Shown here: positions 1-64,000 of the stretch, piece by piece | Layout of the letters: every line of letters starts with the position of its first letter | Numbering within the stretch: the first letter of the stretch is position 1 | Origin: Hysterangium stoloniferum | Lineage: Eukaryota > Basidiomycota > Agaricomycetes > Hysterangiales > Hysterangiaceae | Direction of reading: 5' to 3' | NCBI GenBank assembly: GCA_015178975.1 | Contig: WHVD01000032.1 | Location: forward strand, 1-64,000 | Length of the DNA: 64,000 bases | Program-made: the position numbers and the translations under genes | Notes under the pieces: model-generated | The model's input: only the letters and a program-made list of their open reading frames with translations | Databases searched by the model: none | What the model was told of the DNA's origin: nothing

Positions 1-859
1 TTTGGGGGGCCGCCTTTTTCAATGTCTACCATAACCACTCATCAAAGGGAAAATGGACTGAACCATCTCTGAATGGTCATTTTGGGTACTAGTGAGTATA
101 GAGTCTATATGAGGCAATTCTTGAACAGTCAAAGATGCTGATGTGTATTTGCATTCACGCTAGAGATATGTGCAGATTACATGCTGTATGCCAATCACAA
201 ACTCATCTTTGACCTCCTGTGCAGTGGCAGTTTGTAACATAAACCTTCGCCCCAAACCCCACGACATGCCTGCACACGAATGGTGCCGAGGATGTCTCTG
301 GACACTGATGGTCGATGTCGTTCTGTGGATGTCTGAACCCTAACACAGAGAGGAGCAAGGACTGGTTGATGTACTTCATTATTATGGTTAAATATTGGTA
401 TGGCAATCGTGGCTGTGACATACTCGTTGACTATCTTGGTATCGATATTAATGACCTTCACTTATGTTCAGCAATAGAAGTAGCTATCCTCAGTGGCGTC
501 TCCTGCATGTACCTCTTTCCTGTCATTGTTCTGAAGCATAACCAACTACACCTTTCTCCACGCCAGAAATGCCGCAGCCATACTATCGAGCATGGGCTCA
601 AGGAGGTAGAACGCTCATATTTCTTTGACCTGGTTCGGCCTTAGCCACTGGAGTTTGACGATAGATGATGTTGGATAATGGATGTGGGGTTTATGACAAA
701 GTGTTTGACTATACAGCTTTGACTAACACTGGTTCGCCTAGATGCAGTGTCTCAACACACTTGGAGATTGTGGAGTACAATTAGCACATATTTCCAAGGG
801 ACTTGGCTACTACGACCTATTTGCTATCGAACTAGTCTCTTTAAAGCAATTTTTCCCAT
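1..859. other. No recognisable gene
   Basis: I find no convincing coding signal in this stretch. The longest open frame on the plus strand (315-644) has no motif I recognise and no introns or context to support it. Confidence 0.4.
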
Positions 860-1075
860 ATGAAGAGCTTGAAACGAACTATGGAAGCTACACGACCTCA
901 AGATGGCGCTATACCGGCCACATCCCCTCCACTTCCTTTCTTTCGACTCCAATCCTGCCTCTTACCCTACCACATTGACATCTATCCCGTTGACCTCAGT
1001 ACAGTGTTGTCAGTAGGCGATGTCCTTGCGGGTATCTATCACAAACTTTTACGACATGTCGCGTGTGCTGGATGG
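860..1075 (+). pseudogene. DUF6699-like domain fragment
   Basis: The plus-strand frame reads PATSPPLPFFRLQS, then LLPYHIDIYPVDL, then VLSVGDVLAGIYHKLL. This order (proline-rich PATSPPLP, a short beta-rich segment, then VxVGDVLxxIY) matches the core of DUF6699, a family of small proteins of unknown function abundant in Agaricomycetes. Only the middle of the domain is present; the N-terminal part and the end are missing and the frame runs into the repeat at 1140. I call it a gene fragment rather than a gene. The family assignment is from memory of the motif, without a profile search. Confidence 0.5.
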
Positions 1076-1139
1076 CATGGTGCACCAGTTAACACCAGGA
1101 AGTGCATCAGGGCAGTCATCGCTCCGCCATTGCAAACAC

Positions 1140-1275
1140 CGGCTAAGCACTACGCACCTGCACCTCTGCACCTGCACCCATGCACCTATGCATCCCGTAC
1201 CTGCGTCTAACCCCGGTACCCTTGTCAAACTGACCTGCGGATTGTAGGGTATGCCCCGGTTGCGCCCGTCAGCTA
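1140..1275. repeat. Dispersed repeat R1, copy 1
   Basis: A roughly 130-bp sequence beginning with tandem CACCTGCACC-type hexamers and ending GTTGCGCCCGTCAGCTAC. It recurs nearly identically at 2080-2209. It directly abuts the ABC transporter fragment that starts at 1276. Confidence 0.8.
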
Positions 1276-1911
1276 CATGGACAGGCGATTCTCTGCACCA
1301 TTCATCAGCCCTCCTCCGAACTGTTTCATTTCTTCGACCGCCTTTTGCTGTTACGAAAAGGAGGCCAGACTTGTTATTTTGGAGAGCTCGGGCCAAACTC
1401 CAACCAATTGCTCCATTATTTCGAGAGCAACGGAGCGCGAAAGTGCGAAGACTGGGAGAATCCTGCTGAATGCATGCATCTCAGCATTTCGGGTTTCATG
1501 ATGCGCAACTAAAACTTTTGGTTGCTTCTAGATATACTAGATGTGATCGGCGCCGGCACGACGGCACGCAGCGTGGCGTAAATCACCACGCTGTAGAGAG
1601 ATGCGTCAGCAGCTTGACGATATTATCAAGAGATCGGAAGGCTCAGCCCGGCTGCGAAAACGCAGAAAAAACCGCCCGTATTTCCCGCACCAGTCGGGTT
1701 TCAGTTGACCGAGTTGCTTCGGCGCGCATATCAAAACTACTTCAGAGACGCCATGTATCTCGCAAGCAAACTTGCCGTCAATATATTTGCTGGCGAGTAT
1801 CGTGATTCACTGACACATATAATTCACGGATTAACTTGTTTTATAGGGCTGTTCATCGGCTTTACGTTCTTCAACACCAAGCATAATTACCAAGGGGTGC
1901 AGAACAGTATA
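1276..1911 (+). pseudogene. PDR-type ABC transporter fragment (ABC-G)
   Basis: In family members this protein is a plasma-membrane multidrug efflux pump. The sequence covers the end of the second nucleotide-binding domain and the start of the second membrane domain. It starts with [14 protein letters not shown] (the H-loop histidine region), then [17 protein letters not shown] and GPNSN, then DWENPAE, an apparent intron at about 1475-1531, then LDVIGAGTTARSVA. It continues to the membrane-entry segment around RAYQNYFRDAMYLASKLAVN, a second intron, and GLFIGFTFFNTKHNYQG. In the exon from 1532 three stops (TAA, TAG, TGA) break one otherwise continuous frame. Full-length PDR proteins are about 1400-1500 residues, so this is roughly a tenth. 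Both ends coincide with repeats R1 and R2. Confidence 0.85.
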
Positions 1912-1912
1912 T

Positions 1913-2079
1913 TTGCATGCAGACACAGTCTGTCAGAGAAAGGTCTGCATTGATTTATCTACCCCACACGATTAATGTCTTCGTACTAATATGGCACTCG
2001 CAGGAATCCGTATTGATGCGCAGGTTTGTCAATTGCCGTCGTAATAGTAATCGAGCAGGCAGATCCCAACAGTTACCTA
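1913..2079. repeat. Dispersed repeat R2, copy 1
   Basis: About 165 bp starting near GACACAGTCTGTCAGAGAAA and ending CCCAACAGTTACCTA. A second copy lies at 2212-2364 with a few substitutions, so an R2-R1-R2 direct-repeat block separates the ABC fragment from the next gene fragment. Confidence 0.85.
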
Positions 2080-2209
2080 TGCACCTGCACCTCTGCACCC
2101 GCACCCACACCCACGCACCTATGCATCCCGTACCTGCGTCTAACCCGCGTACCCTTGTCAAACTGACCTGTGGCTTGTAGGGTATGCCCCGGTTGCGCCC
2201 GTCAGCTAC
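2080..2209. repeat. Dispersed repeat R1, copy 2
   Basis: Second copy of the 1140-1275 repeat, sandwiched between the two R2 copies. It differs by a few substitutions and by the number of short CACC-rich units at its left end. Confidence 0.8.
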
Positions 2210-2211
2210 GG

Positions 2212-2364
2212 ACACAGTCTGTCAGAGAAAGGTCTGCATTGAGTTATCTACCCCCACACGATTAATATCTTCGTACTAATATGGCACTCGCAGGAATCCA
2301 TATTGACACGCAGGTTTGTCAATTGCCGTCATAATAGTAATCGAGCAGATCCCAACAGTTACCT
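2212..2364. repeat. Dispersed repeat R2, copy 2
   Basis: Second copy of the R2 sequence, sharing the start GACACAGTCTGTCAGAGAAA and the end CCCAACAGTTACCTA with copy 1 at 1913-2079. Confidence 0.85.
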
Positions 2365-2690
2365 ACGCTCATGGTCTCCTTCCTACAGACTGCGCTCGAC
2401 TACTTGACGTCACACCCCATCTTCAACTCACCTCAAGGCGACGCTGAGCACGTGTCCAATATAATCATATACGGCCAATCCATCGGCGCAGCGTGGGCTT
2501 GGACCTGGCTGCCCGACATCCCCATGCCATCTGAGGGATCATCCTCGAGAATACATTCCTCTCTATCATATATTGCCTCTTGACTTTTCTTGTCCCGCTC
2601 TTGCACACACTGCCTCATGAACGATTGGCGGGTGGATCGGGATTGGGATCGAAGGAAGGATTGGCATTGTGATGGTGCGCCTGTGAGGAC
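2365..2690 (+). pseudogene. BEM46-like alpha/beta hydrolase fragment
   Basis: The frame reads QTALDYLTSHPIF and, after a short spacer, IIIYGQSIGAAWA, which holds the nucleophile elbow GQSIG (GxSxG) of serine hydrolases. In another frame the sequence continues GIILENTFLSI, the next conserved block of BEM46/ABHD13-type proteins, so a frameshift lies near 2530. BEM46-family proteins are membrane-associated hydrolases of about 300 residues; only about a third is present. Both ends lack recognisable sequence, so this is a broken fragment. Confidence 0.7.
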
Positions 2691-2965
2691 ACGTATATTC
2701 GTGTATTCTATGTTATCTGTATATACCCCGACCCAGGGTATGGGTTGGCAACTGGGAATTTTTAGTACCAATTATAGGATTTGCAGAGTCCTTAATTTAT
2801 GGTGTGAAGTTGGCTTTTGGACATCAGAAATTCATCTGTAGGTTAAAATTTCATTTTTTTTTTGTCATCTACCCAATGTACATATATCCGACAATACTAC
2901 TCAATGCAGACACACGGGAGCAAAATTTAAATCACACAGTAAATCTTTTATTGAAGCATTCTACA

Positions 2966-5236
2966 ATGACTGGCTGCTCAACACCACGAGGAAAGCACTG
3001 TAGAAAAAATGTCAAAGGCAGCTCTGTTGCCAATACTGAACGACTCAAACAAGCCTCGAAAAGAAAGCATGGTATGGCGAGTAATAGCTCTAATGGCTAT
3101 GATGGATATGTCCGGTGTGGAAAGGAATGGTTGAAGGGATTGGTTGAAGGCTCTACATTGGAAAGCACATTAGAGAGTCCAAGAGGTTGTCCTGACACCC
3201 TGGAAGGGGTGAAATGGACTATGGCAGACTTGGCCCATGCATTTGATATCAAACCAAATCGAGCATCTCCATGGGCACTGGCCAGTTTTATTAGCTGGAA
3301 GTGCTTTGAGAATAATCTGGGGAAGTCAACAGCAGATGGTGCCCATGCTGCATTCAAGAAATATTGGGATAATTCGCAAGTTTAACTATTTGTTATTTCC
3401 AGGTTGGACTGTGCTCACTAATGGATTTTAATCCTTCTCCCTCCAGAGACAGTGAAGGTCTTTATTGAGGGCCATGGAGGTGGGATGAATCTTCTAACAC
3501 TGCAGTTGGAAATCCGGCAACTGCATCTGATGTAATGGACACCCTCCATGCCGCAAGCAAGAAACATGGCGAGGAAGGAATTCGGACACACTCAGGGGCC
3601 ATGAGCTTGAGTTATATGGAACACATTTTTGAGTGGTCACAAAGTGTCTTTCCGATATCCTTCCCTCTTCGTCATGCCACAGAGCTCTCTTTGAATGAGC
3701 GGCAAATGTTACACAAGCATCTGGGTTGGCATGCATTATCTGCCACTGCATGGACTGTCTGGACCAGGTATGCAATTAATTCTTCACTATTAATATGTGT
3801 ACCATTGTAAACTGGTTTTGTGGCATTTAAAATAGGAATTTCGAGACTGTAAAGCTGAAGTGGAAGCATTTCACATTTGGGTGTGTGACAGAAGATGAAT
3901 TTAGGATACCACACTGGAAATTATCTCTTGTTGAGAGAAAGAATTGGCAGAATAAGCTCAACAATGAGGTGGATTTGCGAGGGATATACCCAGTCACATA
4001 TATTTTGAGAAATTGACACACAAAGTGCATAGGACACATATATGAAATATATCCACAGCCTGAACTACCATCTGTTGATATGGATCAGCACATGCGCAAC
4101 TGGATTAGCTTTCTTGAATCACATGTATATGGCCGAATATTGCAGTCTGAGGACTTTTTATTCCCATCTGTAGGAAGCAATGGCATTGTTCAACCCGGAT
4201 CTGCTATGTCTCATGATGTGGTGCAGAAATGGATCAAAGAGTTTTGTACAGGGGCTGGTATTGATGTCACACTCACTCACCTTTCAACTCACTGTTTCCG
4301 GAGAGGTGGCTCTCAATATCGCTTCATGCTGGCATCAGTTGGAAAGCGTTGGACACTAGCAACAATCCGTTGGTGGGGTGGATGGGCAGAGGGAGAGCAT
4401 GTAAGTTTCATTAAATATTGGACAGAGATTGATCAGAGCTAATATTGGGAAAAAGCGAGATACTCTGATAAGATACCTACTTGATGAGCTCCATTATTAT
4501 GAGGAGGGGCATGGTGATGCTTTGCGACCAATTCAACGTGAAGTCAACATGTCATTCCTTGGTGAGCATAAGGATATCCGCCCAGCATCACTCTTAGAAA
4601 TGAAAGAGTTGTGGTCTTCTATGGAGAGATCTATGGGGGAAAAAATTAAAGCTGAATTCTCCCATTCAATTTCTGGGGTAGCAGCAGCCTTCCACCGGCA
4701 TGGTGAACACACAGGAATACAACCTGACAACACCACCACCAATGCAACCAATGTGACCCCAATTCCACTTCTGTTATCATCATTATCAGCACCATCTCCC
4801 CCTCCCGGGCTATGCATTCCAGCTGCACAAAAAGGCATTCCAAGGCATGAGCGATGGCTCACATTTGTACATGATTGGGAAAATATAGATGAAAGTCGAG
4901 GTCTCCACAAACCGCTGAAGGATTGGCCCACCAAATGGAAGACTCACCCAGCTTTTGCGATGAGCTACCGTGCTCGTAAACTAATAGCTGAAGAGTACAT
5001 CTTAATGTGCGTTAAACTTCTATTTATTAGACTCAAAGTATCTCGATTCTAATTCCATGAACAGATGCAGACGTGACACTGAGGTCTTTCTAAAAAAGTG
5101 GCCAATGGCAGTAAATGGTACAACAGAGCTCACCCTTGCACTAAGAGATGCTCTCAAAGAAGAAGGTACTTCTAAACCACGGAGAAGCCAATATGGCACT
5201 CCCAAAGAACGGGAGAAAAAAGTCCGAAAATAGTGC
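2966..5236 (+). CDS. Crypton-like tyrosine recombinase with GCR1_C-like tail, probably decayed
   Basis: A multi-exon gene. Exon 1 starts at ATG 2966 (MTGCSTPRGKHC) and runs to about 3370; the next coding block is about 3480-3767 (RWDESSNTAVGNPATASDV onward). An intron at 3768-3835 (GT-AG, 68 bp) joins TVWTR to NFETVKLKWKHF. The catalytic part lies at 4080-4440 with THCFRRGGSQYR, the HxxR region of tyrosine recombinases, followed by TIRWWGGWAEGE. The last part (about 4900-5236, one intron near 5006-5064) has DWPTKWKTHPAFAMSYRAR, which resembles the GCR1_C DNA-binding domain that Cryptons carry. An in-frame TGA near 4014 and the break after 3385 are not cleanly removed by good splice sites, so the copy may be dead. 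Cryptons move by a tyrosine recombinase without TIRs; I see none. Confidence 0.75.
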
Positions 5237-5725
5237 TGAGGTGAATATGGGAGGGAAACACTGGAAGTAGGTAGGATGATTCCCATGACTGCAACAAGGA
5301 GGGAGACAAAGGATGATGATACTAGTAGTTAGCCGTAATTAGATTGGGCAGAAAAGTGGCAAGATACGTGCGCACCTAGCAATGGCACAACGGGGATGCC
5401 CCTTTTTTTTTGTGAAGCTTTGCTCCATGCGTGTGGCAACGTATGTGTTCATGGCATATATCTCCGTGAGAGTGCAAGGATTGAGATTATCATCACCATG
5501 CCCGAACTCGCACTACCGCGCATGGCACACATCAGTCCTGCATCATCCCTACAATAGATAGACATGACATACCTCACACTGTCTCCTGTCCCTACAAACA
5601 CACACGGGGCTGGCCCGCTGTACCACTTCAATGCCACCGTCACTTCGTTGTGCCACTGGCCTCCCGAGGCTGAGGCTCAGCCAAAATGCAGCGAGCACGC
5701 ACCAAACCATGGTCTGTAGCAGCAA
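5237..5725. other. No recognisable gene
   Basis: Spacer between the Crypton-like gene and the endopolyphosphatase fragment. It contains a run of T at 5403-5412 and no coding motif I can name. Confidence 0.4.
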
Positions 5726-5730
5726 TCGTG

Positions 5731-5975
5731 CGCGGTCATTTGTGCAGAATGTGCTCACGCCCGTGACAGACACTGACACAGAGATGTCTGCAGCAGCATG
5801 CATGTTGGGGTATTATGGCACCCTGTACTCGAGCTGCGACTCGTCCCTGCAGTTTGTGAACCTCACACTGGACTGGCTCAAGCGGGAATGGGCAGGCAAG
5901 GTTGATTTCGTCAGCGTCGATCTGAATGTGGCAGGTGCTCTGATAATGAAGGGAAAATTGCTTTTCATACAATGG
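5731..5975 (+). pseudogene. Endopolyphosphatase (PPN1-like) fragment
   Basis: The frame reads YYGTLYSSCDSSLQFVNLTL and then DWLKREWAGKVDFV, matching the N-terminal block of vacuolar endopolyphosphatases (a YGTP-x-CDSP-type motif, then LTNLTLDWL and a VDFV strand leading to the metallophosphatase WTGD). That protein cleaves long polyphosphate chains in the vacuole. Just after VDFV the expected metal-binding GD-N-RHD block can only be partly seen in a shifted frame (around 5935-5960), and nothing follows. I take it as a truncated, frameshifted piece of a host gene. Confidence 0.6.
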
Positions 5976-6239
5976 TAAGTTCAAGTTCCTACCTGCAACA
6001 GAAGTAGCAATAGGCATGGACCCAACCGACCCCCAACCGAACCAACTGCCCAAGACCAAAGTATTGGCCGTTGGTGCAATACTCTGGGCACGACTTGAAG
6101 GAAGTTTGAGAAGGGGGAGAAATATTAATTTGATAGAGAGAACAGTGAGACTCACCCCATAATGACCATACTGAGCGATATTGTGCTGAACCTTGTGAAT
6201 TCTCTTCATAAAAAATAAATGCAGCACCTACAAAATGCA

Positions 6240-7245
6240 AAATACATGAGTGATGGATGACAAAAGCTAATGCACTGCCGGACCTTTTCCTAACCTGGTG
6301 CTGATTAAATCATGTACTTCAAAGAGACCTGCAGAGGATGGTCCATCATCCCCATCTTCAGAAGCTTGGAAGAATACAGTGCCAGCCAAAACTAAAATAC
6401 TAAAACCATGTCAATACTGATACCCCTTGGAGACACTAAGAACCCACACCGAGTTTATAGGAACAGCTATACCCAGTAGACTCATAGCTAGAAATGGCGA
6501 TCAGTTAAAGAACAGTCAACACACTTTTGACCTACTGATGTCTGCCATCCCATGTCCCAAGTGCGAATGCACAAAGGAAAGCGTGTTGTTTTGGCAGTAC
6601 TTGTGACGTGTCCGTTGATCAGGGCCATCTTCCCCTCCAGTGACAGTTTTCAAATAGAACGGGTGTCGAATATAACTCGATACTCTCTGGAATCTAGACA
6701 ATTCTGAAACAGATGGGCTGGGAAGGGTAGGTTGTGCAGTGGAAATACGGTCAAGGGTCGCAAGCGAGGAACCTAAGAACAAGGCATGAGGCATGACCGT
6801 GGCACCTAATATTCCTATGGCTATCGGGAGGAATAAGCCCAGAAGTCCGAGATTTCTTGATGAATAACTCACATATATATAACGCTTCAGGTTGGAGAAG
6901 CATTTTGGAGGGCAGAAATCCATGGATACAGCTGGCCATTTTGGATCGACCTTCACGATAAGGACAATGAAGCATATGAAAACCGTGAGTACCTGCAAAG
7001 ACAAACATATCAACGATTGTTTACCGTCACTGTAGGCTACGTCATACCAGTAACACAATGATACCTTCAAACAGTCACGCTGGGTGCCCTTTTCCATCAC
7101 TAACAGCTAGGATAACAAGTATGTCTAGAGATGTCAGAACTATGCCAACCCATATTGGCAATTTAGGAAAAATCATCGTCAAGGCGATTGCTGAACCTAG
7201 TACATAGTTCTGCTAGGTCGGTTGATATGATGGCAATCTCACCTT
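6240..7245 (-). pseudogene. NRAMP-family metal transporter pseudogene (SMF-like)
   Basis: Reading down the minus strand: EIAIISTDLAEL, then in another frame LGSAIALTMIFPKLPIWVG, a TGA near the sequence PA*LFE, an intron, VLTVFICFIVLIVKVD, a frameshift into GFLPSKMLLQPEALYI, an intron, AIGILGATVMPHALFLGSS (the conserved MPH motif of NRAMP metal/proton symporters), QNNTLSFVHSHLGHG and finally LLGIAVPINS. The order and spacing match the middle of Mn2+/Fe2+ transporters of the SMF type. The frame is lost after ISTDLAEL where four extra bases separate it from LGSAIAL. The TGA in PA*LFE would be an arginine CGA before a C-to-T change. The first transmembrane segments and the C-terminus are absent. 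Confidence 0.85.
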
Positions 7246-7660
7246 GCAAGGGCCATTCAAATTTATAAGTTGTGCAAGTTTCGTAAACTGGTTCAGTTGT
7301 GTGCCATGTAGTGGAACAATAGGGATGTTGCCTACAAATCAAAATTGCAGCAGTCTCCAAGACGGCAAAATCTCTGTTGTTGTGGTCAACTATGGCGGGA
7401 ATATGACCTGTCGTTACTTTTAAATTAGTGTTATGTCAGGCCCATGATAACCATAGGTGCTGACCATTGGGATTACTGTTGGAGTCTGCAAGCCATAGAA
7501 GCTGCATGACCCCCGTGTTGTCTCAGATGTTTGATTCTGAGATTGAATTGAGTATCTGGGTATAGTTTAAATCAGGGAGGGAATTGTAGCACTCACAAGG
7601 AACATCAAGTTCTTCCAATGCAATTGAGATGGGATCACCTAGTATATTAACATCAGCGAA
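7246..7660 (-). pseudogene. Glutathione S-transferase N-terminal fragment
   Basis: On the minus strand 7655-7595 reads GDPISIALEELDVPCE. After a gap and an intron (about 7411-7468) the sequence reads NPNG joined to HIPAIVDHNN and then RDFAVLETAAILI. These are the strand-helix and cis-proline (NPNGxIPA) blocks of the thioredoxin-like glutathione-binding domain of URE2-type glutathione transferases. The helical C-terminal domain is missing. Downstream in the same direction the frame runs straight into the NRAMP fragment. Confidence 0.7.
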
Positions 7661-8940
7661 TATTGATCCAAGCTACATATTGAAACAGACCATTGGGGGT
7701 GTTTGAGGAAGACAGATTTTCCTATCAGGTCTTAAATACTACAAAGATATTCCTCTGGTGGCATATTCGCACATCATAAGCTTTTTCCAATCGTGGCTTA
7801 AAATAAATAAGGCACTTACCATTAATCCATCCGTCCCCAACCGCTCTCAAGTGCATATCCCGCGTTACCTTATCCCTAGGCTTGATCTAAATTAGCAGAC
7901 GATGCAATATGCAGCAATTCGATGCTGTACCTTGAGTTTATGCACCCGCGTAGATGAGGAGTACTCGGATTTCTAATAAAATATTAGCAATGTCTTAATT
8001 ATGTTAGCTGAGATCATTTTGGTTTGTGACCTGCCCACTAAGTACTCGATTACATATATATATACGTGTGTGTGAATCCATCGCACTAGCACCGTTTCTG
8101 TTGCAAGTATCCATGGTCAGCGATAAAATGAAAAAGTAGAATATGCGCCGAAGAAGGGTGAGGGTTCGGACTTTCCTTGAAGATATGCCCCGGTTGGTAG
8201 GTATAATATTGTTTCGTCAAGCATAGCGAGTTGTGCTGATGGTCTCTCCCAATTATATTGTAAATATTGTAAATATTTATATATATATTTTACATTTTGC
8301 CCAGGGGCGACCCAGCGTGGGAGGATAATGCCTATTCGGGAATACTCGGGAATCTCGGGTGCGGGGTATCCCGCGGGATGAGCACGGAGGCAAAACGGGG
8401 TGGCCAAAAGCGGCTTAAAATTGGCGAACTAAGTGAGTGTAATTTGGTGGGTGAGTTTCTGCCGCAATGCCGTGTGCGTCTAACGTCATCCTGTAAGCAA
8501 GTCACTCCATGTCTTGTTTACGAGCTTCATTGTTCAAGTGTGCTTTTAGCTAGGACCTCGGCAAATCGCCAAAAAATAAACACCTTCTCACCTCCAAAGC
8601 GTTATATGCGTGCCGTTGGTAAATGACTTTGGGTTTGCGTGACATACTGTGACTCCCGATCAACCTTTTTCCCGTAATAGTCAGACTACAGTCAGCAACA
8701 TACGCTCGACTATGAATCATCGAGTTTAAAGATAGCTCAACTCACTGGCGATGGCGGCTAGATGCAGCTATTATCGATCATGGCATATGGATTAGCAAGA
8801 TAGCTTACAGGTAAGCCAGATGGCGATGAGTATCGATGAAGTATGTTGTCATCTCTGGGAAGACCCACGAAGCTGATTACCAGTACATGCTTTTTCTTAA
8901 CTTGTCAGCACCAAAGTTTCTCAAGCGGAATGCCTCGCAA
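7661..8940. other. No recognisable gene; AT-rich with simple repeats
   Basis: Contains AT-rich runs such as ATATATATATACGTG near 8054 and TATTTATATATATATT near 8273. The longest open frames (8117-8407 minus, 8297-8626 plus) overlap each other, have no recognisable domain and I do not support them as genes. Confidence 0.4.
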
Positions 8941-8943
8941 GAC

Positions 8944-8950
8944 TATATAA
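8944..8950 (+). promoter_or_regulatory. TATA box of the Old Yellow Enzyme pseudogene
   Basis: TATATAA lies 74 bp upstream of the ATG at 9024 in a pyrimidine-rich leader (CTCTCTACAATCAACTCC), the usual arrangement for a fungal promoter. Confidence 0.6.
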
Positions 8951-9023
8951 AGCCGCTAACCAAAGCTCGTCTCTCTACAATCAACTCCTCTACACCATAC
9001 ACAACCAAGCCAACCCTTCTACA

Positions 9024-10299
9024 ATGTCATCAACCAACTCTCTATTCTCCCCGATCAAGGTCGGTCGATCCCAGCTACTACATCGTGTAGCCATGTCCAC
9101 AATGACCTAGCGGTCGAGCACTACGCCCAGCGAGGGAGCACCCCGGGGACGCTGCTCATCGGTGGATATGATAACGTTCCCGGCTTGTATAATGCCGCCC
9201 AAGTCGAGGCATGGAAACGCGTGAGTAATCAATACCGCACCCGCCATCTCATCTAAACCCCGTGCAAAATGGTGGATCCTGACTGACACAACGCACGATA
9301 GGTTACTGACGCCGTGCACGCCAACGGCTCCTTCATCTACGCACAGCTGTGGGCGCTCGGCCGCGCCGCAGACGTACAAGTCCTCAAAAGGGATAACGAC
9401 CTCCCATACGTTTCGTCCTCCCCAAAGCAACTCACAGGCCGCGCCGAAGTGCCCCGCGCACTCACCGTGCCCGAGATCAAGGAATACGTGCACGCCTTCG
9501 CGACCGCGGCGAAGAACGCGATCGCGGCGGGCTTCGACGGTGTCGAAGTACACGGCGCGAGCGGGTACCTTGTCGATCAGTTCCTACAGGACGTCGTGAA
9601 CGAGCGGACGGACGAGTACGGCGGGAGTATCGAGAATCGGAGTCGCTTTGGCCTCGAGGTCCTGCAGGCCATTGTCGCCGCTGTCGGCTAGGGTCGTGTC
9701 GGCATTAGGTTGAGCCCATGGAATCTCTATCAGGGTATGTCCCTCTCTAAGTCAAAAAAGGCGGCGTTTTTGGATGGTACTGTACTTATGGTTCTGCCTA
9801 ACAGACATGCGTATGGCGGACCCGATCCCGCAATTCACGCATTTCATCACGTCGATACGCGATGCATACCCCGATTTTGCGTATATCCACCTCACAGAGC
9901 CGGACCTCGACCGGAACCCCGCCGACACTGCCTCGAACGATCCCTTCCGCGCCATATGGGCCCCGCGCCCGTTCTTGTCCGCGAACGGATACACGCCGGA
10001 GAATGCGGAGATGGCTGCAAGCAAGGGCGACAAGGGCGACATTGTGGCATTTGGGCGGTACTTCATTTCAAACGTGAGCGTTCGGCGTTCTGCTTTCGCT
10101 TCAGATATATTCTAACTCCACGTTCTTACAATAGCCGGACCTCCCTGTCCGACTGCAGAAGAATCTACCACTCACGCCGTATAACTATGCCACGTTTTAT
10201 TTGAAAAAGTCGCCGGTGGGGTACATTGATTATCCTTTCGCTGAGGAGAAGGTGCAAGCCGAGCAGTCGGAATTTGTGCTTGAACAAGCACGGTTGTAG
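9024..10299 (+). pseudogene. Old Yellow Enzyme (NADH:flavin oxidoreductase) pseudogene
   Basis: FMN-dependent oxidoreductase of the OYE family. From the ATG the sequence reads [20 protein letters not shown] then a TAG (9108-9110). In a shifted frame [20 protein letters not shown] follows, so about 15 codons near the first stop and about 10 codons normally found between TLLI and GGYD are missing. Exon 2 (from 9302; intron 9221-9301) has GSFIYAQLWALGR, GFDGVEVHGASGYLVDQFLQ and NERTDEYGGS, the substrate and flavin-binding core. A TAG at 9689-9691 lies just before GRVGIRLSPWNLYQ. Introns 9735-9804 and 10074-10134 have clean GT-AG ends. The last exon ends [14 protein letters not shown] and stops at 10299. 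Splice sites and promoter are preserved while the frame is broken, so it died recently. Confidence 0.92.
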
Positions 10300-10853
10300 C
10301 GTTACAGTATACCTAATTGACCCATAGAAAGTCTACTTTTAGTATTAGATGTTTTTTAATGTGTGCATTACTTACTCTAGTTCATGATGTTTGACTTAAT
10401 AATGACGTGATATTTTCATTTACAGTACAAGCCAGAATGAAACTCAATGTAATTCTGGCCATCTTATCACAGGGACACATTCTCCTTTTGCCCCATCCAA
10501 TCGTCTCTGATGTCGGCCCAGCCGCCCCTCTGTTCCCCTACATTACGGCACAGTCCCAATTATCCTTGTTCCCCCGCCTCGGCATCAAATGTCCGCCGAA
10601 GGTATATCAACTCTCGATGAACATAGTTACAAGAGTATCTTCGATTTTTTGTATCTTAAGGAGCGCTACTGCTCAACGGAGAAACCTAGTCCTGTCTGCA
10701 TCGACTTAGTGAGGTCAACCAACGACCTTACACTCAAAGTCCACAATAGCATTCTCGCCCTTGACGGCGATGAATAGGAGATACAGTGGTCTATACAAAA
10801 GTGTGAAATTACAAAGCCCACTTTCAGTTTCTGAGTTGGGGTACTATGGGGTA
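10300..10853. other. No recognisable gene
   Basis: Spacer between two convergent genes. Open frames at 10407-10709 and 10589-10777 show no domain I recognise. Confidence 0.4.
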
Positions 10854-13135
10854 CTAGTGAAATGGGTCCTCAGAGCACTCAGTCTTCGGTACCATAGGCT
10901 GTGAGGGCGGAGGAGTAGATAGATCGCGCTGAACAGGACCACCATGCTCATTCCAGCCGCCCTTCTGTAACGCCGTCGTTAATTCCGATGCCATCCAGTC
11001 TGAGCGACCCAAAGCGGCTACTCTCTTTAGGTACTTCCCCGCAAGTAGTATAGAAAGAACGGCGTCATCATCCGCTAGCCCACTGAGGTGCAGAGACTTG
11101 ACGCCTAACCCTTGCTTCTCAAACAGTTCTTTATATTGAGCAATTTCTGTTGCTTTCGGCGTCTTTTCGTATCGTACCGCAAACGTTGTCGCCAATGTTT
11201 CGATTAACTCCCTCAACGAGACGTTGAGTAAACGAGAAACTTCGAAGGGGTCAGAGGTTTGCATTTCGGCTTTCTTCGTACCTCCTCCTTTCGCAGCTCC
11301 TTGAGGATCCAGATAATGGTCGTCGAAAGCTGCATGGAGCATTTTGGTGAGCGCACCCTGAACAAAGCTATGCTCGGTACATCTCAAGGCAATCCAGACA
11401 ATGACGTAGAAAAAGGACTCCAAGTCGTCGGCCCGATCAGGGATCACAGGTAGCTCCCCGTCGGTGGGAATCACCAGCAAACGAGCAGCCATGAATTGCC
11501 AAGTACCCTGTCCATGACAGAAACAGATCACAAAACGCCAAACAAAATTCAGAAGAATTCCCAATAGGATTCGGAGGTACTCACAGTCCTTTCAATGTGT
11601 CCTTGTCCTTGACGTATATGTTGAAGCTTTTTGCAAAGGTCCCAGTCAATTAACAATCCGCAGCCGGTCTGAGTGATAAGAATATTGCCTGAGCTAATAT
11701 CTCTGTGAAGAATTTCAGCCTTGTCATAAGCGTCCCCATGGGCTGTCGAAAGGGAATCAGCGGCAATTCCATTAAGGGACCGATATACGTACCTATAATG
11801 GCGTCTCTCACTGCAGTCACCATCTCTTTTGTATTCCTAAAATCAGTTAGAGACCTTCCAATTTCGTTCAGAACGAGTCGATAGTGCTACAATCGCCTCA
11901 ATGGCGAAGAAAAGCGTCTTGCCATTGACGTATCCTGCGTCTTGGTGACCTGATCCAACACATCACTTCCCTCCTTGCACGTGCAGATATTCCTGACACG
12001 ATGTTTCTTCAGCTCCTCATATATCGTGTGTTCGGGGCTCTGACTAGGTGAAACGACCCTCCATGTGTCCTTAAGAAGCACCAACTTCCCAGTTTCGACG
12101 CAGTAGGCCGTGAAAACACGAGTCGAGCGGCCGAGGGGAGATCCTACAGCCATGTACGTGGGACAATAAAATAGGCAAGTGTCGCCTTTTGGATCAAGTT
12201 TAACCTGGAAGAGTCGGTCACCGTCCTCGAGACCAAGGGACCTTTTGGCCGTTATTGCGACAGGGTGGTTGTGTGGAAACTCTGTGGCTGTAGTATCGAC
12301 ACCACGTGCAGCAGGGCTGGCATGATTAAACCGCCAGAAGAACTCGACATAGAAGGGATTTGAGAAAGGGACTTTTTCCGTTACGACAACGCCACTGCGG
12401 TCCCAGCGCGTGAATCTCGCATACTTGGGGAAAACAAGGACAAGGAAGACATGTGTCCGGAATTGTGCAGCTTGGTGTGCCGTCGCATATAATGTAATCT
12501 GACCCAGTGTATCACGCGCAGTCTTGGAGGAACTATGCTCGAAGGGACCATTGTCATTGAACGCGTCATCCTCCTTGTCTAATTTAAATTCAACAACCAT
12601 TTCTGTCTGTGTCATATCCGATAGGCCCAATCGCTTGGAATTGCGAGAATATATTTGTATGTCTGGCTTGACTTGTTTTCCTCCAAAGTCCACGGCAGCT
12701 GTGGTGTGAGCGTCCACGAGTTCAAGATTAGGACAAAATTTTGCAAGAAGATTAATCTATATCCTAAATTAATTCCAATGAATCTAAAGGCACCACAAAA
12801 TAACGTACCCAGGGCTTGTACATGGCATACTCGTTCTTGGATTGACTGAAAGCTTTGAGTGTGTCGGCGGTAAACTCCGGACAGGGGTTGCGAGTTTTGG
12901 GGAGATATTGACTCAAGAAGTCCTCTGCTCTGACGGGACCGACTACTCGCCCAGATATTTCCTTGGACATCGCGGTGATCCTTTCATCTCTCCCTATGTG
13001 CATGGAAGTATACACCTGTGATCTTGATTCCTTCTTTAGAATGGGAGTGGCACCCAACTTCGTAGGATCCGCGGTAGGACCAGACGGTGGTGTTTTCGGG
13101 CGGAAATCATGAGGCGATGTAGTGTTCTTCGGCAT
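10854..13135 (-). pseudogene. FunK1-type protein kinase, one premature stop
   Basis: FunK1 kinases are a fungal-specific protein kinase-like family. Start ATG 13135 (MPKNTTSPHDFRPKTPPSG). Introns with GT-AG ends at 12757-12808, 11743-11792 and 11508-11584. Exon 2 carries the family N-terminal domain (VDFGGKQVKPDIQIYS, TLGQITLYATAHQAAQFRTH, VFLVLVFP). The catalytic part has RLVLNEIGRSLTDF, HRDISSGNILIT (catalytic loop, HRD with N) and LIDWDLCKK in the place of DFG; the C-lobe (GTWQFMAARLL, DRADDLESFFYV) is complete and ends with a low-complexity tail before the stop at 10854-10856. The only defect I find is a TAG at 11887-11889 between RRL and HYRLVLNEIG, where a CAG-to-TAG change would suffice. 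Total about 680 residues without that stop, normal for the family. A 555-bp relative of part of exon 1-2 lies in a transposon at 36784-37338. Confidence 0.9.
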
Positions 13136-13570
13136 CGAGTGTTAATGCAAGGTGATCAAAGCGCGATCGTGTGGCGTCTGTCACGTGTTGTCACAGGGCA
13201 ACTCAAGTTTAGCGAACCGGGACTATGGATGCCGTACTGAACTTCTGTTGCACTGTTTGATTCTCCCGAAACGCATGATTTATCATAACTGAAGTCATTG
13301 ATATAATTAAAGAACCGTGTGTCTATCTTGGGCTAAAATTGCAAGATATTGAAAATAGTTTATCAAAGCGATATTGTCCATCTTTTTACTTGTACTGTTT
13401 ATTCACCGTGAAAGGAAATATTAAATAAAATGCTTGATTTGGAAGCACACACTTATTCCAAAGAAGGTTCGAGTAGTTGTATATCTTGCAAAGTTGCACC
13501 CAAGACTCGTTTGGTTGGACAGATTGACGTCCACTTTGAATATCTAGGAAAAATACTGATCTGTTAAACT
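13136..13570. other. No recognisable gene
   Basis: AT-rich sequence upstream of the FunK1 start. I see no coding motif and no clear repeat. Confidence 0.4.
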
Positions 13571-13574
13571 TGAA

Positions 13575-14219
13575 TTGGACTCAAGGCAATGCACATATTT
13601 ACTGTGTCCTTCTCCTACTGACCAAAAGAGGATTATGCACCAAATCACCTCTGGCAAGCTAGATAATGCTGTCCAGGCCACACACTACATTAATTCCATC
13701 AATCAACATCATGTTTCACCAAAAACAGTCAGGAGGACATTGAAACAGCATGCTTTCAAAGCTGTAGTCAAGGTGGAAGAGGCCTTGCTCAAGGTTCAAC
13801 ATATAAAGGCCAGGTTAAGCTTTGCCCTTAAATACCAAAACTGGATAGTGGATGACTGGAAGAGGGTATTGTGGTCTGGTGAGACCAAAATCAATAGGAT
13901 TGGGTCAGATGGACATCATTATGTGTGGAAGAAAGCTGGAGAACCACTTTCTGATACCACAACCCAACCTACTGTCAAGCATGAAGGTGGAAATATCATG
14001 GTCTAGGGCTGTATGGGTTGGAATAGAGTAGGAAGGCTTGCAGAGATTGAAGAATGGATTATACACAATATGTGGAGATCTTGGATCAGAATTTGTCTCA
14101 GAGTATTAGAGATTTGGAGGTTTGTTAGAACCAGGAAATCCACTGGGACCTGGGACTTATCCTATAAGTATTTGACTCTCTATATCACACAAACTAACCA
14201 CTCCTGGACTCCATGTTAA
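13575..14219 (+). pseudogene. Tc1/mariner transposase fragment
   Basis: The frame has HQITSGKLDNAVQATHYINS (second helix-turn-helix block), YQNWIVDDWKRVLWSGETKI (first catalytic block; GET stands where DET is usual), NRIGSDGHHYVWKKAGEPLS and then, past a TAG after NIMV, GCMGWNRVGRL. It is the same family as the Tc1 elements at 28637, 33143 and 33481 (for example HQISSGKLDNAVQAAQFI). The first helix-turn-helix and the distal catalytic residues are not recognisable and no TIRs were found. Confidence 0.8.
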
Positions 14220-14503
14220 GTTTTTGTGGTGCTATTCCTAGACCATATAACTTTCTGGTTCTCTGAGTGAGGTGGCAGTACTTGTTGTAAATGGATAAGG
14301 ACTAAACAAATACAAATCAATTTTATATAACCCAAAATATGCAGTGAATTCCCAACCGCAGTGACCTGAGCCCTAATGCTCATGATCCCTCGCTAACCCA
14401 AATCCCAGGAAGGTCAACACACTCCCTCGAGCATAAGGGGTTCACAGTGACCATCCCCACTCCCTCAAACAGATATCCATACCATCCAAGTCTCCCCACA
14501 GCC

Positions 14504-15089
14504 TGTTACGACCCGTTCCCGGATGTTTCAATATCCGACTTCCAGTCTCCCACTCCCGACTTCCAATCCCCGACTTCCGACTTTTGACCTCCGACTACGG
14601 AACATCATAGTTACCGTATCATCCGCATTCTTCCCTTGTTCCGCATTTGGTAATTTGTCCGTTGACAAGTATTCACTCGTTTGTTTGTTATATTCCTGTT
14701 ACGGAATATTGCCTTCCTAATATGTCTTATTGTATTTCCGTTTTAAGAACACTTCCGTTTCCGTCTTATTATGGTCTTAGTTTGTAGTACAATAACGAGC
14801 AGACTTATATTAGTTTCCACGAATTTGTACGTTACCTTAGATCTGATATCGACTTAGTTTCTTATTCCTTCTCCCGTCTTTCTGTACGCTCGATATTCAG
14901 AACTCTTCGGAACTCTGAATATCCGTAACTCCCATCATAAGTCTCACCTCCGAAATTAAGGACATTGAGCGTTTGCGTAGAGGCGCAGCACATAAGCTGA
15001 AGCTGACGTCCTGACCCTATCTAGTAGTTCCCGACTTCCCGGTGACTTCCCGATAGTTCCGGAATAAGTTCCCGACACGGCACTTAACA
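14504..15089 (+). repeat. 5' LTR of Gypsy A (LTR family 1)
   Basis: 586 bp, TGTTACGACC to CACTTAACA. It contains a TATA-like TTATATTA at 14805-14812 and, 30 bp downstream, AGATCTGATAT at 14839-14849, which is complementary to the primer site at 15092-15102. A conserved block shared by all LTR families here (GCGCAGCACATAAGCTGAAG) lies at about 14983-15002. Confidence 0.95.
14805..14812 (+). promoter_or_regulatory. Predicted LTR TATA box
   Basis: TTATATTA lies about 30 bp upstream of the start of the self-complementary block at 14839, the distance expected between a TATA box and a transcription start. Confidence 0.5.
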
Positions 15090-15091
15090 GT

Positions 15092-15102
15092 ATATCAGAT
15101 CT
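15092..15102 (+). promoter_or_regulatory. Predicted self-priming primer-binding site
   Basis: ATATCAGATCT starts 2 nt after the 5' LTR. It is the exact reverse complement of AGATCTGATAT at 14839-14849, the predicted 5' end of the transcript. Tf1/sushi-type elements prime reverse transcription with an 11-nt fold-back of this kind. I did not find a convincing tRNA match, although the first bases resemble the initiator-tRNA type TATCAGA. Confidence 0.6.
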
Positions 15103-15123
15103 CAACTCTGCGACTTGCTCATC

Positions 15124-16349
15124 ATGGGTCCCAAACGCAAAGCTGCCGAAGGACCATCCCAACTTCAATCCCCGTTGCAACTTTACACCACTCAACCTGA
15201 AACCCCAATTCAGCCGACAACATCAGCTTCAGTCGAAGAAGTTACCGAGGAGGTTACCGAGGTAACAAAGGATCCCAATGTTCCCCACACTTCCGACAAC
15301 GAAGCAGAAGATCAGCCGGAGACATTGAAAAAGAAATCTTCCGACGAACCGACTGAAATGTTGTTTATCAACTCCATTGTGAAATTCGCTGACTATTTGA
15401 AATCCGCTGAGGATAGTAAAGAATCATCCTGCACCGGAGTCAAAGAACCCAAACCTTTTACCGGCAAGGATCCGAAAAAATTGAAGAATTTCCTTCTCCA
15501 ATGCCTTTCAGTTTCCGTGATCGACCCAATGCTTTTAAATCCGACAGTCAAAAAGTCAATTTTGCACTCTCGTATCTCAAGGATACCGCTCAGGATTGGT
15601 TCGAACCCGGACTATCCAGAATATCCGACAAGACACCTGTATGGCTCGACGACTGGGATGCTTTTGTGGAAGAACTGGAAACTAATTTCGGACCTTACGA
15701 TCAATCCGGCGAAGCAGAAAATGAACTAATGACGCTCAAGATGAAGGACAATCAACGAGTTTCCGATTATCTCGTCAAGTTCAATACCCTCGCCGCACGA
15801 TGTGGATGGGACGATTCCGCCCTCAGGCACCATTTCTATATGGGACTTCCGTCACACCTTAAAGACGAAATCTGCAAAGATGGAAAGCCGAAAACTCTCC
15901 AACTCATGCGGATGAAAGCTCAAACATCCAATGCCCGTTATTGGGAACGAAAAGCCGAGGTTTCTCGAGAGAACCCGACGGAACGTTCTCAGAACAACAA
16001 GGCGTCGACTAGCAAGTCTTCCGGCAACAACTCAGGCAATAATACCGGCTCTGGCACTAATACTGGCAAATCAAATTCCGACCGGAAGAAAGACAAGAAA
16101 TCCAACAAGGAGAAACAGTCAACTTCCGACAAACCCGACATTTCCCATTTGTTGGGTACCGACGGTAAACTCACCCCGAAGGAGAAACAACGGCGTATGG
16201 ACAACGACCTCTGCCTTTTCTGCGGAAAAGGCGGACACAAGGTTTCCGACTGTACCGTTAAATCTAGCTCTTCCAAGGCTTGCACAGCAACTTCCACTAC
16301 GACTACAACGTCTAAGGAAAAACCCGCCATGGAGTCGAAAAAAGAGTAA
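15124..16349 (+). pseudogene. gag: Gypsy A gag, one frameshift
   Basis: Structural protein of the virus-like particle. The start at 15124 gives MGPKRKAAEGPSQLQ. A frameshift near 15500 separates GKDPKKLKNFLLQCL from the next frame, which holds the capsid core (LSYLKDTAQDWFEPGL, ETNFGPYDQSGEAENEL, YLVKFNTLAARCGW) typical of Ty3/Gypsy gag. The C-terminus is rich in S, N and K and ends with one zinc knuckle CLFCGKGGHKVSDC (CX2CX4HX4C, about 16212-16253). The frame stops at 16349 and protease begins within about 75 bp in another frame. Confidence 0.9.
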
Positions 16350-16423
16350 GCAACCCTCCGGAATCTGCACGGACAGAGGGTTGTGTTGACTCTCTCCATG
16401 TTTCCGAGGTTATCCGTCTCAAC

Positions 16424-18363
16424 GTGTCCGCTCTCTCTAATCCCGATTCATTATTTGTAAAACTCGTCTCTGACTTTCTTGGAAAGTTAGTGTTCCAAGC
16501 TCTAATAGATTCCGGCTCCACACACTGTTTTGTAGATACCACCTTTGCCACGAAACATAATCTGAAACTCCATTCTGTTCCTGCAATTTCCTTACGTTTG
16601 TTTGACGGCACTAGCAATACGGCAATTACTCAAGCCTGCGACATGTCTATCCGGTTCCCTTGTGGAACATCCCAGACGGTTACCTTTTTCGTAACACAGT
16701 TGGACTCTAGCTGTTCGGTAGTTCTTGGATACAACTGGCTCACCTGATATAATCCGTTGATTGACTGGGTATTGGGCAGTATTACTTTCCGGACTCCCCA
16801 CACTTCCGTTTCTCCTGCAGCGTCTTTTCCGGCCAACGCCTTTTTGGCATCAACGGCACCTCCGGCTTCTACCGAAACTTCCGAGCCTCCAAAAATCTCT
16901 CTCATCAATGCTTCGGCATTTGTTAGGGCGAGTAAACTGGATGGTTCGCAATGTTTTTCAATCAGCTTAAAAGTTGATGAAGCATCTGGTCGTTTTGCGA
17001 CTCCAGAATTATCTGAGCTAAAAGCCAACCTGGAAGGAGTTCCCGAAAAATACCATGATTTCACGGACATTTTCAGTAAGCAAAAAGCTGACAGGCTTGC
17101 ACCACATAGGCCTTATGACTTAAAAATCGATATTGAGCCCGGTTCAAACCCTCCGCTAGGACCTATTTACCCATTATCCCAATCGGAACTTTCGTCTATT
17201 TGGGAGTTCCTGGATGAACATTTGTCGATAGGTTTTATCCGTCCCTCAAAGTCTCCGTATGGAGCACCCGTCCTTTTCCTCCGTAAAAAGGATGGCTCCC
17301 TTCGACTCTGTGTCGATTTCAGAGGATTAAATTCCATCACACGGAAAGATAAGTATCCACTGCCACTCGTTACCGATTTACTCGATGCCCCACGAAAGCT
17401 CGGATTTACACCAAAATAGACCTCAAACATGCCTATCATTTGGTCTGAATTGCCGAGGGTGACGAATGGAAAACTGCTTTTCGGACTCGCTATGGATCCT
17501 TTGAATGGTTGGTTATGCCATTCGGCCTTACCAACGCCCCTTCCGCTTTTCAACGTTTTGTTAATGATATATTTTCCGACATGCTTGACGTATGTGTTAT
17601 AGTCTATTTGGACGACATTTTGGTATTTTCCGAGGATCCCGCTCTTCACGATGAACAGGTCCATGAAGTCTTCCGAAGACTCCGTAAAAACGGTCTTTTC
17701 GCCAATGGTAAAAAATGTTATTTCAACATGGATTCTATTGAATACTTAGGTTTCGTCATCGGCCCTGATGGTCTCCGTATGGATGAAACCAAGGTTCAAG
17801 TTGTCCGTGACTGGCCCGAACCACAGAAGGTCAAGGACATTCAATCATTTTTAGGTTTCGCCAACTTTTACCGTCATTTTATTCGGAACTACTCGGATAT
17901 TACAGTACCGCTCACTCGTCTTACCTGTAAAACTCAACCATGGGTTTTTGACGATAAATGCCGCTCCACCTTCCAGACTTTAAAAAATGCTTTCACTTCT
18001 GCCCTGATCCTTTCCCATTGGAAACCTGATGTTCCGATTATTGTGGAAACCGATGCTTCCGATTATGCAATTGCCACGATCCTTTCCATTCAAGATTCCG
18101 ACGGTGAAATTCATCCGGTCGCATTTCTTTCTCGGACACTTTCAGTATCTGAACTCAATTACGACGTTCATGATAAGGAACTTTTGGCTATTTTTGAAGC
18201 TTTCAAACATTGGTGCCATTATCTCAAAGGTTCCGCAACTCCCGTTGACGTTGTTACCAATCACAAAAATCTCGAATATTTTTCTACCACTAAACTTTTA
18301 ACCCGCCGGCAGGCCCGTTGGTCTGAATTCCTTTCTGCTTTCAACATGATTATCCGTTTCTGA
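16424..18363 (+). pseudogene. pol: Gypsy A protease, reverse transcriptase and RNase H
   Basis: Protease: FQALIDSGSTHCFVD (active-site DSG) at about 16494-16540 and VVLGYNWLT. A TGA at 16745-16747 follows NWLT, where related elements have R (CGA). Reverse transcriptase: [27 protein letters not shown], a frameshift near 17395, [13 protein letters not shown] followed by a TGA, FGLTNAPSAFQRFVND and VYLDDILVF (catalytic YLDD at 17605-17616). RNase H: VETDASDYAIATILS, DVHDKELLAIFEAFKHW and VVTNHKNLEYF. A TGA at 18361-18363 splits it from the integrase part. At least three stops fall where CGA to TGA explains them. Confidence 0.93.
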
Positions 18364-18462
18364 CCCGGACGTCTTGGTGGAAAGCCAGATGCCATGACTT
18401 GACGATGGGACATCTATCCTAAAGAGGGGGAAAGTAACTATGCTGTTGTTAATCCGCATAAC

Positions 18463-20034
18463 TTGAAACCGGTTTTTACAATGCAACAACTTTCCGCATC
18501 TATCCGAGCAACTTCCCTTTACTATCCAATTATGCGTAGCGTCATTATTATGGACATTGAGCAATTACATCAAGATATCCTTTCCGCACTCACTTCCGAC
18601 CCGGCCCTCAAGCCACATTTAGAAGTTCCCGACAATCCCGACCAACCCCGATGGTCACAAGACTCTCAAGGTTTTATCCGTCTCGATGGACGTATCTACG
18701 TTCCAGATTCCGACAATCTCCGACTCCGCGTACTTCAGTATAAACACGATCATCCAATCTCCGGACATTACGGCATCAACAATACTCTTGGTTTAATCCG
18801 TAGAGAATATACTTGGCCCAAACTCCGAGATTTTGTAACTCAGTTCTGTAAGTCATGCACCACCTGTTTACGCTCCAAAACCCAGAGGCATAAGCCGTAC
18901 GGCCTTCTCAAGCAACTCCCGATACCAGAAAAACCTTGGAATTCAATTTCCATGGATTTTATCGAACAACTCCTGACTTCCGAAGGCTTTACATCCATTC
19001 TAGTTGTTGTGGACCGATTCTCGAAACAAGGCATTTTCATACCCACTCATGATACAATCATGTCCTTACAATTAGCGGAACTTTTCATTATTCACGTATT
19101 TTCCAAACACGGAGTTCCATCTCACGTAACTTCCGATCGAGGCTCCAAGTTCGTCTCCCATTTCTTCCAGGCCCTCGGAAAAGCCCTCGACATGAAACTA
19201 CACTTCACCTCGGGATATCACCCGGAAGGTGATGGACAAATGGAACGCGTTAATCAAACACTGGAACAATATCTCCGCATCTATTGTAATTACCAACAGG
19301 ACAACTGGAAATCCCTTCTTCCGATCGCGGAATTCGCCTACAATAACTCTCTGAATGCAACCACCGGCATATCTCCCTTCTTCGCCAATAAAGGCTATAA
19401 TCCAAATCTCACAGTACATTCCGAACGAGATTTGGCTTCTGTCCGTGCTCAAGAATTTATTACTGATCTCGACGAATTACATCAGGAACTTCGGAAAGCT
19501 ATTTCTTCCGCACAGGAATATTATCAACGTTCCGCGGACAAAAACAGGATCCCGCCTCCTAATTTTAAAATTGGTGATCAGGTTTTTGTAAAAGCTCAAT
19601 TCTTCCGTACTACCCGACCTTCTAAAAAACTCGCTGAGAAATTCTTAGGACCTTTTGAAATTATAGCACAAGCCGGTTCACTTTCATGGACTCTCCGTCT
19701 TCCCGACAGTATGCGAGCAGTCCACCCCGTTTTCCACGTCTCCATGCTAGAACCTTGTGTTCCTAACTCATTCCCGGAACGTATTCAACCTCCGTCCCCT
19801 CCAGTCATCATTGATGGAGAACCCGAATTTGAAATTTCCGAAATTTTGGATTCTAAAATCGACAATCGCCAACGTACTTGTAAATTGCTCTATTTAGTCA
19901 AATGGGCAGGTTATAAAGGTACTGACGAGGAAACTTCATGGATATTGGCCACGGAACTTGGACATGCTATGGAAATTGTTACTGACTTCCACACGGCTTA
20001 TCCAGGCAAACCCGGACCTTTATCATCACTCTAA
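18463..20034 (+). CDS. int: Gypsy A integrase with C-terminal chromodomain
   Basis: A 523-codon open frame. Zinc-binding HHCC domain: KHDHPISGHYG then CKSCTTC. Catalytic DDE core: SMDFIEQLL, VTSDRGSKFVS and YHPEGDGQMERVNQ, followed by WKSLLPIAEFAYNNS. The GPY/F-type region reads KFLGPFEIIAQAGSLSW, then RAVHPVFHVSMLEPC. The C-terminus is a chromodomain (FEISEILDSKI, LYLVKWAGYKG, TSWILATEL), which in chromoviruses directs integration to marked chromatin. This is the only long unbroken part of pol; upstream stops mean it is no longer made as one polyprotein from this copy. Confidence 0.95.
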   Translation: MKPVFTMQQLSASIRATSLYYPIMRSVIIMDIEQLHQDILSALTSDPALKPHLEVPDNPDQPRWSQDSQGFIRLDGRIYVPDSDNLRLRVLQYKHDHPISGHYGINNTLGLIRREYTWPKLRDFVTQFCKSCTTCLRSKTQRHKPYGLLKQLPIPEKPWNSISMDFIEQLLTSEGFTSILVVVDRFSKQGIFIPTHDTIMSLQLAELFIIHVFSKHGVPSHVTSDRGSKFVSHFFQALGKALDMKLHFTSGYHPEGDGQMERVNQTLEQYLRIYCNYQQDNWKSLLPIAEFAYNNSLNATTGISPFFANKGYNPNLTVHSERDLASVRAQEFITDLDELHQELRKAISSAQEYYQRSADKNRIPPPNFKIGDQVFVKAQFFRTTRPSKKLAEKFLGPFEIIAQAGSLSWTLRLPDSMRAVHPVFHVSMLEPCVPNSFPERIQPPSPPVIIDGEPEFEISEILDSKIDNRQRTCKLLYLVKWAGYKGTDEETSWILATELGHAMEIVTDFHTAYPGKPGPLSSL

Positions 20035-20120
20035 TCTTTCTGTTCTTTTCTGTTCAGTTTCCAACACTTCCGTTTTCACACTCGTTTTAGGTTTTGCAAG
20101 TCAAAAAAATATTATTAAAT

Positions 20121-21263
20121 CTATCTCAAAGTCTCTGACACCCCAAATCCACCTTCCATCCCAACTTCTGGCTCTTCAGCAATTTCCGCACTTTCCACCA
20201 TATCCTGTACCTCTTCATCTTCACTCTCTGATTCTTCCAGCCCTTTTCCCGATACCCACCTCTTTTCAACACATTCCGCCAATGGATCATTAGTTTTTTC
20301 CCATGCCTTATCGGAAAACCCCTCGGATACTGCGATTACACCAATGCTAACCATTATCTTCTCCAGGAAATCGTTTTGCCTCTGGAAATTCTGGATCAAC
20401 GAACGGAAACCTTTCTCCTGGATATCATTATGGCGATCCATTGTATCCCGCATTTTCATGACTTCTGTCCCAATAAAAACCAACGCGTCGACGGTTTCCT
20501 TGAGAAGCTCAATGCCCGTACTATCCGTTTTCGACGCTTCAGTTTCCGTAGCTTTGGCCGCTCCTGAACTTCCCACATCATTAGTTTTCGGAGTCTTCTC
20601 ACCTTTCGGAACCCTTTTTGAGGCAAGGGTGCACGGAAGTTTGAGAACTGCGCAGGGATAGCAAGTTCCACCCCATTTTACCCTCTGTTTCCAACAAGTC
20701 ATGTTCCGTATGGAACATCGATAACACGGAGTTTCGTGGACGACTTCCATTCATTCCGGAGCTTTGACCTTTGGTTTCTGTTTCGGAAGTTAAACGACTA
20801 CCGTTTCCTTTACAGATGCACTCACTTTAGGACTCGAAGGTCCAGCTTCGCCCTCTACTTCCACCTCCACGGCTTTTCGCTGCATCAATAGTTATCGGTT
20901 GGAATCACGGAATGTATGGGTCAAACTTACCTTTCCTTCCCTTATCTCCTTCAGTTTTTCTGCCACCTCCGACTCCCGCTGTAATCTTTCCACCTCCTCT
21001 TTCTTTTTCTGCGCCTCCGCCGTTTTCCGTATCCATGCTTCTTTTTCCGCCTTCACCCGCTCCAATTCCCGCTTTTCCGCCTCCTCCACATCCTTCAACT
21101 CCTGCATCAACGCTCTTTCCTCCTCCTCCTGTCGTCGCTTCAACTCCTCCATTTTCTGGCATTTTTGTTGAAGTTCTGTGACCTTCGACATCTTTTGAAG
21201 TATGGATATTTCGGTATCTGAGTCTTCCGGGGTAGTGATGAACAATGGCCGACAAATCGACAT
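20121..21263 (-). CDS. Antisense accessory gene of Gypsy A: coiled coil plus Zn2Cys6-like cluster
   Basis: Encoded on the strand opposite to gag-pol between integrase and 3' LTR. Exon 1 (start ATG 21263, or the internal ATG 21191) encodes a charged coiled coil (CQKMEELKRRQEEEER, REIRE-type heptads) to EGK at 20931. Introns at 20880-20930 (51 bp) and 20778-20825 (48 bp) have GT-AG ends; the second removes a TAA. Exon 2 reads RKAVEVEVEGEAGPSSPK. Exon 3 has one TGA (20751-20753) just before MEVVHETPCYRC, then the cluster CX2CX6CX10CX2CX6C, a helical region and an acidic end (EESESEDEEVQD). The cysteine spacing matches Gal4-type Zn2Cys6 clusters, but the basic residues usual between cysteines 2 and 3 are missing. 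The same gene with the same introns is in Gypsy B. Function unknown. Confidence 0.75.
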
Positions 21264-21435
21264 ACAAGTTGTGGTTGAAGAAACAAAAACGTTAATTCGA
21301 ATATTTGGAGGTTTTTATACTCAGAATAACAGCCGAAACTCTCACCTCCATATTTGCGTAAATTTCACGACACATAACAATCAGCCGTCACTTCAAACAC
21401 TTAGTACCTAATCGCCTCTATGGGATTTCGGCCTA

Positions 21436-21447
21436 ACAGGGGGGTAC
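21436..21447 (+). promoter_or_regulatory. Polypurine tract of Gypsy A
   Basis: AACAGGGGGGTAC lies directly before the 3' LTR at 21448, the position of the plus-strand primer in LTR elements. Confidence 0.7.
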
Positions 21448-22033
21448 TGTTGCGACCCGTTCCCGGATGTTTCAATATCCAACTTCCGGTCTCCCACTCC
21501 CGACTTCCAATCCCCGACTTCCGACTTTTGACCTCCAACTACGGAACATCATAGTTACCGTATCATCCGCATTCTTCCCTTGTTCCGCATTTGGTAATTT
21601 GTCCGTTGACAAGTATTCACTCGTTTGTTTGTTATATTCCTGTTACGGAATATTGCCTTCCTAATATGTCTTATTGTATTTCCATTTTAAGAACACTTCC
21701 GTTTCCGTCTTATTATGGTCTTAGTTTGTAGTACAATAACAAGCAGACTTATATTAGTTTCCACGAATTTGTACTTTACCTTAGATCTGATATCGACTTA
21801 GTTTCTTATTCCTTCTCCCGTCTTTCTGTACGCTCGATATTCGGAACTCTTCGGAACTCTGAATATCCATAACTCCCATCATAAGTCTCACCTCCGAAAT
21901 TAAGGACATTGAGCGTTTGCGTAGAGGCGCAGCACATAAGCTGAAGCCGACGTCCTGACCCTATCTAGTAGTTCCCGACTTCCCGGTGACTTCCTGATAG
22001 TTCCGGAATAAGTTCCCGACACGGCACTTAACA
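21448..22033 (+). repeat. 3' LTR of Gypsy A (LTR family 1)
   Basis: 586 bp, same length as the 5' LTR with about a dozen substitutions, mostly C/T or G/A. It begins TGTTGCGACC and ends CACTTAACA, followed by the target duplication CAGCC. Confidence 0.95.
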
Positions 22034-22084
22034 CAGCCCGAGCACTCCCTGAAGTTCAGCAACTCTCAATCTGAACCAAAATGC

Positions 22085-22548
22085 ATCTACCACTTATATC
22101 TGACCTGCTTGACACTCCATGGAATGCCCAGATTTATACCAAGATAGACCTTAAACATGCCTACCACTTGGTCCAGGTCTCTGCAGGAGATGAGTGGAAA
22201 ACCACTTTTAGGATCTGATATGAGACTTTTGAGTGGTTGGTGATGCCCTTTGGGCTCACCAATGCTCCATCTGTTTTCAACATTTTATTAATGATATTTT
22301 CTCTGACATGCTTGATATATGTATCATTGTTTACTCGGACGACATTCTTATCTACTCTGAGGACCCCATGGTACATGACACATAGGTCTGCAAAGTTCTC
22401 CAGAAACTCACACAACATGGTTTATTTGCAAATGGTAAAAAATGTACTTTTGACATGGACTCCATGGAGTATTTAGGTTTCATAATGGGACCCAACAGAC
22501 TCCACATGGATGAAGCCAAAGTACAAGTCATCAAAGATTGGCCAGAAC
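22085..22548 (+). pseudogene. Gypsy B reverse transcriptase fragment
   Basis: Reads [38 protein letters not shown], then a TGA after FRI, FEWLVMPFGLTNAPS, frameshifts, and the active-site region around YSDDILIYSED (YSDD instead of the YLDD seen in Gypsy A). It ends IKDWPE where the solo LTR begins. Confidence 0.85.
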
Positions 22549-23543
22549 TGTTACGACCGGAAATCCCGCCGGACTCTGGGCACTAACTTATATGCACCCA
22601 CACCCTATACACACCCATTATCAGTTTACCGGAATTCCCACCGGACTCTGTACGTCAGACTTGTCTACATTTGACTTCGTTACATTGTGTTTCAGTCACT
22701 GGAAAACCCACCAGACTCTGTCTCTGTCTATATCCAACCTCATCCCACACGTCAGTCACTGGACTCCACTCAGAAAACCCGTCATCCCTCTAACAGAGCC
22801 CCATTCCCATTTTAGTCAAATGACCTGTCACAATTCGGACTCCGCTTCCACTCCGTTTCCCGTTATGGTTTATGATTTGTCACTATTTGGACTCCACTCC
22901 ATTCTGTCCTGTTCCTAACACCAATTTGGTGTTTACTATTTCTGTTTTATGTTTTGCTCATTTCATTTCATCATTACTGGATTCGGTATGACATTCACTC
23001 CATGGTCTATTTAAACTGGCAGATGTTGTACATACAATCCAGTCAGAAAATCGGCTTAGATTCCCCCCAGTAATCTAATACATTTTCCACTCTAAACTCC
23101 TACTTGAATTACACCGCTCACACTAGTTGGAGCCCACAGGCTCCGGTGCATCTATCTCTCTTAACCTATCTCAACTCACGACCCATGACCTCTGACCTAC
23201 AACCTCTCAACCCACGACCCCTTCCCAGGCTCCCTGGGATTCCTGTCCACCTGTCTGAAATTGGACAACATGGTCTAGCGAGGGCACAGCCTATAAGCTG
23301 AAGCCAAGTCCTACCAGATATTCCGCAGGTTTCTGGAGGATGGATCCCTTCGACTATGTGTTGATTTTAGAGGACTCAATGCTGTCACCAAGAAGGATAA
23401 GTATCCACTCCCACTTATATCTGATCTGCTCGATGCTCCGTGGAATGCCCAGATTTATACCAAAATAGATCTCAAACACACCTATCATTTGGTCTGGATT
23501 GCCATGGGTTTCTCCGGAGACCCACTGTGTATGTACCCTAACA
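22549..23543 (+). mobile_element. Solo LTR (LTR family 2) with a reverse-transcriptase insert
   Basis: Starts TGTTACGACC and ends CCCTAACA, flanked by the 5-bp duplication AGAAC (22544-22548 and 23544-23548). It matches the solo LTR at 43223-44062 except for an extra stretch of about 170 bp near 23337-23506 that encodes [16 protein letters not shown] and [16 protein letters not shown], a piece of Gypsy B reverse transcriptase. Confidence 0.9.
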
Positions 23544-23548
23544 AGAAC

Positions 23549-25770
23549 CCAGAAAAGTCAAAGATATACAATCTTTCCTTGGCTTTGCTAATTTTTACTG
23601 ATGGTTTATCTGTGGATATTCTGAGATCACGGTCCCCTTACTTGTCTTACATGCAAGGGTGTCCCATGGACTTTTGATGATAACTGTTGAAAAGCTTTCA
23701 ATTTTTTAAAAGACTCTTTTTCTTCAGCTCCACTCCTTTCACATTGGAAACCAGACATTCTGCTCATTGTTGAGATGGATGCCTCAGACTATGCACTTGG
23801 AGCCATTCTGTCTATCCAGGACTCTGATGGAGAAGTCCACCCTGTGGCATTTCTATCCCAGACTTTCACCAGACCAGAGCTCAATTATGATGTCTATGAC
23901 AAGGAACTCCTAGCAATTTTTGCAGCTTTCAAATTGTGGCGACACTATTTGGAGGGTGCAGGAATTCCAATTGATGTTGTAACAGATCATAAAAACCTAG
24001 AATACTTTTCAACTACTAAATTCTTGACCCACCAGCAGGCCTGTTGGTCTGAATACTTATCGGCTTTTAATATGATTATCTGTTTTTGACCCAGCCACCT
24101 TGGCAGTAAACCCAACACTTTGACTAGAGGATGGGACATCTATCCTAAAGAGGGGAGTAATAACTATGCCACAGTAAACCTGCATAACTTGAATTCCATT
24201 TTCATGAATCAGCAGCTTACTGCATCAGTCCATGTGACTTTTCTCATCCATCCCATCATCCGTGGAATTATTGTTATGGACATTGAGGAACTACATCAAG
24301 ATATTCAATTGGCAATTCCATTAGATCCAACAACCAAAGCACATCTTGACAACCCCATGGACCCCAGACAACCCTGGTGGTCTCGTGACCAGCATGGTTT
24401 CATTAGACTTGACAATTGTATACATGTACCAGACTCCAACAGTCTCTGCCTCCAGGTTCTCCAGTACAAACACAACCATCCACTCCTGGGACATTTTGGG
24501 TTCAACAAAACTCTATCATTAATAAGAAGAGAATACACTTGGCCTGGACTCTGAGATTTTGTTAAGCACTATTGTAAATATTGCATTACTCATCCATGCT
24601 CCAAATCACAGTGTCACAGACCATACAGCCTTCTGAAACAATTCCCAGTACTGGAACACCTGTGGAATTCCATCTCTATGGATTTCATTGAACACCTACT
24701 GGACTCTGAAGGCTTTTCCACCATTCTAGTCATTGTTGACAGATTCTCAAAACAAGGTATTTTCATCCCTACACATGATACCATTACATCTGTGCAGTTA
24801 GTGGAACTTTTTATCATCCATGTATTTTCCAAGCACAGAGTTCCATCCCATGTAACTTCTGATTGAGGATCAGAGTTTGTATCTCATTCTTTAGATCTCT
24901 GGGGAAATCCTTGGACATGAAATTATACTTCACGTCTAGATACCACCTGGAAGGTGACAGACAAACCGAGCATGTCAATCAGACATTGGAACAATATCTC
25001 TGTGTATATTGCAACTATCAACAGGACAATTGGAAATCCTTGTTACCACTTGCAGAATTTGCTTACAACAATGCACCCTCAGCCACTACTGGCATTTCCA
25101 CATTCTTTGCAAATAAAGGGTACAATCTGAATATTACAGTATGCCCAGAACAGAATCTTGCCTCTGCCCATGCTCAAGAGTTCATCACAGACCTCCATGA
25201 GCCACGAGGAACTCTGGACTGCAATAAAATCTGCACAAGAGCAATATCAGCTTTCAGTGGACAAAAACCAGATCCCACCACCCAACTTCAAAACAAAATT
25301 GGTGATCATGTTTTTGTCAAAGCTCAATTCTTCCAGACTACCCATCCATCAAAGAAACTCACTGAAAAATATTTAGGTTTGTTTAAAATAATAGCACAAG
25401 TAGGTTCAGTTTCATGGACCCCATGGCTTCTGGATAGCATGCATGTGGTACACCCAGTATTTCATGTTTCTATGCTAGAACTGTGTACTGCTAACACTAT
25501 CCCAGACCACATGCAATCTCCACCCCCTCTGGTCATTATTGATGGAGAACCCGAGTTTGAAATCTCACAAATTTTAGACTCAAAAATAGATAAGCATTGA
25601 TGTACTTGTAAACTGCTTTACTTGGTCAAGTAGGTGGGTTATGAGGGCACAGATGAAGAGACATAATGGATTTTGGCCATAGAACTTGGTAATGCCACAG
25701 AGATTGTCACTGACTTTCATACAGCTTACCCACTGAAATCCCGACCACTATTCTCTCTCTAGCTGCATTC
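23549..25770 (+). pseudogene. Gypsy B RNase H, integrase and chromodomain
   Basis: RNase H: VEMDASDYALGAILSIQD, DVYDKELLAIFAAFKLWRHY, DVVTDHKNLEYFSTTKFL. Integrase: HNHPLLGHFGFNKTLSLIRR, a TGA after WPGL, SMDFIEHLLDSEGFSTI, VTSD followed by TGA then SEFVS in place of RGS, HLEGDRQTEHVNQTLEQYL, LPLAEFAYNNAPSATTG. Chromodomain remnants follow (LGLFKIIAQVGSVSW, FEISQILDSKID, LLYLVK, WVGYEGTDEET). Several stops fall at positions where Gypsy A has CGA or TGG. Downstream at 25915-25960 lies an A/T-rich tract. Confidence 0.88.
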
Positions 25771-26001
25771 CACAGACCCTGTGTATGTATATGTTAGACT
25801 CACTTCATTTTTCCCTGTCACCCTATGTCTCTCTTTGCTTTTACAGGTTTCTGACTTGTTTTACTTAAGCCTTAGTGGACCTCCTGTGGACTTTTATGTT
25901 TCACACATTTATTTTTTTTTTAAAAAAAAGAAGAATTAATTAAAAATTATTATTTGTTTGTCTTTCATTCTACATTTATGGGGCTATGCTTCTGCCCACT
26001 T

Positions 26002-26917
26002 TCAATAAACTCCTTGTGGAGTTCTACCAACTCCTCGGGGACCCATCCTCATCCTCCCTGGACTCCTCAGAACTCCCAACCTGGGGCTCTGAATAAACAT
26101 ACCCACCATATTCCACCAAGAACACCCAGAACACCCTGCAGAGTCTCTGGAGTGTCTCCACCACAGTCTCCTGCATCCAGTTTCTCTCTTCAAGCAACTG
26201 GTTCTGGGCCTCTATACCCATGGCTATTCACCTCAAAATGTCCTCCAAGCCCCCAGGCCTGTCTGAGCCACCCACTTCCCATGCCATGGACCCCGTGGGC
26301 TCATGGACCAGTGAGCACCTCGCTTTGAGGTGTGCACATGGCCAACAGCCCAGTCCCCACCTGGATTCCCAGTAACAGTCTGTGTTCTGGTCATTGCAAC
26401 TGGAACACCACGGGTTGTTCTTTGCCTCCAAGCATGGAGCCATTTTCCTTGTCTTCTGTTAATGTGGTCAGTACCTGGGCATTCTGTGGACCTGCCACTT
26501 ACCTTTTGAGGGCTCTCAGCCTCCCCCTCAGACTTGGACTCCACTTCTACTGCCTTGTGGCTAGAAACCAAAAGTCAGTAAAGTTCGATTAGGCAAATCA
26601 TTGGGACTTACCTTTCCCATGGCAACTGTGGCCCTCTCCATGGCTGCTTTGGCCCACTCCATGGCAACCCATGCTGCCTCCTCTCCATCCTTTTTCCTCT
26701 GCTCCTCAGCATCCTTCTCTGTGACCAGCACTGCCTGGTACTCCTTTTCCAATTCCTTCTCAGCCTCTTTAGCCCTCCTCTCTGCTTCCTCCCTTTGTCA
26801 ATGCTGCTCCTCCTGCTGCACCAAAATTTGGGCAGCAGTAAGTGGAGCCTGGTATGGGGAGCCTGTGGAGGGCCTGGCAGTGGCAATTGGTTTGTGAGGT
26901 GTTGGTTTTGGACCCAT
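26002..26917 (-). pseudogene. Antisense accessory gene of Gypsy B
   Basis: Orthologue of the antisense gene of Gypsy A. Start ATG 26917 (MGPKPTPHKPIATARPS), then a coiled coil with one TGA (after EEQH). Introns at 26561-26611 (51 bp) and 26456-26502 (47 bp) sit at the same places as in Gypsy A, flanking the exon HKAVEVESKSEGEAESPQK (Gypsy A: RKAVEVEVEGEAGPSSPK). Exon 3 has the cluster CX2CX6CX9CX2CX6C (CSSCNDQNTDC and CWPCAHLKARC), a TGA near 26229, then QNQLLEERNWMQETVVETLQ and the acidic end SEESREDEDGSP. Shared motif spacing and intron positions show a real gene rather than an antisense shadow. Confidence 0.75.
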
Positions 26918-27056
26918 AATGACTGGATGATGGGGGTATAAAAAAGAAGAAGAAATTTTATTACTAGATCACATGACCTTTTGACACATATGTGTAACTG
27001 ACAAACTTTATCATGTTCTAGAGCCTCTATGGGACTTTGGCATAAAGGGAGGGTAC

Positions 27057-27826
27057 TGTTAGGACCAGAAAACCTGCCAGGCTCCAGACCCCACCCTATA
27101 TGCACCTGACTCTCTATACCAGGTTATAGCTAACCAGAAAACCCACCAGGCTCTAGACCCCACCTTATATGCACCTGACTCTATACCCACCAAGCCAAAG
27201 TTCACAACCAGACAACCCACCAGGACCTGTGAACATCAAACCTGTCTATGTCCAACTCCATTCCACATACCAGTCATTGGACTCCACCTGGACAACCCAT
27301 CAGCTCTTTAACTGAGCTCTGCTCCTGTTATGGTCAAATGACCTGTCATGTTTCAGACTCCACCCCCATTCTGTTCTGTCCCTAACACCTAGTTTGGTGT
27401 TTATTCATCCTGATTTATGTTTACTTGTTTAGGCTTTTACTATTACCAGATTTAGTATTGTATACATTCCACAGTCTATATAGTCTAGCTGATGTTTGTA
27501 CATACAATCCAGTCAGAAAATCAACCAAGTTTCCCCAGTAATGCTAACACCTATTCTACTCTATCTCCACCTCTCATCTTAAGCATAACACTCTTGACCA
27601 CATTGGAGCCCACAGGCTTTCTGACTGGTCCTTCAACATCAACTTTCGACCCATGAACCTTTGACCCAGCAACTATACCCAGACTCCCCAGGTTCTCTGC
27701 CTGCTTGTGTGAAAGTGGATGCCACCATCTCACGAGGGTGCAAGCTATAAGCTGAAGCCAAGTCCTACTGGAATATCTGTGGGTTTCTCTGGAAACCCTC
27801 CATTAAGCTCTGCACAACCCTTAACA
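27057..27826 (+). repeat. 3' LTR of Gypsy B (LTR family 2), decayed
   Basis: Preceded by the purine tract AAAGGGAGGGTAC. It starts TGTTAGGACC and follows the order of the solo LTR at 43223-44062 (including TCAAATGACCTGTCA and CACCTAGTTTGGTGTTTA) to AAGCTGAAGCCAAGTCCTAC and the end CCCTTAACA. Confidence 0.8.
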
Positions 27827-28058
27827 ACATATCACATACAGCCATTCTTTGAAAATCACAGATCTTCCTTAGTGGACACAGAATTTATAACCAAATATAT
27901 AGCAAGTGAACAGAAGATTGGCCACTACTCCAGGGACTTTATGCCAGAGGGGCTGGAGCAAGCCATAGGACCATTTCAGACATCTCCCCTGGGACTTATC
28001 CCAAAGCTGAATTTGAGAATGTACCACATGACACAAGGCCTATTGTTTCCCTGAGATT
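27827..28058 (+). pseudogene. Reverse-transcriptase-like fragment, possibly DIRS/Ngaro type
   Basis: The frame reads IGPFQTSPLGLIPK and then MTQGLLFP, preceded by ITKYIASEQKIGHYSRDF. The pattern GPF-x-TSPLG-x-IPK resembles the first reverse-transcriptase block of tyrosine-recombinase retrotransposons in basidiomycetes. Only about 75 residues remain, so the assignment is tentative. Confidence 0.35.
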
Positions 28059-28636
28059 ATTACAACCCATTCCCTGATACTTCAATATCCAATATCATCC
28101 AAAACATCCAACCTCCACCCCAAGTCTCCAATATGGCTTCCCACCTCAATATCTGATTCTGACTTCCAACTATGGAACATTCATAGTTCCTGTACTTCTG
28201 GATCTCACCTTTGTTCCATATTTGGTAACTTGTTGACTGACAAGTACATATTCACTCGTTTACTCATTGTATTCCCATTTTGGAATACTTTCCTTAGTCC
28301 ATCTTATTTTATTCCCATTTCGGAATACTTCCAATTCCATCTTATTGTGATCTTAATTTGTAGTACAATAATGAGAAAACTTATATTAGTTTCCATGAAT
28401 TTGTACTTTACATCAGATCTGATATCAACTTAGTTTCTTATTCCTTCCTTCTCTCTGTTGATATTCAGAACTCTTTGGAACTCTGAATATCTGTTTCCTC
28501 TGGTGTAACATTCCTGTCTCTGAAATTAAGGACTTTGAGCATTTGCGTAAAGGTGTAGCACATAAGCTGAAGCTGACATCCTGACCCTATTTTGAAGTTT
28601 CCAAGTTCTTGGTCATTTCCCAATAGTTCTGGAATA
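28059..28636 (+). repeat. Decayed LTR of family 1, cut by a Tc1 element
   Basis: Follows the Gypsy A LTR from ATTACAACCCATTCCCTGAT (Gypsy A: GTTACGACCCGTTCCCGGAT) to ATAGTTCTGGAATA, with nearly every CpG replaced. AGATCTGATAT, the self-priming block, is still intact near 28415. The Tc1 element inserts at the TA of GGAATA. Confidence 0.85.
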
Positions 28637-29597
28637 CAGTGGCTCAAAAAATCATTCCAATGTTTTGTTATTTTGGAAAGATTGATTCAATGCAAACACC
28701 AGAGATCAGATAATTCCTAAAGTATTACCCAATATAGTATAGTATTTTAGCTTGAAGCTGATCCTTGGCCTATGTAATTTGAATCCAAATTGGTGGAATG
28801 ATAAATAAAACAACATAATCATTCATTGGAAGGATTTTTTGACCCTCTATTATTTTAACAGAAAAGTTACTATTTCAGTAAAAATACTAGTCTAAACCAT
28901 TTGTGAGACCAATAAATATGTCATGTGACTTTGTTTACATCTGTTTGACATGTTGACAATTGGTTCAACCACTTCTTAGCCTTTACCACCACTATGAAGG
29001 CTATTTCTACTACTCAGCATTTTACTATTATCTCTCTTCTTCAAGAGGGGTATTCCCACACTCAAATCCAGACTAAAACTGGTTTAGGGAGGGCTACAAT
29101 CAATAGGATCAAGGCTGAAGTGCTTGCAGATAAAGAAAACAACCCAGCTGGCCATCTTTCCAAGCTTACCACTTATAACAAACAGTCAATTGTCCATCAA
29201 ATTAGCTCTGGAAAACTTGACAATGCCGTTCAAGCTGCCCAATTCATTGATTCTGTCATCCCCAACTCTGTCATTCTTCAAACAGTCAGGAATTCACTCA
29301 AGAAAAATGGTTTTTACTCTGCAACAAAGAGGAAAGTATCTATGTTGAAGAAGACTCATCATCAGAAGCAACTTGAGTTTGCTCAGTACCATGAAAACTG
29401 GACTGTGGAGGACTTCAAAAGGGTGTTGTGGACAGATGAGACAAAGATTAACTGAATTGGATCTGATGGAAAGGTATATGTTTGGAAAGAATGGGGGGAA
29501 CCAATATCTAACTGAACCACAATACCAATTGTCAAGCATGGAGGAGGAAATAATCACATGGTATGGGGCTGTATGGGGTGTAATGGTGTGGGAAAGT
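28637..29597 (+). mobile_element. Tc1/mariner element, 3'-truncated (Tc1-1)
   Basis: The left terminal inverted repeat starts CAGTGGCTCAAAAAATCATT after a TA. The transposase starts at 28994 (MKAISTTQHFTIISLLQEGY) with two helix-turn-helix blocks, then ENWTVEDFKRVLWTDETKIN, a TGA, and GSDGKVYVWKEWGEP. In another frame HMVWGCMGCNGVGKL follows, where the element breaks off into the minisatellite at 29598. The second catalytic D, the E and the right end are missing. Confidence 0.88.
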
Positions 29598-29830
29598 TAT
29601 ACTCCCCATCTCATTTATACTCCCCTTCTCATTTATACTCCCCTTCTCATTTATACTCCCCTTCTCATTTATACTCCCCTTCTCATTTATACTCCCCTTC
29701 TCATTTATACTCCCTTCTCATTCATACTCTCTTTCTTATTTATACCCTCTTCTCATTTATACTCTCCTTCTCATTCATACTCCCCTTCTCATTCATACTC
29801 CCCTTCTCATTCATACTCCCCTTCTACTCA
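29598..29830. repeat. 18-bp minisatellite
   Basis: About 13 copies of CTCATTTATACTCCCCTT, the later ones degenerate. Because 18 is a multiple of 3 it makes an artificial open frame rich in SPSHLY. It replaces the distal half of Tc1-1. Confidence 0.9.
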
Positions 29831-30004
29831 TCTGTCTGTCATTAAATATTTTAGTATAAATTATTGTCTTATATTCTACTAATCTCCAGTTCAAATATTG
29901 AGTTAGAACCTACCTGTTAGGAACTATGTCATTTAGACCCCTATGTGTGTTTTCAATCTATAATCTGGCATCCTGATATTGGTATTTCTGATACAACATC
30001 TCTG

Positions 30005-31293
30005 ATGACCATGTACTGACAACTCCCACCTTATAGCCACCCGACCTCTACCTCATGCATCAGTCATCAGACAACCTGCCAGGACCCACACTTGTCAAAC
30101 CTACCTATGCCTGACTCTGCTGGGACCCATGCATGTCAAGCCTGTCTATGTCTGACTCTGTTTTCATGCACCAGTCACCAGACTCTGCCTGGACAACCAG
30201 TCAGCTCTCTAACTGAGCTGCTCCCATTATAGTCAAATGACCTGTCATGTTTCAAATTCTGCCCCCATTCTGTTCCATCCCTAACACCTAGTTTGGTGTT
30301 TACTTGTCCCAATTTATGTTTACTCATTTAGTCCTTCATTATTACTGGACATAGTATTGCATACTGTTATGACCCGTGCACTCGGCACACCGTCGGACCT
30401 GATCGGACCTCATGCAAAACTCCAATCGCTCACAAACCATTGGTATTCCGACTAACCCCATTAAGCACCTTCATTGTTCCTAATTAGTACTTCCATCCCC
30501 CCTTTATCCTATACAACCAGCCTTACGCCTTTTCTGCCCCTGTAGTAGTCTACGTCCAGATTTGTAATGTTCCATCTATTGCTCTACATTTTCACGTCAC
30601 TTTATATGTAGTTCCATCTGCTCCATTAGTAATTTCCTTTGTTCCGTTTTCATTTGGATAAGCACTGGTTTTCTGCATATATGCCACTCATGTATCATAG
30701 TATTAGGACAATCAGAATATTGACTCAGAACACGTGTATACATCTCTCATAGTTCCACTCTGAGTAGTTCCGCTCCTGCCCTTGCTTGCACTCGCTCATT
30801 CTTGGTCTCTGACCTCACAACCCACTACTATCCATCGGCCTCTGATCAGTGATTTACTGAGAGGACTATATGACAGGATAAGTTTTCTGCCTGCCCAAAA
30901 TTTAAGGACACCCGATGGAATTTGTGAGGGTGCAGCACATAAGCTGAAGCCAAGTCCTCCCCATCAGCCTACCAACATTAGTCAGTTTTCAGTTCTTAAC
31001 ACATACATTTCACAGTCTATATAGTCTAGCTGATGTTTGATACAATCTGGTCAGAAAATCGACTAAGTTTCCCCAGTAACTCTATCACCTATTCTATTCT
31101 ATCTCCACCTCTCCCTCACAACACTATCAACCCTGTCAGAGCCCCTGGGCTTTCTGACTAGGTCTTATGACATCAACTTTCACACATCGACCTATCAACT
31201 ATACCTGGACTCCCTGTGTTTCCCATCTGCTTGTTTAAAATTGGACACTATGATCTCACAAGGGTGCAGCCTAGAAGCTGAAGCCAAGTCCTA
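30005..31293 (+). repeat. Decayed LTR of family 2, interrupted by a solo LTR
   Basis: Left part (about 30005-30364) and right part (31002-31293) follow LTR family 2: TCAAATGACCTGTCATG, CACCTAGTTTGGTGTTTAC, then TATATAGTCTAGCTGATGTT, AGTCAGAAAATCGACT and AAGCTGAAGCCAAGTCCTAC. It is interrupted by the solo LTR 30365-31001 and its end has expanded into the 21-bp minisatellite. Confidence 0.8.
30365..31001 (+). mobile_element. Solo LTR (LTR family 3)
   Basis: 637 bp from TGTTATGACC to TTCTTAACA with the 5-bp target duplication CATAC (30360-30364 and 31002-31006). Shares AATTTAAGGACACCCGA and GCAGCACATAAGCTGAAGCC with the family 3 copies at 35233, 42866 and 51214. CpG-rich compared with its surroundings, so younger. 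Confidence 0.92.
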
Positions 31294-31518
31294 CCAGAAT
31301 ACCCACAGGTTTCTCCAGAATACCCACAGGTTTCTCCAGAATACCCACAGGTTTCTCCAGAATACCCACAGGTTTCTCCAGAATACCCACAGGTTTCTCC
31401 AGAATACCCACAAGTTTCTCCAGAATACCCACAGGTTTCTCCAGAATACCCACAGGTTTCTCCAGAATACCCACAGGTTTCTCCAGACTACCCACAGGTT
31501 TCTCCAGAATACCCACAA
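31294..31518. repeat. 21-bp minisatellite grown from an LTR
   Basis: Eleven copies of CCAGAATACCCACAGGTTTCT-like 21-mers with very few changes. The unit corresponds to the 3' end of LTR family 2 (ACCAGATATCCTGCGGGTTT at 44010). Open frames on both strands here are by-products of the period of 21. Confidence 0.93.
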
Positions 31519-31559
31519 ACCCTCCATTGACTCATTATCAGTACCCCTTCCATCACCAC

Positions 31560-32170
31560 TCACAGCACCCCTGACATGTGTTTTAACCCTCTAGCATTCC
31601 ATTCCATCTCCATCTCATCTGCACCCCTGTCACCATTTCCCTTTACACGTCTCATTTGCCACTGCAGACCCCTTTAGTATTGTTTAGTATTATTTAGTAT
31701 TTTACATTTAGTCTCCCTGCCTTGTCATCAACTTCTTATGATCTATTTCATCCTTCACTTCCTTGATTGGCTCTCCAGTCATCTGTCTCATTGTAGTATA
31801 AAATATTCTTCATGTATGCTACAGTTCTTCAGTTCAAAAATTGACTTAGATTACCCTCTACTAGTTCTCAGTCTCTCTCTTCCCCTCTCAATACCCTTGA
31901 AGATGTTCTTTGGCAAGCCATGAACTCTTACCTTATGACTCTTAGTATTTCAGCCCACCCGTCCATTGAGCTAAGTGTTCATCTTCACTTTTATTGTACT
32001 ATCTGGTCCGTTTGAAATACCAGAGCACCCTAACAGTTTGTGTGAAGGTGCAACACATAGGTTGAAGCCAAGCTCCACTACATTTATAGAGTTGGACCTC
32101 CTGACTAGTACAATCTCTATTGTCAACCTCCCAATTAGTTCATCTCCAATCATCAGACCCCCAACTTAGA
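31560..32170 (+). repeat. Decayed LTR-like sequence
   Basis: Has the layout of the other LTRs: a TATA-like TAGTATAAAATATT near 31795, CAGTTCAAAAATTGACTTAG near 31830 and GTGCAACACATAGGTTGAAG near 32048. Ends and target duplication are not clear. 32171-32690 holds no gene I can recognise. Confidence 0.5.
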
Positions 32171-32689
32171 GCCCCCCTTCCCCTTTTTAGTTTAGATCTT
32201 AACACTATCTGGAAGCTGGGGGGTTCAAGATACCAAGCCAGCTTGTGCTATAATCTCACATGGTCCTACATACCTTTCAGTGAGTGTCTTGGAAGGTTGG
32301 GTTGTCCAGAAGAATTCAGGTTTAACAAAACACATGTAAGGCTGTAGGGGTATCAGCCTCACTCAGCAACAGACAGGACAATGTTATCTGATTGTGAATT
32401 GTAGCAATATACAGTACATAAGTGATAGGTGAGTTCTTTTTCTGTGAGAGTAGCCACTAAAATATTCTCTCTTAAAAGGGGTTCTGCTGGTGGAACAATT
32501 GGAGAACAAAGGCACAAAGGCACAAAGAAAATATTGTTCAAGGGGAAAGTGATAGTAGAGACAGAAAATTGGCAATCACAATCAGGGCAGTGAGATGAAG
32601 AACAATCCCAGTGACAATAGGTGAGCAGGATGGTGCAGGGTGGTGTGGTCACCAGAAGAGGAATGATTGGGTGATTGGGGAGACAACAG

Positions 32690-33142
32690 GTAAGTGGTCA
32701 GTGTTGGTGTGACATATTTTTCTATGGTAAGACCACTGGGTTACAACACAGTTGCCAATCTTGAAGTCAGGTGGCAGGATCTGGTTTCTGTCTGCTGAAT
32801 GTTAGGATTGTTCCTGGTGGATGTTATTGCTTTCCAGAGTTCTTGGTGGAGTTCAAGATCCATAACAAATTCTTGAGCATGAGCTGACATAAGCTTAGAT
32901 TCTAGATACACTGTGTCAAATTCTGGAGCATGAGCCAATGTACAGTTACATTCCAGGTATACTGTGATATTGGGGTGATACAGTATGCCAGTAGTGGCAG
33001 CTAGTGTGCTGTTATATGCAAATTCTGCTAGGGGAAGAAGGGATTTCTGATTGTTCTGTTAATAATTACAATATACATGGAGGTGTTGTTCCAAAATTTG
33101 TGTTCAGTTTGTCCATCACCTTCCAGATGGCATCCTGATGTA
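32690..33142 (-). pseudogene. Gypsy integrase fragment, distal half (Gypsy C)
   Basis: On the minus strand: a segment matching HLEGDGQTEH and the AEFAYNS region, then SAHAQEFVMDLELHQELWKA and the PDFKIGN region, equivalent to Gypsy A RAQEFITDLDELHQELRKA and PNFKIGD. It is the continuation of 38427-38690; Tc1-B is inserted between the halves at a TA. Confidence 0.8.
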
Positions 33143-33823
33143 CAGTGGCTCAAAAACTGTCAATGTTTTCTCATTTTTTCATTTTTAAAAGGATAGGTTG
33201 GTATGGACCACTGACATAAGCAGAAAATCTAAGTAAATTATCAAAGGTACTATAGGATCATGGCTTGAAGATAAACCTTGGTTAATGTGATTTGAATCAA
33301 AACCCATTAAATAATAAATAAAACAAAACAGCTACTCATTGGGACAGTTTTTTTGACCCTTTATTTTTTGACCTGTGTTCCTACTATTATACACCAGTAC
33401 AAGGCAGAGGCCATGGGAACAAAAAAACATGTCACATGACTTTATTTGTATTTGTTTGACAGGTTTAAAGTGGTTCAATGCAGTGGCTCAAAAAATCATT
33501 CCAATATTTTGTTGTTTTGAAAAGATTGATTCACAATACAAATACCAGAGATCAGACAATTCTCAAGAAATTACCCAATATAGTACAGCATCTTAGCTTG
33601 AACTTGACACTTGGCTTATGTAATTTGAATCCAAATTGGTGGAATATTAAATAAAACAAAATAATCACTCATTGGAATGATTTTTTGACCCTCTATTACA
33701 GTATTTTGACAGAAAAGCACTATTTCAGTAAAAATATAAGTCTAAACCACTTGTGAGAATAATAAACATGTCATGTGACTTTGTTTACATCTGTTTGACA
33801 TGTTGACAGTTGGTTCAACCGCT

Positions 33824-34169
33824 TGATAAAATAAACTGAAGCCTGGGAGATCACACTATGAGGACCCTCTAATCAGAAGTGTAGCCACTAAGAGTAGAGT
33901 GGTGTAGAAGTAAACTGATGATATAACTAGGCTTCTAGTTGGGGTTTCCACTCCCCAACTAGATGTAACTACATATATACTAGATACATGGTCTGTGCAG
34001 TGGTCTGTGTGTAAACCTTATTAGTAAGGATTACCAATAAGGTTTACTGGACTATGGAAACACTAAACTGAATATACTAATCTGGACATTGCTGGATATC
34101 AGCTAATCGATGGCAATCACAAGACAAGATATGAGATTAATACTAATGGAATATTCACATATTTTAACA
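33824..34169 (-). mobile_element. Solo LTR (LTR family 4)
   Basis: 346 bp, TGATAAAATA to ATTTTAACA, flanked by CCGCT (33819-33823) and CCACT (34170-34174). In reverse orientation it aligns with the LTRs at 51986 and 53775 (for example GTGGCTACACTTCT, TAGTTATATCATCAGTTTA). It contains a hairpin at 33934-33963 whose arms differ from those copies but still pair perfectly. Confidence 0.85.
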
Positions 34170-34530
34170 CCACTCCTGAGTCTTTACCACTATCATGCAA
34201 GCTATTTCTGCTGCTCAGCACTTTACTATTATCTTTATTCTTCAAGAGGGGTATTCCTACAATCAAATCCAGACTAAAGCTGGTTTAGGAAGGGCTACAA
34301 TTAGCAGGATCAAGGCTGAAGTGCTTGCAGATAAAGAAAACAACCTAGCTGGCCATCCTTCTAAGCTACTACTTATAATAAACAATCAATTGTCCATTAA
34401 ATTAGCTCTGGAAACCTTGACAATGCTGTTCAAGCTACCCAATTCATTAATTCTCTCATCCCCAACTCTGTCACTTCCCAAACTGTCAGGAATGTATTCA
34501 AGAAAAATGGTCTTTACTCTGCAATATGTA

Positions 34531-35060
34531 AGGAGGATAACCCAAAACTTTAAGAGTTATTTATCCACTACTAAAGTATCTATATTTATATTGTTTGCTG
34601 TAAAATTAATATTTAATCAAATTCAGTCTATCAGATGACATTCTGGAGAATAAGGAATATTCATATTTATCTTGTATCTGACAAAATTTAGTCAAACAAA
34701 CATATATGGATTATTCTTTTGGGAATAAATTCCACAACAAGGATTGGTTGGCCAGATAGTTCTGGTTAGCTTTCTAAACCAAATAAATTTAAATTATATG
34801 AACTACATTTGAAAGTTTGCATAATATACTAGAGAATGCATCTCATCCCAAATATTAAGTCATAACCCAAATAATTTTGGTTAACCATGACATTTGTGAA
34901 TATTTTAAAAGAGTATCCAAGTTTTAAAGATGAAATTTTGGGGTAATGAAATATAAACTCCTAAAACATATAGTCATAGCCAAAGAAAATAGTCTCACTT
35001 AAAAATATGAGGACTTTTCCATAAAATTTTGTATATTCAATGAAGTGTGACTATCCTCCT
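34531..35060. mobile_element. Candidate MITE-like insertion
   Basis: About 530 bp of AT-rich, non-coding DNA inserted in the Tc1-A transposase. Its ends are AGGAGGATA and TATCCTCCT, an inverted repeat of only 9-10 bp. The target duplication is unclear (TA on the left, AA on the right). Confidence 0.5.
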
Positions 35061-35232
35061 AAAGATGAAAGTATCTATATTGAAGAAGACTCATCATCAG
35101 AAGTGACTTGAGTTTGCTCAGTACCATGACAACTGGACTGTGGAGGATTTCAAAAGAGTGTTGTAGACAGATGAGACTAACATTAACTCAATTGGATCTG
35201 ATGGAAAGGTATATGTTTGGAAAGAATGGGGG

Positions 35233-35977
35233 TGTTACGACCATGTCACAACCCGATGGTCCCTGAGGTTATCGCCACCTATCAACGATTCAAGTCATCA
35301 CTCAAGTCCTCGCATCGGAAACCATCAGTTCCCAATGCTGATGTATGCTTTCGCAGTGATCAAACTCCATTTATGCCCCCATCAAAATATACTCATACTA
35401 TCTGGTTAAACTCTGATACGTCCCTTTCCATTATGATGATCCGTTCTACTCTATGTTTCACACATGTCTAAAAATACTTGTAACTCTCGGACTCTTTCCT
35501 TTTCTCGTAATCCCGCTCTCGGTTAATGTATGGCCTCCGAACTAATCGTAACCTTCCTGTTCCTAGTCAAGCTTATTTGTCAATAATACCGCTTTCCACT
35601 CTTCTCCTAGTTAGTGTTTTTTAGATGCCTGATATTTGTATATGAACCTGCTGTAGTTGTAGTTACTAGGCAATCAGAATATCAACTAAGAATACCCTCT
35701 TATGACTATAGAAATCTCATACTAAGTATTCCACTTTCTGCCTTCGTGTGCGCTCACCCCCTCTTGGTCCCCAACCCCTTGGCCCGACACTCGACTTATC
35801 CCTCGATTCCGATCAGTAGTTTCACCAAGAGGTATTCGTTAGGACTAGTCTTCGCCCACCCGAAATTTAAGGACACCCGATAGATAACTGCAAGGGCGCA
35901 GCACATAAGCTGAAGCCAAGTCCTTCCAATCGGTCCCCATTGGTCCACTGACATTAGTCAGTTTTCAGTTCTTAACA
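35233..35977 (+). mobile_element. Solo LTR (LTR family 3)
   Basis: 745 bp from TGTTACGACC to TTCTTAACA, inserted in a run of G in the Tc1-A transposase with the 5-bp duplication GGGGG (35228-35232 and 35978-35982). The transposase frame KEWG / EPISN resumes after it. Confidence 0.92.
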
Positions 35978-36783
35978 GGGGGGAACCAATATCTAACTGA
36001 ACAACAACACCAACTGTCTCATGGTATGGGGCGCAATGGGGTGGAATGGTGTGGGAAGGTTTGTGGAAGTTCAGGGAACAATGGATGCTGGTCAGTATGT
36101 GGAGACTTTGGAGGATGGAGTGATATGATAGAAAGCTTTGGAATGCTAGAAATGGAGGGGGGCAAACATTACTTTCAACAGGACAATGATCCAAAACATA
36201 CAGTACATCTAGGAAGCCCAAACAGTGGTTTGAAGACAATGACATTCAAGTACTATCCTGGCCTGCCTAATCCCCTGATCTAAATCCCATTGAACACCTT
36301 TGAGAACACCTCAAGCATCACCTGCAACAATGTAGCTTCTATGGTGGTAGGAAAGGCCAAGGAGTGGTTGAACCAACTGTCAACATATCAAATAGATGTA
36401 AACAAAGTCACATGACACATTTATTATTCTTACAAGTAGTTTAGACTTATATTTTTACTGAAATAGTAGCTTTTCTTTCAAAATAATAGAGGGTCAAAAA
36501 ATCATTCCAATGAGTGATTATTTTGTTTTATTTATTATTCCACCAATTTGGATTCAGATTACATAGGCCAAGTGTCATGTTCAAGATAAGATGCTGTACT
36601 ACATATATTGGATAATTCTTTGAGAATTGTCTGATCTCTGGTATTTGTATTGTAAATCAATCTTTCCAAAACAACACAACATTGGAATGATTTTTTGAGC
36701 CACTGTACATCCTGACTTCTTACCACCATCATGAGAGCCATTTCTGCTGCTCAACACTCTTCTATTGTCTCTCTCCTCAATGA

Positions 36784-37338
36784 ATTTCTTGAGTCAATAT
36801 CTCCCCAAAGCTCCCAATCCTTGTTCGAAGTGTACAGTCGAAACACCTTAAAAACACAAAGCTTTCAGTGAATCCAGTAGCGAGTTTCCCATGTACAAGC
36901 CCTGGGTACATTATTTTGTGCTTTTGGATTTATTGGAATTCATTTAGGAGATAGATTAATTTTCTTGCAAAATTTTGTCTAACCCTGAACTCGTGGACGC
37001 TCACAACATACCTGCTGTGGACTTCAGAGGGAAACAAGTCGAGCCAGACATACAAATATATTCTCCCAATTTCAAGCGATCAGGCTTATCAGATATAACA
37101 CAGACAAAGATGACTGTTGAATTTAAAATAGCTGTTGATGATGCGTTCAATGACAGTGGTCCCTTCGAGCATAGTTCCAAGACTGCGTGTGATACACTGG
37201 GTCAGATTACATTATATGCGACGGCACACCAAGCTGCACAATTCCGGACACATGTCTTCCTTGTCCTTGTTTTCCCAAAGTATGTGAGATTCATGTGCTG
37301 GGACTGCAGTGGCATTATCATAATGGAAAAAGTCCCGT
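36784..37338 (+). pseudogene. FunK1 kinase gene piece captured inside a transposase
   Basis: Aligns without length change to 12930-12376 of the FunK1 gene on the minus strand: TTCTTGAGTCAATATCTCCC, TACAAGCCCTGG at the exon end, the intron (GTACATTATT to GAGATAG) and the exon reading VDFRGKQVEPDIQIYSPN, TLGQITLYATAHQAAQFRTH and MEKVPF. It starts right after the transposase codons for SLLQ and ends right before EGYSYCQIQ. The intron is present, so it was copied from DNA, not from spliced RNA. The last exon is in frame with the following transposase. Confidence 0.9.
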
Positions 37339-38426
37339 TTGAAGGCTATTCCTATTGCCAAATCCAGGAAAGAACAGGTCTAGGCAAGAGTACTGTGAAT
37401 AGGATTAGTAGGGAAGTAGATGGGAACAAGGAGAAAAATCCTGGGGGCCATCCTTCCAAGCTTTCTGGTCATGACAAACAGTCAATAATCCATCAAATCA
37501 GCTCTGGACAGCTCGATAATGCAGTTCAGGCTACCCAATTCATTAATTCTATCATCTCCAACCCTGTCACTCCCCAAACAGTCAGAAATATACTGAAGGA
37601 GAATGGTTTTTATTCTGCAACAAACCAAAAGTAACCATTGCTCAAAGCCATTCATCATCAGAAGTGGCTCAAATTTGCCCAATATCATGAAAATTGGACT
37701 GTGGAGGACTGGAAGAGGGTGTTATGGTCAGATGAGACCAAGATTAACAGGATTGGGTCAGATGGAAAGTCATATGTGTGGAAACAAAGAGGAGAACCAG
37801 TGTCTGACAGGACTACAACACTAACAGTCAAACATGGAGGAGGAAATAACCTCATGGTATGGGGTTGTATGGGTTGGAATGGGGTGGGAAAGCTCATAGA
37901 AGTGCAGGGGAGGATGGATGCTGAACAATACTGTCAAATATTGGAGCTGGGAGTACTGGAAAGTTTTGAAAAGTTGGAAATGCAAGAGGCCAACCATTAC
38001 TTTCAGCAGGACAATGATCCTAAACATACCAACTCCAAAAATATAACACATCACCCAAGGGAGTACATGAATTGTGGGAGAGAGTGATGGAGGAGTGGAA
38101 TGCAACCCAACTAGAAGTCTTCCAAGATCTAATAGAAAGTATGCCTAGAAGGATCAGGGCAGTTATAAAGGAAAAAGGGGGGCATACAAAGTACTAGAAA
38201 GTAAAATAATCATAGGTCAAAAAACTGTCCCAATGAGTAGCTGTTTTGTTTTATTTATTATTCAATGGGTTTTGATTTAAATCACATGAACCAAGGCTTA
38301 CCTTCAAGCCATGATCCTATAGTGCCTTTGATAATGTACATAGATTTTCTGCTTATGTCAGTAATCCATGCCAATCCAATCTTTCAAAAATGAGAAAACA
38401 TTGGGACAGTTTTTTGAGCCACTGTA

Positions 38427-38690
38427 TGTATAGTGTAACTTCATGTTGAGGGCCTTTCCAAGGATGTAAAGGAATGAGATACAAACTTGGAACCCCAATC
38501 AGAAGTTACATGGGACAGGACATCATGCTTGGAAAAGATGTGAATTATAAAAAGTTCCACTAGTTGCACAGATGTAATGGTGTCATGTGTAGGGATGAAA
38601 ATACCTTGCTTGGAGAATTTTTCAACAAAAATTAGGGTTGCAGTATGGCCTTCAGAGTCTGGTATTTGTTCAATAAAATCCATGGGTATT
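38427..38690 (-). pseudogene. Gypsy integrase fragment, proximal half (Gypsy C)
   Basis: Minus strand MDFIEQIPDSEGHTATLIFV, SKQGIFIPTHDTITSVQLVE, HVTSDWGSKFVSHS: the first two catalytic aspartates of the integrase core (MDFIE and TSD). It continues at 33142 downward; Tc1-B sits between. Confidence 0.88.
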
Positions 38691-39046
38691 CTGGTACTGG
38701 TTTTATACTAAAGTAAACAGAAGCATAGAAGGCTGAAAATGGAGAGTTGATATTGATGGAACAAAGAAAATTAGTGTAACAGGAGATCAAGAAAAAGGGA
38801 AACAAGACAACAGAAAAAACAAGAACTCTGAGGTGGCAAATGATGTGGTGAATTGGTGTGACAAGTGATGGAATGCCATTGAAACAGAAATGGGATGGAG
38901 TGGGCAGAAAAGGAAATCATTAAGTGTGTGTGTTATCAGGAGTTTTTAAGTAGGAAATCTAGGATTTTCCAGTGAATATTCTGAAGACTTTCAGAAATAG
39001 CCCCAGGAGCTCCCAGGAAATCATCTGGGGAGTTTCCAGGAAAACA
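38691..39046. other. No recognisable gene
   Basis: CpG-poor sequence between the integrase fragment and the gag-only Copia element. No domain or repeat recognised. Confidence 0.4.
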
Positions 39047-39051
39047 TTTGG

Positions 39052-40510
39052 TGTTGGTTTTAGTTATATTATGTTGTAAGTCATTGAGGAAACTCACAAT
39101 TTACTAAATATGCACTTTTGTAGAATATGCTCAGTTAAGATGTATTTTACAGTAGCTTAGTCATACCTACAAAACTTTGTCTGAGTATCTATAAACCATC
39201 AACATCTTACAGGTTATGAGCCCTGCCCTGTTGCTTTAAAAAGTCACATTAATACTATGTATCTCATTATCCTATGTCCAACATCAATGCTTTGCTAGCA
39301 AGCATCCCAAAACTCTTGGGTGATAACTACCACAAATGGAAGTTTTCACTGTCAATGGTTCTGCATTGTGCTGGATCATGAAGTGTTGTGAGTGGTGGAA
39401 CAATGGCACCTAAAGATGAGAGTAGCAAGGAGTATTTAGAATGGGCAAAGCATTCGGAGGATGGTTATATGGCAATTGGACTCACAATTGCATCAAGCCA
39501 ACAATTGTATATTTGGGGTTGCACCACTGGACCTGAGGCATGGCAAGCACTTGCAAAAATCTATCAGGAAAATAATTGGGCCAATTGGATTTCATTGAAA
39601 CACCAGCTCTATATGTACCAGCATGATGTCAAAAAGCCAGTGATGGAATATGTCCATGGCATTTTGACTCTGGCTTCACAGCTTCAAGCAATTGGAGTCA
39701 AGTTACATAAAGAGGATGTGCTGGATATGCTCATCTATTGTTTAGCTCCAGAATTTAGTGTGGTTGTGACCATGCTTATATGTACAGCATGTGGGATCAC
39801 TTACTGTCGAGGATATTTCCATGGTGCTGGTAGAAGAAGAAAGCCATCTGAAAGGGTGGAAGGACACTGAGAGTCAAATTGCGATGAAAATGAAAACAGA
39901 CTCACCAAATGTGAAATGGCCAAGAAATTGCTATAAATGCAATGGTGAAGGTCATATTGTGCATTTTTGTCCTGTGCTGAAGCCAGTTGATTTGTTGTCA
40001 AGTGGATCACCTGCCGAAAACCTGGAGGCTCTCACTGCAAGCACAAGGGAGAGTGCTTTTATTTTGCATGTCTAATTTTGTCATGTGGACTAGGAGTTGT
40101 GAGGAGGGCTCCAAGGTCTGGCATTTTTATTCTTGGAGGTTGGGGGAATGTGTACTAGGAGCAAGGGATGCTCCGAGGTACAATTCGACACCAAATGTAC
40201 CAGATGATTTTCTGCATCTAGTCGGTGCAGTGTATTTTCAAGTTCAGACAAATATTAGGTCTAGTGGGTGCAGTGGATTTTTGTTTTCAATTTTTGGATG
40301 GATTTTGCATGAAGTGGGTGCATTCTCAACAACATACAAAGTGGGTGGGTTGGTTTTAGTTATATTATGTTGTTGTAAGTCATTGAGGAAACTCACAATT
40401 TACTAAATACACACTTTTGTAGAATATGCTCAGCTAAGATGTACTTTACAGTAGCTTGGTCATATGTACAAAAATTTGTCCAAGTATCTATAAACCATCA
40501 ACATCTTACA
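39052..40510 (+). mobile_element. Gag-only Copia-type LTR element
   Basis: Short LTRs of about 160 bp (39052-39211 and about 40348-40510; from TGGTTTTAGTTATATTATG to CATCAACATCTTACA) flanked by the 5-bp duplication TTTGG (39047-39051 and 40511-40515). The 1.1-kb interior holds a gag gene and no reverse transcriptase, RNase H or integrase. A purine-rich stretch GTGGGTGGG precedes the 3' LTR. It must have been moved by enzymes of another element. Confidence 0.88.
39274..40076 (+). pseudogene. Copia-type gag (UBN2-like) with zinc knuckle
   Basis: ATG 39274 gives MSNINALLASIPKLLGDNYH and KWKFSLSMVL, a TGA after CAGS, then EEYLEWAKHSEDGYM-like sequence, GLTIASSQQLYIWGCTTGPE, AWQALAKIYQENN, LYMYQHDVKKPVMEYVHGI and LIYCLAPEFSVVV, the order of Copia gag (UBN2 family). 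Frames shift near 39780, after which NCYKCNGEGHIVHFCP supplies a zinc knuckle (CX2CX4HX4C). It would coat element RNA. Confidence 0.85.
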
Positions 40511-40515
40511 TTTGG

Positions 40516-41310
40516 GGGTATCAGAATATTATGGGGTACAAGAAGGACTTGACTTCAGCTCATGTGCTGTGCCCTCACACAATTGTTGGGTTATAACAAC
40601 TTCTAACAGGTATTGATCTGGGTACACTGAGTCTGAGAATATGTGAGAGAACCAGAAGTCAGAAGGCCAAGGGCTCAGAAAATATGCTGGGTGAGGACAA
40701 GTAGTTAGATGACATAAAAGGAGGTTGAGTTACAGGGTACAAGAAGGACTTGGCTTCAGCTCATGTGCTGCATTTACACCCATGTTTGGGTGTCTTTATT
40801 TCAAGTTGACAGATGTTACATGAGAGGTATAGATAACCAGAGTTCTGAGGAGTTCCAGATATTGAGTGTACAGAAAGAACAAATGAGTAGAGTTGTTCAG
40901 TTCTGTGTTGGGGACTTATTCTGGAACTATTGGGAAATAACTGGGAAATTGGATACTTCCAGGTAGGGTCAGGACTTGGCATAAGCTTATGTGCTGCACC
41001 CCTATGCAAACACTTGGATATTCTTAATTTCAGAGAACTGATAAGTGTCAGAGAGCTTATGGATATTCAGAGTTCTGAAGAGTTCTGAATATCAAGCATA
41101 CAGAGAGAGAAGAGGAATATGTAAGCTAACTGAGTTGATATCAGATCTAAGGTGTAAGTACAAATGTGTGGAAATTAATATAGACTCTCTGGCTATTGCA
41201 CTACAAATTGAGATCACAATAAGAACAGATTAGGATAGAGGTTCCAAATCAGGAACATAATAAGCAAACAAATGAATACTTGTCAATGGACAAGTTACTA
41301 AATACAGAAC
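40516..41310 (-). repeat. Decayed LTR tails, reverse orientation
   Basis: Three copies of the common LTR block in reverse (near 40545, 40745 and 40975: AAGGACTTGGCTTCAGCTCA-type). From about 40960 to 41310 the sequence is a reverse copy of LTR family 1, including ATATCAGATCT near 41131 and ACTTGTCAATGGACAAGTTA near 41280. It truncates the Helitron helicase. Confidence 0.75.
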
Positions 41311-42865
41311 AAAGTATGTCCAGAGATTAGTTGGTTTCCAGAGGTGGAGAATAGATCAGAATATTGGATATGCTTCCACAGTTCTGATTTCTGGATACAT
41401 TGTCCAATGATCTGTTCTTTTGAACCCTTTGGTACAACAGGCAAAGTCTGCTGGAAATCACCTCCCCAGGCCACAGGAATCCCTCCAAAGGGAAGATCCT
41501 CCTTGTCTAATAAATCCCTCAGGGTTCTGTCAACTGCCTCACATGTGAAACGTGACTGCATGGGAACTTCATCCCAGATAATCAGTTGGACCTTCTTCAT
41601 GAGCTCTGCTTTTTCTGAACCCTTTTTGATATGACATAGAGCATCCTTCTCACAGGGAACAGGGATTGAAAATGTGCTGTGAGAAGTGCGACCACCCTTG
41701 AGAATCATTGATACAATTCCAGAAGATGCCACACAAAGTACAATGTAGCCCTTGGCACGACATGCATGTGCCAGAGTATTCCATACAAAGGACTTGCCAG
41801 TGCCACCTGGACCATTGACAAAAAAAAATTTGCCCTGCTGCTCATCCACTGCCTTCATTATAGTCTCAAAGGCAGCTTGTTGTTCAGGATTACACTTTTC
41901 AAGATTGGCTTGGGCACTGGCATGCTCAATATCGACATCATAATCTGACTGCTCCCTAATGAGATGGTTGCCAACAATCCCATCCCAAACATCAGTGCAG
42001 TTTGGCATGGTTGGATAGTGTGAGAGGGACTTTCCAGAATAGCAGAGGATCTTATCAATCTCATAGAGACCAAAGTCATAAATCCTGTGTGATGATGGAT
42101 TGAGAATGCCATGTTTTTGCTGAAGTATGAACTTCAAATCATCACAAAGAAATACTTTGAAGTCATTCCAGAGTTCATGGGGTTGTGCAGGGGAGAACAT
42201 GGTCAAAATGATAGCAAACAACCTGCAAAGTTGAAACCCAGACTCTATGTGACTGGCTTCTGTGAGGTACATGTGCCACTGGTGGTCATCTTCAAGCAAA
42301 CCATGTGCAACACAGGCTTGCTGAAATGTGGGATAAGTCTCACCCTGAAAAGTCCTGAGCTCTTCAAATGAGGTGGCACCTTTGACAATAGTGAGCAAAG
42401 TACAGAGGTGGAATCTTTCCCCACTGGCAATATTGACAAAATGAATGTGCCCTATGGAAAAACCACTTTGACGTGGCTTCCATGATTTCTTCTTGGGGAC
42501 ATATGTGAAATACTCAGGAAAGTCCATATAAAATGTGTCCTGGGCATGCTGTCCATTATAACCAATGAGACCCTTGGCATTAGCTTCAAAATAAGCCATG
42601 AGAGTTGTCCCTGAACACTCTGCCCTTTGTAAAGCCTCAGCAGGACCTTGATCACCATCAAAAAGTACAGTATTTTCCCCAGGAAGATGGACACCAAGTG
42701 CCATTACTGCAGGAACCTGGGTGTGGAGTTCATTACACATTAATTGCCAAACAGATTCATGTGCACTGACATAATGTGCATCAAGGTACTGTTGAATTTC
42801 ATCTGGTGTCTTTCCAAATTCCATAGTTGTACAATCATGGCCCTTGTAACAGTATTTATGCATGT
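41298..42865 (-). pseudogene. Helitron PIF1-like helicase part
   Basis: Starts with the end of the Rep domain (MHKYCYKGHDCTTM, the tyrosine-bearing KYxYKGHD block) and continues to the helicase: NPEQQAAFETIMKAV, Walker A FFVNGPGGTGKSFVWNTL, SSGIVSMILKGGRTSHSTF, Walker B QLIIWDEVPMQ and GGDFQQTLPVVPKGS. It unwinds DNA during rolling-circle transposition. The protein ends soon after SELWKHI in unrelated sequence, so the last helicase motifs are missing. Upstream it joins the frame at 44470 across the LTR at 42866. Confidence 0.93.
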
Positions 42866-44457
42866 TGTTATGACCATGTCGCAATCCTATCAGTCCCCGA
42901 GGTTATCATCACATATTGATGATTCAAGTTACTGTTCAAGTCACCACATCAGAAACCATCAGCCTCCTGATGCTGATGTACATTTTTGTGGTGATCAAAC
43001 TCCATTTACGCCCACATCAAAATATACTTGAACTATCTGGTTAAACTCTGATACGTCCCTTTTATTATTATGATGATCTGCTCTATCCTATGTTTCACAT
43101 ATGTCTATATATCTTTGTAACCCTCGAACTATTTCCTTTTACTGTGATTCCGCTCTTGGTTATCATCAGCCTCCAAACTAATCATAAACTTCCCATTCCT
43201 AGTCAAGCTTATTGTTAATATTTGTTACGACTGGACAATCCCGCCGGACTCCAGGCACTAACCCGTACGCCCCCACGTGCTACAAGCACCAATCATCTGT
43301 TTATAGGATTTCCTGCCCAGACTCCGTTACGTCAAGACTTGTTACATTCGACCTCATTATGACACATATCTGTCACCGGACTTCCCGTGGACTCCGACTC
43401 TGTCTATGTCCGTCTTTGTCCCACGCATCAGTCACTGGTCCCCACTTAGAATCCCGTCACCACTCTAATCGAGCCCCGTTCCCGTTTTAGTCAAATGACC
43501 TGTCACAATTTAGGACTCCGCTCCTGCTCCGTTTCCTGTTATGGGTTATGCTTTGTCACGATTCAGACTCCGCTCCGTTCCGTTCCATTCCTAACACCAA
43601 TTTGGTGTTTACTATTCCCGTTTCATGTTTTGTTAGTTTCGTTTCACCATTACTGGATTTGGTATGTCATTCACTCCATGGTCTATATAAACTGGCAGAT
43701 GTTGTACATACAATCCAGTCAGAAAATTAGCTTAGATTCCCACCAGTAATCTAATAACATTTTCTGCTCTAAAACCTTACTTGATTCACATCGCTCGCAC
43801 TAGTCGGAGCCCACGGGCTCCGGCACATCTATCTCTCTCAACTATCTCAACTCACGACCCACAACCTCCGACTTACGACCCACGACCCCCGACTTACGAC
43901 CTACGACCTACGAACCCTGCCCGGACTCCCCGGGATCCCCGTCTGTCTGTTTGAAATTGGACAACACGATCTAGCGAGGGTGCAGCCTATAAGCTGAAGC
44001 CAAGTCCTACCAGATATCCTGCGGGTTTCTCTGGAAACCCGGCCTGTGTGTGTATCCTAACAATATTGTTTTCCACCCTTCTCCTAGTTAGTATTTTCTA
44101 GATGCCTGATACTTGTATATGAACCCGCTGTAGTTGTAGTTACTAGGCAATCAGAATATCGACTCAGAATACCCTCCTACGCCTCCAGAAGTCTCATACT
44201 AAGAATTCCATCTTCCGCCTTCGCGTGCGCTCGCCCCCCCCCTTTCGGTCCCCAACCCCTTGGCCCAACACTCGACTTATCTCTTGATTCTGATCAGTAG
44301 TTCACCGAGAAGTATTCATTGAGACTAGTCTTTGCCTGCCCGAAATTTAAGGACACCCGACGGATTACTGCGAGGGCGCAGCACATAAGCTGAAGCCAAG
44401 TCCTTCTGATCAGTCCCCGTCAGTCCACTGATATTAGTCAGTTTCTAGTTCTTAACA
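42866..44457 (+). mobile_element. Solo LTR (family 3) in the Helitron, itself holding a family 2 solo LTR
   Basis: Outer LTR from TGTTATGACC to TTCTTAACA with duplication CATGT (42861-42865 and 44458-44462). Inside it a second LTR, 43223-44062, starts TGTTACGACT and ends ATCCTAACA with duplication ATATT (43218-43222 and 44063-44067). The outer LTR interrupts the Helitron frame between LTFTN and KYCYKGHD. Confidence 0.95.
43223..44062 (+). mobile_element. Solo LTR (LTR family 2), 840 bp
   Basis: The best-preserved copy of family 2: TCTATATAAACTGGC (TATA, about 43682), AGTCAGAAAATTAGCTTAGA about 30 bp downstream, and AAGCTGAAGCCAAGTCCTAC near 43990. 5-bp duplication ATATT. Confidence 0.95.
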
Positions 44458-44462
44458 CATGT

Positions 44463-46400
44463 ACTTCATTTACCTATTGGTAAAGGTCAACTCAACATTG
44501 ATATGGCATTCAAAGGTGAGAATCAAAATGGGGGAGTAAGGGACAACATGTCTGTTGTCATATGTAAACTTGGGAGTTTCATAAACCCTTCCATTGTCGG
44601 GGTGACAGCATGTTGGATAGCCTTCCTCATTGACAATAGTGGCTTCACACCAATCCTTTGGATAGTGTTTACTGCATTCCTTATCTCCCATACAGGCAGC
44701 ATTTGGATGATCAGTTCCACAGGGACCATGGGTCATGAGTTGACCTACTAAATTAAACACTCTGGGATGTGTTTCAGGATCTGGAAAACAGGCAGAAACC
44801 ATGGAGTCAACATCTTCTGGTGTGCTTGGCTTATTCTGGTCATCAAACCATATGAGGCAGTGCATGTGTGGAAGACCCCACTTTGGAATTCAATGACATG
44901 GATATGGGCTACTGTTCTCCCAAAGATCTGGTCCTCTGTAATCATCTTGAGCAACTTAGCCTTCTTGGCAGCAAAGACCCTGGAGACTAAATCAGGACGA
45001 TCAGCTGGAGTCTGGCCAGGAAGCAATTCATCAGTAACCTCCTTCCACTTGGGATTGGCTATCATGGTGATGAAGCAGCTGGCATTACCATACTTTTGTG
45101 CAATTGCAAATGAATTTTGCAAACTTTATCTCATATCCCTTGAACTGCCAGTAAATGTAGAAGGGAGGATGACCCTCTGACCAATACTATTGGCATCTGT
45201 GTTGACATCCTCACATGTAAAGGCATCGACCACCTGGTTGTAGAGTTCTGCACATAACCTTGGTTGATTATCCCTGAGAAATCTCAATCTGCGCTGCTCT
45301 GTTACTGCCCAGGCATTGACAATATACTGTTGGAATAGCTTTTGTGCATAAAAAAGGGTCATGGCTTCATATGCTCTGGGAAATAGGTGATAGGCATAAT
45401 ATTCACATTGGGTCACCTTCCGACTTTTATCTTCATCTTCACCTTCTTCATCCTGCTGTCCAGGCTGGGGCTGCCAATTTTGATTGGCATAGGAAATGTC
45501 CCATGACCAACCACACTCACCCCTGGGAAAGAGCATGACATAATGAAGGGGTGTATAAATGGCTTGTGCATCATGCACATGATGGAACTGGCCTCTCTGA
45601 ACAATAATATCCCTTGGGTCACCATGACCTATATCACCATCTCCAGGGAGAATGACTGCAAGTTCATCACTGGTTGGAAGATTGTACCATCTGGGATCAT
45701 TAAAAGCTTTGTAGCTTAGCCTGACATGTAGCCTTGGAGTCTCTGCCTGTGTCCTCAATCGCTCATGTGCCTGGCGATAGGGTCGTATAAAGGGATTATA
45801 TTGCTCTATCATATCCTGCAAGTCAGAAAAAGTTTGGTTATTTAGGTTTCTATTTGCCCTGTGATTCTGCCTCTGCAATGCCTGCCTCAGTCCATCCTCC
45901 TGTGCCAATGCAGGATCATGGATGTAAAGTTGAGCATAACTACGTGATACACCTTCTCCATAAGGAATCAAGGCACCATGCTGGTGATACAATTCACCAT
46001 GAATTTTGAAGACATATGGGCCACCACCACCTTGCAAGACAGACTCATCCAAATTGACACCCAGTGATGTAAATGCAAATGCATTATTATAGGCACGGAT
46101 ATTCTTGAGAAATTCTCTGCTATTATCTGTATTATCCTCCAGGAGAGACCTTAAAGTGTGAGGGACTTGCTCAAGTATTGGAAGGGCCACCTTTCCTCAC
46201 TTGCAACACTTGCCAAATTTTGGATGTGTCTTAGAGCTACTTGAGATACGCTCATCCATCCAGTGCAAAGCTCCACAGTCTGAACACTGTATATCCATAC
46301 ATCCCAAATCATGTCTTGGGAACCTCTCCTCCACAACCAATTGCCGTCCAATGGGTAATTGTGGAATGGGAAGAGGAGATGGAGGCATAGCTGCAAGCTG
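44463..46400 (-). pseudogene. Helitron Rep (HUH) part
   Basis: From 46388: CMDIQCSDCGALHWMDER and KTHPKFGKCC (zinc-finger-like start of Helitron proteins), a TGA, then MALPILEQVPHTLRSLL and VFKIHGELYHQHGALIP, HVRLSYKAFNDPRWYNLPTS, YTPLHYVMLFPRGECGW, RLCAELYNQVVDAF. After a TGA: FITMIANPKWKEVTDELLPG (helitron-like N-terminal domain) and HIHVIEFQ. The HUH motif follows in a shifted frame as HMHCLIWFDD. The gene then reads PCGTDHPNAACMGDKECSKH and YDNRHVVPYSP, and is cut by the solo LTR at 44457. Confidence 0.92.
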
Positions 46401-46636
46401 TGGAATGACAGGAGGTGGGGGGCCATGGCAGGAGGTGGGGGAATAGCAGGAGGTGGTGCTAACTGTAGTGGTTGTTGCTGTTGTGGAGCTGGATTTCCAG
46501 GTAGATGATGATGCTGTAGTGGTGCTAATTGCAAAATGGGTACCTGTACCTGGAGTTGTGGAATGGGATTAATAGGTAGATGACCATAATGCAGTTGTGG
46601 AGCTGGATTTTCATGTGGATGGTGAAGTCATGGTGG

Positions 46637-47266
46637 TGTGAGAGGTATGGCGAAATACACTCAGGAAATATAGTCGGATGAGCTCTTGCTATATTTCCTT
46701 TATTATTTCTATTTTCTCTCTTTTATTATATCTATAATTAGTTCGACAACCTATGTATGCGGTACATCGACTCTTGTGGGCCTACACACGCCAGACTTGT
46801 GTATTCTAGTGCCCATAGTTTAGAACTCAGACACTTTTTACACCGCAACCACAACTTACCCAGACACCCATTAGTGTCCTGTAAGTTGTGATTGGTGTAT
46901 CATCTCGACCGTCACAGACGGGCTTTAGCTATCTACTCTATCAGAGTTTCGAACTGTACCAGTCGAAACTCAATCCTTATCTCAACTCACATGGACCACA
47001 TCCACGCTACTCTATTATTCAACTCTCTAGTACTCTACTTTACTCTCAAGCAGTCGTTCAGAATCACACTTGACAGTCGATTCTACTTATTCGTTTTAGC
47101 TCTCTACCTTATTCTAGATAGCTACTTCCCTCTACCGTATTGAACTGAGTAGTCAATACACGTTCATTCTGTATTAGACTTCGACAGTCAATACATCTTA
47201 GTGTCGTATCTAAATGGTCGATATCCTTCGTATATAGAACGGTTAGAACTTCCACTACTCTTCACA
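46637..47266 (+). mobile_element. Solo LTR (LTR family 5)
   Basis: 630 bp from TGTGAGAGGT to CTCTTCACA with duplication GGTGG (46632-46636 and 47267-47271). It is inserted in the low-complexity part of the Helitron gene. No related copy elsewhere in the window. Confidence 0.88.
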
Positions 47267-48144
47267 GGTGGTGCCCACTGCAAAATAGGTAGTTGTTGTT
47301 GTTGTGGAACTGGATTTCCAGGTAGTTGGTGAAGCTGTGGTGGTGCCCACTGCACAATAGCTTGTTGTTGTTGTTGTGGAACTGGATTTTCAGGTGGATG
47401 GTGTGGTGGTGCCCACTGCAAAATAGGTTGAGGTTGTTGTTGTGGAACTGGATTTCCAGGTGGATAATGATGTTGTGGTGGTAGTAGTTGTATAGCTGGA
47501 TTTCTAGGTGGATGGTAATGCTGTGGTGGGGCTAACTGCAAAATGGGTCCCTGTGCTTGGAGTTGTGGCATGGCATTAACAGGTGGATGACCATGGTGCA
47601 GTGGTGCAGATTGGACAATTTTAGCAGCTTTATTTCCTCATCCATGACCCCACCTAAGAGGCTGTAATGGTGGCAAATCTGCATACTGCCTAAGCAAAAG
47701 ATCCACTGCATCAGAGCCAACTGTGGCAGAGCCAACTGTGGCAGAGCCAACTGTGGCAGAGCCAACTGTGGCAGAGCCAACTGTGGCAGAGCCAACTGTG
47801 GCAGAGCCAACTGTGGCAGAGCCAACTGTGGCAGAGCCAACTGTGGCAGAGCGACGGGCAGTAGAGCGACGGGCAGTAGAGCGATGGGCAGTAGAGCCAC
47901 TTGCATGAGAGCCACTTGCAGCAGAGCCACTTGCAGCAGAGCCACCTGGCTGAGCAACCAAAAATGGATTATCAGATTGACCTCTACCAACAGGAAGATG
48001 GAGGTCTCGGAATGGTTGAAGAGGAGGTGGAATATTAGAATTCACAGCTAAACGCTGATGACAATCAAATGGAGATGTCATTTGCAATTGTGCCCTATGC
48101 TGCCTTCGTTCCTCTGCCCGATCACGCTCAGGTGTTTGATCCAT
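47267..48144 (-). pseudogene. Helitron N-terminal low-complexity region
   Basis: From the ATG at 48144 the frame reads MDQTPERDRAEERRQHRAQL, a basic start similar to other fungal Helitron proteins, then nine SATVG repeats. In another frame QWAPP and NPVPQQQQ repeats follow; the same Q/P repeats continue beyond the solo LTR at 46150-46530. Repeat-driven frameshifts make the exact protein uncertain. Confidence 0.6.
47716..47850. repeat. 15-bp minisatellite coding for SATVG
   Basis: Nine exact or near-exact copies of GCCAACTGTGGCAGA, in frame with the Helitron protein on the minus strand (SATVG). Related imperfect units (GCGACGGGCAGTAGA) follow to about 47940. Confidence 0.95.
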
Positions 48145-48254
48145 AATAATGGGGATCTACTCAAGAGCAAAAAGCCAGTGCAATATGACAAAGAGAGCTA
48201 TATGGATTCTCTAAAACTAAGCAGCAGCAGCAGACACAGAAAATCTGTTCCAGA

Positions 48255-49080
48255 GAGGAAGAGAGGAGTGAGAGAATAAGTTGAATTGAATTAGGCTAAA
48301 ATAAATCAAAAATATGAAAAATATGAAAAATAAAGTATAAATCAATTTTCACAGAATAAGAGAAGATATCAATACTAACATTGAGGAGCTTCTTATCTTC
48401 CTGGAGGAATAGAAATAGCAAAAGAGCAAAAAATGCCACACAATAGGAGTTAATTCCACTTTATGAAAGATAATTAAGCAAAGAAAGGTGAAATTAAATA
48501 CAGGAATAGGACTTACCTTTAATACTCCACTTCACTCACAAAAGCAGTGGAAAGTGCCAGGGAAAAAGAAATCAGACAAATAGGTCTAAAATAGTCCAAA
48601 AATGTGAAAAATAAAGCATAAATAATTTAAAACAATATGAGAGAAGTTATCAATACTAACCTGGAGGTGTTTTATATCTCCCAAGAGGAATAGAAATAAC
48701 AATAAACCTAAAAAGCTACAGAATAGAAGGTCAATTTCATTGTATAAATCATTCTTGAGCAAAAAGCTTGAAATTAATTGCAGAGACATCACTCACCTTC
48801 AATACTCTACCTGTACTCACAGGGAGCACTCACAAAAGCAGTGGAGAGTGTCAGAGAAAAATAAGCTGGATAATTGGCTTTAAAATAGCCCAAAAATGCA
48901 AGGAATAAAGTATAAATAATTTAAAACAGCATAAGGAAGCCCAAAACATACCTGGAAATTATAGGATAGCTTTCAAACAGTTTATGGGAAAGTTATGAAT
49001 AAGAAGAGGTGCCAGGAAAAGGCAATTTGACTGCAAATAAATTATTTAATCAATCAAAAAGCAAGAATTGATTAATAATA
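48255..49080. repeat. Three diverged direct repeats of about 300 bp
   Basis: The segments beginning near 48290, 48590 and 48880 share AAAATAAAGYATAAAT-type cores, ATCAATACTAACMT, GAGGAATAGAAATA and AAAAGCAGTGGARAGTG in the same order. They lie just upstream of the Helitron start codon. Confidence 0.7.
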
Positions 49081-49239
49081 GCTACAGACTCACCACACCT
49101 GTGATATAGCCCCATGAATCCAGAAATACTCAAGAGAAGAGCCACCTCTGATATTGAGAGTAGAGGGCCAGAAGGGAGGCAGATTCTGTCTGCAGGATAA
49201 CCTGATAATAAATAATTATTAATTAGAAAAAGCAACATT

Positions 49240-50985
49240 AAATGGGATTGAATACAGTGTTAACAGACCTTGACAAAGGTTTAATATCTTGAGAAATAAT
49301 TGCAGGTGGCAACTTTGAGGAGAAGATGGCTGGGTGAGAGGGGGAAGGGAGATAAGAGTGGCAGCCTTGAGGCTTGACCACAGGCTTCCTGTGTTCCCGC
49401 ACCGGGAAAGAGAATGCTCCCATGGCCTTGAAAAAGCTCCCGTGCCGTTACAGTGTCACGAAAGTAATAGTCCCGCGTTTGTCACAAATACTCCCGCAAG
49501 GTGAAGAATACTCCTGCGCTGTGAGAAAAGCTCCCACAGTGCCATTAAATACTCCCACAAGTGCAGAAATGCACCCATGCTGACTAATTAAAGAGTTTGG
49601 GTGCTAATGTGCCCTCACTGGGACAGCTCGCCCTCATTGGGATTTCTGGGCCCGATCGGGGAAAAACTCAGGCACTGCATGCCCTCACAAAAGGGCACCT
49701 AGCGGCGCCTAAAAGTGCCCACCACCCACCGTACAACTTTTTTATATGATGTAAAACCTCAACGTGGAGAATATAAATATCTCACAATGACATCAAACTC
49801 CTGACCCGCAAGTTGAGAGTAAACCCTGTTCCACACAACATCCTTGAGTATCAATGATGCTTTTACTACTTATTCATTTTCTTTTCATATGTCGCCACTA
49901 TTCCAAGACTTCCATTGCCATCTACGACTCTTTTACAGTACAGTGCAAGAGGGGTTGTCATTGTGCCTGGTCTATTTGTTGGCATCTTTGAGACTGAGTG
50001 AGGCATACAGTGTTGCCTCAATTGTAATCAACACGAACGACGTGAATATATGCATTATAAGCCATAGAGGTGTCGTCGCCTGATGTAATATTCCCACATT
50101 GGATGGGCCATGGGAAAAGTGTGACTGCTGTGACTGCCACGAACACCTCAAAATGCCCTCAAAAACACATTTGACTAGCATAAATAGATATAACCTTCCA
50201 TCTATTCTTCATAATATATCAATATGTGTACTGGGGGCTTGTTAATTTACAAGACTTATTTTTAATGTTTAAAATGGTGTATTAAGCCCTTTTCTAATAG
50301 CATATATCATTTAACATGATATTTTGAGTATTTCCTTTAAAAATATGACACTGTTTTACTTTGAAACCAAAATGTGTGTTCGCGGCAATTGCCCACTTTT
50401 TGCGGCACATTGCTGTGTCAGAGTTTGAAATATTTTGAGCCTCTGGAAGTCAACCTCTACACTTCTATCCAAATCACATCATATTCCTTGTTGAGACTCT
50501 GATTAGCCTTTCTATTAATCCATTCCTATTTGTGATTTTTTTCTTTCCAGTTACTCTACACTTCTGTAAGAGTTGTGAGAATTTGTTGCTTTGGAGCACT
50601 AGTATCTGTGAAAATCTAAGATGGACAGGCCTTAAATAAATATAATAGTAAATCAGGTTTTTGTTAGAGGATATATGTAAAGGACTCAGGTGTAAATCCA
50701 AAAATCCCAAATACAAAATACAACTAGGATAAGGAATGGGCAGAATAATGTTAGTCCAAGCCTATTATGATTCCTTTGCCTTAAACAGTATGTATATAAG
50801 CAGTCTACTTAGTGATGTTGCACTAGATATATAACAAACATTGAATATTGCTATTAAATCAGCTGAGTTTGGTCAAAAAGAGAGGTTGGATGATATTGAT
50901 CATGGGTCTACAATGATATTGCTGCCTTGTACAGCTTTATATGTATGTATTAGGAGGGTGGGGAGGTGTTAAAAGTGGAGAAAAT
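49240..50985. other. No recognisable gene; short degenerate repeats at the left
   Basis: 49390-49580 has irregular repeats with the core ATACTCCCGCAAG or AAAGCTCCCGTG. 49740-50985 is AT-rich and shows no coding motif. Confidence 0.4.
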
Positions 50986-50989
50986 GAAT

Positions 50990-51060
50990 GGCCAGACTGG
51001 GGATTGAACGCAGGGCTTCTGCATATATAGCAGGGGTGTTAACCATTACACCACCTGACC
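50990..51060 (-). tRNA. tRNA-like sequence, probably pseudogene or SINE head
   Basis: On the minus strand a 71-nt cloverleaf can be drawn. The acceptor stem GGTCAGG pairs with TCTGGCC (with G-U pairs), the D arm GTGT/ACAC encloses AATGGTTA, and the T loop is TTCAATC with one mismatch in its stem. The A box TGGTGTAATGG and the B box GTTCAATCC both fit pol III promoters. The anticodon loop is TATATAT, which lacks the invariant U33, so it is unlikely to be a working tRNA. The D-arm region is most like glutamine or valine tRNAs. Confidence 0.5.
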
Positions 51061-51213
51061 CTGGGAAGCACTGCTAGCATTACTCAATCTAACAGGGGGT
51101 TCAGTGGGCTTGCCCCCTGACAGACTGGTGTTAGAATTTGGGGGTTAGTAATACACTTGACTCGGTTTGAGTACAAAGAACATGTCGCAAATGTATGAAG
51201 TGTATAGTACAAG

Positions 51214-51947
51214 TGTTAAGAACTGAAAACTGACTAATGTTGGTAGGCCGATGGGGACCGATCGGAAGGACTTGGCTTCAGCTTATGTGCTGCACCCTTA
51301 CAAGTAACCATTGGGTGTCCTTAAATTTCAGGCGGGCAAAGACTAGTCCTAACAAGTTTCTCACAGTGAGTTACTGATTGGGATCGAAGGATAAGTCAAG
51401 TGTCGGGCCAAGGGGTCGGGGACTGAAGAGAGGCGAGTGCACACAGAGGTGAAAAGCGGGATACTTAGAGTAAGACTTCTAGAGATGTTGTGGGTGTTCT
51501 GAGTCGATATTCTGATTGCCTAGTATCTACAACTACAATGGATTCATATTATTGGTATCTAGAAATTACTAACTAAGGGAAGAGCGGAAACATTACTGAC
51601 AAATAAACTTCACTAGGAACCAGAAGGTTACAATAAGTTCGGAGGCCATGATTTAACTGAGAGTGGAATTACAAGAAAAGAAAATAGTCCATGGTTTACA
51701 AGTATATACAGGCATATGTGAAACATAGTATAGGACGGATCATCATAATAAAAAGGGATATATCAGAGTATAACCAGATAGTACGAGTATAATTTGACGG
51801 GGGTGTAAACGGGGTTTGATTGCCGTGAAAGCATACATCAGCATCAGGACACTGACAGTTTCTGATGTGATAACTTGATCAATAACTTAAAATGTCGATA
51901 GGCAGCAATAACCTCAGGGACCGTCGGGTTGTGACACGGTCGTAACA
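51214..51947 (-). mobile_element. Solo LTR (LTR family 3), reverse orientation
   Basis: 734 bp, TGTTAAGAAC to GGTCGTAACA, with duplication ACAAG (51209-51213 and 51948-51952). It is the reverse complement of the copy at 35233. Confidence 0.93.
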
Positions 51948-52360
51948 ACAAGTACCTAGTTTAAGTACCTACTACCAGTAATACTTATTAGAGTATGGTG
52001 ACGTATGAGTAATATGACATCATACCTTGTCTTGTGATTGTATGTTTTCCAGACCAGTTCACACATGTGATTAGTATATTTAGTTTAGTGTTCACTTAGT
52101 TCCATGTTGTGCACACACATTAGCTACACAGAACAGTGCATAGACCATGTATCTTAGTATATAGTTACATCCAGATGAGAGTAGAAACTCATCTGGAAAC
52201 CTAGTTATATCACCGGTTTATACCTTTCTACCTGCTCCTCTCTTAGTGGCTACACTCCAAGTGATGAGAGTCCTTGGACTGTGGTAACCAGGCTTGCAGA
52301 TTCCAACTTTTCCAGATATCCATTGCTCATTACTATTGACCATGTCATCCGATGTCGCTA

Positions 52361-53339
52361 AGGTAGGCATCGCTTTAGTTCAGCACCTTATGTAATCATA
52401 TTACTAAGTGCCAAGAGTGGCCAAATTTGTGAATCAAATTTTTGAAAAATTTATTATGAAGTCAAAAAATGAATTGGAGGGTCACTATACAGAGAGTTCT
52501 TGAATCTTTGGGTAATAATCTCTAGGATTTTCATCATTTTCATTATCTGAGTCCAAATCATGAGCAAGATCTGGTAGAGGTTCTTCCTCAAAGTCATCAA
52601 GAAAGCCCACCAAGGTGAGAGATCCATCTTCTTCATCCACAATAAATGCTTCCTCATACATCCTTTCATTGCTTTGATCTAGATTGAGAGAAACTGGTTT
52701 GCAATTGAAGTCATCATCATCTGGGACATCCTTGATTGTCACTGAGGGCTTTTTTTGTGCCTTGGATCCAAGGTTTTTGATGTGAGATTGTGCAGCTTTA
52801 GACTTCTGAGGCATGGTAGTAGAACTGTGCAACTGCGTGTTTGCTACTGTGCTGCTTATATAATGCAGCCTGTGATCAAGTGCATGGCTTACTGCACAAG
52901 TACATGTGCAACTATACCCTCTTTTTCTTAGGAGAATTTTTATGTAAGTAATATAGGTACATATGTATATTTGAATTTAATACAGTTTTCTTTCCCAATT
53001 TTAGGCCTTTAAAACAAGGCTGCCCAATATATCACATGATGATTATGTAAGCGGCCAATACTGACACTGTCAAAATTTTGAAAATCTCAGAATCACATGG
53101 AAATGCATTTTAAGCATTCAGAGACTCAAAAAAAAAAGTCAAAATTTGTAAGTCCTACTACTTGGCAAGGGTGAATTATTTTTCAAGTTTTAAACCTGAG
53201 AACTGGCGGAATGGATCCCAACTTCACTTCCCTGGGCTTTAATTACAGATTATCTATGTTGTGGAAGCACAGAAAGGAATGCAAGCAGGTCACTTTTTTG
53301 CTTACATAAACAGGTGCCAAACTAAAGCGATGCCTACCT
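52361..53339. mobile_element. 979-bp TIR element in the gag-like gene
   Basis: Ends are AGGTAGGCATCGCTTTAGTT and its inverse, an inverted repeat of about 28 bp (with two mismatches), flanked by TA (52359-52360 and 53340-53341). The TA target and TIRs suggest a Tc1/mariner-type non-autonomous element. It contains one open frame on the minus strand and no transposase. Confidence 0.8.
52485..52832 (-). CDS. Unknown 115-residue acidic protein in the TIR element
   Basis: MHSSTTMPQKSKAAQSHIKN at the N-terminus is basic; the rest is acidic (VPDDDDFNC, DEEDGSLTLVGFLDDFEEE, DSDNENDENP). No domain recognised. It is the only open frame in the element and fills over a third of it, so it may be a remnant of a transposon gene or a captured exon. 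Confidence 0.4.
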   Translation of the reverse strand: MHSSTTMPQKSKAAQSHIKNLGSKAQKKPSVTIKDVPDDDDFNCKPVSLNLDQSNERMYEEAFIVDEEDGSLTLVGFLDDFEEEPLPDLAHDLDSDNENDENPRDYYPKIQELSV

Positions 53340-54096
53340 TAGTTATATGGGCAAGCTGGATTCACTGCTTAAGAAGTCACCCCCATCGATGTCACACACC
53401 GGATTTAACCAAGCATTCATGTTAATCTGGTCCTTTGTCATCAAGGTCATCCAAGCAATTATTGGACTTGTGCAGTCGACTTCCGTCCATACTGCCAAGT
53501 TGGCACAGTCCGCCACTGTGTCAACCAAGACCACCTCCACATCCATTAAGTGTGGGAAGTGCTCGGCCAAGGGACACCAAGCATCTGCCTGTCATTCCAA
53601 AAAACCCACTGCTGTAAGATGCAGGATTTCGGCTAACAATCAGCATCTCAAATGAGTCGCCACGCTTCCACATTATATGAACCTTCCTGCCCAGCCTCAT
53701 CTCCTTCCATTCATCCCCCCTCAACAGCTGTCATATCTTACATTTGGACAATGTGATATTTAATTAGGGGAAAGTATTAGAGTATGGTGATGTATGAGTA
53801 ATATGTCATCATACCTCATCTTGTGATTGTATGTTTTCTGGACCAGTTCACACATGTGATTAGTATATTTAGTTTAGTATTCACTTAGTTCCATGTTGCA
53901 CACACACATTAGCTACACAGAACAGTCCAGAGACCATGTATCTTAGTATATAGTTACATCCAGATGAGAGTAGAAACTCATCTGGAAACCTAGTTATATC
54001 ACCAGTTTATACCTTTCTACCCACTCCTCTCTTAGTGGCTACACTCCAAGTGATGAGAGTCCTTGTACTGTGGTAACCAGGTTGCAGATTCCAACT

Positions 54097-54961
54097 GTAC
54101 TATACCCAGTTACCCATCAATCACATGCTACATTACTTGCAAACCCAAAAAATCTAATAACCGGAGCCCTCCGGAGCCCTATAGTGAAGCAGAGGGGCAG
54201 GCTTTGAGGAACACCCCACAGTGCAGGAAGCGTTATTAGACTTCCAAATATAAGTATAAATAGTTTAATTTGAAAAGTACCCAGATATATAGTTAAATGC
54301 TGAGAATTCCTTTGAATACATAAAATATCCGTGCATTTCTGAAAATTTCGACATACAAGTGTTGACGCAAAGGGGGTATACGTTGGTACAACCGTGGACG
54401 CGAACAAAAAGTGTTACTCTTACTAAGCTACTATACAGAACTATGTAGTGTTATTGCGAAATATATTAGGACCTACAAGTGTCATCATGTTGAGATTATT
54501 ACCGAACGGCCGAAATTTCAACAACAAGTTCTCAAGAAAACTTGACATTTTCCATGAATTTTTGAAGACGTTCCAAGATCGAGAATCTGAGCCTCAGCGC
54601 TTTGGTTATGTAAACATTAAATGGGCTATACCAACTTAAATTCCTGCAAAATGAGAAGACTATGCAACACATTAAAGGCAATACTAACACAAAACGTTCA
54701 GATTTAAGTCTTTCTTTACAACGTTGTCAGTTGATCCGCGTGCGTTATTCAGGGCCAATTGCCTCTGCCAACCAGTAAGTAACAAAAAGATGTTGAAACC
54801 GAGTATTCTTCTAGAAAGCTCCACAGAATCCATGGAAAATCTAGCCCAGACACCCGGAATCAAGAAATCATGGAAATAGTTTCACACACCCATGATGTCA
54901 TTCAATGACAATATGATACACTCACATCCTACTACTATATTCAACAAGTATTAAAATACTA
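54097..54961. other. No recognisable gene
   Basis: AT-rich sequence between the TR-GAG element and the decayed host gene. The open frame at 54117-54407 (minus) shows no domain. Confidence 0.4.
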
Positions 54962-56017
54962 TGAGTGACGAATCTCACAACTCAGGAAAATCTCAGGGGA
55001 GTTTGGTGAATGATTGTGAGTTGGTGGTGTAATAACGTTGGCAGCGATTTATCCACAATGTACACAGTAGTGAAGGATGCCCCTCCCTCTGAGGATACCA
55101 ATGGGAATGGGAACTACCCGCCCCCTGGGGACAGTTAGTCATTCCTTTTTATTTCATTTTTGAGTTACAGAACAATCAGCCCCACGCAGCAACATCAGAA
55201 GGCGGATGTAACAGCGGGAATGTTAACTCTCGGGACAGCCAAAGGGGGCATGAAACTTCACCACAAGGTGGTAAAACTCCTGGAATTTCAGATCCAAGAA
55301 ATGAAAACGGATCTCGATCGCTAAATGGCGATTTTGGTCTCGGAGATTCCCCACAGGTGACTCTACAAAAGAGTGCTGGTGTGTCTTCTGCTCCCCAGGG
55401 TCTTTCCAGATGCTGATGACATGCTCCGATAAAGATTTTCCGGGTGAAGCTAAGTCAGGACATGTAGATCGGCGTTACGATGAGTATGAGTCGGCGGCTG
55501 CCGGGCAGGTATATTCTACCAATGTTGGGTCTTGAGGTCGAAGTGGATGGGTGAAGATCAGACTCTGTATACATAGCAATGACTGACTATAGTATTCGAA
55601 TACTCCACACTCTTGAACATCTTTCTATGGAAAAGGTTATGCCAGCAAATCGTTTCCTCCCGTGAATGCTCTTCGCCAGGATTCACCGTGGATCATAGAG
55701 CCTTCATCTGGTTTTAAAATCATGAAGAAGACAAAATGGACTTGAGTGGACATATCGCCTTGATCCCAACGGTATTACAGATATTTGAGAAGTTGAAGGA
55801 AGAATGGACTTTCTTGACTCCATCTCAGTCGGCGAATCTACAATCTCGAAGGCTATTCATGATTTCTTCGAGAATTTTGACCCGATTTTATTCGCGGGAG
55901 GTAGTGGCTTCGTTGACATTGACTTCTTTTCCAGGTCCTTTAAAACGTCATTAAAGCATCAGGGAGCCGAGGTTTACCTTTCCGCGTTAAATGCCTATGT
56001 AAGCGTTGACAAATATT
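54962..56017 (+). pseudogene. Host gene of unknown function, 5' part
   Basis: Exon-like pieces: from ATG 54962 MSDESHNSGKSQGSL, then VVKDAPPSEDTNGNGNYPPP, an intron (about 55132-55174), NNQPHAATSEGGCNSGNVNS and GDSPQVTLQKSAGV. After an unclear stretch, QIFEKLKEE and, in another frame, MDFLDSISVGESTISKAIHD, FFENFDPILFAGGSGFVDID and SLKHQGAEVYLSALNAYVSV, DKYL. The end at 56017 is exactly the TA target of the Tc1-like element, and the same frame resumes at 62048. I do not recognise the family. Confidence 0.5.
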
Positions 56018-56590
56018 TACAGCGGTTTCAATTACGTAAGGCGGGATCAGATTTGAGCGCGTAGTAGAATTCGCGCAGAAAAGAAAGTCTTATATCTTCA
56101 CAGTAAAGTCAGGTAAAATCACAAAACGTTGTATACTAATTTATAATATATATTTAATTGTATTGCGGCCATAAACTATTGGTATAATTGCACGGATTCA
56201 ATTTTCGGCTTTTAGATGGAAAGTACCATAACCATGTTATAATGCGGTTCAGAATAGGCCGTAAAAACATGAAAGTACAGGCTATTTCTTAGATACACTA
56301 AATAAAATAATTTTTAAATTAGTTACCTGAGAAAATGGCCCCTGTATATAGTGGGATGTTAATTATTATACCAGAAAACATGCACAGTACTAAACCATCA
56401 ATTCTAGGCCCATTTTCAAGAACTAAAATTCACATAATATATTTTAAGTAACTATAATATATGGGGGTAGTAGTTTATAAGTGGTAAGCATTGCACTTAG
56501 CAGCCAGCAATGTGCAGAAACTAACTCAGTGACATGTCACAGTGTGATACCACTGTAGTTAGTGTGTTTGAACTTCGCTGTAGCCTTGTA

Positions 56591-59434
56591 ATGCCCAGAG
56601 GCCGACCACGATCAAAGTCCAAGGATCCTGATACAGGTGGGACTAACACTACTCAAACAGTAGCACAAAGCGATGGTGTGGATACCAACAACATTTTGGA
56701 AGGATGTGTTAAGTTCCCGAACAAAACTCCACGGATAGGCCCGCGGAGGTTTCCGGTAACTATTCTGAACACACACTTGCTTCCAGGAAATAGTCCCACG
56801 GAGTCCCCGGGCAATAGGTCCCAGGAACGTTCCGGGGATTATTAGTACAAGGAACGGTGATATCAGAATAATTACCAGAAAGATATGGTGAATGACTGAG
56901 ATGGACTTGGCTTCAGCTTATAGGCTGCGCCCTCATACACTCATTCGGGTGTCCATATTTCGAGCTGACAGAATGCATACAGAAAGATATAGATTCCGGA
57001 GTTCCCGTGGGAGTTCCGGGAATTGAGTGTGCAGACAGACAAGAGGACTAGAGACTGTTCAAGGATCAAACTTGTTCGGGGGAAAACTAGTTCGAGATTG
57101 AAACTGGATTCTAAGTACATGAACATAGCAGACTTATATAGACTGTGAAATGTAATAATACCAAATCCAGTATTAATGAGAGGCAGAACTATTAAACATA
57201 AAACAAAACAGGTAAATACTAAACTGGGAATTAGGGACGGAATGGAACGGGAGCGGAGAACGAATCATGACAGATCATTTAACCATAACTGGAGCGGGGC
57301 TCAGTTAGAGGGGTTCCGGAAGTCCGGTCAGAGTCCGGTGACTTGGTGCACAGGATAGTGTCGGGTATAGACAGGCTTGATGTGCAGGAGGTCCGGTGGA
57401 GTCCGGTGGGTTTTCCAATGACTGGTGTGTGAGACGCAGAGACAGATAACAGGAGCGGGGTTCTATGCTCTGTTAGAGGGGTTCCAGGAGTCCGGTCGGA
57501 GTCCGGTGACTGGTACATAAGACACAGAGTGTTGGGTGTACATAGAGTGGAGTCCGGAGTCCGGAGGAGTCCGAGGACTGGTGTATGAGACATGGAGGGT
57601 TAGGTGCAGACAGGTGGGGTGCGTACAGAGAGTCAGGCATAAACAAGTTGACATGCAGGCTCCCATGGGAACTCCGGTTGTTACTATACAATATAGAGGG
57701 TCTGGAGCATGTAGGATGGGGTCCGGGGGCCCGGAGGCCGGCGGGTTTTCTGGTTCCTGACAGGACGGCGGCCCCAAGTTCTCTCCTTTCATGCTCGAGA
57801 GGCCGCAAAAAGTCAGCCAGCAGGGTACAAGAAGAAACAAACCACTGTCTCTGCCCTCTCATCAGTCCCTGAAGAGGATGAGCAATCAGCTGTAGAACAG
57901 AATGACTTCCCTTCAGATTTAGACTTTGAGGGGGCACACTTGTCTACTGGTGAAGCCAACTCTGATGATAGGGTAGCAGTCAATAATAACGGCAAAAGAT
58001 TGGGAGGTGGTCAGTCTCTGGCTGCAGCAAAAAGAGGTAAACATGTTCCTGAGCCACATGAGAGTAAGTCTTTATTTATTCTATTAATAGCAGGTGACAA
58101 AATATCATTATTGTTTGCAGTGATACAGCTAAATGTTCCGAGTTGGAGAAGTGGCGCAATATGCTATAGTTTACTAATCATACCTTCCAGAATCAAATTT
58201 GTGGATCTCATTTTTAAGATATTTGAGAAAGCAAAGGCTGCTGAGTGCAAGCCAGAGAAGTGACCAGATATATCTGTTGTTCTCTCCAGAAATAAGCAGA
58301 CACCATATGCATTAGAGAATGATGACGATTGGTTGTATATTACTGCGGAGTACTGGAAGGCAGTGGCCAAAAAAGGAGATGATGCCTTGGCAGAAATCAA
58401 ATTTCCAGATAAGGTACATACACTGATCACCTGCCTGCTTATGTACTTGTATTGCATACTAAAATACATTTAGTTTCTCCAACAATTTTCTGCACGGAAA
58501 GATATCCACAACAAAATGAAGAAGACAGCTAAATCCTCCAATAATTCTAAAAAGCTGTCCACTGATAATGACAACTGGTTTGGTGATTCAGACAGCGAGG
58601 ACTCTGAACAGGCACAGGATCAAGAAGGCACTACAGGTTCCAGGCCACATCCTGGGAAGTGTTATCAAGAAAATGAGAAAGGTCTTCTCACGGAACTGAA
58701 AAAATGTGGTTGTTGTGGAAAGGATTTTATGTGCAAAATCAACAAATATAGAGATCACACACACCTAAATTCAATGCATATTCGTTCCTGGGTTCTTGCA
58801 ATGGTAACACTTCCCTCCAATTTGTACCGAATTTTTTTTAACTAACAGGATTTTCAGATTGATTCCCCAGACACAGTCAATGTTCATATGCCACCAAGGA
58901 TCCCATTATTCAAAGACTATCATCATACTATATCTGATACACCTGAGGTAGTCCAATGTCAAGGTTCCCGCACTTTACAAGGAACAACAACTTCGCAAGC
59001 AGCACCTCAGGGCTTCCAAGGTGTTCCAAATGTCATTGTCAATATCCCACCCACGTTATACTCCAGGTCATCACCATGCTTCACATAGGAGCCACTCTCA
59101 TCACCAGAGTGTGTCTCGTCGTCCCAGTCCCTCACTTTCAGTATCTGATGCTAGCGGAACTGAACCTGGAAAAGTCACCCGTCCTATTATCACTGTAGAG
59201 GAATGGCTGCAAGAACTACACCAGGAGGGTGCTATTGATTTCGAGGGTTGGGGTACAATTATGGAAAAGTTCCGAGTAGAGGGTTGTCTTGATCTCAGTT
59301 GGGACAAATTAGCAAAATTTCGTAAGATGGAGATGAAGACAGGGTATCAGCTGACGATGAAGGAATGTTTTATTATTTATGAAGGCCTATGTAAAGCCTC
59401 AAAGGAGATGGGTTTCCGAGTTCACAATAACTAG
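56591..59434 (+). pseudogene. AT-hook accessory protein of the Tc1/mariner element
   Basis: ATG 56591 gives MPRGRPRSKSKDPDTGG, an AT-hook (RGRPR) for minor-groove binding. A solo LTR (56707-57762) interrupts after NILEG; the frame resumes GRRPQVLSFHAREAAKSQPA with acidic sequence to GKRLGGGQSLAAAKRG. Later blocks: FVDLIFKIFEKAKAAE, a TGA, SRNKQTPYALENDDDWLYIT, EYWKAVAKKGDDALAEIKF, intron (about 58414-58471), a serine/acidic part, KKCGCCGKDFMCKINKYRDH, intron (58804-58848), VPNVIVNIPPTLY and, after a frameshift near 59060, a histidine/serine-rich stretch and the helical end ITVEEWLQELHQEGAIDFEG, which looks SAM-like. Not a family I can name; perhaps a DNA-binding partner of the transposase. 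Confidence 0.65.
56707..57762 (-). mobile_element. Solo LTR (family 2-like), reverse orientation
   Basis: 1056 bp, TGTTAAGTTC to TTCCTGACA, flanked by GGATG (56702-56706) and GGACG (57763-57767), a 5-bp duplication with one transition. In reverse it carries the family 2 landmarks (TTAAATGATCTGTCATGATT, GCCTATAAGCTGAAGCCAAG). Internal repeats of GAGTCCGGTGACTGGT type at 57320-57600 make it longer than other copies. Confidence 0.85.
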
Positions 59435-59540
59435 TTATTGCAACCACTTTCATTTTCCTTACTTCATAGATATCCATAGCTCTTTCAAACAATTCTTTTA
59501 AATTCAAAACATATGAAAGTAACAAGTAAATATATTGAAT

Positions 59541-61019
59541 TCACCAGTAACCTGAAGGACACATCCAACCTTGTGCCCTCTCTGCCATTATTGTTCCCAA
59601 TGCGGCATAAAGCTGGGCATGAATTGCCACTTGGTTGTCAGACTGCAAAACAGTATGAAATGTGTCACTGTGATGATGTAGACAAGACTTGACATATGCA
59701 AACGCCTCCTCAATTGGATTAAGGTCAGGTGAGTATGGTGGCAAATAGTGTAGAATCACACCACTAAGCAAACAATAAGTAAAAGGTAACATGACAGATA
59801 ATAAGATTGGCTCACTGTTCCTCATATAAATACCTAACTTCATCAACATGATGGATTGTGCAGTTATCCATCACCAAGACGCTGCATGGCTCTGGCCAAG
59901 GGTTCATGTGTTGAAGGAGAGATTGAATATAGGAGACAAAGGAAGCTCCATCATAAGCACCAGTCTTGATATCACAGTAAATGATTCCATCGCTGCATAG
60001 AGCTGGCAATAAGGAATACCTACTGTATACTCGCAAAAATTAGATATAGTTATATTAAATCAAAATGTCCAACATACCCTTTGCCCTGCTGAAACTTAGC
60101 TGATATAGATGCTCTCTGACCTTTTGGAGCCCACCCATATAGACGGTAAGTTGTACGAATATCAAGTAAGTCGTACAAATATCAAGTAAGTCGTACAAAT
60201 ATCAAGTAAGTCGTACAAATATCAAGTAAGTCGTACAAATATCAAGTAAGTCGTACAAATATCAAGTAAGTCGTACAAATATCAAGTAAGTCGTACAAAT
60301 ATCAAGTAAGTCGTACAAATATCAAGTAAGTCGTACAAATATCAAGTAAGTCGTACAAATATCAAGTAAGTCGTACAAATATCAAGTAAGTCGTACAAAT
60401 ATCAAGTAAGTCGTACAAATATCAAGTTGGCTCTCATCAATGAAAACCAGCCGCTCAGGTGATTCAGCTCCAATATTGAAGCGATAGCAGGAGTGTGCAT
60501 ATTCATTGCATTCAGCAGCAGTCCTAGATACCTTCAATAATGATAAGAAAGTACAAAAACTTCAAAGATATGACTCACCCTTTTGCAGCTCAGTCCCAGC
60601 TCTATCAACATGTTCCAAATGGTAGATAATCCAACAATGATTCCATGTTGTGCTTTGAGACTATCTTGGAGCTCATCCAGAAAGATATCTGGATTCCTCT
60701 CTGTGAGACTATAAAGGAACTGGCAAGATATTGGTGAGAAAACAAAAAGGCTCTTAAAACAAAACAAACTCACTTGAATTTCAGTGTCTGTCATTATCCT
60801 TTGCCTTCTAGTCTTTTTGACCTGACCAGGAGGCATTACCTCCCCAGTTTCTCGCCAAAGCTTCAGAGTACGTTCAATGACTCGTGGTGGAATATTGAGC
60901 TCATGGTGGATGAAGTCAGTTGTTCGACCTTGGATGATCTTCATGCATATAATGTGTTTTCGTAGGTCTTCTGTATATCTATGGCATTGTATCATATGAT
61001 CAGGGATGTTTGGAGGCAT
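59541..61019 (-). pseudogene. Tc1/mariner DD34E transposase with a repeat expansion
   Basis: Start ATG 61019 (MPPNIPDHMIQCHRYTEDLR), helix-turn-helix RTTDFIHHELNIPPRVIERT. Introns with GT-AG ends at 60720-60773, 60532-60578, 60020-60077 and 59764-59815. Catalytic D in LVFIDESQLDI, second D in VLVMDNCTIHHVDEV, E in PPYSPDLNPIEEAFAYVK; 34 residues lie between the second D and the E, the DD34E type of Tc1/IS630. The frame would be intact except for a 20-bp unit expanded to 14 copies at 60146-60425, right after FIDESQLDI, which adds 260 bp and shifts the frame. The end is QGWMCPSGYW at 59541. Confidence 0.9.
60146..60425. repeat. 20-bp minisatellite inside the transposase
   Basis: Fourteen copies of GTAAGTCGTACAAATATCAA (the first with two differences). 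One unit is the original coding sequence for LDIRTTY on the minus strand; thirteen are extra. Confidence 0.97.
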
Positions 61020-61462
61020 GTTAGTGAAGCAATGATGAAAGAAATGTTGGCATGACAGAGAACAAACGCGAAACTATTGTGTGACATTGTGTGACATTGT
61101 GTGATGTGACATTTGGTTAGATTCCGAATCTCGCTGGATGCTGACTGTAACATTTCCTGAACGTTTACCACCTATACCATACCACCCCCATATGATATAG
61201 TTAGTTGAAATATATTATGTGAATTTTAACCCTCGAAAATGGACCGGGAATTGATAATTTAGCACTGTGCATGTATTCTGGTACAATTATTATTATTCCA
61301 CCATATATAGTGGCTATTTCATCAGGTAACTGGCTTAGAGATTATTTTGTAGTTATATACTATGAATATTCTCTCTTTTCATTTTTCAACAGCCTATTCT
61401 GACCTAATTATAATATGGCTGCGGTATTTTCCATCTCAAAACCGAACATTGAATCCGTGGAA

Positions 61463-61874
61463 TGTTAGTAATCAAGTTTTCGCGTAAAATGTAACCGAAA
61501 TATGGATCCGATGACGAATATATGCGCATATATGCGCATATATTGAGGTGCCGCTAAGGGGAAAGTAGCCCCTAATCTCCTTAATGATGCAATGGACTAG
61601 AAACTTCGAGTATCTAAATTTCCCCTATTTAGTCCCCTAAAAACTCTCCTAAAACAATTAGAAAGTAGATAAAAAGTCGCGATATTTCGCCATATACCTC
61701 AGTGAAGTTTACTCACTCACTCACTGAGGTATATACACAATCATTTATTATTACTTATTAAATATCTTGTAGCTTCGCAAACAGGTACTATAATATATAG
61801 TGAAGTTTACTCACTCACTCACTGAGCTTCGCAAACAGACTCAATCCTTTCGAAATATTGTCTCCTAATTAACA
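61463..61874. mobile_element. Solo LTR (LTR family 6) in the right TIR
   Basis: 412 bp from TGTTAGTAAT to CTAATTAACA, flanked by the duplication TGGAA (61458-61462 and 61875-61879). Removing it restores the inverted repeat. It contains a stem around 61690-61735 (TATACCTCAGTGA and TCACTGAGGTATA) and CTCACTCACTCACTGAG twice. Confidence 0.85.
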
Positions 61875-62047
61875 TGGAATTATACCAATAGTTTATGGCC
61901 GCAATACAATTAAATATATTATAAATTAGTATACAACGTTTTGTGATTTTAGCTGACTTTACTGTGAAGATATAAGACTTTCTTTTCTGCGCGAATTCTA
62001 CTACACGCTCAAATCTGATCCCGCCTTACGTAATTGAAACCGCTGTA

Positions 62048-62960
62048 ACAAATATTTACGAACTGTGAACTCTGAGTGAGGAACCGGGCCCCCCAGACCA
62101 GCTTGTGGAACGTATACAATTCGACAACAGATTAGTCAGTGTTTTTTTAGCATTGGTTAATTTTATTCTGGCCAACCTAACTTCAGCGCTATGGCCCAAA
62201 TATTCCCTACAAGACAAATCTTATATTGAACTCCCTGCGCTCAAGCGAATCATTGTATAAATATTCCCTCAGATTGACGAATTTGAGATGAAGCGTCACG
62301 AACTATATAAGCTGTTGAAATAAGATCTTAAAGCTCGTGAATCTCAAGCAATAACGAATATAGTTTCCGTTTGACCCTCTGTGTCTCGTAGGAGGCAAAC
62401 GGATAGCGTAAGTACAAGAAATCTATACTAGTTATATACGCCTTGAGAACAATAGACGTATGGCAACAAAGGGTTTAGCCAAACTCAAAAGAACAATAGG
62501 GTGGCAAATTGCCGGTGTGGCACCTTATGCATGCTCGGACAGCCCTATATTCTAACATAAACTACCGGTGGCTAAAGAATGTTCTGTTCTACTTCCCTTT
62601 GGCGGGCCTCAAGGGTGTTTGTCATTTATCGAGCTTTCCATCGTATCCAAGGTTGACCTCGACTTTGACCTTTAAAGCCCCCATTACAACCAATATCTTG
62701 AGCCGGTTTTATTTGCTCCCCGGTCATCTCTGTGTCATCTCTGTTTTCTACAGCATCCAGTCCAACGATCGGCGGTACTTTCTAGGAGTCTTCGTGATTA
62801 GCTGTCATAGTCAAGCTCACAAGGAGATATCAGAATAAAACGCCAGGCTATTGGAGCATTATGGTCCCGGCGTTAAAAGGAATGACCTCGAATCTCAGGA
62901 CCTATCCTTGATTTTACTTGATAATTCTAGAAGCATGGATTTCGTCCTGAAAATACCGGC
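62048..62960 (+). pseudogene. Host gene of unknown function, 3' part
   Basis: Continues the frame interrupted at 56017: TNIYEL, EEPGPPDQLVERIQFDNRLV, SVFLALVNFILANLTSALWP, SYIELPALKRIIV, a TAA, IFPQIDEFEMKRHELYKLLK, a TAA, DLKARESQAITNIVSV and a TGA. Further exon-like pieces near 62590-62960 (FGGPQGCLSFIELSIVSKVD, SPHYNQYLEPVLFAP, HGFRPENTGRLYLDDDGVFP) may belong to it. The stops fit C-to-T changes in CAA or CGA. No family recognised. Confidence 0.5.
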
Positions 62961-64000
62961 CGTCTTTACCTCGATGATGACGGGGTGTTCCCAGTGTAAC
63001 CGTCCAACGTACCTAGTAAGCCTCCCCAGCACGTTCTTCATGACACCCTCTCCAATGTATTGGTGTGCTTGATTACTCAGCTATTACCCAGTACTTCTCG
63101 TATCACGGTGGGTGAAGCGTCAAATCGCATTCTAGAACATAATAATACGTCCTACTCTTTGTAAACACCACAGCAGATGGCATCCATTATAACGGCTGGT
63201 ATTTCCACAACTCTAGTCATCTCCCTGGCCAAAAGACCTATTTCGTATGCTATGCGATCATAGTTGTCTTGAAAATACCCTGTGTAGTAAAGATGCTGCT
63301 TGTTTTCTGGCTGGTGCCTTGGCATATATCGATGTCACTATATCGTGATGATCTGCCTCTCCCTCCTCGAAGCCATTGATAAGAATCTTGCCACTGTATC
63401 TGAAATTAAATTCATAGAAATATGTGGGATATATGAGGGATTTGAGTATTGTGCGAGATGATGAAGGAAATCGATAGGATTCACACCACCTTAGGCTCAA
63501 GGCCCCCCTGATACTTGAGGAGGACGAAGAAATTTCTTCATCCGAATATAATATTGCGTTCTATTTGGTTTAGGCTGATATGTAAAGAGACATATAAATG
63601 AATTTAGATATAAATGGACAGAATTGTTTGATCCTGTAACAACAAAACATTAACTCTATTATTTGATAAAATTATCTCATGAGGTAGTGTGTCAGAAATA
63701 TATGTTAAGATTATAGTGCGAGTGACTAAGATAAGTTAAATAGCTTCAGTTGTGCGTTGCAATCAACTGAAGCTGTAACTACGGTATCTGATGCTTTTAA
63801 GCAAAAACGGAAACATAAAATTTTCAAGGAAAAAACAAGTCCAAATAAATGACTAAGGCGCATGCAACGCGGACATCTACACCGGGTCAGGATGAAATTC
63901 TAAGAATATATTTAGCATCCTTCCCGTTTAGCTTCATCTTATGAACTATATGTGCCGTGAAAAGTCCTAAAAACACAAGTGACAAAACACACCTCCGCGA
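62961..64000. other. No recognisable gene
   Basis: The minus-strand open frame 63258-63500 (containing SGKILINGFEEGEADHHDIV) could be an exon but shows no domain I can name. The rest is AT-rich. Confidence 0.3.

Follow-up and report, generated by a model that had tools for sequence, protein, structure and literature searches.

An intron-containing antisense gene with a six-cysteine cluster in Ty3/Gypsy chromodomain elements of the basidiomycete Hysterangium stoloniferum

The elements and the antisense gene in the window

We analysed a 64,000-nucleotide stretch (hereafter the window; positions 1 to 64,000 of the forward strand of WHVD01000032.1, assembly GCA_015178975.1) of Hysterangium stoloniferum, a truffle-like fungus described as an ectomycorrhizal basidiomycete of Phallomycetidae (PMC7550596). 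The window contig is contig C246 of the assembly, which comprises 111 Mb in 554 contigs. The window contains a Ty3/Gypsy chromodomain element (chromovirus), element A, with LTRs, target duplication, gag, protease, reverse transcriptase-RNase H and integrase all present. Its 5' LTR (14504..15089, plus strand, TGTT...AACA) and 3' LTR (21448..22033, plus strand), both of 586 bp, pair with each other at 575 of 586 identical positions (transitions make up 10 of the 11 differences), and a 5-bp target-site duplication, CAGCC, flanks the element at 14499-14503 and 22034-22038. Between the LTRs, also on the plus strand, we found gag (15501..16349; Pfam Retrotrans_gag, 3.4e-15), the aspartic protease part of pol (16424..16747; Pfam Asp_protease_2 and RVP_2), the reverse transcriptase/RNase H part of pol (17509..18363; Pfam RVT_1 and RT_RNaseH), and the integrase with SH3_Tf2-1 and a chromodomain (18463..20034; Pfam Integrase_H2C2, rve, SH3_Tf2-1 and Chromo). 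In this integrase SH3_Tf2-1 scores 71.4 bits, and Chromo scores 24.8 bits against a cut-off of 25.1. The pol of the window copy is split over several open reading frames, and a search against Rfam gave no match within 14400-28700.

On the minus strand, element A carries an antisense gene with three exons and two phase-0 introns (copy A). Exon 1 (20931..21263) is charged and rich in E, K, R and Q, and is followed by intron 1 (20880..20930; 51 nt, GTAAGT...CAG), exon 2 (20826..20879; RKAVEVEVEGEAGPSSPK, whose GPSSPK end is shared with a copy from another family, family C, described below), intron 2 (20778..20825; 48 nt, GTGAGT...CAG), and exon 3 (20121..20777), which encodes a basic head resembling a nuclear localisation signal (NLS), the cysteine cluster, a linker, a predicted long helix and an acidic tail. 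The six-cysteine cluster, CX2CX6CX10CX2CX6C, was located by pattern scan at 20631..20726 (minus strand) and is conserved across copies. A TATA box on the same strand (TATAAAAA, 21312..21319) lies 56 bp before the ATG.

A second, decayed copy (copy B, of a separate family B) lies further along the window, also on the minus strand, with exon 1 at 26612..26917 (stop inside), intron 1 at 26561..26611 (51 nt, as compared to 47-50 nt in six relatives), exon 2 at 26503..26560 (58 nt, out of frame), intron 2 at 26456..26502 (47 nt with a branch-site-like CTGAC motif; 48 nt in six relatives), and part of exon 3 at 26231..26455, which contains the cluster at 26315-26407. Scanning all six frames of the window for CX2CX6CX8-11CX2CX6C gave exactly two places, 20631-20726 and 26315-26407, both on the minus strand, and the same pattern had zero matches in 30 two-base-block shuffles of the window.

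An earlier note on this DNA had placed the two copies and given their intron lengths (51/48 nt in A and 51/47 nt in B), and recomputation returned the same values. Its claim that both window elements encode a three-exon cluster gene stands as to exon plan, introns and cluster, but neither window copy is intact, since copy A is interrupted by a premature in-frame stop codon at the start of exon 3 (20751-20753), and copy B has the stop in exon 1 and the 58-nt exon 2. The 'coiled coil' that the note had read in exon 1 was not borne out by a simple heptad test on four copies (85, 429, 92 and 408 of 500 shuffles attain the observed value); exon 1 is a stretch in which E, K, R and Q make up 0.62-0.64 of the residues.

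Tandem repeats were also seen in the window. One of about 70 bp units (82% alike, 27064-27224) lies in the LTR start adjoining copy B and may hold regulatory sites; short arrays occur elsewhere at 60086-60505 (20 bp units), 47660-47959 (15 bp), 31252-31566 (21 bp) and 29568-29867 (17-18 bp).

Copies, promoter motif and linkage to the integrase across the genome

A DNA search of the genome listed 40 places for family A, the family of copy A, and a protein search with its exon 3 gave at least 150 places at 71-100% identity, with no internal stop in 115 of the 150 listed exon-3 matches (counted by eye). For comparison we used 80 family-A copies: the window copy, the 39 other places of the DNA search (not picked for intactness), and 40 more distant copies, all picked from protein-search matches without a stop in exon 3. 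Intron 1 (50-55 nt) has GT-AG borders in 77 of the 80 copies (exceptions: L100, L108 and L112), and intron 2 (47-51 nt, save one truncated case) in 78 (exceptions: L059 and L108). Exon 2 is 54 nt long in 78 of the 80 and exon 3 is 657 nt long in 59. The gene is in frame in 64 copies and open from ATG to stop in 36; of the latter, 24 belong to the near set of 40, taken irrespective of intactness, and 12 to the more distant set of 40, taken for an exon 3 without a stop. Many family-A copies have premature stops at the same few codons of exon 1 (35, 43 and 44), in a CpG-transition-like pattern suggestive of cytosine methylation, or of a RIP-like process, in this genome.

The cluster of family B was likewise found at a minimum of 150 genome places (56-100% identity), from which six copies without a stop (L118-L123) were chosen. 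Their introns are 47-50 and 48 nt long, have GT-AG borders in six of six copies for both, and carry branch-site-like CTRAY motifs (read by eye). Exon 3 is open over the at least 150 codons covered in these six copies; exons 1 and 2 are open throughout in L118 only, and in the other five either exon 1 is lost or stops or frame changes occur.

Family C was found through 24 integrase matches that are 85-86% identical to that of family A, the lowest among the at least 150 listed. These matches comprise G000:C377:331092-331622 and 23 more, many of them of the same score, and several have long open pol frames, of up to 1302 codons; family C looks young and was probably active recently. Exon 3 of family C lies beside 20 of the 24 integrase matches, 117-162 nt past the end of pol and on the opposite strand, and searches with it gave at least 150 genome places at 67-100% identity. 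The one family-C copy that was read (L134 and L136) runs ...KKKREGK / 50-nt intron / RKAATPSESDDEEGEEDEEDAPGPSSPK / 47-nt intron / KQKQAPK...CNRCTKRGRTCHPRTNGRGRTCQECADQKLGC..., to which ...KEIREGK / RKAVEVDVEGEAGPSSPK / KPKVKAPE... corresponds in family-A copy L043. The C-terminus of this family-C copy is atypical, as most others match about residues 1-146 only.

Families A, B (six copies) and C (one copy) share the same exon plan and cysteine spacing, and have a TATA box at a similar distance. In family A, 77 of the 80 copies have TATAAA on the antisense strand, 56 or 57 bp before the ATG (exceptions: L060, which is cut off there, L099 and L102); it sits within the conserved block TGAGTATAAAAACC, between the polypurine tract and the ATG and outside the LTR. 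In family B, motifs like TATATAAAA or TATTTAA lie 51-60 bp before the ATG in five of the six copies (no exon 1 start was found in copy L120, and copy B of the window is without a TATA box), and in the family-C copy TATAAAA lies at -57. That three families have a core promoter motif at a similar distance speaks for transcription of the antisense gene in its own right, which is predicted here. Beside this motif, we noted by eye an E-box-like block, GTGTCAAA(N2-3)TCAYRTGA, that is common to family-B copies L118-L123 and the family-C copy and whose start lies some 35-50 nt upstream of the TATA box; only GTGTCGTGA is found near that position in family A.

The antisense gene accompanies the integrase. 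At 41 of the best 50 of at least 150 integrase places, exon 3 lies on the opposite strand, 84-100 nt past the end of pol; seven places have exon 1 only among the matches listed, and two have neither exon listed. (The count used 70 exon-3 matches, 69 of the at least 150 from the protein search and one from the DNA search, and nine of at least 150 exon-1 matches, chosen by contig, so misses may reflect matches outside this set.) Four of the seven places with exon 1 only have it at the expected 881-901 nt from the end of pol, and the other three at 122-392 nt, which indicates that exon 3 is largely lost in these three copies.

We also searched for relatives beyond this genome. A single-sequence protein search with exon 3 gave no match at E 0.001, and a profile search with A and B gave one match, P0121 (BU17DRAFT_80596 of Hysterangium stoloniferum). 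P0121 was rejected as a foreign relative, as its residues 65-201 match C334:95402-95812 at 99% and it is a mis-modelled family-B copy of the same genome. The public gene model of P0121 is wrong (half of the cysteine cluster is missing), and it was the only copy found among public proteins. The protein database does include Gypsy proteins of basidiomycetes (of 7995 scored, 4165 are integrase relatives at E 1e-10, with Trametes, Pisolithus, Paxillus, Scleroderma and Cyclocybe named among the 120 listed). Protein searches with A and B found no relative outside Hysterangium stoloniferum, in a word-based search that could miss relatives at a distance like that between A and C; the searches with family C covered its own assembly, Pfam and solved structures. 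An integrase search of viral contigs gave none, and one of genome contigs gave a single contaminant contig, L135 (VBAU01000528.1), with an integrase at 41% identity and no antisense cluster; this contig is filed under a Bacteroidetes MAG yet carries a Gypsy pol, and is probably eukaryotic contamination.

Selection on the antisense protein and its likely nature

Using the 36 open family-A copies (two of them, L066 and L067, are identical), we obtained a pN/pS of 0.266 for the whole gene. By region, pN/pS is lowest in the basic segment and cluster (0.158), followed by the tail (0.222), exon 2 (0.229), the helix (0.243), exon 1 (0.309) and the linker (0.398). For exon 3, pN/pS is 1.67 and 1.11 in the remaining antisense frames and 1.18, 0.28 (0.278) and 1.55 in the sense frames, which have 4.9, 2.6 and 8.7 stops per copy, respectively. 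The low value of the second sense frame is expected, as third positions there face antisense third positions. Coding on the sense strand of exon 3 was rejected, since its three frames carry 2.6-8.7 stops per copy. A codon model on the family-A tree gave an omega of 0.42 overall, with a grid optimum of 0.25 for the cluster, and omega=1 fits worse for all sites (2dlnL 188), exon 1 (32.5), exon 3 past the cluster (111) and the cluster alone (35). All regions tested have pN/pS values below 1, and no sign of positive selection was found. With the age of the pairs compared, pN/pS declines, being 0.45 in the 27 youngest (pS <0.05) and 0.25 in 218 with pS 0.3-0.5, as expected if fresh copies decay freely and only functional copies spread. 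Divergence at the three codon positions is.045/.049/.098 in the 40 unchosen near copies of family A,.063/.070/.163 in the 36 open copies, and.080/.084/.195 in all 80 copies (introns: 0.15 and 0.20). In the six family-B copies, selection on exon 3 is weaker (pN/pS 0.43).

Each of the six cluster cysteines is kept in 79 or 80 of the 80 family-A copies; among the other cysteines of copy A, those at codons 4 and 35 are variable, and the one at codon 298 persists in 68 of the 80. From these patterns in the DNA, the antisense gene is almost certainly protein-coding and selected as part of the element, and the elements seem to need it, since selection has kept it. The conserved, putatively spliced antisense gene of the earlier note is upheld by the comparison of copies, the codon statistics and the three element families; homologues in other elements, whose absence would have spoken against the note, are present (at least 150 places listed for each family), and the cluster cysteines are kept, in a region of low dN/dS.

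Between families the protein changes fast. Aligned with the family-C copy, family-A copy L043 is identical to it at 30 of 100 residues of exon 1, 12 of 18 of exon 2 and 37 of 156 of exon 3, and the integrase ends of A and C are 86% identical (177 residues) as compared to 24% for exon 3. Exon 3 of copy A is 21-23% identical to the six family-B copies, and that of C is 29-30% identical to three B copies and 24-26% identical to four A copies. The six cysteines and very few other residues are invariant across the exon 3 alignments of A, B and C. Part of the faster change of the antisense protein relative to the integrase could reflect module exchange between elements.

Zn2Cys6 proteins have the spacing pattern CX2CX6CX5-12CX2CX6-8C, and the spacing of the antisense cluster fits it. 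Against a cut-off of 21 bits, Pfam Zn_clus (PF00172) reaches 10.2 for one A copy and 14.9 for B, and has no match in two other A exon-3 sequences or in C. The fit to Gal4-type spacing that the earlier note pointed out is upheld, but the Pfam profile falls below the cut-off, or has no match, in all five exon-3 sequences; nothing else scored above the Pfam cut-off in the antisense-protein sequences scanned. The note had also remarked that basic residues are missing, which holds for the residues between cysteines 2 and 3 in families A (SIRNMT) and B (NDQNTD) but not in the family-C copy (TKRGRT, basic; one copy). A search of the genome with PF00172 gave 42 places, and ten stretches drawn from these host places were compared with the antisense cluster by hhalign (probabilities 36 and 46%, E 4e-4 and 2e-4, the six cysteines in register). 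Membership of the Zn2Cys6 class is suggestive on this evidence, and the cluster probably binds metal.

The alignment of the cysteines, column by column, with the ten host Zn_clus stretches also bears on where the gene came from. An ancestral element may have captured a host Zn2Cys6 transcription-factor gene in antisense orientation, an origin compatible with any of the functions discussed below; we regard such a capture as possible but doubtful, as none of the 42 PF00172 places is a listed place of the antisense gene (compared by eye).

AlphaFold models built from A-first and B-first alignments have a pLDDT below 50 for the cluster in both. Past the cluster, a long helix is predicted at residues 75-149 in family A (pLDDT of at least 90 over about 81-130) and at residues 68-122 in family B (pLDDT about 85). 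In a heptad test on one sequence each, shuffles reached the observed value in 3 of 1000 cases for C, 49 of 1000 for A and 251 of 1000 for B. The C-terminal 60 residues contain 18-19 acidic and 6 basic residues (three A copies). Across exons 1-3 runs a KRK...KKPKVK segment, which we take to resemble a nuclear localisation signal. Searches of solved structures gave nothing relevant to A with B, or to C; there is no Pfam bZIP match in A exon 1 or in exon 3 of A, B and C, and no Pfam TRP28 or SMC match in the antisense-protein sequences scanned.

Possible roles and known relatives

We propose that a group of chromodomain Ty3/Gypsy elements has an accessory gene that would be transcribed in antisense, driven by a private TATA promoter located between polypurine tract and ATG, with two short introns spliced out of the message. 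The predicted product, of about 280-350 aa, would have a charged N-terminal region, a basic NLS-like segment, the six-cysteine cluster, a long helix and an acidic tail. It may enter the nucleus, held together by its zinc cluster and paired through its helices, and act there on the DNA or chromatin of its own element (LTR transcription or the pre-integration complex) as a family-specific regulator. Retrotransposition goes through the sense-strand genomic RNA and leaves antisense introns in place, so the introns of this gene can persist because the genomic RNA is the other strand. Of the functions considered, a nuclear, family-specific regulator best fits the combination of basic segment, cysteine cluster, helix, acidic tail and fast divergence. 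We give a regulatory role of the protein a little under an even chance, and the proposal as a whole (an accessory element gene, TATA-driven and spliced, for a nuclear zinc-cluster protein acting as a family-specific regulator), which extends from sequence comparison to function, an even one.

The protein could instead serve the particle or the pre-integration complex, as a chaperone, in nuclear import, or in tethering beside the chromodomain integrase, and not transcription. The basic NLS-like segment, the charged regions and a cluster that in A and B lacks the basic loop for DNA contact would suit such a role, and a similar one is discussed for plant antisense ORFs (PMC7264820). Structural parts, however, are usually made from genomic RNA and need no antisense promoter of their own, and an exon 3 at 24% identity between A and C is far less conserved than the integrase end (86%), so we consider a particle role unlikely. 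Less likely still is an action against silencing by the host (RNAi or DNA methylation), with the rapid change of the protein reflecting a race between the two: it does change far faster between families than the integrase, and the CpG-transition-like recurrent stops and the 10 of 11 transitions between the LTRs hint at methylation-linked decay, but pN/pS below 1 in all regions tested shows no sign of positive selection, and Pfam scans gave no likeness to a known suppressor. That the antisense RNA acts in cis, as double-stranded RNA or by interference, and that the open frame is incidental is highly improbable and largely refuted, as the codon-position pattern, the dN/dS, the frame kept across two introns and the invariant cysteines are protein-like, even though the antisense unit is convergent with pol and overlaps with the genomic RNA, and other retroelements are known to have antisense non-coding transcripts (PMC7264820).

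The rapid divergence of the protein, set against a fixed cysteine frame, points to specific recognition. Extra antisense genes of retrotransposons have been noted for years, mostly in plants, without a known function, and here a single fungal genome has a clear signature of one, with fixed introns, a promoter motif, invariant cysteines, hundreds of copies and three divergent families; with such a signature, what these genes do becomes directly testable. The introns provide an assay-ready mark, since cDNA from a spliced antisense message would lack them. In a wider and tentative reading, which we would not expect to hold in full, mushroom-forming fungi host a Gypsy lineage encoding an antisense, spliced zinc-cluster regulator with a private TATA box, which would be independent of the deltaretroviral antisense regulators though alike in place, and of which each family's fast-diverging version, on a fixed cysteine frame, would read its own LTR or chromatin target.

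By its place, its direction and its presence in most family copies, the antisense gene fits aORF-3R, the class of antisense additional ORFs known from plant Ty3/Gypsy elements, where examples include Grande gene23, RIRE2, Retand TRP28 and PvRetro13 (PMC7264820, PMC11963269). As described there, the plant genes likewise lie between pol and the 3' LTR, in antisense and in most copies; the fungal gene differs in its basidiomycete host, its two fixed phase-0 introns and its six-cysteine cluster. Grande gene23 is described as having its own promoter and a nuclear product (PMC7264820, PMC11963269), TRP28 occurs in the antisense ORFs of Retand, for which DNA binding has been suggested (PMC11963269), and the parts of PMC7264820 available to us describe no antisense ORF with a cysteine cluster. 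The word 'antisense' is absent from PMC3248453 (on fungal LTR elements), and PMC5408684 deals with extra ORFs of rotifer elements. In the parts at hand of the mostly open-access literature on antisense genes in fungal elements, no three-exon cluster gene is described.

The antisense protein resembles PF00172 proteins in its CX2CX6CX9-10CX2CX6C spacing, its predicted post-cluster helix and its acidic tail, and differs from them in scoring below the Pfam cut-off and in the basic loop, which is absent in A and B and present in the C copy. Gal4-type activators have a helix after the cluster and an acidic tail. Among fungal elements, Zhao et al. (2011) reportedly found an antisense gene, brtn, in the Boty-like elements of Botrytis. 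This gene is mentioned in PMC8365987 and cited in PMC7264820. As described, Boty is also a fungal Gypsy-type element with an extra antisense gene; its host is an ascomycete, and the likeness is one of description.

The message of HTLV-1 HBZ is known to be spliced. HBZ is an antisense regulatory protein encoded near the 3' end of its retroelement (PMC11963269), and its promoter sits in the 3' LTR (PMC7264820), whereas the fungal TATA box lies between the polypurine tract and the ATG; the parts of the fungal protein scanned have no bZIP match, and we claim no descent. Antisense extra genes between pol and the 3' LTR are already known from plants and from Boty of Botrytis, and the gene described here adds to them an intron-bearing variant with a cysteine cluster.
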